A stretch of 64,000 nucleotides of DNA from Chrysoperla carnea (taxonomy: Eukaryota; Arthropoda; Insecta; Neuroptera; Chrysopidae). Below the pieces are notes generated by a model. The model did not search any database and was not told the DNA's origin. It saw only the letters and a program-made list of their open reading frames with translations. The first letter of the stretch is position 1; the number at the start of each line of letters is the position of its first letter. Position numbers and translations under genes: made by a program. The DNA is taken from assembly GCF_905475395.1 (NCBI RefSeq), contig NC_058342.1, positions 27,128,640 to 27,192,639 of the forward strand. Reading direction: 5' to 3'. Positions 1-64,000 of this stretch are shown here, piece after piece.

Positions 1-1088
1 ATCATTTTCATTATTTTGGTATCGAAATACCTTCAATAATTACATAAATTTGATTATTAGAGATGTTAAAAGCTATCTAAATTAAAATAATTAATTTACA
101 GATTTAAACTTTTTAGTGTACTGTAAAATGGTCTCGAACAAAAATATGTCTAGCTCTATTCTAGGTCTATAAATAAATATCTTCGTTCCATATTATTTTC
201 AAAACTATATTAAAACCATATGACCAAAAAACCACCAGCTCTCCAGCCATTTAGTCACTAGTACTATACTGTAGTATAGTATACTGCACCAACAAAGCTA
301 GGATAGCAAACAGTGACTGAAGGTAGCAAACAATAAAGCTGATAGTATGAGTAGCTGTGGAGTTATAAGTATAGATAAATCCTGACAAATCTCGTTGATT
401 AAGTTTAGTTTTATCTTCAAAGCTTTGTTTTATTGTTTCATCTGTGTAGTTTTTTTTTTCTGCTAAATTTATTATTTTTTGTTTTTTTGCATGCTCTTAT
501 TTCTCATTCTGATGTCAAAGAAAACTCCTTCTTTGCTTAGGTTACTACAATCATGCGGCTTTTTTTGTTTCTATGAATTCATAAATACATTTTTACAGAA
601 AGGAATTTTTTTTTCTTTTTATAAAATAACCTGTGTCGAACCTAGTAAAGATAGTGAATGACTTCCAATCCCCCTTTCTAGCCATATTCTAACTTTAAAT
701 TAACAATGAGAATTCATGATAATGAAAGTTTAATTCTCATCATCTTTCACTCAATTTACAGGATGATTCTTTTATAGAGGTTTACGTCTTTAAGTTGGCA
801 ACACTTTTTTACTGTAATTGCTTTGTGTTTAGTTTGGTTTAACATGGTTTAACAATTTGTTTGCAATTTTTTGCTTTTTCCTTACAGGCGTTTAATTATT
901 TTTGTTATATTCAAATTTTAAAAATATCATTCATACTGGAAAACCCAACTATTTATATTTCTCAATTTTTTATCTACGGAAACACTCATGTAATGATACT
1001 TCTTTTTTCAATTGCTGTACTGATAATTCTTTAGAAAAAAGAACTTTTTCTCAACTGTATGACCCTGTATTGTTTTCTCAACTGTATG
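1..1088. other. Left host flank of viral insert, no gene seen
   Basis: AT-rich sequence with no convincing coding exon; the short open frames have no recognisable domain. It holds a remnant of a transposase-type element near 774-850 and an imperfect CTATAC/GTATAG hairpin near 260-285. Its main value is as the pre-integration flank of the viral insert that begins at about 1089. Confidence 0.5.
774..850 (+). mobile_element. 5' remnant of DDE transposon related to the 59.4-kb copy
   Basis: About 75 bp (tagaggtttacgtctttaag, then ttggcaacac and the ttgtgtttagtttggttt block) matches the 5' end of the internally deleted transposase element at 59413-59772. No coding part remains here. Confidence 0.4.
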
Positions 1089-1102
1089 ACTTGTATTGTT
1101 TT
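1050..1102. repeat. 27-bp tandem duplication at the left virus-host junction
   Basis: Two tandem units, 1050-1076 and 1077-1102, each have a host-like half (ctcaactgtatgac) followed by a half that matches the viral edge (tgtattgtttt). The second unit runs into the viral NS sequence. The host-virus boundary itself has therefore been duplicated, which fits error-prone end joining with a template switch. Confidence 0.6.
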
Positions 1103-1366
1103 GGCTATTATTCGTTTGACTTGAAGTTCCGGGCTCAACTTCTTTAAAGTTGTTAAGGATTTCTTCCAAAAGTTCTGGAAATCACTTGGACTATCAAATA
1201 CTCTTCCAAAACATGTTGGTAAAAACCAACATAAGAATACACGAAACATACCGTCCAATTCAGGTGTATCCACACGATCAATCGTCAATTCCATTAATGA
1301 TTCGCTTCGTTCACTGTTTTCTTCGTGTGTTGTTTTTTGTTTTTTAGTTGGTGGTTCATCTGCCAT
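1089..1366 (-). pseudogene. Truncated second copy of the NS gene 5' end
   Basis: This leftward frame starts with ATG at 1366, inside the left hairpin arm. It encodes a lysine-rich, acidic N-terminus and then the same residues as the 5' part of the NS2-like frame at 4150-5058. After about 90 codons it runs into host DNA at 1089. It keeps the viral start codon and the promoter in the hairpin but has lost the rest of the gene. The start of the 513-codon NS1 frame is also present here, at about 1169, and is likewise cut. The complete NS body at 3344-5058 has the opposite defect: it lacks the hairpin promoter and the first codons. Confidence 0.8.
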
Positions 1367-1432
1367 TTTTGCACTTTTAATTGTTACTGATTCACTGTAT
1401 AGTCAACTATACTTGCTGCTGCTACTCTTTTC

Positions 1433-1440
1433 TATTTATA
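1433..1440 (-). promoter_or_regulatory. TATA box for leftward NS transcription
   Basis: TATAAATA in the left ITR arm, mirror of the box at 1771-1778, about 70 bp upstream of the NS start codon at 1366. It drives only the truncated NS copy; the long NS1 copy at 3344-4885 has no such box next to it. Confidence 0.6.
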
Positions 1441-1770
1441 TGATTTTTTCCAGCTATTTTTAATGAAAATTTTTATAATTTCCCTACCTATACCGTCACC
1501 GCCGCACCCGAGACGGGTTTGACTTGTTGTTGTGTTTTTCTTTTAACCTTGTACACGTGTTTTTCTTTTAACCTTGAAGAAACCGGTTGATCGGCCGGCT
1601 GCGGCCATGGCCATGATCAGAACCATAGTTTCTTCAAGGTTAAAAGAAAAACACGTGTACAAGGTTAAAAGAAAAACACAACAACAAGTCAAACCCGTCT
1701 CGGGTGCGGCGGTGACGGTATAGGTAGGGAAATTATAAAAATTTTCATTAAAAATAGCTGGAAAAAATCA

Positions 1771-1778
1771 TATAAATA
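1771..1778 (+). promoter_or_regulatory. TATA box for rightward capsid transcription
   Basis: TATAAATA in the right ITR arm, 67 bp upstream of the capsid start codon at 1845. A TCAGTA initiator-like match lies at 1821. It is identical to the leftward box because it lies in the inverted repeat. Confidence 0.6.
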
Positions 1779-1844
1779 GAAAAGAGTAGCAGCAGCAAGT
1801 ATAGTTGACTATACAGTGAATCAGTAACAATTAAAAGTGCAAAA

Positions 1845-2837
1845 ATGGCAGATGAAAATTTTATTTTAGTATAAAATATAAATTTAGAAAATTTTAATGC
1901 AAAAGTAACTGCTGTACGTGTAAAAGTTACCCCTGTTGGATCACAATGTTGCTTTACTACGAATGCAACCAATGCTGCCTGGACAAATTCAACACAAACT
2001 TTGTTTGGAATACATTCTATTGGTTTAAATAGAACTGGGTTTGTTAAGGCAAATAAAGTTAAATCACGCAAAGCAGCAAGTCCTATGGAGATTGAATCCG
2101 TAGAAGTTGTGACACCTTCAGATTGGAATAGATTATTTGCAACCGAAAATGATTCTGTTCATTTACCATCAACTTTTGGTGTTATACGTTCGTTGCCATG
2201 GTATACCTCAGTTTTTCAACCTTCAACAGAATATTTCTCTAATGTTGGAACATTCGATTTGTCGAAGTATGTTACTATGTGGGAATTTTCTGGTCATGTT
2301 AAAAAACCTATTATTAATTATGAATATAAGACCGTTAATGGATATATTAAACATAAAAAAATGGTCCATAATTTGGTTCAAGCTTCAAAAAAAATTCATT
2401 TAAATATTCAACCAACTGCTGTTTGTGAAATAACTGGTACAGGTGATAATGTAGACATAGCTAAATCTAGTTCTGTTTATTTAAGATCACGTGAATATCA
2501 AAGTTACAACGAGACTTTCATTGATGATATGTTCCAAGGAATGATGAATGAAACTTCTTCGATGAATGTTTTACAACCTTCTGTTCATTTTGGTGTGTTG
2601 GCCTGTCAAGCAAATGCACCTGATGATGGTTTAAGTGTACCCCCCGAATTTGTAAATGTTTCTGCGATTTGGCAAATTGATTCCGAAATAGATATAGAAT
2701 GGGACATTAATTGTGTAATGCAACGTGATCCTAATTTGGGAATGTATCAACAAAGTGTACATAATACTGGTAGTTATAAAGTGTCTAATTATTATAATTA
2801 TCCTTCTGTTTTCGGAGCTTTAAACTACACGACGTAG
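1845..2837 (+). pseudogene. Densovirus capsid (VP), main frame, one early stop
   Basis: ATG at 1845 lies in the ITR arm. After nine codons the frame meets TAA at 1872-1874, then stays open to the double stop at 2835-2840, about 320 codons. The stop lies in a 33-nt in-frame segment bounded by a 10-bp direct repeat (GAAAATTTTA at 1854 and 1887), so it looks like a small duplication or insertion in an otherwise intact frame. The first later Met codon in frame is at 2094. The character (a VRVKVTPVG strand, Asn/Thr-rich loops, a QPSVHFGVLA segment) fits a densovirus VP4-type jelly-roll capsid. I see no phospholipase A2-like N-terminal region, which many larger densovirus VP1 proteins have. The frame ends in a -1 frameshift signal at 2819-2877 that leads into the overlapping frame at 2798-3283. 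Assignment to capsid is by position and character, not by search. Confidence 0.72.
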
Positions 2838-3283
2838 TAGATGATGGTAATACTACGGAACAAAATGAACCATTACCTGAAGAGCATAGTACCTCAGTTC
2901 CTGTTATGGATACAAGCACAGGTGATGAATCTATGGTTACTGTTCAACCATCGACACCAGATCAGACAAGGACAACTGTAACTACTGATACAGATAGTGA
3001 TGCTCTTTCTCCTATTACAGCACCCGAAAGTAGATCCCGTATTACGAATGTTGTAGTTTATTTTAAGGGTGATTCTAGCGATTTAAAATCGCAAAAAAAT
3101 TTACGTTTTCAATATACAAACGTTAAATTTTATGGATGGACAAAGTTACATATAAATCAGCGTTCATACTTAACTCGTATATCTGAAGATGGTCGTTATG
3201 CTGTTAAATTTGGACTACATCGCCAGCTACCTAATGCCTATTATTTAAGTGAATATAATTTAACATTTTATACAAAAACATAA
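2798..3283 (+). CDS. Capsid C-terminal extension in the -1 frame
   Basis: Open from 2798 to TAA at 3281-3283 in the frame -1 to the capsid; the two overlap by 40 nt. It encodes an acidic Ser/Thr/Asp-rich linker of roughly 70 residues, then a compact domain of about 80 residues rich in aromatic and basic residues (VVVYFKGDSS, NVKFYGWTKLH, LPNAYYLSEYNL). The first ATG is at 2906, with no promoter or ribosome-entry feature that I can see, so entry by frameshifting from the capsid fits better than independent initiation. The likely product would be a minor capsid protein carrying an exposed tail, in the way some other viruses use readthrough or frameshift tails. Alternative: a single-base indel has split what was one frame. 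Confidence 0.65.
   Translation, partial: LSFCFRSFKLHDVVDDGNTTEQNEPLPEEHSTSVPVMDTSTGDESMVTVQPSTPDQTRTTVTTDTDSDALSPITAPESRSRITNVVVYFKGDSSDLKSQKNLRFQYTNVKFYGWTKLHINQRSYLTRISEDGRYAVKFGLHRQLPNAYYLSEYNLTFYTKT
2819..2877 (+). promoter_or_regulatory. -1 ribosomal frameshift signal with H-type pseudoknot
   Basis: The slippery heptamer TTTAAAC at 2819-2825 is phased as T TTA AAC in the capsid frame. The spacer is 7 nt (2826-2832). Stem 1 is a perfect 7 bp: CGTAGTA (2833-2839) with TACTACG (2851-2857). Stem 2 is 5 bp: GGTAA (2846-2850), abutting stem 1, with TTACC (2873-2877). Loop 1 is 6 nt and loop 3 is 15 nt. A -1 slip reads straight into the frame open to 3283; without a slip, translation stops at 2835. 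Heptamer type, spacer length and topology all match known -1 frameshift elements. Activity is inferred. Confidence 0.8.
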
Positions 3284-3297
3284 TGTAATTTTAAAAA

Positions 3298-3334
3298 TTT
3301 ATTATAATAAAAAATACATATATATACAATAAAT
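3298..3334. terminator. Convergent poly(A) signals for VP and NS
   Basis: On the + strand, AATAAA lies at 3306-3311 and 3329-3334, downstream of the capsid stop. On the - strand, AATAAA lies at 3303-3298, just past the NS1 stop at 3344. The overlapping tail-to-tail signals are typical of ambisense densoviruses. Confidence 0.65.
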
Positions 3335-3343
3335 TGTTTTATT

Positions 3344-4885
3344 TTAAAAATCAAAATAGTTGTTTGTTATTCCAGCTTCTTCCAATAAATTATAAAATGC
3401 AATCGGCCATATTTGCTTTGTGTAAGTATGACTGAAATCTGGTATTTTCCATGTATATCGTACCATTCGATTAGAGAATTCTTCGTTGTTAGGAAAAGGA
3501 TCGTTATTACACGTGACAATAATTGGTGTTTTTTGAATTTGTGTTTGGTGTTGATATTTTACATTGGCTCCACACGGGTCTCCTGAGAATAATAATTTTA
3601 TATCTTCCAAATATTCTCTACTGAAATTTGGTTCGTCCCAAGTTAGTATTCGTCTGTCAGTACAGTCATCCAATGGGAATGATGTATTTTTATTCATATT
3701 GTGTATTTGACCTTTTATTAATAAAAACGATGTAATGATGTGTACAAAATATGATTTCATAGCATTACTGGGACCTTTAATTAAAATTGTATTTTTTTTG
3801 CCATTTATTTTATTTAAAGTTTTATATAAATTTGTTAAAAAATCAGTATATGCGTCGTAATTATTGTCACATTGGAACAATAACAATCTTTTAAGTTTTT
3901 CGGTCGAGTCGGTTTCGTCGTAATAATACATATATTTTCTTCCGTCGTAACAATTGAAATTCGGATTGCTTGTTTTATAGAATTCATTAAACCATTCTAT
4001 TGTTTTATGCTGGAACTCTCTGTTAATTCTATTACAAGCAATCTGGAAGATTTTATGTTCTCGATTAATAGTTGACCATTTCGAATCTAAATATTCCACC
4101 GTTGCACATGTATTATTTATCGGACAAGTCGCTATGCTCAGCATAAATTTTACCAGTTCTTGAATTTTCGTTGTTCGTGGTGCACTTCTGGATCCTCCGT
4201 TATCTGTTTCGTCACTGTGCTCGTTAGTTCCAGAAACTTCTGAGAAATTTCTGTTGTTCCTGTTTCGTTCACGAAAAATTTCAGCTCTTGCCTCGCATGC
4301 ATCCAGTACTGCGATTTGTCGATTTTCGGATTTGTAACCACATGTAGTGGAATTGCACGCAGGTGGATAAAATAATCTGTCCCTTCTCGTTTCGGTGCCG
4401 TATACGTATCTAAATGATCGTGGTCTCTTATGCAAATACTCGTAGAGAGCATGGAGTCGTTCGTCTGTAACGTTGTAGGTTGCGATATTGGCGTTGTCGT
4501 TAGGTTTCGCAACATCGAATCCAGCGAGAATCCCGCACCTACATTGTTTTTTGTTGAAAGAGCAGTCGTGGACCGTGTGGATGTGTTCCCATCCACTTGT
4601 GTCGTGGACTGAGACCCACAAAATTTGTCCCATGTATCGGCTGACTCTTTTTTCCAACTCCTTAAGAATGTCACTAATTTCTCGTTTATTTCGGCATCGA
4701 AGTATTCTGTGCAAAATAAATGGTCTTCTAGACATTTCTTCTCTAAATTTGCCCATCCATCTACAGTTTCCTTCGCTGGTAGGTCCGTCCATAAATTGTT
4801 CACCACTTGTATTGTTTTGGCTATTATTCGTTTGACTTGAAGTTCCGGGCTCAACTTCTTTAAAGTTGTTAAGGATTTCTTCCAA
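3344..4885 (-). CDS. Densovirus NS1 replication initiator (HUH nickase, SF3 helicase)
   Basis: An intact 513-codon frame. Residues about 100-115 carry the HUH-type metal-binding motif (HIHTVHDC, followed by a CRC cluster), and a tyrosine-containing segment further on could supply the nicking Tyr. The C-terminal part is an SF3 helicase: a Walker A-like loop GPSNAMKS near residue 369, then RILTWDEP (Walker B), a GANVKYQ loop and PIIVTCNNDPF (motif C). In parvoviruses this protein nicks the terminal origin and unwinds DNA in the nucleus. The Walker A loop has Met where the second glycine of GxxxxGK[ST] is expected; this may be natural or a lesion. The start Met at 4885 is inside the duplicated region, so this copy is complete for this frame but separated from the ITR promoter. 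It overlaps the NS2-like frame over most of its 5' half. Confidence 0.9.
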   Translation of the reverse strand: MEEILNNFKEVEPGTSSQTNNSQNNTSGEQFMDGPTSEGNCRWMGKFREEMSRRPFILHRILRCRNKREISDILKELEKRVSRYMGQILWVSVHDTSGWEHIHTVHDCSFNKKQCRCGILAGFDVAKPNDNANIATYNVTDERLHALYEYLHKRPRSFRYVYGTETRRDRLFYPPACNSTTCGYKSENRQIAVLDACEARAEIFRERNRNNRNFSEVSGTNEHSDETDNGGSRSAPRTTKIQELVKFMLSIATCPINNTCATVEYLDSKWSTINREHKIFQIACNRINREFQHKTIEWFNEFYKTSNPNFNCYDGRKYMYYYDETDSTEKLKRLLLFQCDNNYDAYTDFLTNLYKTLNKINGKKNTILIKGPSNAMKSYFVHIITSFLLIKGQIHNMNKNTSFPLDDCTDRRILTWDEPNFSREYLEDIKLLFSGDPCGANVKYQHQTQIQKTPIIVTCNNDPFPNNEEFSNRMVRYTWKIPDFSHTYTKQIWPIAFYNLLEEAGITNNYFDF

Positions 4886-5058
4886 AAGTTCTGGAAATCA
4901 CTTGGACTATCAAATACTCTTCCAAAACATGTTGGTAAAAACCAACATAAGAATACACGAAACATACCGTCCAATTCAGGTGTATCCACACGATCAATCG
5001 TCAATTCCATTAATGATTCGCTTCGTTCACTGTTTTCTTCGTGTGTTGTTTTTTGTTT
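4150..5058 (-). CDS. NS2-like overlapping frame, 5'-truncated
   Basis: A second NS frame, open from the insert edge at 5058 to a stop at 4150-4152. The first Met left in this copy is at 5010 (286 codons). Comparison with the other copy (1366 leftward) shows that the viral start lies further upstream in the ITR and that only the first few codons are missing here. It overlaps the 5' half of NS1 in another frame, as NS2/NS3 do in ambisense densoviruses. I recognise no catalytic motif. The C-terminal part is rich in Thr and charged residues and reads as the shadow-partner of the HUH domain; retention of two long overlapping frames supports both being real. Confidence 0.65.
   Translation of the reverse strand, partial: KQKTTHEENSERSESLMELTIDRVDTPELDGMFRVFLCWFLPTCFGRVFDSPSDFQNFWKKSLTTLKKLSPELQVKRIIAKTIQVVNNLWTDLPAKETVDGWANLEKKCLEDHLFCTEYFDAEINEKLVTFLRSWKKESADTWDKFCGSQSTTQVDGNTSTRSTTALSTKNNVGAGFSLDSMLRNLTTTPISQPTTLQTNDSMLSTSICIRDHDHLDTYTAPKREGTDYFIHLRAIPLHVVTNPKIDKSQYWMHARQELKFFVNETGTTEISQKFLELTSTVTKQITEDPEVHHEQRKFKNW
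4805..5058. repeat. Direct duplicate of 1089-1342
   Basis: 254 bp with no difference from 1089-1342, same orientation, offset exactly 3716. It marks the redundant part of the permuted viral unit. The identity ends at the host boundary on the right (5059) and at 1343 in the left copy, where the left copy continues into the ITR. Confidence 0.92.
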
Positions 5059-5252
5059 GTTATATATCTAAATTTTTATTTTAGATGAAATTTTTATTTT
5101 ACTTTTGCATTTTTTTTTAGAAAAAAAAATTTACAAAATTGTTCCTTATCAGAGATCGTATCCGCATTCAATAAATTTGAGAAATTTTACTGAATTAAAA
5201 TACTAATTTATTTTTGCGTCGAACTTTAAAAGTTATTGTGTGAAAACAAAGG

Positions 5253-5640
5253 TAATTTTATTGAAATCGTTGTAGAAAGGGAGTATATAAAAAAAAGTGT
5301 GCGTTCTACAATGTTAATTTTATTTAAATCGTTGTAGAATGGAAGTATATAAAAAAAAAGTGTGCGTTCTACACTAACAACTTGCACTTGCACTTACCTT
5401 GACTAACAATTGTGACCATGTAGATAACAAGAAGACACATGTGATTACGATGTGTATCCCGTTGTGTTGGTAATATTCTGATGGTATTATCCGTTGCACG
5501 ACGTCGCACAAGAATTGACCGCACTGACCATACTCCACCACTGTTGTAATTGGTCAACAACATTTTTGTAAAATATAACTAAAATAGTTTCAATAAATAT
5601 CTCTCTTAATTATTTACAATGTTCTTATGTTCTTGTCTTT
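5253..5640 (+). repeat. Tandem TATA-box repeats, possible solo LTR
   Basis: Two units of about 62 bp (around 5253-5313 and 5314-5373), each with gttgtagaa, a gtatataaaa box and gtgtgcgttctaca; the TTGTAGAA and TTCTACAA parts of a unit are inverted. A single AATAAA follows at 5592-5597. TATA box to poly(A) signal within about 250 bp resembles the U3-R part of an LTR, but I cannot define TG...CA ends or a target duplication. It lies about 200 bp right of the viral insert. Confidence 0.35.
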
Positions 5641-5745
5641 CACATTCACACACCACTTTCTGTCTTCTTTCTTTTTATTCAATTAAAGCACTCACTGTTT
5701 TTTTTTTTAGAAAATCTGTAAAGAAACAATTGCGATTAATATAAC

Positions 5746-6462
5746 GGGTGTCCTTGGTTTAAGCAATCACCGCCAATATTTCATCAGAGGAATTTTCAAA
5801 AATAAGCAGGGTCACTTTGACGACCTCTTCGATTTGAGATCCGTTGATGCCAAAGCACTGTATCTATTCTTAAACAGCTCCAAATGGTTCATGGAGTAGT
5901 GTCCCGAGATGTACCAGCTCCCTTTTTCAATATCACAATGGACGCTATAGTCAAATAGTGTCTCACATCAGGACAGCTACTATAACTTAACCTAACATAA
6001 TTAGACCCTGTTCACGATGCTCTGGTAATAGGAACCTAGTTTCTTAAACTTTGATGGTGAGTTTGTATTCTTGGCTTACTACTCCTGTCTTCACACAAAG
6101 CTGAAGCGGTTTACATGATAATAGGAATAATTAAGCCAGGATAATTCCAGTAGCATAAGAGTCAAAACATTCCGGAAAAAATTGGCATCCTTTCACAGAA
6201 AGAAAAGATACCAAAATTTATGTCAAATTATATTAGACGAATTGAAAAGCCTTGCCAAAATTTCTAAAAAAGTGCATTTTGACAAGGCTGGATTGCTAGA
6301 AGCTAAAAAGCTAACACAGTCTGAAGGTCCAAATTTAAATTTAATATCTCCATCAGATGTGACCTTTCGATTCCAAAAAGTTTCACAATCATTATTTTTT
6401 TTGGATTAGTGACTTTTCTGGTTAAATATTGGCGGTGGTAAATTAAAATGAACACCCAATAT
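5746..6462. mobile_element. MITE with GGGTGT ends, hosting a LINE fragment
   Basis: The left end (gggtgtcc ... accgccaatatttcat) and the right end read in reverse (gggtgttc ... accgccaatatttaac) form inverted ends of about 38 bp. AATATAA flanks both sides as a likely target duplication. The interior includes a LINE 3' end (5800-5995) and a 75-codon open frame (6182-6409) with no recognised domain. Confidence 0.55.
5800..5995 (+). mobile_element. 3' end of a non-LTR retrotransposon
   Basis: Plus-strand reading gives the C-terminal pattern of R1/Jockey/LOA-type reverse transcriptase proteins: a DLFDLRSVDAKAL stretch, then LYLFLNSSKWFME and a stop, followed by a 3' UTR ending in taacctaacata. 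Related ends occur at 29744-29846, 35021-35412 and 47147-47412. The copy is 5'-truncated and dead. Confidence 0.65.
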
Positions 6463-8076
6463 AAAAAGGATATTTAAATCCTTACACAAATTCAATGATA
6501 CAATTTATTGAATAAATTTGTCTTTGTGTCCTGAAATAGGAATTTATTATTGCCTAATCTTTAATGATGATTGTTCAAAACTATGCTTACTTTTAAGGAA
6601 AATTCATCAAACCTCATGTTTCGACGAAGTTTTTTTATTGTCTGATCATTTACTGAATCAGTTCACGAAATAAGCCAATGAAAATCAAGTAATACACGGT
6701 AAGTAGCCCAAACTGGACACTTTTGATAAAAGAAGTTTAATAATTTACATTGCTTTCAATGTCGCATGATGATGAGCCCAATCAGCCAATAAGGTGGATC
6801 AGACAGTACACTACTAACCTTAATTTCTAAAAATAATAAATATTTGTCTTTTGATTCTGTCCGTCTTGGCGGATTAAAATTTTCATAATTTTTATCTTTT
6901 CAGTTGAAATATTTACAAAATTATTCGTTTGACTATTTTTTGTAATTTTAATGTCATATATGAGATTTACAGTCAAACATGGTTAAGAGAGAATTGAAGG
7001 GACAGGAAAGGTTCCTCAATTCTATTAATTACTTCTCACCTAGAGAGGTATATTAATAATATTCAAAATATTTAGTTATAAACATATATAATATATTGTG
7101 TGCAAGTGCTGCTTATAAATTTGATAATATAGATATCTTTCTTCAATCAATACTCTAACTACAGTCGTCTCTGTTTCTTCAAATGATGGATCTTCTATGA
7201 ACTCATAATTAAATTAAAATTTTGTTTTTATATAATCGGCAAAGTTATATTTTTATGGTATTATAATAAACTACATGATTGTCTAAATATTTTAGATAGT
7301 TTTTTATCACACTCTCCAGATTTTTTGATATAGAAATATCCAATTGAAAAGAATAACCTATATGATTAATCATTTTTTTCAGCCAACTTTTAACGATAAA
7401 AAAATTAATAAAAAGCCCGATGACCTAGGAATTTTTTGTAATTTTTGGATACTTTGTTAATCAAAAAATGTATTTATAAGGTTTTATTGAAATCCCTAGT
7501 ATTATTCAATTCTTGCATATCTTCTTAGATTGCTTAATTTAACTATAAGGGAAAGCCTTTTATCTAAATATCTTGATACCGGGACAGAAATCAAGTTCTT
7601 TTTTCTACCATGACATCGAAATATTACCTAACGATTTGCCTCTTCAGAGCTTTATAATTCCAATAAATTTTACCATTGAATTCAACAAACAAAATTATTT
7701 ATAATCGCAATTATAATAAATATAAATGAAATAATTTAATTTTAATGAACAGTTTTTGAATAACCAATAGGGCCCAAAATAACATATTTATCCTATTGGG
7801 TCTTTCACACCAGCTCATATTAAATGAAAATTTATTTGCATATTGCATTTATGCAAACACATTGGAAAAGTTTTCCTATAGAATGCTAATAAAATTATTT
7901 GTGTCTATTACATATGGGAATTACCGTGGCAATGTTTATATTCCTCCCATATTTTGCCAACACATAACAGGATACAATATATATTTATTAGTATTTTAAA
8001 ATTAGCAAATAATATTATTAATAGTCATCAACTTTTTGAATAATATATATGTATATATTTATTTATTTATTTTGAA
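6463..8076. other. AT-rich spacer, no gene seen
   Basis: No exon, RNA gene or clear element boundary. A TACAGTCAAACATGG match at about 6970 resembles the end of the TA-target MITE at 58452-58844, but I could not find its partner end. Confidence 0.4.
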
Positions 8077-8537
8077 CTAGAGTGATACTCACCCGCTTCG
8101 CTGAGTTTAAAAGTAAAGATTGATAAAGATCGCTCTTGCTTATCCCCTTTCTATAACACTCGAAATAATGGTAAGGATTGTTTTACACCTGTAAAATATA
8201 TGTATGGTTTTTTATTTTTTTTAAATGTATAATAGTCGTAATTATTCCTTGAGTATACCAGAAAAGATGGCCGTGAAATATTTTATATTGACTATTTTTA
8301 CAGAAATCTGTAATTTATGGTAATGTCAAATTAAATTAATTTTAAAATTAATAATTTTTTTTTAATATATCTTTATAAATTATATCTCATGTGTTATCTC
8401 TGAAGTATGAGGTATATTGCTGTACAGTTTAATTAAAAACCATTCGCTAGTTTTCAATCCGTGAAAGCGTAACAAACAAACAAACATACAAACAAACAAA
8501 CAAACATGCTTACTTTCGCATTTATAATATATAGAGA
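8077..8537 (-). mobile_element. Non-autonomous Helitron
   Basis: Read on the minus strand it begins TCTCTATATATTATAAATGC and ends ...CACTCTAG, inserted between A and T (A|TC...CTAG|T), the Helitron signature. A (CAAA)n tract lies near the 5' end and a gcgaagcggg motif near the 3' end. It is the same family as 11065-11493. Confidence 0.75.
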
Positions 8538-9491
8538 TTTGAAACAAGCTCGTTTACTATTTTCTATTATATGAGTGTAATTCTAACTAAATACGAGTAG
8601 TTATCTCTATTCAGGATGGTTTTATTTAAAAAACAATATTTATAGTTTTTTTTTTTTTTTTATTGTCCTTAATCGGATGATTTATATTCAATTCATGGTT
8701 GCATAAACTTATACACTACAGTATGAGGCAGTTAATAATGTTGTTTTGGCAAAATTTGAATATACTTTGCGTTAGTTTCGATGGTCAGCACTTGCGTCAA
8801 CCGTTTGATAATCTTTAAGCGCGTGATGAGAGATTTGAGAAAATAAAAGTTATTTATATTTTAAAACGAGCATGAGCAAAATGCTTATAACGCGAAGGCT
8901 GACTGGGTTGCAAATTATTTAATTTTCGATTCTTCAAAAATGACCTGATTGTATGCTGAAGTACTATCCAATCTTTCATTCCTTTATATTTTACACTTTT
9001 CGGGAAAATCGATGGAAAAATGACATTTTGACATTTGATGCTTATAAAACGTTAGTCATTTCAACACTTTTAGAAAAAAATTTCTATAAATTTTGTAGCA
9101 TTGTGATCCCATTTCAATTTCTAAATATATCTGGATGTAAGAAATTTGCCCGGGGTTTTGCAATAAAATTATTTTCCATTGCAATTTAAAACAATTTTCA
9201 TAATGATATTTTATTCAGTGTTGAAAATTTTCTAATAAAATAAGAAATAATATCTTAGAAGTATCGTATAGTATCGTATAGAACGGTGCGGCGAAGCGCC
9301 ACATTGGTGCAAAAAGTTTGAACAATAAGTGTTAAGACACTTAAAGTTAGTTTATTTAATACTTACATTTTAGAAGTTCTTATTTTATAGAACCTGATAG
9401 TTTTAAAACAGTCCATACATTCAAAGAAACATTAATTTACAATTTAGTTGTTGTCGGGAAAATTTTTGCTGTTGTTAGCCCAATCATATAA
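8538..9491. other. AT-rich spacer, no gene seen
   Basis: No supported gene. A poly-T run lies at about 8650, and a short duplication (gtatcgtatagtatcgtata) with a GC-richer patch at about 9260-9310. Confidence 0.4.
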
Positions 9492-10365
9492 TTAGAACCT
9501 TTCGTTCAGCTCTAGTTTTTGATATCTACAAACAGGTGCCCAAGACTTCTCATTTTTATCCAAGAATATCCCAACATACAAAAAATAAGTATTTTTAACG
9601 AACTCTGTTATAGTTTGGTTAACAATTTCAAATAGGTGAAATATAAAAATAATAGTCATAAAAATACGTGCAATAGTTTGTTGGATTCGGAATGATGTCA
9701 AGAAAAATGTGCCAGAAGCATTTTTCAGAACATAAAACATTACAAAACAATTAAAATGAAAAAAAAAAGTTTTTTTATTTGATCTCAAAATTTTTCGAAC
9801 TTGCGTTCATTCTCAAGAGGTACACAAAATTTGAAATTTAGACTCAAAATAGGTGTTCGTAGCACATCTTCTTTATCGTTACACGTTGTTTTTGAATTTA
9901 ACCTAATTTCTAACTCTTCTAAAACGTTCATAAGCTTTTCTTTCTCGCATGTGTGTAAAATTTTGAATTTATCATCAAATTTATGGGCATTTAGAATGTA
10001 ATGGTCTGAAAAAGCTGTTGCATCAATGTTTTTAAGTCGAATGGATGCACTATGTTCCTTTTTAAATGCGCGGCCCGATTGCGGCCCGATTGCCCCACAT
10101 ACGTTACGAGACATTGCCCCACATACGTATTCTACACAATTAATTTGGTAAATACCTGATTTTTCTTTTTCTAAAGTTTTTTGTTTATTATTTACTTATA
10201 ATTTTGATAACTCATACTAACGTCAAAAAATTTTATAAAACCAAGGTATTTATTTTGTTATATTTATTATAAACAAATTTTGTATAAATTAAATTGAATC
10301 TCTTGAGAATGAACGCAAGTTCGAAAAATTTTCGAGATCAAATAAAAAAACTTGTAGTCATACAA
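9492..10365 (-). mobile_element. Penelope-like element remnant with inverted flanks
   Basis: It contains the GIY-YIG remnant below, flanked by an inverted pair: 9775-9826 and 10296-10352 share cttgagaatgaacgcaagtt, then cgaaaaattt and gatcaaataaaa in opposite orientations. Penelope-like elements often have such partial inverted terminal repeats. The reverse transcriptase part is absent. Confidence 0.5.
9785..10160 (-). pseudogene. GIY-YIG endonuclease end of a Penelope-like element
   Basis: The minus-strand frame has the typical C-terminal endonuclease residues of Penelope-like elements: VEYVCGA, a GRAFK-x-EH segment, NIDATAFSDHYILNAHKFD, FKILHTCEKEKL and LEELEIRLNSKT. The N-terminal GIY-YIG strand region is disturbed: VCGA is duplicated with a nearby GPQSG repeat, so the catalytic Tyr/Arg context is broken. 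Without the upstream RT it cannot be active. Confidence 0.65.
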
Positions 10366-10419
10366 CAGTAATAAAATTATTTTTTATTATTTTAATTATT
10401 ATACTATTTATATGAAATA

Positions 10420-10930
10420 TACGAAGGTATACTAAGTTTACTCCCAAGTTTGTAACGCTTAAAAATATTGATACTAGGAACAAAATTTTGGTATGGTTGT
10501 TCATAAAATCACCTAATTAGTCCGTTTCCGGTTGTCTGTTCGTCTGTCATCACGATTTCACAAAAACGAAAAGAGATATCAAGCTGAAATTTTTATAGCG
10601 TGTTTAGGACGTAAAAGGTGTCGAGGTCGAGTTCGTAGATGAGCAACATAGATCTTTTAAACCGTTAGAGATAGAACTAAAGTTTAAATGTAAAATGTTC
10701 CTTATAAAAAATGAAACAACTTTTGTTTGAAACATTTTTTCGTAGACGTCACTGTTTACCCGTGAGAGTGCATATTATGCGCAAATTGTATTATTATATG
10801 AGTATATCCGTTATATGTGTGTGACAAATATGTATGTGTAATATGACAGAGTAATCAACACTATCTATACATGGTATTCCAACAATTTACTCAGTCAATT
10901 GTTTGTTTTCACTTGTTTACTATATAATTT
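10420..10930 (+). mobile_element. Interspersed repeat, family A copy 1
   Basis: Nine copies of this family occur in the window. The consensus order is an ATACCATGTATA-like end, cccaagtttgtaacgctt, ttccggttgtctgt with (GTCT)n, acgaaaagagatatcaagct, tcttgtaaaccgttagagat, a cgtaaacatcactgtttacc block, then tatacatggtatttcaac and caattgtttgttttcacttg. Near-terminal inverted ATACCATGTATA suggests a non-autonomous DNA element, but no coding region links it to a superfamily. Confidence 0.7.
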
Positions 10931-11064
10931 GTATCTATTATATTGTCTTAACGTTCGATCAAGCTTAAATGAAAGTGTTTATGGACGAATTTAATGTAAG
11001 TTTCGTGCATTGCACTGGTAAATGGTTAAATGGTAGGGTATAACAAGCAAATACAATATCTCTA

Positions 11065-11493
11065 TCTCTATATATATTATAAATGAGAAAGTAAGCATGT
11101 TTGTTTGTTAAGCTTTCACGCTTAAACTAGCGAATGGTTTTTAATTAAACTGTACAGCAATATACCTCATACTTCAGAGTAACACATGAGATATAATTTA
11201 TATAGATATATTAATAAAAAATTATTAATTTAAAAATGAATTGAATTTGACATTACCATAAATTACAGATTTCTAAAAAAAGAGTCAATGAAAAATATTT
11301 CACGGCCGTCTTTTCTTATGTAATCAATGAATAATTACGACTATTATACATTTAAAAAAATAGAAAACCATACATATATTTGTGTAAAACAATCCTTATC
11401 ATTATTTCGAGTGTTGTAGAAAGGGGATAAGCAAGAGCGATCTTTATCAATGTTTACTTTTAAACCCAGCGAAGCGTGTGAGTGTCACTCTAG
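11065..11493 (+). mobile_element. Non-autonomous Helitron
   Basis: Starts TCTCTATATATATTATAAAT after A and ends CACTCTAG before T. A cccagcgaagcg motif lies about 15 bp from the 3' end. It is nearly collinear with the minus-strand copy at 8077-8537 but shorter, with fewer CAAA units. Confidence 0.75.
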
Positions 11494-11906
11494 TTCTGTA
11501 TAAACTTTTGTAATATTATCTTAATATAAATGTAAACATTAATTCAAAATATTGCAAGTTCGTAGTAGGTAATAGTACCTAAACTTGGTAGTGGGTACCA
11601 TAACTATTACTAGAATAGTAGAATAGTAACCGTACTAGCGTTCAAGATACCTTGTAAATATTTTAATGCACGGGGTTACACAATTACTAACTAGTTATCA
11701 ACAAAAACAGATTTAAGCTTACTCAAAGATTACGGTTTACTTTACTTTAATATATTTATCTTGAATAATTATGTTAATACATCGAGAAATAATAATATTA
11801 TTGTTAAAAACAAACGAAGACATGTGCTCAAATTTTTATTTTTAGGAGAAGATTATAGAACAGACAATAAAGATTTTGAAATCAAAAATTACGTGAATTA
11901 GATACA

Positions 11907-12412
11907 AAAGACATCGCACAAATTGTATGTAATCTGCGTTTTGGTTAGTCTTTTTAAAATTTTGGGAAATGATAGTTTAAGTCATTCTGAATAAAAGTTC
12001 CCATAGTCACAAGTCATGAAATTGACAGATTTTCAAGTTATCGTTACGTATATATGTAGCTGAAAATATTGATCTTAACAATTCATAACATTTAACACTA
12101 CTTCTTCTTTGAATTTCGTAACATAGTCTTCAAATAAAACAAGATTTAAAAAACAACATCCTTACATTAAAAAACACACGTATGCATGTAGTTATACATA
12201 TCTGTATATGTATTTGCCTAAACACACATAGGAATATATTATACAAATAAGTACATTTTCCAACTTGAATTTAGCTATAACATCAATCCTGTCATTTTCA
12301 TGACTTGTGACCATGGGAAGTTTTTTTTTAAATGACTCAAACTATCGTTTCCCAAAATTTAAAAAATTTTAACCGAAATGCAGATTACATCTAATTTGTG
12401 CGAGGTTTTTTG
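11907..12412. mobile_element. Foldback or MITE with arms of about 120 bp
   Basis: The left arm (about 11907-12030: cgcacaaattgtatgtaatc ... catagtcacaagtcatgaaa) recurs inverted at about 12286-12412 with roughly 80% identity by eye. No coding content. Target duplication not resolved. Confidence 0.5.
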
Positions 12413-12449
12413 GTTATATATAGTTATGTCAAATAATTATTTAAAATTA

Positions 12450-12870
12450 TATGAAGGCACAAAATTATTAAATGCTCAAAGAATATGTGATTAAAATTTC
12501 AGCTAGATATTTATGCAAATTTTTAAGAAAAAATCGACATATTTTGAAAGTTTTTGATAATTTTCACTTGGAACGAATGAAAACAGACTTTTTTTAAATC
12601 TTTTTAATAGAAAGTAAACATATTAGCAATGACATAGACAAAAAAAGACTAAGTGTCTCCAATAAGAAAGTCCTTATTTCAAACTTTGATGATTAATTTT
12701 ATTATGACTTCATAAATGTAGACAAAAAATAAGAATAAAATTTATCGATATCTGCAATGGTTTTCGAAATATTGAAAGCTGAATAATTAAAGAAAATTTA
12801 CAATTTTCAATATTTTGGAAATTATATCAAGTATCGAAGAATTTTATTATCGTCAGCATAATTCACAATA
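12450..12870 (-). mobile_element. Diverged relative of the TTAA MITE at 51984-52619
   Basis: Shares, in reverse orientation, the aaagtttttgataattttca, agtaaacatattagcaatga and tttcgaaatattgaaa blocks of that element. Ends not resolved. Confidence 0.5.
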
Positions 12871-14959
12871 AAAATTGAAAATATAAACAGTTTTTATTGG
12901 CTTACCTGAAATAACTTAATAACTAACGTAATTCTGCACATAATTGGACTTCCCATCATCAAAATTACCTAAGATATGCCAGTTTTTACGACAAGTACTT
13001 TTTTCATATCATTATCGTACATTTTAGCTTATATATTAACATACGAAAAAGTACTCATATTTAAAAGTGGAATATCTCAGACAATTTTGAAACTAGAAAG
13101 TCAAAACAACAAAAACTTTTGTATGAAACTTTTTCTTAGTTAAAGGGAATATTACAAAAAATTTAGAAAAGCTGATTTTTATGTTAATTTTCAAATTTTC
13201 CTGGCAGAGTATGCATCCATTCAACTAAATATAACCAAAGTTTCATTCTCTTCACTTAACTTTTGAACTAAAAAGGAATATTCGACATTTGTCTGTATTA
13301 AAATGTAATAATTAAATGGTGGAAGCGCACTTAAATTATGCGATATATATTCTTAATACATAAAATGTGTATTTATTTGCGCTCCCACCATATTTATTAA
13401 CTTTTTTTTACATAAAAATGTTTCATAGTATTATAGAAATACCTATGAAGAATTAAAAGAATTCGAAGTAGAAAAAAGTTATAATCATATACATAAACCG
13501 GTTTCTATAAAATTGACGCTTTGTAAAAAAATTCGTTTTTCTCGAAACTACGTTTTTCAAACTGGTACGATGTTTTTTTCGTAGTCAAAGCTACTAATCT
13601 TTAAAAACCAAAATTTTTTTTGATTTGTTACAATAAAAACTAGACAAAAAATATCTAAAAAGTATGAAAACTACCCCTACTGTTTTTGTACAGGGGTAAA
13701 TTCACCCCTATAAAAGATTGTGTTCTTGAAATTTTTGGAAAAACCATAAAAATAATAAAAATTCACTTTTTAATGGTTTATTGTCCAGTTTTGAGTCTCG
13801 CCAATCGAATTACGATCGAATATTTGAAGATATTTTATTATTTTAAAAGGAATTTATTTTGAAAATGCATCCTATTTTTCTCGTTTTAAAAATCTGAAAT
13901 AATTCAAATTTAAATCTTCAAAATTTTTTAAACTGAAGCATTTATTTCGGGTTGTATTCAAATTCACTTTTCTATTTCTCTGGGTTATTCTGTACTTTTT
14001 TTTAAATCTATTTCAATGTCTAAAAGTATAACACCAAAGTTCTATTTTAAATTTTTTCAACCGATTTTTATAAATAAATGAGAAAGCTTTTAATTCGTTT
14101 TTTTTCAATATTTTTTCGGAACGATGTGAAATGTTTTTGATAAACTTTGATAAACTCAGGTAATTTGATTTTTAGGATACAAAACCATTACTTCTGGATA
14201 AAATTCCAAATTTTGTGTATTTGAACATTAAAATCTAAAATTTCTCTGTTCTCTGACCTACAGAACAAATTCTTATTTGTATAGTATAATTTATTTTCTA
14301 CTTCTTTGCTTATGATAAATTACTGTAAAACTTTATAATTTTAAAATTGTTTGAATTTTCTTGAGAAAACTGAAATTTTACTTTAGAAAGGCAGTAGAAC
14401 TTAGACAGAAAAACTTATGCCACCAAAAAAAATTGTTTTGTACTGGGAAATATGAAGAATAGGAGTGACTACTTAAAAAATGAAATTTTTTTTTTTTTCA
14501 AAAATATAAATTTAACCGACATCAAATTTATTTTGTGCTTTTCATTCCAAAATTATAATAGTTTTTTGAAGTCGGTTTTATTTTTTTCGACAAATTAATT
14601 ATTTTAAAAATAATAAAGTTTCATATTCTATGAAATGAAAAATTTTCTTTTTAATTCCACTACATTATCATAAATTAAATTTAAATTCCCGGAGGAAAAT
14701 CATTTGCATATGCTGAATAAAATTTTCTAATTATTTTAATGTATTCGATAATTTAATGAAACTTCATATAAAAATTATCCACATAAATCACTGAAAAACC
14801 ATTTCTTTGCACTTTCACCAATAAAGAAAAAAACATTCACCATTTTCATCACATAAACAAATTTGCAAATAAATTTTCATTGATTTTTCACCTCCCAAAA
14901 AAATTTTTCCTTTCAAAAAGAAAACAAAAATTAAACCTACAAAAAATATCCAAGCAAGT
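12871..14959. other. AT-rich spacer, no gene seen
   Basis: No supported gene. A small hairpin element at 13315-13393 has inverted ATGGTGGAAGCGCA / TGCGCTCCCACCAT ends around a 50-nt centre. Confidence 0.4.
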
Positions 14960-15300
14960 TCTGTTATTAAAAAAAAAAAGCACGTGCTTTTTATTTAAAA
15001 AAAAAAAGCTTCGTACAACAATATATGAAATGAAAGCACGTGTGTAACACGCTTTGACAGTAAAGCACAACACCAAACGGTCGATGTATAGAACGCAAAG
15101 TGAACAACACGCGTTATAACTTACACCGAACGGTTACTTCAAATCGGTCTCGGTTGTCGGTGAACTCGCGTCCGATGCTTCTCTGACAGAAGAACATCGC
15201 TATCACATTGTATCTCATAGTTTCAGTCAGACATCATCAGACGGATAGACATATATTTTCGCGTGTATATATTATAGAACGCATGCGCTGTTTTCATTAC
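14960..15300. promoter_or_regulatory. GC-richer patch, candidate promoter or non-coding exon
   Basis: Local composition is clearly richer in GC and CpG than the surroundings (acgcgttataac, ccgaacggttac, ggtgaactcgcgtccgatg), with an aaagcacgtgcttt palindrome (CACGTG) at about 14978 and an insect-like initiator TCAGTC at 15223. No open frame. It could be the first exon or promoter of a gene outside this window, or an unrecognised element. Confidence 0.25.
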
Positions 15301-15849
15301 AATATAATATTTCTTCATATATTCAAAGTTTCGTTTTAGTAAACATTACTACGGAAAAAAGTTTATCTGATCAGGTTGTTTTTTTTCTTGTGTTGGGAGT
15401 GTGTGATTGTTGTACATTCACTAGTGAATGTATACGTGTGTATGTACATACAATGCAATTTTTATTCATAATTCGTTTGTTGCTTATACTTCATTCATGT
15501 ATATGCAATGTGTCATAGCATTTGTGTATATACAGTTGTCTATAAATAGAAACATATAATACTTCTTTAAAATATATCTCAAGTTATTTTTATAAATATA
15601 GCGCGATAAATTTATATGTAAAGAAGAAGTTTTGCACGAAATGCAAAAATAATATATTTTTAAGTTTGGACACTTGCAAAGAAAAGGCATTACCTAACTA
15701 TTGAGCCATTTTATAGCTATTCCATATAATTTGGTCAAGTTGAACTGGCACACGAAGGGTTACATACTATCGCACAAGATACTATGTATTTTTTATTAAA
15801 TATACTTTGTAAAAGAAAAAAAAAGGTACGAAAATCTAAACTCACACTT

Positions 15850-16197
15850 GGCCGGTATATGAAATATGCCAAGCTATACTAAGTTTAGTCCCAAGTTAGT
15901 AGCGCTTAAAAATATTGATGCTATTAACAAAATTTTGGAATAGGTGTTTATAAAATCACCTAATTAGTTCATTCCCGGTTGTCTGTCGGTTTATCTGTCT
16001 GTCTGTTTGTCGTCTGTATGTCTGTCAGTCTGTCATCACGATTACTCAAAAACGAAAAGAGATATCAAGCTGAAATTTTTATAGTGTGCTGAGGACTTAA
16101 AAAGTATGTATTAATATGGGATAATCAGTTATGTATGTGTGACATGTATAGGTATATGTGATGGAATTATCAACACTGTCTATACATGGTATTTCAA
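15850..16197 (+). mobile_element. Family A copy 2, interrupted
   Basis: The 5' part and (GTCT)n are present and the middle block is deleted; the element resumes at tatgtgtgacatgta, and its tatttcaacaat end abuts the MITE at 16198. Confidence 0.65.
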
Positions 16198-16660
16198 CAA
16201 TAGGGTATTCTACTATTTTTGAAAATGTACTTCAAAATGTTGATTTTGCTAATAAAAAGCCACCAAAAATTTATTTTGAAAAAATACACACGCTTTCTTG
16301 TCGAAAACTTAAATTAAATTTTAAACCTTCTTTAAACTGTCAAAAACGCGGGCATCCAATTTGATGACGTAATATGGGTATCACTATACGAAACAAAACA
16401 AATAAATTTGACAGATATATTCATAGACATCTGATTATAATAAATATAAATACTTATTATCTATGGATATATTTTACCCAGCTGTCTACACTGAACTAAC
16501 TGATGGTCTATGACTCATACCGCTATGACATCACAGCAGAGCTTACCCGCGTTTTAGGTCACGTGATATACAGTTTAAAAATTACGATTTTTAATTTTAA
16601 TATTATAAAAGAAAAATGTGCTTTTATGACTCTAAATCAGAATATTTAAGTATAAAAGGC
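16198..16660. mobile_element. MITE related to 21020-21347, expanded and reversed
   Basis: Begins agggtattctactattttt and holds the same interior (agacatctgattataa, tgactcataccgctatgaca, ttttaggtcacgtga) as the RRP9 intron copy, but in the opposite orientation and with an extra stretch at about 16233-16410. The far end is degraded. Confidence 0.55.
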
Positions 16661-17209
16661 TCGCCATATGTTTTTCAATTGAACTTATCTGGTAATAGAA
16701 TGACTTGATCCGTTTTATTCTAAGTTTTCTTGTATTATAATCGAGACGAATCGGTATTGTGCTTTCAGTTCCCTTGCACTTTCAGTTCACGTTGCATGTT
16801 GAACCATTGAAATTGAACGACCTAACCAAGGTTTGAACCCTAACCTCATTGATTATTAGTTCAACACTCTGTCATGCCAACACAGCTTCCGTTGATAATC
16901 ACAATCAAAACTGAATATGAGAATTTTATTGTCTTTTAGTTGTCCATAAATTCCTTAAATATAAAAATATGCAATAAATTATATCAACGATGTAAATAAC
17001 ATTGCCTATAAATAAATATGTAATTTTATTTACAATTATAAAAATGATTGGTACTTATATTGATACATAACAGTATTTTATTTGATTATATAATATATTG
17101 TTGTACTAATCAGAAATCAATTAGATTGTTCTAACTTGTTTAATTAAGTGAATACGAAATTATAATGAATATTGTTTTATAAGTAACTTGTATTCAAATA
17201 TTTATATAG

Positions 17210-17690
17210 GTGTTCATAAAATCACCTAATTAGTCCATTTTCGGTTGTCTGTCTGTTTGTCGTCTGTTTGTCCGTCTGCCATCAAGATTACTCAAAAACG
17301 AAAAGAGATATCAAGCTGAAATTTATAGCGTGCTCAGGGCGTAAAAAGTGAGGTCAAGTTCGTAAATGAGTAACATAGGTCAATTTGGTCTTGGGTCCAT
17401 AGGACCAATCTTGTAAACCGTTAGAGATAGAACAAAAGTTTAAATGTAAAAAATGTTCCTTAAAAAATAAACAACTTTTATTAAAAAAATATTTTCGTAA
17501 ACATCACTCTTTACCCGCGAGAGCGCAAATTTTGCGCAAATTGTATATTATGTAACTATTATATAGGAATGTCAGTTATATATGTGTGACATGTATGTAT
17601 AATGTGACAAAGTAATCAACACTGTCTATACATTATTTTCTAGTATTTCAACAATTAACTCAGTCAATTGTTTGTTTTCACTTGTTTTGT
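17210..17690 (+). mobile_element. Family A copy 3, 5'-truncated
   Basis: Starts at the ataggtgttcataaaatcac block and runs to caattgtttgttttcacttg. Confidence 0.65.
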
Positions 17691-18826
17691 CTCCAATTTT
17701 GACAAAAATTATTTTTTTGGGGTAATCATCACCCTAAACTGCGGATCTCTTAGACGAATGTATATACGATAGTTTTGATAGTTACATAACATCAATTATT
17801 TACGAAAAACTTGTACAAAGTAAAAATAAAATGAAATTAATTAAATAATTGAAACAATTATGTAATATAATCTTTAAACACATTTTTTTCCTCTTCTTTT
17901 TAAATAACTCTTGTATATTTTAACATATCATAACAATTTTTTGTTTACTTTATTTAAATACATATTTACATTTTGTCTGGAATAACATTAAAAACACGTG
18001 AGCAGCAAAGCTCTATCAATAAGGTCATATTTGTCCCTCATTGTAGTAGGTATTTTTGATCGCTGAAATAAATTTAATGTCAGATTATATGAAACGGAAA
18101 ATAAAAATTTATTGTCTTAACTCAAGCGATAACACAACGTTAAATTAAAGTACAAATTTTTGTGTGTGTTAAGGATTTACGAGCGCAATGTTGGATAAAA
18201 GCCTTAAGTTTTTTTTTTGTAGTTGGGCCAAGTCTTAATCAATCCTGAAAATTTTAGGGAGGGGGAGGGGTAATATTTTTTACGTATCACTCTACATTTT
18301 TTCTTACGAATCTACAATGGATTTGACCTAAGCAATTACCTCAGTTATTGGTTGGCTTAAACTCGTTTGACACTCAGTCTATGTAACTCTAACGTCAATG
18401 GTGCAAACACTTTTAAACGATTAGTATATGTAGTTAATTGTTAGCCTCGGGGTACCCATCAAGGTAAAGGATTAAACTGCTTCCAATTATTAAAATTGCA
18501 ATTATGGAATAAAACAAGTAAAAACAAACAATTGACTGTCATACACACACACACACGACTGATTTGCCCATATAATACATACTATACCATACGAGTAAAC
18601 AGTTTCGATTTTATTGTCCCTACCATGACTACGCACACAGCGAATAGAATAATGTATGCATAACTACTTATGTCTATACAAAGGCTAATACTTCAATGAG
18701 TGAATCACTTCGAAATCAATGAGTGTTTAGGTTTTTTTAACTTTGCAGCAAGCAGTGTTCGATCATTCTTGAAAAAGAGCGCGTTCCAACTTTTAAATCG
18801 TCATGTTATAAGCAGAAACTATTTCA
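17691..18826. other. AT-rich spacer, no gene seen
   Basis: No supported exon. Contains an (AC)7 run at about 18546-18558 and a short block at 18598-18655 (attgtccctaccatgac ... cacacagcgaatag) shared with the repeat at 41300-41640. Confidence 0.4.
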
Positions 18827-19465
18827 ATATATGTGAAAACAAACAATTGACTTAGTTAATTGTTGAAATACCATGCATAGTCAGTGTTGATGTCTTTATC
18901 ACATAACATAAACATACATGTGACACATACATAACTGATATTCAAGTATAGTACATACGATAAAATTTCCTCCTAATTGGCGTCCTCACGGGTAAACAGT
19001 GATGTTTACGAAAAATTGTCACAAATAAAAGTTGTTTATTTTTTGATAAGGAACATTTTTTACATTTAAACTTTTGTTTTATCTCTAACGGTTTACAAGA
19101 TGGATCCTACGTACGCAAGACCCAATTGACTTATGATGCTCATTTACGAACTTTTGTTCTATCTCTAACGGTTTACAAGATGGATCCTACGGACCCAAGA
19201 CCCAATTGACCTATGATGCTCATTTACGAACTCGACCACACTTTTTACGTCCTGAGTACGCTGTAAAAATTTCAGCTCGATATCTTTTTTCGTTTTTGAG
19301 TTATCGTGCCCACAGACGGACGGACGGACAACCGGAAATGGACTAATTAGGGGATTCTATGAACAACTATATCAAAATTTTGTGCGTGGCATCAATATTT
19401 TTAAGCGTTACAAACTTGGGACTAAACTTAGTATACCTTGCATATTACATAATATATGCATGGTA
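18827..19465 (-). mobile_element. Family A copy 4, with internal tandem duplication
   Basis: Full-length minus-strand copy. A block of about 79 bp (ttatctctaacggtttacaa ... gatgctcatttacga) is duplicated in tandem at about 19070-19147 and 19149-19226. It also carries a (GGAC)n run. Confidence 0.7.
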
Positions 19466-19950
19466 TAATAAGGTGCTCTGTAAAAAAAATTACGAAAATA
19501 TGCTTTTTTCTTGGTATCTTAGGCTCATGCCCCTCTTAAAAATCAACTGTCCTTGTCCATTTGGGATCAACCTCGACTATTTAGAGATATTGTGAATCGT
19601 TTCAGGACTCTAGCTATGTGGTCCAGGTCTACATCTACGTGCCACTGCTTTGAATATTTTATTTCATTTCGCTGTGGGTAAGAGATATTTAAAAATTACA
19701 GTAATTATTATAACTGACCAGCGATGGCGACTGTCTTATGGTTTGTATCTAGACTAATAACAGTTTAATGTCATGATAGATGGAACTACTAAAAATGTTC
19801 TCAATGAAAATATGTTAGGATGTTTATAAAAATGACTACACGTGTGTATTAAACATGTATATTTGTAAAATAATAAAAATTTCATTTAATTTCAAATAAA
19901 ATTGTACAGATAATTTATTTTTGAATATATCAAACAGCAAATCTTCAATA

Positions 19951-22900
19951 ATGTCATTTTTTATTCGTGAAGGACAAAACAAGAAACTAAGTGGAATTAA
20001 AAGAAAAGTATGTACTACAAAAATAAATATTTTTATAGGTTAGCGAAAAATTTCAACCAATTTTTAGTTTTCAGATAAAAAGAGTACCAAAAAATTTAAG
20101 AAACAACCAGAAAATGAAGAAATATCATCCGATTCAGATTTTGAATCGGATCAAAACAATTTAAACGATGCCGAAGAAAGTTCTGAAGATGAAAATTTAA
20201 CAACACAAGAACGACGTTTAAAATTAGCCAAAGTATATTTAGAAGAAATAAAACGACAAGAAGAAAAACGTGCTGAAGAAAAAGAATTTCATGAATCGAA
20301 TGTGTCACAACGTTTAAAAGATGATTTATTGGAGCAAACGGGACGACTGCATAAAAATATCGCGGATACGATTGATCGTGTTGATGTTGAAAGTATTCAT
20401 CGATGGAAAACAAAATGTAATCGAGATGCGGTTACGTGTATTGTTTTATCGAAGGACAATGACACGTTGTATTCGGCGACGAAGAGTGGTGTGATTACCA
20501 TGTGTAAGTACTCTTAAGTTTTTATACCATGTATATGAAATATACCAAGGTATACTAAGTTTAGTCCCAAGTTTGTAACGCTTAAAAATATTGAAGCTAT
20601 GAATAAAATTTTGGTATAGGTGTTCATTAAATCAACTAATTAGTCCATTTCCGGTTGTCTGTCTGTCATCACGATAACTCAAAAACGAAAAGAGATATCT
20701 AGCTGAAATTTTTATAGCGTGCTTAGGACGTAAAAAGTAAGGTCGACTTCGTAAATGAGCAACATAGGTCAATTCTCTCATCAAGGTACTAAAAATTACC
20801 AAACGGTTGATGCGAATTCTGACGGGTTAATAACAGTAGAACCTTGAAAAGTTATCTGCTGAGTTGCTGAGAACCAATACTCAAGATATTCCATATTTTA
20901 TCAAAATAACGCACTAGGAGGTGGGAAAGTGAAGCTTTTTTAATTGTTGATACAGCGTTATCGAGGTTTAACTATAATTTTATCAAGGAGTGTTTCAAAA
21001 TTTGGCTTAATTGATTAATAGGGTATTCTCGTTAGTCAAAAATAAATCATGAAATTTGAAAAAAGTTAAAATTGATGTAAAAATTTACTTAAATATTCTG
21101 ATTTCGAGTCATAAAAGCACATTTTTCTTTTATAATATTAAAATTAAAAATCGTAATTTTTAAACTGTATATCACGTGACCTAAAACGCGGATAAGCTCT
21201 GCTGTGATGTCATAGCGGTATGAGTCATAGACCATCAGTTAGTTCAGTGTAGACAGTTAGGTATAATATATACATAGACAATAAGTATTTATATTTCTTA
21301 TAATCAGATGTCTATGAAGTACTTTTTCAAAAATAGTGGAATACCCTATTGATTAATTTGAAACAAGTGTACAATCCTCAATTAGGGTAATTTTTAAAGA
21401 GTCCATAGACGTTAAATGTATTTGATCTTCCTTATTTTTCGATGTTTTGATTAACGAAGGATGATCGTTTTTTAATTTTAATAACGTTTTAAATTTCTTT
21501 CTAGATTCGTTAAAAACCAAACAGAAAACACACTCATTACCTTTTAAAAAGGTTAAGGAACCTCAAGAAAAATTACATATACGGGATTTATCGATATCGT
21601 TCGATAATAAATTTTTGGTGAGTATTTTTTTACACGATGTATTCTACGATTTAGTTACGATAAGAGTTTTGAGATGATTGATGAATTTTAAATTGAATCC
21701 TTTAGAGTTTTTAACAATTATTTGGATAAAATTAAATTTTCTCGTTCAATGATCGTAAATCGTCCATAATTTGACGATCGGCGATCTTCGTCGGCCAACA
21801 AACATGACTTCGAAAATTTTATGCCGTTTAAGAACGCAAAATTTATCTAGCTCTGACAGGCGAACACAGTATATTGGCTGCAGCAAACAGGAATTAATTC
21901 TTCAGCCTGCATAGTGTGCAAGATTTTTATTACGGTTCCTGGGACAAGAACCTCTATAATTTGGAGGATTTCAGGAATAAAAGCCCTTAATTTAGAGAAT
22001 TCCAATTTCTATAGATACCCTTTTCGAGTTTTGTAAAGATATTTTAATCCTTGTAGAGATTTTTCTATAGACTAATTTTATGTTTTTTATTTGAATAGGC
22101 AGTGGCGCAGGGTAAAAATATAATAATTCGCGATGGGAAATCATTAAATGAAGTACACATCTTTAAAGGACATTCAACTGACGTCACAGGCGTTGTATTT
22201 CGACAAGATAGTCATCAATTATTTTCTTGTAGTAACGATCGATCTGTAAAAGTATGGTCCTGTGATCAAATGAGCTACATTGAAACTTTGTAAGTAAAAT
22301 TTTACAGTTATGGTCGTCATAAGCAATAAATATGGGGTATTTTTAAAACTTGACATATTCTTGAAACTTAAAAATATGCTTCACACAAAAAGATTTAGTT
22401 CATGAGCGCACACTTTACGCAGACATTAAATTCGACCTCGACATTCAAGGAGAATGAAAAGTTCATTCAGCTTCATAAGTGATAAAAGATAGAAAAAGAA
22501 TGCTTTTTATTGGAAAGTTGTACTTTTTTAAATAGCCAAAAAATTTTATTCGAAGCATTTTTTCAAACCTTTTTGTAAATTTTCATAATTCAATCTTTGA
22601 AAAGAAAGTAGGAGGTAATTTTGGCTACGATTTTGCAATCAATTTCTGTCTTAAAGATGCAGTTTTCCAAAAAATGTTACGTTTTAAATTAGGAATAACT
22701 TTTTAAGCAGAGGGAGCTTTTCATTTTACCTGAAAGGTCAGGTCGAATAATTTTTTGTTTGAATAATTTTTCTCAATAAAACACCCCGTATACATTTTGC
22801 TTTCAACATGTTTTTAATGAAATTCTTTCTTCTAGGTTTGGCCATCAAAGTGGTATAACGTCTATCGATGCGTTATTTCGAGAACGTGCCATTACGTCCG

Positions 22901-24071
22901 GTGGATACGATTGTACATTACGCGTATGGAAAATTCCAGAGGATTCACAATTAATATACAATGGACATTCGGGGAGTATCGACTGTGTGAAATTAATCAA
23001 TGAACAAACTTTTGTATCGGGAGGAAATGATGGCTCCTTACATGTTTGGGGCAGCATGAAAAAGAAACCGCTCTGTACGATTAAAAATGCACATGGTATC
23101 GATTCAACCAACGATTTACCCAATTGGATCGTTTGTATAGCTGCGTTACTCAATTCGGATTTAGTTGCATCAGGTTTGTTTCATATTGTACAGGATGTTT
23201 CGAATAATAAGTAGAACCTATCATAATTGCACGGATTACTAGAGAAAAATACAGATAGAAATTGCAATTTTTTGACAATCGTTTGTTTTCTTTTCTTTTT
23301 TATTATTTGTCACAGTTCGTTCATCAAACTCTAATAAAGTTTTTGTGAATTTTTCGATAATTCCGAAATCCAATTTTCTGAAATCTTATTTGTATCCTTA
23401 TAATAAAATAGATGAGAAAATCTGAATTAAAAATTAAAATCGATTGATAAACATAAAAGATATTAGCAAGTAAATAATTTTTTTTCTATCTTTTTTTGGA
23501 AAAATATCTTTTAATCTATAGTCTCTATGGCAGTCGCAAGTTATGACATCATAACGTGCTATTTTCCTCTCTATCTATTTCTACATTAAAATCCTTCATA
23601 TTTTCGTAGTTTTTGATGTTATCCAAAAATTGATTTCACGATGTTTTGGCTCGATAACGAACGTCGATTGAGGCAATACAAAAATTTTAGGAATGTGTTA
23701 ATTGTATTTTTTGAGTCAAAATAAAATAATCCCGCAAAGAATCTTACACTAACTAACCCAAAATGTACCTTGTAAAGACCGAAATCCTTCTTTTAATATG
23801 ATTTTAGTATGTAATCAGATAAATTTTTGTTGCAGGATCATACGACGGTTTTATTAGATTATGGAAAGTCACTGATTCATTTCGAAACATGAAACAAATT
23901 TTGGAAATTCCAGTCAACGGATTTGTGAATCAAATGATGTTCTCTCAAAATGGTGATTATTTAATAGCCGCCATCGGCCGAGAACATCGTAGCGGTCGGT
24001 GGTGGAACAAAACGGACGCTGTTAATTCTGTAATTATAATTCCTTTAGTTAAAAAAAATAAAAAAAATTAA
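19951..24071 (+). CDS. RRP9: RRP9 / U3-55K, WD40 protein of the U3 snoRNP
   Basis: Six exons, 19951-20007, 20068-20503, 21505-21617, 22099-22289, 22836-23173 and 23836-24071, all with GT-AG junctions, give one frame of 456 residues (human RRP9 is about 475). RRP9 binds the box B/C motif of U3 snoRNA in the nucleolus and is needed for early 18S rRNA processing. The N-terminus is charged, with Lys-rich and then Asp/Glu/Ser-rich stretches (about 20-60) typical of nucleolar proteins. A helical segment follows (RRLKLAKVYLEE, RLKDDLLEQTGRL), as in RRP9. WD40 blades run from about 129 (IHRW ... SGVITM), through FKGHSTDVTGVVF at 225, FGHQSGITSIDAL at 267 and YNGHSGSIDCV at 307, to GSYDGFIRLWKV near 379, and the tail has the RRP9-like EHRSGRWW motif. 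Intron 2 carries a family A copy and a MITE. Confidence 0.93.
20526..20780 (+). mobile_element. Family A copy 5, 3'-truncated, in RRP9 intron 2
   Basis: Runs from taccatgtatatgaaatata to the gagcaacataggtcaatt block, then stops. It starts 22 bp after the exon 2 donor. Confidence 0.65.
21020..21347. mobile_element. MITE with AGGGTATTC ends in RRP9 intron 2
   Basis: Inverted ends AGGGTATTC (21020-21028) and GAATACCCT (21339-21347) are flanked by identical ATTGATTAAT at 21010-21019 and 21348-21357, a likely 10-bp target duplication (a 9-bp reading is also possible). Intact copy; relatives at 16198 and 49551. Confidence 0.7.
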
Positions 24072-24092
24072 TTGTAAGTTAAAATTTTGTCA

Positions 24093-24098
24093 AATAAA
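24093..24098 (+). terminator. RRP9 poly(A) signal
   Basis: AATAAA 22 bp past the RRP9 stop codon, followed by a T-rich stretch. Confidence 0.65.
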
Positions 24099-24444
24099 GA
24101 ATAATTATTTTTTTTGTTAATTTCTGTTTTATTATTTATCCCCCCGATTATAATGGACCAAGAGCCAGTGAATTTTTGAGTGGGTATTACTGTAAATAAA
24201 AAATCTTTAAATCCGATCAGCTTCCAAGTTTAGACCAGGGTTTGCTCGAGTTTTTTAAAGTAAGAAATTAAGATGACCTTCAGATTTAAAATAATGATAT
24301 TAGTCCTCTTTTAAATAGAAAAGAGCTATCAGATAAATGAATTTCTCTCACAATTTTGGAGACAAATATTAATTAAACTGAGGAGTTCATAAACATGAGA
24401 TTTGATCGTTTTTTAAAATTATTTTGCGATTTTTTTTAAAGGGG

Positions 24445-25160
24445 TCGAAAATAATATGTTATTTCTGATTTCGATAAAACTCAGTTTATAAGGTAATTTT
24501 GACCCAAAAAATACAAAAATCGTGGTCATTTTACGATTGGAGGAATAAGTTCTGAGATAAAGCTACAATCAGACCGATTTCAGTCCGTGTCATGGAAACT
24601 ATTAATCTAATAGTCAAATGAACTAGATTTTTGAATTTTTTGGGTTAAATTTACCTTAGAAACTCAGTTTTATCGAATTCCGAAACAAAAATTATTTTGC
24701 GATTTTTTCGATTTTTTTTAAAGGGGTACCCCTTAAGAAAATTCAAAAAAATCGAAAATAATATGTTATTTCCGATTTCGATAAAACTCAGTTTATAAGG
24801 TAATTTTGACCCAAAAAATACAAAAATCGTGTTCATTTTACGATTGGAGGAATAAGTTCTGAGAAAAGCTACAATCAGACCGATTTCAGTCCACATCATG
24901 GAAACTATTAATCTAATAGTCAAATGAACTAGATTTTTGAATTTTTTGGGTTAAATTTACCTTAGAAACTCAGTTTTATCGAATTCCGAAACAAAAATTA
25001 TTTTGCGATTTTTTCGATTTTTTTTAAAGGGGTACACCCCTTAAGAAAATTCAAAAAAATCGAAAATAATATGTTATTTCCGATTTCGATAAAACTCGAA
25101 GATATGTTTCGAATTCCGAAACAAAAATTATTTTGCGATTTTTTTTTAAAGAGTAAAGAA
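24445..25160. repeat. Tandem repeat, period about 307 bp (family D)
   Basis: Units begin tcgaaaataatatgttattt at 24445, 24752 and 25060 (the third is partial). Each has the motif ggtaattttgacccaaaa and a near-palindrome aaaggggtaccccttaag between complementary cgatttttt and aaaaaaatcg runs. Diverged relatives lie at 26180-26860 and 42640-43020. Confidence 0.7.
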
Positions 25161-25663
25161 AGTACTTAAATTGTGTGATGTTGAGATTTTGCTTAAAAAA
25201 GGGTATCCCAGTAATCAAAGGGCATGTTCAAACATCAAAAGATCATCAAATAAATACTTTTTGGATCCTAAATAATAAGTTTTATCAAAAACAAGTTTCG
25301 CATGACTTTATTCTTTAAAAAAATATAATAAAAATGTCATATTTTTAAAAAAATCAAAATTTTTTTGAAAATAGCGCATTTTTTTCATCAGTTTGACGGA
25401 TTATTAATGCATACAGTTGGTAACACTGACTGTCAGTGTCATAAAATCATAACACACTCACACCTTTTGCACAACCACCGTACAGTGTATGTCAGTATTG
25501 AAGTACATAATAAATATTGTAATGTTTATTTTTAAATTTGTAGTTTAAAAAAAAAGTATGATAAAAATAATCATTTTATTAAATTAATTAACTAATTAAC
25601 ATTTAATTGTTTTTAGATATTAATTAATTCAATAAATATAATATTTGTTTAAATAAATATATA

Positions 25664-28600
25664 ATGTCAAATAAGGTGATTGATAATACAAAGATAGTAA
25701 ATAATAATAATTTTAAAACAAATGATGAATATTTTGAAGCTTTAAGAATATGGTTAGATAATTATAACAGATGGTATGAAATTAATCGATTATTTACATG
25801 TTTAAGTCATGTAAATACTTTATTAAATAATTATAATCATATTAATAATTCCAGTAATTATTGTAAGTATTTTTTGCTCTTAGTTTGCTACAGTTAAACC
25901 TGGATATGTCAGTGAAGTCGTCTATAGGGCTACTTGGTTATAATCCTGAGGGTCAGCCTGTTTGGGACGAAAATTCTTAATGGTTGACAGTTCATTTATT
26001 GTATTACTAGGGGCTTTTGTGGTGGTTCTCTTACTAAAATCATTCTTTTATGAAATAAAAAACCAACTGGTCGGATTCGGTTGATTTAACACAACAGCCT
26101 GTCTCCTTTGGCCTTGGGATGAATCCTATTGGGGAGAGAACGCGATTATGGGCTATCCACATTAATTATGATCCACAAATTACAAAAATCTAGTTTAATT
26201 GATGATTAGAAAAGTAGTTTTCGAAAAATCGCCTGAAATGGTCTCGAGACGTTGCTTTTTAAGTAAGATTTCCAGTGATATCTCGGAAACCGCGCACTCA
26301 ATCAACAAATAGAGCTAATTTTTGTAATTTATGGGTCTAAATTACCTTATAAACTAAGTTTTATGGAAATTGGAAAGTAATTTTTTTGGGTGATTTTTTC
26401 GATTTTTCCAAAGGGGTACCCCTTAAAAAAAATTGCAAAAAATCGAGGAAAATTCATTATTTTCGATTTCGATACAACTCATCATATAAGGTAATTTTGA
26501 CCCAAAAAATACAAAAATTGGATCTATTTGACGATTGGATGATTTGTTTTCGAAAAATCATCTAAAATGACCTCGAGGTAAGCTATATCCCAGAAACCTT
26601 TCGCCTAATCGTTAAATGCACAAGATTTTTGTATTTTTTGGGTCAAAATTACCTTACAGACTGAGCTTTATAGAAATTGGAAATAATAAAATTTTTCGAT
26701 TTTTTGTGATTTTTTTAGGGTACCCCTTCGGAAAAATCGAAAAAATCACACAAATTTTTTTTTATCGATTTCCATAAAACTCACTTTATGAGGTAATTTT
26801 GTCCCATAAATTACAAAAATTTCCTTTTTAACGCTCTTCAATAAAAGAGAAATTTACAAAATCTAATAAACCTCCGATACCATCCACCTCCGGCAAATTT
26901 TATTGAAACATAGCTAAGAACACTCTCGATCAAATTATCTTTCAAACCGTTTAAGAGTTACGGTACCACAGACAGATTTACAAACAGGCAGACACACCCA
27001 CATAGCGGTCAAACTTATAACACCCCTCTTTTTGCGCCAGGAGTTAAAAATGTGCCTCAATGCATTTTTCATAACTGTTGCGAGTTTCTATTGCTAAATC
27101 CAAGCTCCGTCTCTGTATCTACCCCAACAATGAAATTATTTTTCCAACCTCTGGAATGTTTAAGGCTTCATTTAACCAGGTTTAACTGTAATATTATTAA
27201 TCTAATTACATGAACATTAAAAAAAAATGATTAAAAAAATTTAAAATAGCGATACCACCGGGTTTACTGCCAAACAATAACGATGTGCGAAGACGTACGA
27301 ATAGATTCGGTGTACGAGCCGCCGCCAATGGTGCTGCAGGTTTTTTATTTAATAACAATGTCAATGATAATAATAACAATGAACAAATGCAACAACAATC
27401 ACTAAGATGTCAAATACCGCCAATATGGAAGCGAATGGTAGCTGAAACAATTGATTTTATTATACTATTTTTTATAAAATTCTTTTTTACGGGACTATTG
27501 GTTAACACATTTAATATATTGTAAGTATATTTGATTAATATTTAAATCTTTTTAATCTAAGATCACACGATACGCCTAGAATGGTAAAACACGTGCAAAT
27601 TTTGTGACGCAGAAATAGTAATATCACTTAGAATGGTAAAACACGTGCACATTTTGTGACGCAGAGATACGTTTAGCGTGCATTTTTTTCATGATGCGGC
27701 CAACCGCAAAAACGTTATCTCTGAGGTGCACCAGTTTCTAAAAATCGCGAAAAAATATGATAATTGAAATTGACACTCAAAAGATACTTGCTAGACAATC
27801 ATTAACTTTTTGAATGATCCGTCAAATTATTAAACGTTTAATTCTCGTAAATTAAGTCAGTTTGTTTGCTCAGTCTCTTTTCAAAATTGATCTATAACGA
27901 TTTTTTTGTTTTTGTTTTATAGGCCATTAAAAAAATACGACTTTGAGACGATACATAAAACATTAAGCGATGGCAATGCCAATGACGCCATCGATATGAC
28001 TGTCGATATATTTATATTTGAAATATTACATCGTACAATTGTGTGCACATTCGAGGTAAATATTTACATGTTGTGGCTAATTTTTTTGGTTTTGATATTC
28101 ATATTAATCGTGGGGGAAATTATATTCAATTCCGATATATCGTCCATGATCCCTTACACATCTAGAGTGATTTGAAAAACGTTCACAAGGGCATAAATGA
28201 CTTCTTGATCTAGGTGCTAGAGATCCATCTGCGGTGGCAGATGCGGTGAACAGATTTTTGTCAAAAATGACATTAACAAACCAGACTTGCAATAAAATTA
28301 AGACCTTCGATGGCACAGGCATGCGGACGCCGTCTTTTTTGTCGAGAGGTAAAAACCAAAATTAATATGAATATTCTAGACCAAAAATCTAGTCACAACG
28401 AAATATTTAAACGTACATTTTCGATATTTAGTTTTAATTTCAATCTGTTCTCGAATTTAGACATATTTTTTATCTGGACATAGAGATGGACATGGCGGTG
28501 CCACACCTGGTAAACTATTCATGAACCTTCGTGTCGTTCACGCCACACAAATACATCATTTAGTCAATGTTCGCAACAATAACATGATTGTTGTGCTTAT

Positions 28601-28811
28601 ATCCCCGGGTACAAATTTAGGTTATTTGGTTGCATTCATACGATCATTTATTAAAAATTTAATTATTCTATTATTATTCCCAATGTGTTTTATTATTTAT
28701 TTCTTTAGTTATAATCGTACGGGGTACGATTTTATTTGCAATTCATGTGTTGTTGAATTAGTACCGCAACAATTAATTCATAATAATAATAATCGAAATC
28801 GTGTTAATTAA
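25664..28811 (+). CDS. FAM8A1: FAM8A1, RDD-domain ER membrane protein
   Basis: Four exons, 25664-25862, 27250-27520, 27923-28055 and 28461-28811, with consistent phases, give 317 residues. FAM8A1 is a cofactor of the HRD1 ubiquitin ligase complex in ER-associated degradation. The N-terminal part carries the DEYFEALRIWLDNYN helix, then the conserved IPPGLLP stretch at about 68 and an Asn/Gln-rich linker. The RDD domain begins near 122 (IPPIWKRMVAETIDF) with a first membrane span at about 131-150, a loop with GGATPGK at about 213, a last membrane span in SFIKNLIILLLFPMCF, and the diagnostic NRTGYDFICNSCVVE end. Low-complexity Asn runs are common in AT-rich insect genes. Intron 1 is mostly filled by a TA-flanked element. 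I chose ATG 25664 because it opens the exon with a good match to the family N-terminus. Confidence 0.9.
25891..27188. mobile_element. Pogo/Tc1-like non-autonomous element in FAM8A1 intron 1
   Basis: Inverted ends CAGTTAAACCTGG (25891) and CCAGGTTTAACTG (ending at 27188) are directly flanked by TA on both sides, the Tc1/mariner target site. Length 1298 bp with no transposase frame. The interior at 26180-26860 is family D-like (ggtaattttgacccaaaa and aaaggggtacccctta motifs). Confidence 0.7.
27578..27665. repeat. 53-bp period duplication in FAM8A1 intron 2
   Basis: tagaatggtaaaacacgtgc, then the attttgtgacgcag part, occurs twice (about 27578 and 27630) with one mismatch in the core. Confidence 0.55.
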
Positions 28812-28915
28812 TTAAAAAAACAAAAAACAAAAACAAATTCAAGCAGAGATGGTGATTCATACTGGGAAATCGAAAAGTTTATAATAGTCACGGGATTTAA
28901 CTTCTAAGTCAGGGA

Positions 28916-28921
28916 AATAAA
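28916..28921 (+). terminator. Candidate FAM8A1 poly(A) signal
   Basis: AATAAA about 105 bp past the FAM8A1 stop; the first canonical hexamer downstream. Confidence 0.45.
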
Positions 28922-29190
28922 GATGATCGTTTATTTTGAAATGATATATTAGATTTCCCCTCAAATGGGAAAGTAGGGGAATTTTTTTGGGAAAAAAAAA
29001 TGTTACCGATTAAGAAATGGATAATATTTAAGAAATTAATTAAGCACTCTTTACATCGCCACTCTGTACTAAAATTAAAATTAAAAAAAAAGAGATGGGA
29101 CCATTTAAGTTTTTATAAATAATATATTTATATATATACATATAATTGTAAATAATTATATAAATCTATTAAATTATATTTATGTATATA

Positions 29191-29530
29191 CAGGGTGTTT
29201 TATTTAGTATTTCTTTCAGATTTCTTTAGTATTTTATGATTTCAGATTCATCTGCTCGGTCAGTTTATCGCAATTTCCATTTTCCGATAAAAAAAACGAA
29301 AAAAAGTTTGGATTGAAAAAAGTTTATCGAGCGGATGAGTCTGAAATCATCAAAAATCAATTCTATGGGACAAAGAAAATGATTATGCATCCTAAATATG
29401 TGGCAACTTGCTGTGGTTTGAGATTTCTTTCCTATTATTTCACATTATGAAGAATGATTTTGAAACGCAAGCAATATCTCGGGTAAAATTTACATTGGCC
29501 CCTTCCAGTGTCTGCACTAAATAAAAATAC
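29191..29530. mobile_element. Possible MITE between FAM8A1 and the calcium-channel gene
   Basis: The left end (cagggtgttttatttagtat) and the right end read in reverse (cgtgtatttttatttagtgc) are partly complementary. The interior repeats a cgagcggatgagtctgaaat-type inverted segment. Boundaries uncertain. Confidence 0.3.
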
Positions 29531-29579
29531 ACGATTTTAGATAAATTAAATTTATTTTATTTAAATTTCTTTTAAATAA

Positions 29580-32500
29580 TTATGAACAATAAATAAATAA
29601 TATATAAATAAATAACAACAATTGGATACTTGTGTTTACAACTATCGAACTTGCATCCCCGCAGGCTTCCACTTGTTCCTCCTGAAACAACAAATTAATT
29701 TTTAAAGTAAAAATTTGAAGTATTTTTAATCGAATTTCGGTAAAATGGCCGGAGATGGGCCATCCCATAAACGGTATCACAACGGACCCTATGGTCTAAT
29801 TGTGTCCCACCCCAGGACAACCACTCTAACCTAACCTAACCTACAGCTACGTTCACTTGGCGTTTGAATTGATGATGTTTTTACTTAATATGAACTCTGC
29901 GCCGGACTAATACAAATTCTACACTGCGCATGATTTTATCAAGTAAACGTGGCTCAAATTTGTTACTTGAAACTTATCAGAATTAGACTGTGTTCGATGC
30001 AAATAAAAGATAGACTTACCAATGGATGTTCTGTATAACAGCCAGCCAAACGACGCCTAGGTAAATCATTTAATGCAAGTTTATGACATGGCGGTTGCGT
30101 ATAATTGTCGTAAATAATGTCTCTGGGTAATGCAAAAATTTTGGTGTAACAAGTTGGCTTCATACCATCGACCACGACTAGTAATAAGTTTGTATGGACA
30201 ATTCTCTTTATATAAAATGGCCTGAAACAAAAAAAATGAAATAGTTTTAGATGCACTGGTCAATTTGGAGCCGTGATATACGAGCTGTGTTCGATATGTG
30301 TCTATAATTTGTCGAATTAGCGCTAAGTTAACGCCAAACCGACAATTTGACAACGTAAATACAGAATATTGATTCCATGTCGATTCATCCTCATCGGAAA
30401 TTCATCCCCCCGTCATTTAAATCACGAAAAGTTATCCTTCAATCGTTTTGATCTTGACTGACTTATCGTCATCGCTCGGAAACGATCACCGGAACCCGTA
30501 GTACATCAATAGGAAAATCGAGGAATGTCTGGGTATTTGAATCACATGGTTATCGAAAGGGGCAAATAACTCGGAAAGGCCTTACTAACTTGACCTCAAG
30601 ACAGACATGACAAACTCGTAGAACGCATGGATATTACAATCATTGGGCTAACTCAAGAACCAAAAAAAAACGCAGACTTGTTTTAGTTCGACTCCAATCA
30701 CACGGAGTGTGATTTATTTGAGTCTGGGTATTTCATTCACAGGATTAAATCAAAAGCTAAAAAACCCGAAGACTCGTGTTAGTTCGACCCCATCAGAGGC
30801 ATGGGGTCGCAAAACGCTTAAGTAGATCTGCACTCGCTGAACGCAGACAACAGTTTAAATCGCGGGTTCAATTGTACAGGGATGCGTAGCTCTGCTGCTA
30901 GGAAACTGTTCTCAAAGGTTTAAAATTCCGCTCCATTGAAACTTGACGTAAACCGCTGGTTTTGGATGACTAACGTTAACGTAAAGTAATCAAATATGGC
31001 TTCTCTTGGTTTGACGCTACCTAACGTCACTATTTTACGTCATTAAATTAGTCAATGAAGTTGAATCCTTGAATTGCTAAATTGTTTACGCAGTCAAAAC
31101 ACGTAGATGTGAAACACTAGCGTTGGGGAGCTTTGGCCAATCAGAAGCCAACGCCATCGTTTTACAGGGAGCTGAATCCCTAAATTTTTAGATTGTTTGC
31201 ATAGTGTAAACATACAAACGTAAAACGCAGACGTTGAGTGGCTTTGACCAATCAGAAGTTGTTACGCCAACGTTGTACGTCACTTGACGTTTGAATGGAG
31301 CGTACGTCTAACAGTAGTACCAACCTAGAACAAGTTGTTGGAACTTTTCCATTATATCGTATATCCCCGTCAATAAATTTTTTTTGCTGTAATATATACA
31401 AATCAATTTGTTTATCACACGCTCGATGTTTACGCTCACAAATCAACTCTCTTGGTTTATTAAAGAAATCTTCCTCCTCTTGATTCTGTCCTTTCCGTAA
31501 TTTCTTCTTTGGCACAACCATTTGAGACCAATTTTCTGGTTTTGCGCATGCACTAACATATTCTTGTGTTGGTAACGTGGATGGTAAAATTTCCTCTATG
31601 GATGCGCTCACTGAATTCCATAATTGATATAAATTTGTTTCGAGCAGTGTATAAACAATTCTCGTTACAAACAATTTAATCATGTTGAATACACTCGAAA
31701 GAATATGAAAGGTGTTTGTAGAAGCGTCATCGAAGTATGAATGCTCGAAGAAACATAAACCTTGATAATCGTAGATTGTGATTTTTTTATAAATATTTAA
31801 ATTAATCATTGTTTCCATTACAGCTCCCTCGATTTCACCGAAGAATCGTCCTACATCTGACATTTGTTCACTTAAAACGACATAGCCATTGCTGTCGATG
31901 ACGTAACAATCTAATTTGTCACCTTGACATTTCTCACTACATTTGTTGACCTTGTTTACGGTATCGGTTTGGCACTGGAACAGAAAAATATTTGTTTAAG
32001 AAGAACCATCATTTCGGTAAACTTATAACAAAACGTTCATAAATGTGACCCAGTCAAAGGGGGGTGGGATTACTTCAAAAGCTACGCTGACCTAGCCTTT
32101 GAACGCCATACTCTTACAATGGCAATGCCAATGTTTCAGAAAATGTCTTTTTGACTTGATAAATAAAAAAAATTACCCATTCGGAGGAGGGAAAACTATC
32201 CATCATAGTAAAGGCTTCGGTAGTATACATGGAGTGAAGGAGGGGTTCCAAAGAGGCTGGAATTGAGCCAGGGTAGTTTATGAACGCTCATAAAGGACGA
32301 AGAAGATCAGGGTGTTGCCTTTTTTTAAATTGACTAAAGAAACGTTAAATTAAACCACCAAATTTGGAAAATTTTTTAGTAGAATTACATGCTTGGTTTG
32401 TCAAAATGTGATAAGATTTGCGTTTGATACAGCAAATTCATTTTTATGATTTTGATGACGTCACCAGGTTCAAAAACTCGTCTTTTGGCATAAGTTGGTC

Positions 32501-35500
32501 AAATTTTATCCGATTTGAATGGAATTTTTATCGATTCCTACTAATTTTGGGTCAAATTTTCCATTTTTATGGTTAAAAATTGGCTAATACTTACCTTTGT
32601 ACGGAATGTCGGTTCCAGGATGAAGCCTTTTTTTAAATTAACTAAAGCTACGTTACATTTAACCAATAATTTGAAAAATATGACCCAAATTTAGTAGAAT
32701 TCTATGCTTAGTTTATCAAAATATGATAAGATTTGCGTGTGATACAGCAAATTGATTTTTATGATTCTGATGACGTCAGTAGGTTCAAAAAATCGACTTT
32801 TGGCATAAGTTGGTCAAATTTTATTTGATTTCAATGAAATTTTTATCGATCCCTGGTAATTTTGGGTCAAATTTTTCAGTTTTACGGGTAATAGTTTGCT
32901 AATAGATACCCTTGTACGGAATGTCGGTACTAGGATGGTGATTTTCTTAAATTGAGAAAAAATAAGTTAAATTTAACCAAAAATTTGGAAAATATGGTCC
33001 AAATTCAGTAGAATTACATATTTAGTTTATCAAAATGTGATAAGATTTGCGTGTGATACAGCAAAATCAATTTTTTTCATTCTGATGACGTTAGCACGTT
33101 CAAAAAATCAATTTTTTGCATAGGTTGGCCAAATTTTATCCGATCTGAATGAAATTTTTATCAATTCCTACTAATTTTGGGTCAAATTTTCTAATTTTCG
33201 TTTAGAATTTATGCGGAATGTCTGAATTTCGCTTTAGCATTCATGAAACTGATTTTTAAATGGATAAGAATCGTGCAGTACCCTCGAAAATGATTAATTT
33301 TAATAACTGAAATTAGATACTTACAATAACTCTCGACGTAATCTCCATAAATCGTTCATACATTTTACTAAGTTCAAATTGAAAACCAACAACCGAACCA
33401 GGTGCTTCGTTACCGCCATCTCTCGGGAAAATCGCATGTGAAGCCGTCACCAATAATTTCGTCTTGTCATTTTTATTATAACTATTTTTCGGTGATGTTG
33501 TTGGTTCTTGAAACGGTACCGATAAAATATACGAATTATCATCGATTTCATGTTGGAAAACCGCACTTTTATACCAAGTTTCATCAATTGATTTTGGATG
33601 AACATTACCGAATTCCTTTCGTGTATGTTTATCCTGATTTTTCATGTATTGCCAACGAGTTAATCCGCTCATTGTTGCAATAAATCGCAAATAAACGTTA
33701 TACAATTTATATAGTTGATTATCGCTGGTGGTATTTAAAGTATCAAAATTATCGTATAAAAATGGTTCAGTAACTTTGGCATCGAATACTAATCGCTGTA
33801 CCAATTCTTTGTTGCAATAATAGTCGTCATCGTTTAGTGTTTTACGACCACAATTAAATTCTCGCGATTCCGCTAAAGTACCATTTGGACCCCATGAAAT
33901 ATCGTCTAGTAAGGGATCGGCTTCATACTGTTCGGACCATTTCCAATTTGGTAAATCGTTGGACATTTTTTTTAGAAAGTGTATTAATTCACTTTCACTG
34001 GAGTTAAATTCGTGACCTTCGACGTAATGATATTTACAGTAAACCTGTTAGAAAATTTTGATTAGTTTATTTTAGTCCAATATTCAAATACAGTACAATC
34101 TCCCCAGATAAAAAAATCCCATTCATGAATCGGAAATTTCCAATTCAACTAATCGGAATGAATACGATTCAATTCTAAGAAAAGGTTTCGATTCATTCCG
34201 ATTCATTCCAATTGAATCCAATTAAAATTTTGAATAGAAATTTAATTGAAACGAATCGGGGTTAATTGGAAAAACATTTCCTATTGAATTCAGATTCAAT
34301 TCAATAAAACTAATCGGAAATTTCCTATTGGTTGCAATTAATGAATGGGATTGAATTGGAATTTTCATATTGAGTTCTATTGGATTGAATTGCAATCGAA
34401 CTTTTTTATCAGGGCTAGTATATAATCGGGTACAATCGAAAAAAAATCATCAACTTACCCATTCTGGATGCACTCTCCAATTAATATTGACATTGGTATT
34501 GTTATTCAAGTTTGTATTAAAAAATTTTGTAATATCTTGACCCATATGTAAATTTTTCTTCAGTTCATCGCCAACTTTGATCCACATATCACCATAATTA
34601 TTCGGTATTGCCAAACCAATTGAAAACGGTGTATTATGTAATGGTGCGAAGTAATAGTCCATCGATTGTTCATGGATTCGTCTCATTTTATCCCAATGAT
34701 ATTTTATTGGAACATCCATGATGTTACCGAATTCATGATTTACTAATGACTCCCGTAATTTTAGTGTGATGTTATTCAATTCTCGTACACCTAAATTATT
34801 GTGATCGTCAACTTGTTCCACTTCCATTAAATCGATGCTGTTGTAATTTTCTTTTAATACTCCTTGATACTAAAAAATAAAAAATCGTGAGCTCCAGAAC
34901 TCTATCATCAAGGTCATATTTTTCCTCCTAATTATACGCTTTTTATTGAAATTATATTTTTGTTTCTTTATGTTTTTGAACAACTGAGGGCCGAAACTAC
35001 CAAAAGACACTTGCTTACAATTAGGTTAGGTTAGGTTAGAGTGGATGTCCTGGGGTGGGAAACATTTAGACTATAGGGTCCGTTGTGATACCGTTAATGG
35101 GTTGACCCATCCCCGACCACTACTCCATGAACCATTTGGAGCTGTTTAAGAACAGCAAGAGGGCTTTGACGCCGACTGACTTTAGGTCGGAGAGGTCGTC
35201 AAAGAGAGAGGCTGGCTCAAGTAAGTCCATCTCCTCATGACAAGAGCTGGGCAGTGACAGAGAAGATGATACATTGTCTCCTCCTCGTCACCACTGTGAC
35301 AGCATCCTGCAGTCGTGATACACAGCCAGGCCTAAGCGTTCAGCATGCTTGCCTCCCAGCCAGTGTCCTGTGATAGCCGCAACAACTTTGCAAACAGAGG
35401 CCTTTGGAAGTGATATGAAAAAAAAAAAATTCTTACAATCAATTCTCAGACAAATTTCCAATCCCCTAACTCAATTTGAAAAAGTATCTTAAAAACCGCG

Positions 35501-38500
35501 AAATTCTATGATATTTTGACATAAAAAAGGGAAATGAATTCTGGGAAGTTGATATCTCTAAAAAGCACTTTCTTGGCACTCACTCAATCAACGTACGCGT
35601 TTCCAATTCGTATGATTGGTTAGGAGCGATTTTACAGATGATCAAAGCCTATTAAATGTCGAAAAAATCGGTTTTCTCCCTGGGAATTTCCTCCAAATTG
35701 CTGAAATGAATCCCCGTTTTAATGAACAACTCTACATACCGAATATTAGCTGATTTAAACTAAAGAGGGAGCCGCAACAGGACCCCAAATGTAGCGGGAG
35801 GAAAAAAGATTATACCTAAGAACAGCTGAACCAATTGTAAACTTTGATAATTTAAGAAATTTGGACCTATGCGCGGCAGTGTCGACATCGAAGTTTTTGT
35901 TTTTCTGTTTCACTTCTAGTCTTTATATAATCCGATAGCTTCTTGTAAAATGGAACCTGTCATTCGAAGACAACCTTCCTGGAAACAATTCGTCGTCTGA
36001 AGACAGATCAGGGGACGAGTTACTTTACAGGAAGAGGACAGAAGGGTAAGAGAAAGGAATAAATACTTACAAACGGTCTTAAATCGGGATGTTTTAATAA
36101 ATATCCATTGTTACTGACAACAAATGAATATGCGTTCACTCCAAGTTTGTATGGCAAAGTTAATTTTTCGATATCTTCTAAAGGTACATCCGTGCCGGCG
36201 ATTCCTAGTAAATCCGCTCTTGTGGTTTCATTATCACTATTCATCTTCTTATCGTACACTGGTATCGTAACGGATGTTAATAAACGATAATCACCTTCGT
36301 CTTCATCGTCTTCACTCTAAAATAGTACAAGAAATACAGTTTTGAAGCACAAAAATTTAAACAACTCGTTGAAAATTTAATTATAAGTATTTGAAAAGAT
36401 GTAAAATAACATGAAATAAAAATTCTAATAAAAAATACTTTTTAAGCGGCAAGCTTTTATTTTACTAAAAAGTAGAAAATAACTTTATCTATGAGCGACT
36501 ATTTGTAAAAGTTTAAGGCTCTCAATTTAAAATTCAGTCGCTGTCACGTGGACCTTAAGGACAATTAGAAAAATTAGCGAGATATGTAAGAAAATCTAAG
36601 AAAAAAGGGGTCTGCTATTGTTGAAGGAAGTGGAAAAATGATTTTCGAGGAACCAATGGGCTGTATCGCCACAGTAATACAGCATGCAGTTTTTAAGATA
36701 TTGCCCGATATCCGCTCGAAATTCGTAAAAAATATATCCAAATAATTTCATACCGTTAAATCCACAAACGCATGCGTCCAAGTAGTTGGATGTTCAATTC
36801 CTTGTAAAACCAAAGGTCTCGCAATAACTGGAATATATTTTAAAACTTGTTCATCAACTTCCTCCAGATCCTCAATATGCACATAATAACCGCGATTTAG
36901 GCATGCCAACCATTGAATTTCCCGTACTTTGGTAACCTCCTTTCCAATCAGATACGTAAAGATTCGGACAGGTATTAACGACATATAATTCGTGTTATTC
37001 GAAGTAGTTGTATTCATTGTATCCGCTGTCATATTATCCGCTGACGCGTTATAATGCACCCGATTATAAATTGAATAAATTTCTGTTAAATTTGAAGGAA
37101 CACCATCTGTGATCAACATTATTAACTGATTACATGATTGTAAATTGTTATTTTGTTCGTTGTTACAGTTACGCATTTCTCGATACTCTTTTAGAATTTC
37201 AAAAGCTTTCTGGAAAGCAATTTGAAAATTTGTTGTTGAATTTAAATCCGTTTTTGTTATAGATTTTACGGCATCTTTGAGATGATTAATGTTCTCAAAC
37301 GTGGCTTGAATTAATCGATCACTGTAGCAATCAATTAAATCATATGTGTCATTGTTAAAAGAAAAAATGTTGACGTAATCGTTGTTGGATAGTGTATCCA
37401 AGATACTGGATACAGTTAGTCCGGCAATCCAATTATTATGGCCTCTCATTGAACCGCTGATATCCAGTAAAATAATCACGTCTTTGCTACAAGTCGCTGC
37501 TTCAATGTACCTGAGAAAGAAAATCATCGTAAACTCTTAAATATCCTGTATATACTAAAATATATACTCATTGCAGGTACAGAATTTCATTACAATGGGA
37601 ATGATGACAAAATTTGTATACCCTGTATATAAAAAATATATATCAAGGTATACTAAGTTTGGACCCAAGTTTGTAACGCTTAAAAATATTGATGCTATGA
37701 ACAAATTTTTGGTATAGGTGTTCATAAAGTCATTTAATTATCCCATTTCCGGTTGTCTGTTCGTCTGTCTGTCAACACGATAACCCAAAAACGAAAAGAG
37801 ATATGAAGCGAAAATTTTTATAGGGTATTCAAGACAAAAAAAAAGTGAGGTTCAGTTTGTAAATGAGCAATATAGGTCAATTGGGTCTTGGGTCCGTAGT
37901 TCCCATCTTGTAAACTGTTAGAGATAGAACAAGAGTTTAATTATAAAAAATGCTCTTTATAAAAAAATTAGCAACTTTTATTTGAAACATTTTTTTGTAA
38001 ACATCACTGTTTACCTCTGAGGGCGCAAATTAGAACAAACCTTTGGTGTCCATTTTCTCCAAAATTATAAAAGATACGGAATTGAAAATTTGCAAGTAGA
38101 ATACCAACTAGAGGTCTTGTTAAACATTCTCAAAAAATGAAAAGAAATTATAGAAAATACCTGATTATCGAAATTTTTGAAAACCAAATAAATGGCGCCA
38201 TAATTGTTTTAAACTCTTCTATTTTATTAAAAATAATGCAAGCACTGGCATTCAACACTTTCTATAAAGGGTATTTCAACAATTAACTCAGTCAATTGTT
38301 TTTTATCACTTGAAATCAAGAATTCTCTCTGGACGAACAGAAAAATGAAGTTTTTGAAAATCCTTTTCAAACAGAAGTATCTCTGTGAAAAATCATCGAA
38401 TTGGCTTGATAACTCATTTGAAAGCTTGTACTTTCTAATTTTGTAATCTATTGCTCAAAAATTTTTATCAATCCTTTCCGCTTTGTTCGCAGAGTTGAAA

Positions 38501-41500
38501 GGGTGAGACATGTTATCCCTAAATTTTATATGAAAAGGTTAGAGACGTTCCAAAATTTTGAAAAAAGAGCTATACACAAATTCCTGTACGAGCTTTTTGG
38601 ACCAGGATATTCGCTTTCTAAGCAAAATTGGCACTTCTGGATATAAAATTCAGTATCATCTGAAATAATCATCGTACTGAAATTTTCCTCGTATTATTCG
38701 AAAACTGCCTTTTTCTAAATTGCCTTTTCTGAATGCTTAGTGAAGTTTAAAGTAATTGATATATGGGCGTTAAACTTAAATTTAAACGATCGGTAAATAA
38801 ATTTTTACACTCGACGATTTAGTCTAAGCAGTAGAAGATGATAATAATAGTTTGGCTACATTTTCAGTGTATACTTTCGATTGAGTTGTATACGAACAAG
38901 ATCGAATCATTTTTTGCGGAGATCTGAAGTTAGGACAATTTTTTTTGATAATTATTGATAACTGGGAGTTGCAACTCGCCAACTAGCGATTATAATTCGT
39001 ACTAACTAAAATCAGAAGAAGATCCTAATTCAGTAGTTACAATTTCGACTACCAGATGGCAATACTTGTACTTACTACCATTTTTTAAGGCCAATAAAAA
39101 TATTCAAATTCAAGTTAGATTAAACCCGCCGACTGGCGATAATAATTTGTACCATTAAACAGGAAGTAGACCGCTTTGTCAGTAGTTCTAATTTAGACCA
39201 CCTGATTACTTACCATTTATCAATAGTTTGACGAAATTCTGTACGAGTGAATGTAGGTACTATATCTATGAACAAAATTTTAATTTGTATTACATAAACT
39301 TACCAAGATCGTTTTCGACAATCGTATAAATCGACATTATTTTGATTCCATTGCATAGCGGGAAAATGCCGTAACACACCATTTGCACTACAAAAATATT
39401 GCCACGATAATGCAGGATCTGATTTATAATTTTGTGTGAATGTTGAATCCAATTCTTTTGACCATTCGATCGTATCGAGCACATTTTCATACAAATCGTA
39501 AACATTCGTCGGAACATGAACACTACTATGTGACGTGTTCACCGGTATGTTATAAAAATTTGTATCCGGATTCAGATCCATTAGTAAATACATGTTTTTA
39601 TTCTTTTCTATAATTTCTGGTAATTCAGGTTGATAATAATCCAAACTGTCGACGGCGTCATCGTTAATCACTGGTGAGTATTTGGAACTATAATATGTAA
39701 TGTTTTCAGTATTAATAGTACCATTTTCTGGAAATCGGTAGAATAAATCTTCTGGTCTTTCATATCTTAAAGCTATTTCTTCTGATGCGTTTAGGATACA
39801 CTTTATTGCATCCATTTTTCGACTTAACATTCGACTAACATTTTCAACGACGGATTTTAATAATTTTGTTACATTTTTCTTCTCAATTTGTGCATTGTAC
39901 GATGTGTATCTCTGAAAATTATAATTTTATTTTATAGTCGGATTTAAGAAAAACCATTTTCCCTATCAAAAAATTCAAATTTCATGTAAATAAGGCGGGG
40001 GGGAGATTCTTACTCTAAAGGGGAGGAGGAATTGCAATTGCAGCGATGCTAATCATAGAAAAGCGATAAGAGTATGAAACAAAAAAGAAATTGAAATATT
40101 GCGTTCAAATATTGCGGAACAAATTTTCATCAATTTAAAGTAATAATTTTTGCATATAAGGAAAATAGATTAGTAGTCTTTTCTTTTAAAAAAAGAAATT
40201 TTACTTTATACTTTTTTCTTACTTTGTACAGGTTGTAAGAAAGGATTGGGCTTTGTGAAGAAGCGGAAGACGCAACAAGTTCTACCGTATTCAACATCAA
40301 AACTGCAAAAGGCGGCGGGAGTACCGTTCATTCTGGGCACCAGGTACCTCTAAGACTAATTTTGTCACGATATTCGTCTTCAGCGACCCCAAAAACCCCC
40401 GAGTAACAAGTTTGAACTGATTATATGACGAATTTCTCAAAAACTTTAGAATTCGACGAGGATACCGTTCATCCTGGGCACTAGGTACTTCCGACACCAA
40501 TTCTGTCGCGATATTCGTGTTCAGCGAACCCAAAAACCCCCGAGTAACAAGTTTGAATTGATTATATGACGAATTTCTCGAAAACTCTAGAATTCGACGA
40601 GGATACCGTTCATCCTGGACACTAGGTACTTCTGACATCAATTCTGTCGCGATATTCGTTTTCAGCGACCCCAAGAACCCCCGGGAAACAAGTTTTAAAT
40701 CATTTTCATCACTTTTAACCGAATTGTGAATATAATATTTACGGTCATTTTAAAATGCAATTGTAAAATTCATTTTAATTATGCTAATGTCATATTTTTA
40801 ATTTCTTATAAATCAAATTAGGTCTCAAAATTTTCTGACGGTCTAAGGAATCGAATGCCGAAAACCGCATTCAAATCCGACTTACTGCTCAAATTTTTCG
40901 AACTTTATTCCTTCGTTTCTTCTGTACAAGTTTTTTAACTTATAAATTATTTTTAATATTATTCTACTTAATATTATGACTCCTCGCGTCAATGGTATGT
41001 TGAAGAATACCTTTTAAATAGTACGTACGTTCTATTCGTTTTTTTGAAGAACTCTGGACAATGGAGCACTGTTGTTGTTGTAACATATGGTGATATTGGA
41101 TAATCCTATGTGATTACTAATTTTTGGAACAGGTCCTGATATTGACTAATTCATAATTAGTTGATATTGGGGCCGCTTAATTTAAATCAAAAAAAATATT
41201 TCGGATGCAGTATACTGACAAGTATTGCACATAACCTATAAAGTAAATTGTGACATATTGTCCTGTGTTGTGACATACACTACTTTCATTAAAGAATTAT
41301 ATGGATATATATATAATTGTATGGATTGCATTTATGACTTATATTAAAAATTTAATATTATTGTCTCACAAATTTAAATAAATAATTATGATAATTTACA
41401 TTTGAAAAATAATATTTGTGCAATTTGATTTCTTATTTTCACAATTTTTAATGTATTAAGTTTAATTAATTAGTGTTTTTCAATAATTTTAATTTGATAT

Positions 41501-43736
41501 TTTCTATAACATTAGCATGTAAAGAATTGCAAATTAGTCATAACAGCCTCCTTTAACGCCTAAATTTTTCACTGGAAGCGCTGGCATCGATTTTATTGTC
41601 CCTAACATGAATGCGCACACAACGAATAGGTTATGTGTAACACTGGTCAGTATACTGGTGTATATTTCGGAGTACACCCCTACATTGACAATTTCATTAA
41701 CAATAAAAAAAAGATAATTTGATAAAATAAATGCGACGATATTAGGTACTTTTTTTTTTACTTACAGCTTTAATTTCGTCTGCTTTTGTAATAGTATTAC
41801 CAAGTTCCCATAATTCATTGCCAAATGTTTGCGCCCATCGATCAATTCTATAAATTTAATAAATAAAAGAATATTACTTTTACTTATTTTATTTATTATT
41901 AAATAATCATATTCATAAATTATTTAATAAAAACTTTCTCTTTTTCAAATAAAAATCGTCAATAGATATCAATAGTAGAGACATCGGATCACATTAATAA
42001 TCATCATTTTAATAATGTAATTATTAGTTATTATTGAAATTTTTATAGGTATAAATTTAATTTAATAAATAAAAGATTTAGCTAATTTTTTTACCAAGAT
42101 TTTCCAAATTAGGTAACTAAAGATTTATCTATTTCAAAAAAAATATAGAAAGGAAGAAATTGTCTTGTTCCAAGTACTCTAATCATTTAGTTCAAAAAAA
42201 AGGGGTTAGATGGAAAGTTTCCCGGTAGTTTTGAAAATGAATGATTTTATAGATTTTGAGGTACTATTTTCGAATTTCCACTTTGCTACCTCGTATCCTT
42301 GCCGCTTGCGCCGTCATATTGGATAAATTGCGAAATATAGTTTTGAGCTAAAAAATATCTTTTTTTCTTTGTAGATATTAGATAAAAAATTACAAAACCA
42401 TTAATTGTTGATAATGGTTTTGACGAGTATCGAGTATTTCATAAATCGTAATATTTTATAAATTAGTAGTTCAGTCTTTAAATTAACAAAATTTTTAATT
42501 AATAAAATTAACAATGTTTTTGAATTCTAATTACCTTCAACAATATTTTTTTATTAAAAATACAGTTTTTGTGATAGGTATCTTCGATTTTATTGGTATT
42601 CGATTTATTTATTGGTATAAATTGATCAAAAAATTTAAAAAAAAAACTTATTTATCGTTTGGATGAATAGTTTCCGAGATATCATGTGAAATGTGCTACA
42701 TTTATTATTCAACGCAATGGATTTTAGGAGATATCTCTGAAACTAATCATTCAATCGTAAAATAAACCCGATTTTTGAAGTTTTTGAACAAAAAGTTGTT
42801 CCCGAATTTTTCAAAGGGGTCTCCTTAAGAAAATTTCAAAAAATCGGAACAAGTTTCTTATTCCCTATTTCGAAAAAACTCTTTATATAAGGTAATTTTG
42901 ACCCAAAAGTTAGAAAGATCGGGTTCATTCGTCTATCGGATGAATCGATCCTGAGATATCGCATAAAATCTCTTACGAAAACGATTATGTCGGATCGATT
43001 TCGGTTTCTAACCATGACATATTCCTGTTTTTGTGTATGTTTTGAATATCAATTTTTAAAGATACTAGCGATTAAAAATTGAATACTAAAAAATCAAAAC
43101 TAGTTTTGACCAGCATCATTTGGTAAAAGTACTTTTGACTGTAACATATACATCTAATATGATTCTAAAAACACAATAGAATCACAATAACAAGTGTTAA
43201 CAGCTGTGTATGTTTTATACTGTTATCACAATACTTTATATTATGTATAATAAATTTTTTCATATGATCCCATTAATTGTAACCAATCCAGTAATCGGAA
43301 TACCTCTGATTTGTATGGACTCTCAATTATCGAGATTCTACTGTATAGATAAGTCACAGTCAAAAATCTTATTGTTCAAAGAAAATTTTGACTGCAAAAA
43401 GTTATTTAGAATTGATTTTTGTTGGGTGGTCGAGTTAGTTTTTGGCAAATAACAAAAGTTCAAAAATAGTTTGGACTGGTTAAATAGTTTTGAACTTTTG
43501 ACTGTAACATATACAAAAGCAGAGCGCGTTACTTTGAAATTAAAGGTTTGTGTCACGAACTATTAAAGATATAAATCTTACGTTTCTCCTTGCAGTCCTG
43601 CAGACGTCGATGTAACATTAAAATTAAAGACTAAAATCGATAAAAGTATAACAATTATATTAATATTTGTATAAAATAAATATTGTTTACAATATCCATT
43701 ATTTAAATTTGTCTTAACACTACAATTTTTTAGCAT
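29580..43736 (-). CDS. Voltage-gated calcium channel alpha2/delta subunit
   Basis: Ten exons, 43736-43582, 41847-41766, 39911-39304, 37510-36754, 36316-36071, 34869-34459, 34044-33325, 31974-31325, 30221-30020 and 29681-29580, splice with GT-AG sites to one frame of 1310 residues. Alpha2/delta proteins are extracellular and raise surface expression and modulate gating of Cav1/Cav2 channels. A hydrophobic signal segment lies at about 33-48 after a long N-region. The VWA_N region (IDRWAQTFGNELWELGN) begins at 52. The VWA domain has a complete MIDAS: D298-I-S300-G-S302, a Thr near 374 and D417 in LITDGVP. It is preceded by the family's RSWYIEAAT junction. Exon 5 holds the Cache-type segment (LLGIAGTDVPLEDIEKLTLPYKL). 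The Cys-rich delta part follows, ending in VEACGDASS plus a hydrophobic tail that fits a GPI or membrane anchor. I cannot say which insect paralogue this is. The introns hold LINE ends, a family A copy and several tandem repeats. Confidence 0.92.
29744..29846 (+). mobile_element. LINE 3' end in the last alpha2/delta intron
   Basis: The last 100 bp of the LINE family: ggtatcacaacggaccctat ... ccccaggacaacc and a taacctaacctaacc tail, antisense to the gene and 63 bp upstream of exon 10. Confidence 0.65.
31063..31275. repeat. Degenerate tandem repeat next to exon 8
   Basis: Two units of about 100 bp share aatccttgaattgctaaatt-type and gctttggccaatcagaag (CCAAT) blocks; GC- and acgt-richer than the rest of intron 8. 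Possibly a mobile-element remnant. Confidence 0.35.
32311..33205. repeat. Three tandem units of about 305 bp in alpha2/delta intron 7
   Basis: Units at about 32321, 32627 and 32941 share aaaatgtgataagatttgcg, attctgatgacgtca-type, ggcataagttggtcaaattt and ttttgggtcaaattt blocks. No coding content. Confidence 0.65.
34085..34410. repeat. Cluster of short GATTCAATT/AATTGAATC inverted repeats, intron 6
   Basis: About 320 bp built almost wholly from variants of attcaattc, aatcggaat and gaattggaa in both orientations, giving many possible hairpins. It sits between exons 6 and 7. Confidence 0.55.
35021..35412 (-). mobile_element. LINE 3' end in alpha2/delta intron 5
   Basis: The minus strand encodes the C-terminus of a non-LTR ORF2: TGHWLGGKHAERLGL, a CHEEMDLLEP-type stretch, DDLSDLKSVGVKALLLFLNS and SKWFME, then stops. 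The 3' UTR ends at the ttaggttaggttaggtta block (reads taacctaacc on the minus strand). At least one stop and frameshifts; same sense as the gene. Confidence 0.75.
37616..38310 (+). mobile_element. Family A copy 6 in alpha2/delta intron 3
   Basis: Full-length plus-strand copy with an extra AT-rich stretch of about 200 bp before the tttcaacaattaactcagtc end. Confidence 0.65.
40318..40697 (-). repeat. 141-bp in-frame tandem repeat in alpha2/delta intron 2
   Basis: About 2.7 units with boundaries near 40384, 40525 and 40666. The period is exactly 47 codons, and the minus strand stays open across all units (unit core DERYPRRILEF, NSSYNQFKLVTRGFL), starting at ATG 40674. No splice sites join it in frame to neighbouring exons and I recognise no domain, so it is probably a minisatellite that happens to be open. 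Confidence 0.6.
41300..41640. repeat. Interspersed repeat family F, copy 1
   Basis: Nearly collinear with 61560-61870 (atggattgcatttatgactt ... gtcataacagcctccttta). In alpha2/delta intron 1-2 territory; no coding content. Confidence 0.6.
42640..43020. repeat. Family D-like repeat in alpha2/delta intron 1
   Basis: Diverged unit with tcaaaggggtctccttaaga and taaggtaattttgacccaaa blocks of the 24445-25160 tandem repeat. Confidence 0.5.
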
Positions 43737-44244
43737 TTTAAATATTTCATTACAATTATTAATATTTTTAAATTAATTAAAAATTATATTTATTAATTAA
43801 ATCATTTTTAATTAGAATTTTTTTTAAATATAAAAGCACACTGACACACAGAAACATACACGTTTTTGACTCTTTTTTTAATTTTATTTAAAACACATTA
43901 CTTAAGTAACAAGTTGAATGGTTGCGGCGTCGCGACGCGTCGCTTTGTAATTGTTCCAAATAAAATATATCTGGGAAGAAAATGTGTGTTTTTATTTTTA
44001 AGCATGGTTGTTACATACTAGTGTAGTGGTGGAATGTATGATTCTGATTCAGAAAATAATAAGAGATATTTTAGATTGTGAAATAATAACATATTTATTT
44101 CGAATAAATTTTACTAAATACAATTTCTGACGTTTTTACAAGCTTTTATTTAACTAGCAATGTATGCATGTAGAAAAAAGTGCTATAAAACGATCCCTCA
44201 GGGTAAAATCACCCCTCGTTATTTTAAGTGAACCATTACAATCA
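43737..44244. other. Upstream region of alpha2/delta, promoter not defined
   Basis: AT-rich with a short CpG-rich patch at 43923-43946 (gcggcgtcgcgacgcgtcgc) about 190 bp upstream of the start codon. A TCAGTG initiator match on the minus strand lies at about 43842. The 5' UTR is probably here, but no TATA box or DPE can be assigned. Confidence 0.3.
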
Positions 44245-44606
44245 TCTCTATATATTATAAATGCGAAAGTAATCATGTTTGTTTGTTTGCTTGTTTGTTT
44301 GTTACGCTTGTACAGCAATATAGCTGATATATCAGAATTACACATGAACTATAATTTATAAAGATATATAAAAAGAAAAATAATAATAATAAACAAATTT
44401 AATTTAATTTGACATGACCATAAATTACAGATTTATGTAAAAGTAGCCATTTGACATTACCATAAATTACAGATGTCTGTAAAAATAGTCAATATCACGG
44501 CCATCTTCTCTGATATACTCAATGAATAATTACTATTGTACATTAAAAAAAATAGAAAACAATCCATATATTTTACCTGTATAAAACAATCCTTACCATT
44601 ATTTAG
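44245..44606 (+). mobile_element. Helitron fragment
   Basis: Starts TCTCTATATATTATAAATGC after A, with the (GTTT)n tract, and follows the 8077/11065 family to about 44606; the CTAG end is missing. A stretch around the tgacattaccataaattaca motif is duplicated internally. Confidence 0.6.
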
Positions 44607-45249
44607 TTTGGCTATAAATTTCATTTTTTCTTAGAGGGATCATTATAGTACTCCTTCCTTTATATATTTTCGTAGCTAGAGATTTTTCCTGAGAGTTAAA
44701 AGTCTGTCGATGCATCAAAATTGAAAAAAATTAACATAATTTTATAAAATTAGCGGTCTACTGCACTTATAAAGTCCGGAAATAAAACACAATAACTTTT
44801 AATAGTTTTAACTTATGAGAAATTACTTATCAAAATAAACAATTTTTATAGCCCTCTCTTGCAAATGCAAACTTGATTATTTATAAATCGTTTCGGCTTT
44901 TATTCAAAGACATGTTAAATGACATATATATATTGAATACTCAGAACTTGAAACAATTAAAAAAATTAAAAATATGGTACTGATAGTTTATTAAAATAAA
45001 AACATTGATAATATGTATATTATTTTTCAATAAACGTTTAACGAAAGTTATTATAACTGTTAACTAATTCAATTTTTATTGCTTATTGAATCTAGATGTT
45101 AAAATAATTATTTTTCTAGGAATCGAATTTCTTGATTCTTATTCTCAAGTAACTAACAAGATTAGAAAAAGTCTCAATTATTCTAAAGGACAACGAGATT
45201 TCTCTGGAAAGACGCGTTTTTAGTTTTGCGGAGAGTAGTAGTACTTTCT

Positions 45250-45680
45250 AAAATTCAAGAAAGTAAAATAGAGTAGTAGCTTAAAGCTTGTCTCGCTATG
45301 GTCATTTCGACAGAACATTTTAAATTTTTTTTATACTTACTAAAAATATAATAATACATGTACCATAAAAATTTGAAGTTGATTGACCGTCTTTAACTCG
45401 GGAAAAATTCATGAAAAATTGGGATAATTATTATTGGGATATTATTGGGTTGTGTTTTTAACAAGTATTTTAATTCTAGAAAAAAAAAACTTGATTTATG
45501 ATATTTTCAAAAAACTAACTGAAAATTCATTCGTTTAAAAAAAGAAAAAACCAAAATTATTCACCATTTCATTCTCAGATAAAATTACTCAAAGTTATTA
45601 AATTTTATGGTTAAACAGAAACAACAATATTTAGAATACAAGTGGTTGAAGAGAGATGTCTATTATAACACAAACTCTTA
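45250..45680. repeat. Interspersed repeat family E, copy 1
   Basis: Collinear with 54740-55145 (cataaaaatttgaagttgat, actaactgaaaattcattcg, ttactcaaagttattaaatt blocks). Followed by an 86-codon open frame at 45607-45867 with no recognised domain; its start lies within the repeat. Confidence 0.55.
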
Positions 45681-46401
45681 TTCGAGAATACATAATATTG
45701 ACTACGAGAATACTTCGCTTTTGTACCTTAGGGTTAAAGTAGTCCGGCCGTCAACTAGTCAACCAGGCAATTTGTATGACTTAAATGTAATAAAATACTC
45801 TAAAAATATCGTAAAAGCGTCAAAAACCAAAGTTTTTTGTTTGTTTTCTTTGTGGAAAGCGCCGTAAGGTAAAGTTTTTTTGCATAAATGGAATATGTGA
45901 TAAATTTTCGTCGTCACCGATTCATTTTTGTACAATTAACATTATTGTGAGTTCTTCCATAAGGTACTGAGTTAAAAATCAACATTTTGCCTCAAAAGAG
46001 GCTTCAAAACTATGTTTATTGTGATCAAGGGACTTTTAACTATCATCTACAGCAAAAATAAAAGAACAATCACCGTCCTTACTCAAACAGACGAACTACC
46101 TTAAAATTTTTACAATATTGTACGGAGACAACAGCCTTAGTATCCTGGATTTCATTGAATTTCGAAATCAAATGAATCAATTTCAGAATGAATTTCTGAA
46201 TCGAAGTTTTCCAACCCAACACAAGCAAATAAATTGACTGTACTGTAAGTGTATTGTATCGTGTGTAGACTTGTAGAGTAGAGGAGTGCTAGCGAATAGT
46301 GAGTGACTAGTGAGTGCTTCTAGCAACAGTTAAACAAAACATTTATGTTATGTTATAATAATACATCTAAATTTACATATTATAGCATACTTTTTATACT
46401 G

Positions 46402-46402
46402 T

Positions 46403-46438
<36 letters not shown>
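46402..46438. repeat. (TA)n microsatellite
   Basis: About 37 bp of alternating TA with one interruption. Confidence 0.8.
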
Positions 46439-46547
46439 GATGGTTTATTTTTAGTACATATCAACACATGATTTTTAATAGGCAGCCACATGTAGTTTAT
46501 CTACACCAACAATCAGATTTTTCAGCAATGAGTCATGCTAGAAAATA

Positions 46548-47082
46548 TAGTAGAGTGTCGATAATCGGAAACATCTAGTAATCGAACCTATTATTTTCGT
46601 ACACTCGCTCTTTCCACAACGCTCTCTTCCAATCACTCAAAAATGATATTGTTTGTTTGTATATAAATCTAATATGTATACAGTCTTGCTTAAATACACA
46701 CATTTCAATGCTATTTTTGTAATGTTTTATTTGATTTATAACTAGCTGTAAAGTACCCGCTTCGCTGGGAAAATACAAAAAAAATTTTGTGTTGTAACCT
46801 CCACTTCATATGCCGTCATTTATCCTCCTTTTGTTCACAATTTCGTTTAACCTCTAAAATTGTCAGTGTTGCTCTACTGTATTATGCATGTATTATACAT
46901 AAAAACCTTCGTCTTGAATCACTCTATCTAACAGAAACCGCATCAAAATCCGTTGAGTAGTTTTAAAGATCTAAGCGATACAGGGACATACAGCGGGAAA
47001 CGACTTTGTTGTATACTATGTATTGATGAATTTTTCCATACAATCCCGGTAATCGGAAATCACGATTATCGAGACTCTACTG
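46548..47082. mobile_element. TA-flanked MITE with a Helitron inside
   Basis: Ends tagtagagtgtcgataatcg (left) and cgattatcgagactctactg (right) are inverted, flanked by TA on both sides. A related right end occurs at about 43335-43352 (attatcgagattctactg). A complete small Helitron lies within. Confidence 0.6.
46742..47026 (-). mobile_element. Small Helitron nested in the MITE
   Basis: Minus strand: A|TCAATACATAGTATACAACA ... cccagcgaagcgggtac ... CTAG|T. Contains the ccgttgagtagtttt block common in insect Helitrons. Different subfamily from 8077/11065. Confidence 0.7.
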
Positions 47083-47146
47083 TACATACAAAATAGAGTA
47101 TATTAGTGATGGATTTAAAAAAAGGATTATGTTATATTTTCTATTG

Positions 47147-47412
47147 GTTAGGCTAGACCAGATTGTAGTGGTTCTCCGGGTAAGACACACTTAGATCATA
47201 ACAATTATTAATAATACTTGAATAAAGATTGTCCCTAATTTTAAGCTGTATAAGAACGGTAGGAAAGATTTGATGTCAACAGTTTTGAGCATTGACAGAA
47301 TACCAAAGAATGACAGATCCAGGTGTCTTCTCATTGCAAGAGGTAGATAGTGACAAAGAAGATTAATCATCCTTTTTTCTCTTTTTTTCCAGAGGTTTAT
47401 TCCAGGGAACAA
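47147..47412 (-). mobile_element. LINE 3' end, diverged
   Basis: The minus strand reads NLLCHYLPLAMRRHLDLSFF, then a VDIKSFLPFLYSLK stretch, the decayed C-terminal zinc-knuckle and tail region of the LINE family, ending toward ggctagacc/ggttaggc at 47147. Confidence 0.6.
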
Positions 47413-48372
47413 ATGGGTTAAAAACTTAAATTACAGTGAAATCCGTCTAAAACGACATTCAAAGGGCCGTACAATTATGATTGTTTTATCCGATAGTCAT
47501 TATAAGCAATATGTATTTGTTGTCTGAATTGATTAATAATTAAATCTTTTCCAGAGAGATATGTCTCTAGGAGTTAATTTGGAGAATCTTTCATTAAAAA
47601 TTATCCTTCATCTTCACTTCACTTCAAGTATCACCTAATTAGCCCCGAGTCAAAATCCTGCCACTAAATTAATCAAACTAACGGTGATTGTTTTGTAGAC
47701 AGTCAGGACTTTTCCAATGTGTCATAATAACCGATTCATCAGAAACCTACAATTACATAAGATTTCAAAAATTGGGGCAAAAATTGAAATTTTTTTTCGG
47801 AAACTTTTCATAAATAATGTTTTTTTTTTTGAATTTTTGCTACTAATCATCCACGCGCCAACTCAAAAATATGCATTATTTCTACAAACCCCACAAGTGA
47901 ATTAGTTGTGAATTAGAAGTGAATTTGTTGATTAACATTAATTTATGAGCAAGGGCGTCGCCGGCCGGTGGTCCAGGGGGCTGCTCCACTTGCCAACGTC
48001 CTTGGGATATGTTCAGATAGTTTACAAATCAATAAAACTAAGACAACATTACAAATCAATATTTTATAATAAAGAAACTAATATAATAACGCCCCACTGT
48101 GTGTGTAATATATTAAAATTATGTATGATGATTCATATCAACAAGAATCTGTAAGCGATTCTGGATTGACTTTCCATTAGTATAAGTACACTTAGATTCT
48201 ATCTACATGCTTTCAAACATGTCAGCTTTTATATCCGATGTATATTTGCTTATCGTTGCCTTGTAAATAAAGGAATTATGTTGAGGGTTTGATACTAATT
48301 AGTTATTGTTTATCTGTCATTTTAAGGAGCGGCACTTACTAACTCCCTAGCTCCTTACTTTTTTATGCCATT
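47413..48372. other. Spacer, no gene seen
   Basis: No supported exon. A short GC-rich patch lies at 47947-48000 (gccggccggtggtccagggg) inside a 69-codon open frame without a recognised domain; it could be a transposon scrap. Confidence 0.35.
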
Positions 48373-49322
48373 TTTATAAAATGTATATGAAATATATCAA
48401 GGTATACTAAGTTTAGTTCCAAGTTTGTTACGCTTAAAAATATTGATGTTACCAACCATGGAGGTTAGAGAGAAGGAGAACGATCGCTACGCGCTAAAGC
48501 ATTAGCGCGTCTGTCCCTGAAAATTTGTAGAATTTATAGTTCATTTTTCAGTCACCAGCCGCGCTGTCGTCGGTAAGTAGTATCTGCGAAGTTAGCTGTT
48601 TATGAGTACAAGTAGATGAAGTTAGTCCCATTCAAATTTATAGAGTAGTATAGATAAATTTATAAAGTAGAATAGATAATTTATAATTTATTCATTAGTA
48701 AATAATAATAATAATTAATAATAATTTCATTATTTGATTTTTTTTTTCTTTGAATGATATTATATACACGTATATTAAACGTTGATAGATCATTTGAAAT
48801 TAGCGCACAACAGCCCGCTTTTAATGAGACAACTTAGCGATCCCAGCGCCTCACTTAATTTGTCCATATTTTGGGGACAATATTTTCTATAGCGATCGTT
48901 CTCCTTCTTTATAACCTCCATGTTACCAACAAAATTTTGATATAGGTGTTGACTGTCTGTCTGTCTGCCTGTCCACAAGACAACACGATAACTATAAAAC
49001 GAAAAAAGATATCAAGTTGAAATTTTTACAGCGTGGTCAGGACGGAAAAAGTGGGATCGAGTTCGTAAATGAGCAACCTAGCTCAATTGGGACTTTTGTC
49101 CGTAGGACCCATCTTGTAAACCGTTAGTGATAGAAAAAGTTTATTATTAAGAAATGTTCCTTATAAAAAAGTTAACAACTTTTGTTTGAAACATTTTCTC
49201 GAAAACACATTAGGTTCGAACATTGCACTGTATGTACTATATGGGAATATCAGTCATGTGTGTGTGACATGTATGTATGGCTGGCTATCTCTGTCTATAC
49301 ATGGTATTTCTACAATTAACTC
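48373..49322 (+). mobile_element. Family A copy 7, split by a MITE
   Basis: Family A sequence up to 48456 resumes at 48923 after the inserted MITE, then continues with (GTCT)n and the catggtatttctacaattaa end. Confidence 0.7.
48457..48922. mobile_element. MITE with 33-bp TIRs and 8-bp target duplication
   Basis: Ends start CATGGAGGTTA and carry aaggagaacgatcgcta in inverted orientation; 33 bp with two mismatches. TTACCAAC flanks both sides (48449-48456 and 48923-48930). The 8-bp duplication fits the hAT or P superfamilies; CATG ends resemble P-type termini. No transposase frame. Confidence 0.85.
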
Positions 49323-49550
49323 AATCAAGACTAAAAACACAGAGTAATTATTCAGACTAAAAACACATGTTAACAATACGTTGACGATGATACCTCTAAA
49401 AAGGGGGTGCGAATCGGTTCCCACTCTAGCATCGCTTTTAGTGGTCAAAAAACAAAAAGTAAAACTAATTTTAATTAGTAATATCTTCATCTAATCTCTA
49501 AATGTCAAAATTAGTCATAATTAAAAAATACGGGTTTTTGGTTAAAAATT

Positions 49551-49905
49551 GATTAAAAAAATGTAGTGTAGGCGCTGAGTGGATTTCGTATGATTTTACA
49601 GGTCACATTTTAACAAGGAGTGTATTTCGACGTATTTTGACCCACTGAATCCAAATTTTCAACTTGCTCATCGCTCAGAGTGGGGAGAGACCGCTATGAT
49701 ATCACATCAGGACTTGCCTGCGTTTAAGGTCACGTGTAGGTCACATTAACTTTTTTCAAATTTCATGATTTATTTTTGACTGATGATAATACCCTATTAA
49801 TTTGTTTTTAACAAATTTCCTCCCACTCTGAGGCGAAATACACTCCTTGTTCCGTGGGACCTGTAAATGCATACGAAACCCACTCAGCGTCTACCCTACA
49901 CTAAT
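49551..49905. mobile_element. MITE with TIRs of about 65 bp
   Basis: The left end tgtagtgtaggcgctgagtg ... ggagtgtatttcg recurs inverted at the right end (cgaaatacactcc ... ctaccctacacta). The interior shares accgctatgatatcacat and aaggtcacgtg with the elements at 16198 and 21020. Confidence 0.65.
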
Positions 49906-50394
49906 AAAAAAAAGTATACTTTTTTGACATTTGGGGACTGGTTTTAATTATTTTCAACAAGTTGCATAAAGATTTGAGTTGATTCAAATTGTTTTTTCAG
50001 AATTGTGGAAACCGTTTTAAAAAACCACATTTCAAGGAAAACACGTTTACGTTTTTAATGTTTATAGATTATCAATCAATATACTTTCCTGTTATTAGTC
50101 AACGATTCCTAAACAATATAATAGGCCAAATAATTCAAGTTGCTGATTTTTAGTTTTTAGTTTTTTAGAAGTGAGTGTTACCTACCTATTTTATGCGTGC
50201 GTGAAATAACACGCTAAAAATTGGTATTTTACATGTCTTTGTAAGTAGTTATAAACATATTTTTTATAATTTCAAAAATAATACGAATTTGGCAGTGTAT
50301 TCTAAACACATTAAATAATAATGTGGTTTAACCTCCGTTCCTCAGAAATACACGTCTATAAAAGAGACCACCCACATAATTATTATTAATCTTT

Positions 50395-50630
50395 ATTTAT
50401 TTAAACTAGATCCCAATCCATACAATTAAGTTTTTATGATATGAGTGGAGTTGGTTGCTTTATTCTTAGCCAAACGACGACAGTTCGAGTAATTTATCAC
50501 CCCATTAATTATAATTGATCAGATGACCGCTGCCTGGATTAGAACCCGCAACCCCCAGTCTAAGTAATCAAATGCTTAAAGGCGATTGCGCCATTATTCG
50601 CTCAGCCACTTAGCCGATTTACACATTAAA
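50395..50630 (-). mobile_element. tRNA-derived SINE, second family
   Basis: The minus-strand head has an A-box-like gtggctgagcgaat and a B-box-like gggttctaatcc about 60 nt apart, with a long variable part as in class II tRNAs, then an unrelated AT-rich body ending near ttaataataatt. Single copy here. Confidence 0.5.
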
Positions 50631-50647
50631 TAAATAATACAAAAATA

Positions 50648-51235
50648 ACAAGTGAAAACAAACAATTGACTGAGTTAATTGTTGAAATACCATGCATAGT
50701 CAGTGTTGATTTCTTTATCACATTACACATACAAACATGTGACACATACATAACTGATAATCAAGTATAGTACATATTATAAAATTTCCGCCTAATTGGC
50801 GCCCTCACGGGTAAACAGTGATGTTTTCGAAAAAATGTTTCAAACAAAAGTTGTTTAATTTTTGATAAGGAACATTTTTGACATTTAAACTTTTGTTCTA
50901 TCTCTAACGGTTTACAAGATGGGTCCTACGGACCTAATAAGACCCAATTGACCTATGATGCTCATTTACGAACTTGACCTCAATTTTTACGTCCTGAGTA
51001 CGCTGTAAAAATTTCAGCTCGATATCTTTTTTCGTTTTTGAGTTATCGTGTCCACAGACGGACGGATGGACGGGCGGACGGACGGACGGACGAACAACCG
51101 GAAATGGACTAATTAGGTGATTTTATGAACACATATGACAAAATTTTTTTCCTAGCATCATTATTTTTAAGCGTTACAAACTTGGGACTAAACTTAATAT
51201 ACTATGTATATTTCATATATACATGGTATAAAAAT
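50648..51235 (-). mobile_element. Family A copy 8
   Basis: Full-length minus-strand copy with a longer (GGAC)n run and a cacgggtaaacagtgatg block. Confidence 0.7.
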
Positions 51236-51983
51236 TGATCAATTTTATTGACGAGTGTAAAGATATTCGGCTTTACCATATTCTAAGTAATAATAATTCC
51301 AATAATATTATTTCAAATATACTGACCGCGTGAAACTAAAATACTTCGTTCATTTTCTAAACGACTGTTGTCTCTATTCAAATCATGATTTTGTTTGACC
51401 AATAATTTTGATTCGTGTGAAAGCACGCAAATTTTACCGTTTATTAAGTCAATATAATATTGCTTCAATAATACTGACCGTGTTAGGCTAGTCTTAGGGA
51501 AATCAATAAAACTGATCTCAGAGCATATTTTGGGAAAACAAGGAACCTTGATTACTTTATTTTTATTACCTAAAATTAATATAAATGTGGATGTGGGAAA
51601 AAAATTTCAATTATTTGGTCATAATTTCTAAAATCGTCTTAATTTATTCGATATTGAAGGCAATCATTCTTGATTTGGGAAAATAAATCAATGATTACAT
51701 TTGATAGAATTTAAATGATAATTAATCAAAATTGATTATTGAACCCTATTATAGTAATTTTTGCAGTAATTAGCAATTAATAAACCATAAAAAAATTATT
51801 TACAGCATCTGTTGTCAATCTTAAGTCAAAGTGTACACATCTTTGATGATTTTATATTTAATGGTAATAGGGGATAGTAGCCCATTGCGGATCGCTACTT
51901 AAATTCTACTGGGTGATTTTCTCATAACTGATGATTTGTATACGAGATAGAACGGTTATCTTGACAAAAAATTGAAGTTTTAA
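51236..51983. other. Spacer, no gene seen
   Basis: AT-rich; a short duplicated motif (aatattgcttcaataatactgaccg type at about 51310 and 51460). No exon seen. Confidence 0.35.
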
Positions 51984-52619
51984 GGATGTATGAGCATGGT
52001 AGTGGGGGCACAAATTTAAAAATAGATATTTTCACTTTTGATGATAAATTTATATTATTACTTGACGATATAAGACGAAAAGTAAGAATCAAATTTTTCG
52101 ATATCTGGCTTAATTTTCAAAATATCGAAAATTGAAAATTTTGTTTAATTATTTAGCTTTCGATATTTTGAAAACCAAGACACATATCGAAAAATTTTAT
52201 TCTTATTTTTCGTCTACATTCATGAAGTTATAACAAAATTCATCATCAAAGTTGAAAATAAGATAAAAATAATTCCAACCCCTCTACCCTTCTCTTACAT
52301 CCCTTATATGGACGGTGACACTTAGTTTTTTTCTTTTCTAATTCATTGCTAATATGTTTACTTTCTATTAAAAAGTTTTTTTTAAATTTGTTTTCATTCA
52401 TTCCAAATGAAAATTATCAAAAACTTCCAAAATATGTAGTTTTTTAAGATTCCTCCATAAGAGCCAATGTATTTTATATCGATTTTTAATGACTTTTTTC
52501 TTAAAAATTTGCACGGTTACCTAAGCTGAAATTTTAACCACATATTCTTTGAGTAAAAGACTACCTACAAACAAATTTTGAGCCTTTAAATAAAACATTG
52601 TTGTCATGCTCCTACATCC
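51984..52619. mobile_element. MITE with TTAA target site
   Basis: Ends GGATGTATGAGCATG and CATGCTCCTACATCC (15 bp, one mismatch) are flanked by TTAA at 51980-51983 and 52620-52623. The TTAA duplication fits the piggyBac superfamily. Relatives at 12450, 53875 and 56175. Confidence 0.75.
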
Positions 52620-53034
52620 TTAAAAGGAGGTTAAGTGCTAAAAATAAAGTTAGTTGCAATATTTGCACATATTTATTTATTTAGCTGTTAGTCATACTAT
52701 TCTGATATTAATATAAAAGTCTCTAAATGTTGATAAAAGTACGACTATATTACTATTTAATAAATGATCAATGTCACACAATATTTATAATTAATTATAA
52801 TTTTTTGTTTAAATTGTACCATGTTTCCCAAATGGAACCAATACAGAGTTTCTGATAACGTATATACAATTAAATTTCTATACTAAACATACAAATGTTT
52901 ATTTAGAGTTTTTATTCATATTAGTAAAATTTTTATCAAGTAAAACTGCAATTAAATTTATGATTAACTTTATTTATGAAAAAATTTGATTTTGGAAATC
53001 CATGAATTCTTTAGGCATAATACAGGAGTAGGTA

Positions 53035-53556
53035 CCATTTATGAAACCGATAATGAAAATGGTATATGTTTATATAATACGACTGTGGTGTCACACACAC
53101 ATAACTGATATTCCCATATAATACATACTTTGCGTCCAAACGGGTAAACAGTGATGCTTACGAAATGATGTTTGAAACCAAAGTTGTTTCTTTTTTTATA
53201 AGGAACATTTTTTTCATTTAAATTTTTGTTCAATCTCTTAAGGTTTATAAGATGGGTCCTACGAGCACAAGACTCAATTGACTTATGTTGCTCATTTACG
53301 AATTCAACCTGACTTTTAACGTCCTAAGCACGCTATATAATTTTAGCTTGATATCTCTTTTCGTTTTTGAGTTATCGAGATCACAGACAGACCGACTGAG
53401 ACAGACAACTGGAAATGGACTAATTAGGGGATTTTATGGACACCTATACCAAAATTAAGTTAGTAGCATCGATATTTCTAAGCGTTACAAACTTTGGATT
53501 AAACTTAGAATATCTGGATATATTTCATATATACCTACATGGTATTAAAATTGTTT
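53035..53556 (-). mobile_element. Family A copy 9
   Basis: Minus-strand copy from the cacataactgatattcccat block to the atatacctacatggtatt end; lacks the caattgtttgttttcacttg end. Confidence 0.65.
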
Positions 53557-53874
53557 ATGACACTTTTGGTCCATTTTGATCACTGCAGAGAGCTTTTTTC
53601 AAAAAGTTGATTTGAGCTAATGCGAAAGTTTATTGGCCTCATTTTACGCTATTTAGGTTCGCTAAAATATTTAGAAATTCAAAAAACTTTTGACTTTTAA
53701 AGATCGTTCGCGTAGACTAAAAGTATCGAATCAGATTGAAAAACGTAGTTTCTAGAAATACCCGTTTATAATTTCTTTTCTACTTTGAATTGATTCGTAA
53801 ATTTTAGGAGGATATTTCTATAATACCAAGGAATATTTTTAAGTAAAAAAAAAAGATTTTTTGATAATTCTTAA

Positions 53875-54081
53875 GGTAGTACAAGTAGTTGAAATTATTT
53901 GTACTTTATTTTCAACTTTGATGATGAATTTTGCTTATAACTTCATTCCAACCTCCTCATTTCATGACTTCATTTCAAACCCCCCCCCCCCCCTCCGAAA
54001 CTATTCAGAATTGATTTAGGCTTACTTCATGTAAAAAAAATCGAGCCTTTTATCCAAAATTGCTCTGGCGCTCGTACATCT
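53875..54081. mobile_element. Short TTAA-flanked relative with a poly-C tract
   Basis: ggtagtacaagtag ... ctcgtacatct between TTAA at 53871-53874 and 54082-54085. An unusual run of about 14 C lies at 53981-53994. Confidence 0.5.
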
Positions 54082-54089
54082 TTAAATTA

Positions 54090-54739
54090 TTTCACTTGTA
54101 TATGACCTAATACCTGAATACACACTCCGTATAATATGCATAAAATATATCTGGTTGAGACCAGAGTGATTAGAGTTACCGTCGCGTCCGTGTGTCGTGA
54201 CACAGTCGCCATCATCATCACTACTGTGTCTAAGTGTAAGTAGTGATGAATACCGATGTTGAATGATGATATAGTTGACTTACTAATTGACTAAATACTA
54301 ATGGTATCATGACCTATGATCATTTAATTATTTCTATCTGTCTATCTGTCCATCTGCTGATATTATGTTTGTTACAAATAATTATAATTCACATACATAC
54401 ATGGAATTGTAAGGATATGTCACATGTGACCATGCTGAATGCTCTGTAGTTCACTATCTATCATTAGTATTTGATATCTTGTTGCAAATCGCTAATTATC
54501 ATTATTATTTTATTATTTTATAATTATTACCTGGATATAATAAGCATACATTTAAAAAAATAACTTGTGAGCAGCAGAGCTCTGTCACTTAAATAATATT
54601 TCCCCTCTATTAAATACTTCTCGTTAAAAAAAAAAGGTTTTTATTGAAATGGAATTTCCCATACCTTTTTCAGATTCTGCAAACTTACCGATGTAATATC
54701 TATTCCAACTTACATACCGAAAGGAGGTTTTAATGAAGC
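54090..54739. other. Spacer with a small CpG-rich patch
   Basis: No exon seen. At 54180-54235 a GC-richer patch contains the hairpin tgtgtcgtgacaca. Confidence 0.35.
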
Positions 54740-55145
54740 TTAAGGTTGTTATCTCGTTATGGGCATATCGACAGAAAATGCTAAAATTGTGTACACTTAT
54801 TAAGAATATAATAATACATTTACCATAAAAACTTGAAGTCGATTGACTGTCTTTAACTCGAGATAAATTCATTTCATTAAGTTCGGATAATTAACATGGA
54901 GAGCATAGGAAAGGTTGTGTTTTTAACAAGTTTTTTAATTCTTGAAAAAAAAAAAACGAGATTTAAGATATTTTCAAAAACCTAACTGAATATTGATGTA
55001 TTTGTTCTGGGATAAAAAAAGAAAAACCCAAAATTATTGACCGCTTCATTCTTGAGATAAAATTACACAAAGTTATTAAATTTTACTGTTGAACAAAAAC
55101 AACTATATTTAGAGTATAAGTAGTTGAAGAGAGATGTATATTATA
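54740..55145. repeat. Interspersed repeat family E, copy 2
   Basis: Collinear with 45250-45680, about 80% identical by eye, with a longer poly-A tract. Confidence 0.55.
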
Positions 55146-56174
55146 TACAGAATCACAGATGCCTATCATTATTATTTATCATACAGAATACCTGATGTAT
55201 GTGTACTAAGCATGTGTATACATACATACTATTGCTGGATGATGCAGTAAACAACATTTTTACAATATTGTATCGAGAAAACAGCCTTAAAGCTATAAAA
55301 TCGTGAAAATGCATAATATTTCGGACAACAGAAAAAAACTCTGGAAAGTTGGCACCCTCAAAAGGAAAATCATTGACACAAATTCAACATACATACCGAT
55401 TTTCAACCCTCTGCTTCGATTTGGGAAGGCTATACTGAAATTTAGAGCCATTAAGAAGGTGTGTCTTCCTAAATTGTGGAAATTTGGCAATAGTCCTACA
55501 TATCTAATTTCAGCTCATTTGAACAAAAAGGGGCCGGGGATGCCCGAAATTAGTAAGAAAAAATATACTAGACATCTCTAAAAGCCCATAAATTGTGTTC
55601 TGGCGAACATTAAACTGACTCCTGTCTATATTTTCGGGGTAATTAAAAACGCGATTAAATAAAATACCAAACAAACAAATTTGAGATAACAACTAACTGA
55701 GTTAGTTGTTTAAACACTCTGTATCTGCTTCAATATAATTTATTAAAATATTTCAATCACACAAAATAAATACCTACAAACAATAGTTTGTAAAAGAGTT
55801 TAGAGAAAAATTGAAATAAAAATCCCAAATTTTCTTGGGAAACGGTGAATGTTTGTATGGAATCCTCTCCTATCACGCGAATCCAAATCGCACTTAACGA
55901 AACCAGTGGTTAATATTTGACTGGGTTTTTTACCCTAACAAAATTGTATTTCTTTTAAATTTGTCTTGTAATATTGTGGTTTCATATATCCGCTGAAATT
56001 TTGTCTAATAACAATATAAAAATCTGATACTGAGTAACATAAAAATAAAAATATGGAATAATGGTAAATACGGTAATTTTTTGTAATTTTGTACTTTTTG
56101 AATAACTTCAGCTTCGCTTCATTTCTTGGACCTGACATGGACGCGATTGGGAGGGGGTACAGATTGGTGCCGTT
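55146..56174. other. Spacer with unrecognised short open frames
   Basis: A 92-codon plus-strand frame at 55303-55581 is Lys-rich and has no recognised domain; the opposite strand is also open. I do not call it a gene. Confidence 0.35.
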
Positions 56175-56597
56175 GGACTTCCCAGTTAAAAATCATCAAA
56201 GGTGAAAATAAGATAAAATTATTTACTACCTTTATATAAAATTAAAGGTGAAAATAAGATAAAATAAGACAAATAATTATATAATACCTAGCCTTTTCGT
56301 ATATCCCTTTTTGGGATGGAGACACTTGGTTTTTGTTCTTTTCTATGTCATTGCATGTTTCTACGAAAAAGTTTCCAATGAAAATTATCCAAAACTTTCA
56401 AAACATGTCGTTTTTTGAGATTTTTCCATAAGAACAAAGTATTTTATATCAATTTTCAACACTTTTTTTCTTAAACATTTTCATAGATACCTAAGTTGAA
56501 AATCTAACCACTTCGTCGTGGAGTAAAAATCTAACTATGTATACAAAAATTTCGAGCCCCTAAATAGAACATTGTTGTCATGCTCATACATCCTCAA
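56175..56597. mobile_element. TTAA-MITE relative, left end degraded
   Basis: Shares ctttctatg, aatgaaaattatccaaaact and tcatgctcatacatcct with 51984-52619. A 40-bp stretch (aaggtgaaaataagataaaa) is duplicated at its left side. Confidence 0.5.
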
Positions 56598-58450
56598 TTA
56601 TTGAAAAACAATGATTCTGTAAACAGGCGAAGCCAGTGAATAAATTATAATTTTTCTGGAATTTTTTTAAACCGTCTTCAACTGTTGTTATGAATAATTA
56701 GTTTATTCTGGAAAAAAATAAGTCGACGTTTCATTTACATTTTATATTTAAAGATGAAGTTATACAAATTGATATGCCTATCAATATATTATTTTCCTAT
56801 CTCTATAAGTAAATTATTAATTATTATAAAAAAAAATTAATTTTATTATAAATAATTAATATCAATTATTTATTAATACAATTATCAAAAATTCTTTGCA
56901 AAAATATTGCTAATTATTCTCATCATGAAATATAGATAATATAAGAATACTTAATTGAAATATTATTTGACTTTTTTAAAACGTATTCAGTATTAAGTTG
57001 GTTGGTGAAGTAGAAATTAAAAAGATTCAGCTCAAAGATTTGGAAGTTAAAATAGGTTATCGTTTCAATGGGTTTCTTCTTATAACGAAGTCTAGTACAA
57101 AATTAACTTCACTGTTGACGTTTTTTCTTCTTTTGTTTTTTAAATCTTCCATCTTTTTTTAGTCCTGGACATCATCTTCGTCGATTTGGACACCCTGATC
57201 GAAACCTTGCGAAATCATCGCCCTAGGCAAATATTTATTATTCAATGTTCCTTAGATTTTCAATCCCTAATAATCAATTTTTCAATTTTCCGGCGCTATC
57301 GGTGAGGAATCAAATACCAAAGTAGGAGACTATAATGTTTTCAACTTTTCTAGAAAGTCCCAGAATTTTCTAGAATATTCCATAATTTTATAGAATTTTG
57401 CTGAAGGTTCCACTATGTTTCTTATTATTCCATTTGAATGTTGAAGAACTCATGGATCTTCTGGAATGTTCCCAGCCAGGGTAATGATTTGTGATTGTTT
57501 TAAACCCGAATATAGACCTGATGTAGGCATGTAACTTGGTCTACCATTGTTGGAAACGATGGAAAATCAATAAAATTAATAGAATATTCAGTTATAAACA
57601 TAATTTGATAAAAATACTGTAACAAGTCTGGTATTGGGTGTGAATCCGAAGGACTTAGATGGCTGTCTAAGTGCAGTTACTTGTTCTGTAAAATTACAAG
57701 TCAGTGGAGAGTTCAATACGAAATTGATTTTGTGTGGAACAATTGGACATTTGCATTGAGCATCAAAGTTTCCAAAGAGTTCAATTAGGGTTGTTTTATT
57801 GTACCTACCGAATTTACGGGTGGAGGGAGGGGGCGTTGTTGTAGAACGTTACTACACGTTCTTCTTAAAGGAATATCTCTTGGTGAGTGGTTCAAAAAAA
57901 TCTACTTATATTTTCTACATTGGTTTCATGTAAGAAGGCCCCAAATGTTTTCAAATACATTATCACAGGGTGAGTGGTGAAAATTTCAATGTTTTGGAGC
58001 TTTCGAGGAACTTGAATTTTTTAGTGTGGCTCAGAAAGAACAATGATAGAAATTTAAAGAGCTTTGGAACTTATTGGGGTAACACCGGAGCAACGAATTT
58101 TGATGGATTTTATGAATCGATTACACCATCAACCTTAACTATTATTTGGTTAGATACCTATTATCATTTGAGCATTCTTTCAACAAAAATTTTTCTATTA
58201 TAATTGAATGTATCAATAGACTATACAATCTCAATAAAATTGAATAAATTGCAATTATTTATAATATTCGAAAATGTCGTCTGAAATAGGGCTGTGAATT
58301 ATATGCGAGGCGTATATAATAATAAGAAAACCCACACAATATAAATTATAAAAAATAAATTTCTTTTTCAAGGTCGAAACTAGATCAACAATCAACAACT
58401 TAATTTCATTTGAAACGTGATTTCAAAAGCGTAGATCACACCAAAAAAAT
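56598..58450. other. Spacer, no gene supported
   Basis: Open frame 57970-58203 (77 codons) has no recognised domain or splice context. A patch of tagaattttctagaat-type palindromes lies at 57348-57410. Confidence 0.35.
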
Positions 58451-58451
58451 A

Positions 58452-58844
58452 CAGTCAAACCTGAATAAGCGAGAGTTCAAGGGAGTACAATCTCATTCTC
58501 GATTATAGATGTTTCTCACTAACCCGAGTTTGTCGCTATTGCAGATACATGGGTAGCGTTTCTCTCTTATAGACGTACGCAGTATTAACAAGTCACAGCA
58601 AGTACGAATGTAGTAAATATGTAGCTATAGTTCTTCCTAAATAATATAAATAAAAAAAACTCGACTGTCGCTTATAGAGGTATAGATAAGTAGCAATCTC
58701 ACTTATGGAGGTCCATGAGGGAAAAACGACTCTCTCTTACAGAAATTTCTGTTTCTCGCTAATAAAGGTTTTGGGAGTTTAAAATGACGGGTCCTGGCTA
58801 TTACTCTCACTTATAGAGTTTTCTCACTTACCCAGGTTTGACTG
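58452..58844. mobile_element. Pogo/Tc1-like MITE
   Basis: CAGTCAAACCTGAATAAG at the left and CTTACCCAGGTTTGACTG at the right are inverted; TA flanks both sides (58450-58451 and 58845-58846). The interior repeats ctcacttatagag-type motifs on both strands. Confidence 0.8.
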
Positions 58845-59412
58845 TAGTCACCTAATGGTTCAGGAGATTCAGTTCGAGATATCGTACTATCTGCTATGTT
58901 TCATCAAGATTTTATATTGTCACTCCAATCAGGAGAAGAGATATAAATCCCCAAAATTGAACTAATTTCGGGGAGTCTTTAAAAATAGATATGTATGGAT
59001 GGATTTACCCATCTCCTAGTTTAAATTTTTAACGACTTCGATTAGGTTTTAAATTTTTCTTTTGTTAACTCCAGCGAAAATCATGATGAGAATGGTTCGC
59101 TAAGAATCTTCTATGGGTATTTAGAGTATTGGCAGTATTTTTCTAAATACCTTGTACTTAGTGGCAGGATATTCTGTCAAGTACGGTGAACAAAAATCGT
59201 AGGAAAAGAAGAATAGTATTAATAATCGCTAAATGACATGACAAAGCTAACTATTACGTACTAAGTATAAGTTATATATACTCTAATATATAATAAGTAT
59301 ATGTGTATTTGTCTTGAATATACTGCGTCCTCTTTTTATTTGCTTTTGTCTTTTGTGTTTTGCCCAAAAGTCAAAATTTACTAAATTTGAAGCAGACAGC
59401 TTTTTTTTGTAA

Positions 59413-59772
59413 ATGGTGTTTTTAGAGGTTCGCATCTTTGAATTGGCAACACTCTTTTATTTGATAAATGATTTGACAGCAGATAGTTGCTTTGCATTTT
59501 GTTTGGTTTGCCATTTCATAATGAATAGACTCCAGCCAGAAGAACGCTTGCAAATTGTTGAAATGTATTATTTTTATGAAATATCCAAACTCCTTTTAGA
59601 TTATTTTCTTTGGGGATATGTAAAGTTACTTATCTACGCCGATAAACTACAGATTATTTCCCACTTGCAATACAAGTATATATTGGATGCCACGCGCGCA
59701 ATAGTCTCGAGGCAAGCTACTGGCGAAATACGACCGCAATTGCTGCGAAAAGTGTGTGAATATTGGACATAA
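59413..59772 (+). pseudogene. Internally deleted mariner-type transposase
   Basis: The frame holds a helix-turn-helix start (MNRLQPEERLQIVEMYYFYE) joined directly to the end of a DDE domain (LLDYFLWGYVKLLIYADKLQ ... LLRKVCEYWT). The catalytic middle, including the first two acidic residues, is missing, so it is dead, but both ends are well preserved. This pattern is common in elements that become MITEs. A remnant of the same 5' end lies at 774-850. Confidence 0.75.
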
Positions 59773-60088
59773 AAATTGCACTATCAAAATTATATTCAAA
59801 TATTAATGGCTGCAATAAATTTTCTTTCCAATAAAGCCAGTTTCATTGATATTAAAAATATTTTTCTTAGTTTGATTTGAATTTAAAGTTGTGAACTTTT
59901 AAAAAAACATCTAATACAAATTCAATGAATAGAACAATTATGTGAGAAGTCATAATTGTAATTACGATATTTATAATTAAGATTTTCAATTTTGATAACG
60001 AAATTGTTAGTGCTCTTTAAACGAATTGTAAAATTTAAAATCGTAAGTAAATTTTTTCAAGACATTGATGTCTAAAAAAATTTTCAGA

Positions 60089-60376
60089 TGTTAGATTAAG
60101 TTAGGTTATATTGGCTGTCCACGAGAGACACACTTAGGCTATAGAGCCCATTGTGTTACCTTATTTTACCACCTTTCCGCTGATAATTTCATTTATCAGC
60201 TTCTCAATTTCAGAAGCTGAGTGCACCTCCTTCATGCATATACCATGCACTAAACCAGCCCACCACAACTATTAATTAAATTAATTTTATTGCGACGGCG
60301 GGAATCGAACCCGCTACTCTAAGCATACCGCGGACGGAATTGCTTACGCCTTACCCAACTGAGCTAATTGGGCGAC
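60089..60376 (-). mobile_element. tRNA-derived SINE, copy 1
   Basis: The minus-strand head has A box (tagctcagttgg) and B box (gggttcgattccc) spaced as in a tRNA, then a shared body (ttaatagttgtggtgggctg) and a 3' end (tgtgtctctcgtggacagcc) closing in taacctaa. Confidence 0.85.
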
Positions 60377-60780
60377 TTCAGAAGTTGGTTCCAATGTGAT
60401 TTACGCAAAGCATTTAAATAACTCTTCACGTAATGTGTGACAATTGTTAGATTATCTTTCTGAAATCACATTTTCACATGAGACGAGCGCAGGGTGATTG
60501 TATAGGTGACTGACACTGCATTTGATTCGAAATGTGTTAAGCTAACGGTTTTAGTTTTACAATATAGATTTATAGTTCATAAAATGTGCTCATAAAACTT
60601 TATCATATATAAACTTTATCAAAATAGTTTTACTTTGAGAAACTTCAAAATCATTTTAAAGATAAATGTATACTAAAATGCTATTTTTTAGTACAATTAT
60701 AATAAAAATTAAAAAGAAACTGATAAAATTTAAAATAATTGAAATTTTAACGTTCTTATAGACATAAATAATGAAATTTT

Positions 60781-61052
60781 AAGGCGTAACCAATTCCGTC
60801 CAAGGTATGCTTAGGTTAGCGCGTTCGATTCCCGCCGTCACAACAAAATTAATTTAATTAATAGTTGTGATGGGCTGGTGTAGTGTATGGTATATGCATG
60901 AAGGAGGTGCACTCAGCCTCAAAAATTGAGCAGCTGATAAATGAAATTATCAGCGGAAAGGTGGTAAAACACATATATGGTAACACAATGGGCTCTCTAT
61001 ATAAGTGTGTCCTTCGTGGACAGCCAATATAACCTAAACTAACCTAACTTTT
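60781..61052 (+). mobile_element. tRNA-derived SINE, copy 2, head-truncated
   Basis: Starts after the A box (aaggcgtaaccaattccg), keeps the B box (gcgttcgattccc) and body, and ends in aacctaaactaacctaac. Inverted relative to copy 1, about 400 bp away. Confidence 0.8.
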
Positions 61053-61559
61053 ACGAAGAAAAAATATTATTTACCTGCTTAAGATACTGAAAGCTAAAAT
61101 TTCTACAGTGTTTGTAACCATCAAAAACAGTCATATTTTTTCCTTTTATGGTAAACTTTTTCATAGAATCAACCTATCAATCTTTTGTGGCAAAAATATA
61201 TGGGAACCATGCGCTTATAACGCTTGGCAGTTAATCGTGCCCTTTTCATCTTTTTCAAAAGATTAATTCTAGCATTACATATCTTTAGTTAGAGTCTTTA
61301 TAGTTAGCTAAGAATATTTCTCGCTCCATTTGAATGTTATTACCGGCAATCGGAAAAAATTGACCGAAAAAATAGACCCGGAGAATTGTTGTAATTACGA
61401 GTTGCTTGGGTTGAGTTTGTCGACTATATGGGAAACATCTTGACTCATTTCATAAACGTGTTAGTTCAGATTCAATTTTGATATCTTAGAGAAGAAGAAA
61501 GCGACGTATTCGCACCCTGCGTGAGTTTTATTGTAAGCGTTTCCATGGTAACGATACAC
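61053..61559. other. Spacer, no gene seen
   Basis: No exon, RNA gene or repeat boundary recognised. Confidence 0.35.
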
Positions 61560-61870
61560 TAGTTTAATTATAGAATTGTATGAATGCATATATAATTGTA
61601 TGGATTGCATTTATGACTTACATTGAAAATATTATTATCTCACAAATTTAAATAAATAATTATGATAATTTACATTTGAAAAATAATATTTGTGCAATTT
61701 GATTTCTTATGTTCACAATTTTTAATGCATTAAGTTTAATTAATTCGTGTTTTTCTATAATTTTAATTTGACATTTTCTATAGCATTAACATGCAAAGAA
61801 TTGCAAATTAGTCATAACAGCCTCCTTTATCGCCAAAATTTTTCACTGGATGGCAACGTTTTTATTATCC
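61560..61870. repeat. Interspersed repeat family F, copy 2
   Basis: Collinear with 41300-41640. Confidence 0.6.
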
Positions 61871-63092
61871 TTACCACGAATATTGCAAAAAATATACACT
61901 CCTCTGTGATTGTATGGTAAGTTTTTCATCGGGTTTCATCTAGTAAAGTAATACATATATAATATACAATCATAGATATTATTAATATAAATACTTTTGT
62001 CCAATAATAATAAAATTAATGAGTTTTAAAGTGTGTAGTGTGAAACAATATTTATAATAATCACTTGTAAAAAAATAAAAAAATATAAATACGTATATTT
62101 ATTTAAACAAAAAAGAAAGAAATTAAAAAAAAAGAATTTTTTATTTAAAGAATATTATTTGATTTAAATAGCTTTTTTGGCGGAATGTTTTCACAAAATT
62201 TTGACTAAAAAAAAACACAGAAAAAAAATGAAATAATTATATCAAATAATAAATTAATTTAAAATGTAAATATAATATAATTATTGAAAATATTTTTAAT
62301 AATAATATCTTCTTTTTTTTTTTAAATAATTTGGAATTATATTTTTGGTCAGGTATTGTTTGAATAATTATTTAATGTGCGACTGAGTTCATTTTTCATT
62401 AAAGTGTTGTTCTGCGATTTATATTATTTACGTTTGAATTTTTTAATAATATGTAAGTCAATATTTGAAATTAAAGTAAATAGATTTTAAGTAATAATTA
62501 GCTTAAGTCATAAATAATTATAATTAGCTTAAGTCATAAATAATTTACCTAGTTTATTCTGAGGTAAAACTTGAAATAATTTTGTAATATATAAAAAAAA
62601 AAAATTTACAATTCTTTCGAGATTACTTCATCATGGCAAAATGATAAAATTTTATTCTTATCCTAATCTCGAAATGATTGTCGCAAATAAATATATCATT
62701 CTAAAAATGATGTTTTTTTTAATTTTCGTATATTCGATTTTTTTCCGTAATGGATTTTCGTATCGATCCAATAATTTTAAATTGAAATAATTTATTTTTA
62801 TTAAATGTCCCAAGTCTTCTAACATATGAAAAATAACTTAACATAAATTCATTAATTAGAAAATGGAATGAATTTTTCGATTTTTCGAATGTTTCTTACT
62901 TTATTTTAAATTAAAAATTAATTAGTACTTAAAATTTGTCATTTTTTTTAATTTTTAAATTTTCTACGGTTCCGCTCAATAAAATAATATAGCATGTAGC
63001 TAAACGGAAATCCCATGTTAAGCTTGTTGAGGCGTTACAGAAAAGAAAGACCATTAACTTAAAATTTTGAGAAATTATTCCTAAACATTTTA
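61871..63092. other. Very AT-rich spacer, no gene seen
   Basis: Mostly A/T homopolymer stretches; a short duplication (taattagcttaagtcataaa) lies at about 62496-62545. Confidence 0.4.
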
Positions 63093-63370
63093 AGGGGGCA
63101 CTATTAGCTCAGTTGGTTAAGGCATAACCAATTCCGTCCGCGGTTTGCTTAAGGTAGTGGGTTTGATTCCCGCCGTCACAACAAAATTAATTTAATTAAT
63201 AGTTGTGATGGGCTGGTGTAGTGGGTATATGCATGCAGGAGGTGCACTCAGCCTCTGAAAATGAGGAGCTGATAAACGAAATTATGAACGGAAAGGGGAT
63301 AAAACCCATATATGGTATCACAATGGGCTCTATAGCCTAAGTGTGTCCTTCCTGGACAGCCAATATAACG
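63093..63370 (+). mobile_element. tRNA-derived SINE, copy 3, full-length
   Basis: Head with A box (tagctcagttgg) and B box (gggtttgattccc), then the same body and the LINE-like 3' end (cacaatgggctctatagcct ... gtgtccttcctggacagcc). The anticodon region is disordered, so not a functional tRNA gene. Confidence 0.85.
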
Positions 63371-63587
63371 TAAGCAAATATATGCCTTTTTTTGTTAATT
63401 TTTAAATTTTCTACGGTTTCGCTCAATAGATCAAATTAAAAAACGTTGGAATTATTCTTAAACATTTTAAGATGCAATTCAATTTTTTTAAATATTGAAA
63501 ATTATGCAAGATTTTTAAAAATAAATTAATATAGTTCTTCATCTTATGGGAATTAACAAAATTATAGTAAACATCTAATTTTCCAGT

Positions 63588-63940
63588 CCGGTTTTTATAT
63601 TAGAACAACTTATAGCAACTTGTAAAGTCAAGGTAGAATCTCCGTAAACCTACTTTTTTACTGAATGAAATTATAGGATAATGTTCAAAAGTTCTTAAGA
63701 TCTTATTTAAATTATGTGACTTTTAGTCAACTGGTACATTTAACTCCAAAAAAAAACCAATTTTGATAGCGAATATATTTTTTAATTGATAACAAACAAG
63801 TTTAGATTTAGCAATTCTTAAGAAGACGATTGTTTTTAACATTCATTCATAATTTTATTTCATTGTGTAAAAAAGTAGGTTTACGGAGATTCTACCTTGA
63901 CTTTACAAGTTGCTATAAGTTGTTCTAATATAAAAACCGG
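63588..63940. mobile_element. MITE with perfect 74-bp terminal inverted repeats
   Basis: 63588-63661 and 63867-63940 are exact reverse complements (starts CCGGTTTTTATATTAGAAC). The centre is 205 bp of AT-rich sequence without a frame. No clear target duplication. Confidence 0.75.
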
Positions 63941-64000
63941 CATTTTTGCATAATTTTCACATAATTAATTAATATTTATTACGACGAATTTTTTTGGTAG

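Follow-up and report, generated by a model that had tools for sequence, protein, structure and literature searches.

Programmed −1 ribosomal frameshift signals of coronaviruses, astroviruses and retroviruses link gag or the replicase to the polymerase. In luteovirids, which are plant RNA viruses, readthrough of the coat-protein stop codon adds a long extension to the C-terminus of a minor capsid form. Minor capsid proteins of parvoviruses are described, in passages of PMC6521121, as N-terminally extended forms with a common C-terminus that arise by splicing, leaky scanning or alternative starts. According to parts of PMC6521121 and PMC10267136, the ambidensoviruses AdDV and PfDV have a split VP whose extra frame is N-terminal (PLA2) and spliced. 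Acheta domesticus segmented densovirus (AdSDV) has a long VP C-terminal tail that lies inside the capsid and pins the DNA (passages of PMC10267136). Solved densovirus capsids mostly expose the VP C-terminus on the outside, close to the 2-fold axis, BmDV1 being excepted (passages of PMC6521121). Predicted −1 slip sites near the 3′ ends of capsid genes are given in sections of a preprint for adintoviruses, adenoviruses, polyomaviruses and papillomaviruses; they are KnotInFrame predictions and are called hypothetical there (PMC11071296). For parvovirus B19, a passage of PMC10891878 states that a frameshift site was sought for one overlapping region and none was identified. In the open-access literature, outside which most subscription papers lie, none of the matches listed reports frameshifting in the capsid gene of a parvovirus.

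We analysed a stretch of 64,000 nucleotides (the window, C6:27128640-27192639) of the 559-Mb genome of the green lacewing Chrysoperla carnea. It contains an integrated densovirus element, whose capsid gene probably ends in a programmed −1 ribosomal frameshift signal that came from the densoviruses behind this and other integrated copies. The element has the following main parts.

1089-5062, no strand: integrated, circularly permuted copy of an ambisense densovirus (end repeats; Denso_VP4 and Parvo_NS1)
1355-1856, no strand: palindromic inverted terminal repeat at the unit junction, with 229-nt arms and a 44-nt centre
1845-1874, plus strand: ATG in capsid phase, ended by the in-frame TAA 1872-1874 (reading frames)
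1875-2837, plus strand: capsid (VP) zero frame, 320 codons, stop TAG 2835-2837 (Denso_VP4 E 5e-22, profile positions 10-297 of 299)
2798-3283, plus strand: −1 frame, open 2798-3280, 161 codons (reading frames, selection, codon usage)
3306-3333, plus strand: poly(A) signals AATAAA at 3306 and 3328 (sequence)
3344-5010, minus strand: NS gene in two overlapping frames (Parvo_NS1 E 9.5e-17)

The element ends in direct repeats of 258 nt (1089-1346 and 4805-5062) whose spacing, 3716 nt, we took as the unit length. Hence, it is a circularly permuted integrant slightly longer than one unit. We class it as a densovirus on its capsid and NS domains. The capsid gene on the plus strand and the NS gene on the minus strand have the arrangement of the ambisense Densovirinae, and inverted terminal repeats with a TATA motif, another trait of that group, are also present. 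The palindrome lies between the 5′ ends of the two genes. Its TATAAA (1771-1776) and CAGT (1814-1817) are presumably promoter elements, the promoter being recognised solely as a TATA motif in the sequence. Besides this motif, the palindrome includes the start codon and the first 12 nt of coding sequence, so that the capsid and NS sides share their first four codons. The window copy is young, as its two direct repeats have diverged at 1 of 258 positions and its palindrome arms at 0 of 229 (1 in 487 positions together).

The capsid ATG 1845 sits in the terminal repeat. The frame in the window lacks the N-terminal part of the protein, its residue 14 aligning weakly with residue 104 of AdDV VP2, and a profile search of it returned Denso_VP4 and no PLA2 family in a copy from which the N-terminal region is missing. 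Given this loss and the in-frame stop after the ATG, the window copy probably makes no working capsid. The frameshift signal is a property of the viruses, preserved in this copy, where it is still intact because the copy is young. At the other end of the frame, the motif QPSxHxGV lies 86 residues before the stop, and 87 before the end in Acheta domesticus densovirus VP2 (4mgu). This weakly suggests that the end of the zero frame roughly matches that of a known densovirus capsid, in an alignment that is itself weak (E 0.084, and −3.6 bits for the stretch with the motif). A further in-phase TAG follows the capsid stop.

The capsid frame ends with the codons GCT TTA AAC TAC ACG ACG TAG, and the heptamer is 9 nt before the TAG at 2835. 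Around it we distinguish these elements.

2819-2825, plus strand: slippery heptamer T TTA AAC in capsid phase, unchanged in all four other copies
2826-2832, plus strand: spacer of 7 nt, variable in sequence among copies
2833-2857, plus strand: stem 1, seven pairs between 2833-2839 and 2851-2857, including the zero-frame stop
2846-2877, plus strand: stem 2 of an H-type pseudoknot, five pairs between GGTAA 2846-2850 and TTACC 2873-2877
2840-3028, plus strand: linker rich in Ser, Thr, Asp and Glu, −1 frame (pN/pS 0.43-0.64)
3029-3280, plus strand: C-terminal domain of 84 residues, −1 frame (pN/pS 0.15-0.26 against three copies)

The original prediction had named an in-phase T TTA AAC with a 7-nt spacer, a 7-bp stem and a 5-bp second stem, and all are present in the sequence. 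The −1 frame it gave as open for about 150 codons is open from 2798 to 3280 (147 codons counted from 2840), and the Ser/Thr-rich linker and extra domain it placed there correspond to 2840-3028 and 3029-3280. Stem 1 pairs CGTAGTA with TACTACG by seven Watson-Crick pairs. With stem 2 it could feasibly form an H-type pseudoknot, whose loops would be 6, 0 and 15 nt by the stem coordinates; an alternative 5-bp stem 2 pairs 2844-2848 with 2869-2873.

Chance alone would place 0.087 slippery heptamers in phase within the frame overlap, which offers 12 such positions. Hairpins of seven Watson-Crick pairs at a spacing of 5-9 nt arose in 35 of 4000 dinucleotide shuffles, and in 11 of 4000 when accompanied by a second stem of at least five Watson-Crick pairs. 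These limits were chosen after the site was seen; looser ones (6 and 4 pairs) give 122 of 4000, allowing G-U pairs gives 149 of 4000, and pseudoknots also turn up in the AT-rich window itself, at 424 of 18264 positions sampled. Stem 1 has a modest energy of −7.7 kcal/mol (2826-2877), and its pairing probability depends on where the fold ends: 0.84 at 2880, 0.99 at 2925, 0.43 at 2975 and 0.01 at 3025. Folding of 2819-2919 is energetically unremarkable (z +0.24, with 118 of 200 shuffles folding equally well or better), so the structure is unconvincing alone. Viewed without the other copies the signal is only suggestive. It is conservation in those copies that carries the case for a putative frameshift signal.

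The site resembles those of coronaviruses, astroviruses and retroviruses in its in-phase X XXY YYZ, a spacer in the range of 5-9 nt, a stem-loop or H-type pseudoknot and a nearby stop. It differs from them in that the zero frame encodes the capsid of a DNA virus and the predicted product is a C-terminal extension, and the lacewing densovirus stems are shorter and richer in A and U. Luteovirid readthrough also recodes at the coat-protein stop to give a minor, C-terminally extended capsid form, but without a frame change, and the proteins are unrelated. With the cases in PMC11071296 the locus shares a slip site near the end of the capsid ORF and an alternate C-terminal isoform, whereas the frameshift passages of that preprint name no parvovirus and contain no selection test. 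AdDV and PfDV, as described in the passages cited above, are likewise ambisense densoviruses with capsid proteins from two frames; in contrast to theirs, the lacewing extra frame is C-terminal and has no good intron. AdSDV also has a densovirus capsid protein with a long C-terminal addition, a tail with a special function, but frameshifting is not mentioned in the searched text of PMC10267136; with no frame change mentioned, all its VP would carry the tail.

A DNA search of the lacewing genome found at least four further copies of the junction between the frames, 76-85% identical to that of the window and with other breakpoints. We compared five copies, the window copy (L001) and the following.

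C6:5.78 Mb: junction copy L002
C5:73.28 Mb: junction copy L003
C5:60.25 Mb: junction copy L004/L005, a single locus split by an insert
C5:24.6 Mb: junction copy L006, partial and decayed

Searching the genome with the capsid protein gave at least 11 matches, every one within those five loci. In stretches of 9 kb, the four copies outside the window align with each other only in their viral part, save for one match of 134 nt at 74% that lies elsewhere. The flanks of the window copy (1-1088 and 5063-9500) have no match adjoining the viral part of the others, and one 77% repeat elsewhere. From these differing endpoints and unmatched flanks, the five copies look like separate integrations.

TTTAAAC, the zero-frame TAG and the −1 offset are kept in all five. 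L004 has acquired a later 327-nt insert inside the heptamer, with a 9-nt duplication and TTTAAAC on both sides, and the decayed L006 has lost one base in the loop after the stop. The frame junction is otherwise free of indels. The L004 insert corresponds to positions 4107-4433 of the C5:60.247 Mb copy (L019), and a second copy of it (86%) lies at L019 1531-1837. Homologues with one uninterrupted VP frame, which the original prediction had named as contrary evidence, are absent among the five lacewing copies. A lack of conservation of heptamer and stems, the other contrary outcome it had named, is likewise not seen among them: the heptamer stands in 5/5 copies, with a mismatch in stem 2 of L003 and decay in L006 as qualifications. 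Exogenous relatives were sought in the protein database and in IMG/VR, a viral collection that may contain no densoviruses and was searched with VP, with NS and with a single degenerate DNA pattern for NS1; the only match was the lacewing NS-derived protein P0001.

A two-frame gene in an endogenous virus could also be the work of a chance indel that split one long capsid frame in a decaying copy. Endogenous viruses do decay, and the older copies here bear indels and stops. We regard this as very improbable, given that the identical offset occurs in five copies with different breakpoints, that the window copy is young (one difference in the 487 repeat positions) and that both frames were under selection in their two-frame arrangement. 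An indel specific to one copy is ruled out by the five copies together with dN/dS.

The evidence for selection comes from pairwise comparisons of the window copy with L002, L003 and L004, which contain few independent lineages since L002 and L004 are close kin (dS 0.10-0.13). In this order, dN/dS is 0.12, 0.17 and 0.10 in the zero frame and 0.26, 0.31 and 0.21 in the −1 frame (2834-3280), against 0.84-3.1 in control readings of the same stretches in the wrong phase. Differences in the −1 frame concentrate at third codon positions (42/136, 38/124 and 40/130), compared with first (24/135, 26/124 and 20/130) and second positions (16/135, 17/125 and 12/129); the chi-square p-values for this bias are 3e-4, 5e-3 and 3e-5. 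Between L002 and L004 dN/dS reaches 0.61 and 0.95, the pattern that decay after integration would produce. Judged from these alignments, both frames are marked by purifying selection, so that the two-frame order existed in replicating viruses, in which both frames mattered.

There is also constraint on the RNA signal. Among L001, L002 and L004, none of the 31 heptamer and stem columns is variable, against 25/108 neighbouring columns, i.e. the rest of 2780-2918 (Fisher p 0.0012). With L003 added the counts are 2/31 and 30/105 (p 0.014), and these p-values are too kind because the copies are related. Third codon positions between 2834 and 2885 are variable at 1 of 17, compared with 37/105 downstream (p 0.02); with L003 the values are 1/17 and 41/88 (p 0.002). 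The spacer differs from that of the window at three of its seven positions in L002, none in L003, two in L004 and one in L006. The stems are conserved in L002 and L004. In L003, stem 1 has a G-U pair, stem 2 has the mismatch, and 2834-2857 carries three amino-acid changes. For covariation, which the original prediction had offered as a check, 47 of 48 cells remain paired across four sequences, and 0/12 pairs have a compensatory double change. The shuffle control for covariation is uninformative, since 500/500 shuffles reach the observed values.

The main rival to frameshifting is a short intron that joins the capsid frame to the −1 frame, the heptamer being incidental. Splicing has precedents: the NS gene of the same element has a 77-nt intron in NCBI's protein model, and AdDV and PfDV splice their split VP frames together (passages of PMC6521121). 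Across four copies 25 GT-AG pairs that would restore the frame are kept, but none of the 113 such pairs in the window resembles the NS intron. By rough score matrices, the NS donor ranks within the top 0.8% among the 3335 GTs of the window, whereas the best capsid donor, at 2593, falls in the top 2.4% and would cost the capsid its last ~80 codons. The next-best donor, at 2770, is not a GT in L002 and L004. Splicing also leaves unexplained why an invariant heptamer and stems lie beside a variable spacer, and we consider it unlikely.

If frameshifting is the correct reading, the −1 frame is used from the heptamer on. When the 443 nt after the stop were shuffled, any forward frame was open throughout in 0/20000 cases. 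In the overlap, whose codons belong to the training set, the codon-usage score is 0.57 for the zero frame against −0.66. After the overlap the −1 frame scores 0.45, and the capsid itself 0.49. Between 2840 and 2932 the −1 frame scores 0.67 and the other frames −0.10 and −0.62. In line with this, pN/pS over 2858-2932 is 0.43-0.52, a range that is based on few sites and is similar to that of the later linker (0.49-0.64).

These values bear on a further alternative, in which the −1 frame is a separate cistron, translated unfused from its own AUG at 2933 by reinitiation or leaky scanning. This ATG is conserved in all four copies that cover it, the window included. The codons of 2834-2931, with 8-11 nonsynonymous and 3-4 synonymous changes per copy, are by themselves no proof of selection and do not on their own establish coding ahead of it. 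On the other hand, AUG 2933 is 95 nt beyond the stop and behind the entire capsid gene, the AUGs beside the stop (2841 and 2844) are in the zero frame, ATG 2906 is absent from the three other copies covering it, and 2840-2932 is coding-like by both codon usage and pN/pS. The −1 frame thus looks coding from just past the slip site, before AUG 2933, which on balance argues for fusion to the capsid rather than a free-standing small gene. We hold a separate cistron to be quite improbable. AATAAA occurs downstream of both frames and nowhere between 2838 and 3280, so one mRNA could serve both.

Under frameshifting, the majority of ribosomes would terminate at TAG 2835 and release the ordinary capsid protein. 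In a minority, a pause at the stem or pseudoknot 7 nt further on would be followed by a slip from T TTA AAC to TTT AAA C, after which translation would proceed in the −1 frame as far as 3280. The resulting minor capsid protein would be longer by ~150 residues, which comprise a flexible, acidic linker rich in Ser and Thr and then the 84-residue domain, and this long form would be built into the shell. The extra domain might be displayed outside or lie in the particle interior. Display outside is a guess, because the AdSDV C-terminal tail enters the capsid interior. It seems fairly likely that this lacewing densovirus lineage had two capsid proteins from one mRNA through a pseudoknot-driven −1 frameshift, the rare long form bearing the 84-residue domain on a stalk. 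If true, the parvovirus family would gain its first known frameshift and its first capsid with a minor form that recoding extends at the C-terminus. Such an extension would also be a new way of varying the T=1 particle in a small DNA virus. The selection evidence offers a test for the slip sites called hypothetical, in sections of PMC11071296, near the capsid ends of other small DNA viruses.

Constraint within the −1 frame is strongest in the 84-residue domain. In Pfam, searched to E 10, it gave only noise (FBP_C 0.04, DUF6550 0.45), the L019 piece had no Pfam match, and a sequence search of the PDB had none for the domain. AlphaFold without an alignment gave two models with pLDDT 54.5 and 55.6; Foldseek on the first of them returned best E-values of 0.047 (BFVD) and 0.52 (PDB). 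We considered a papillomavirus E2-like DNA-binding fold and found nothing in its support.

On the minus strand, the NS frame has a single match at E ≤1 in the protein database, an uncharacterised Chrysoperla carnea protein with 100% identity over 243 residues. The intron of NCBI's protein model P0001 is of the GT-AG type, spans 4967-4891 and connects NS exon 1 with the NS1 frame. The first exon of P0001 is missing upstream of the NS gene in the window and is present only in a left partial copy, from 1366 on. Hence, another part of the genome, or a different assembly, may contain a further NS copy whose second exon is identical. Rfam returned four matches in window positions 1000-6000, none at the gathering score. 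Right of the element, at 5246-5373, there are two near-repeats of 51 nt with a TATATAA core that are possibly promoter-like. Beside the C6:5.78 Mb copy, L018 2233-2886 (minus strand) holds a reading frame that is reverse-transcriptase-like by eye. Farther along the window, reading frames of the host at 31252-39830 (minus strand) look, by eye, like a calcium-channel alpha-2/delta subunit.
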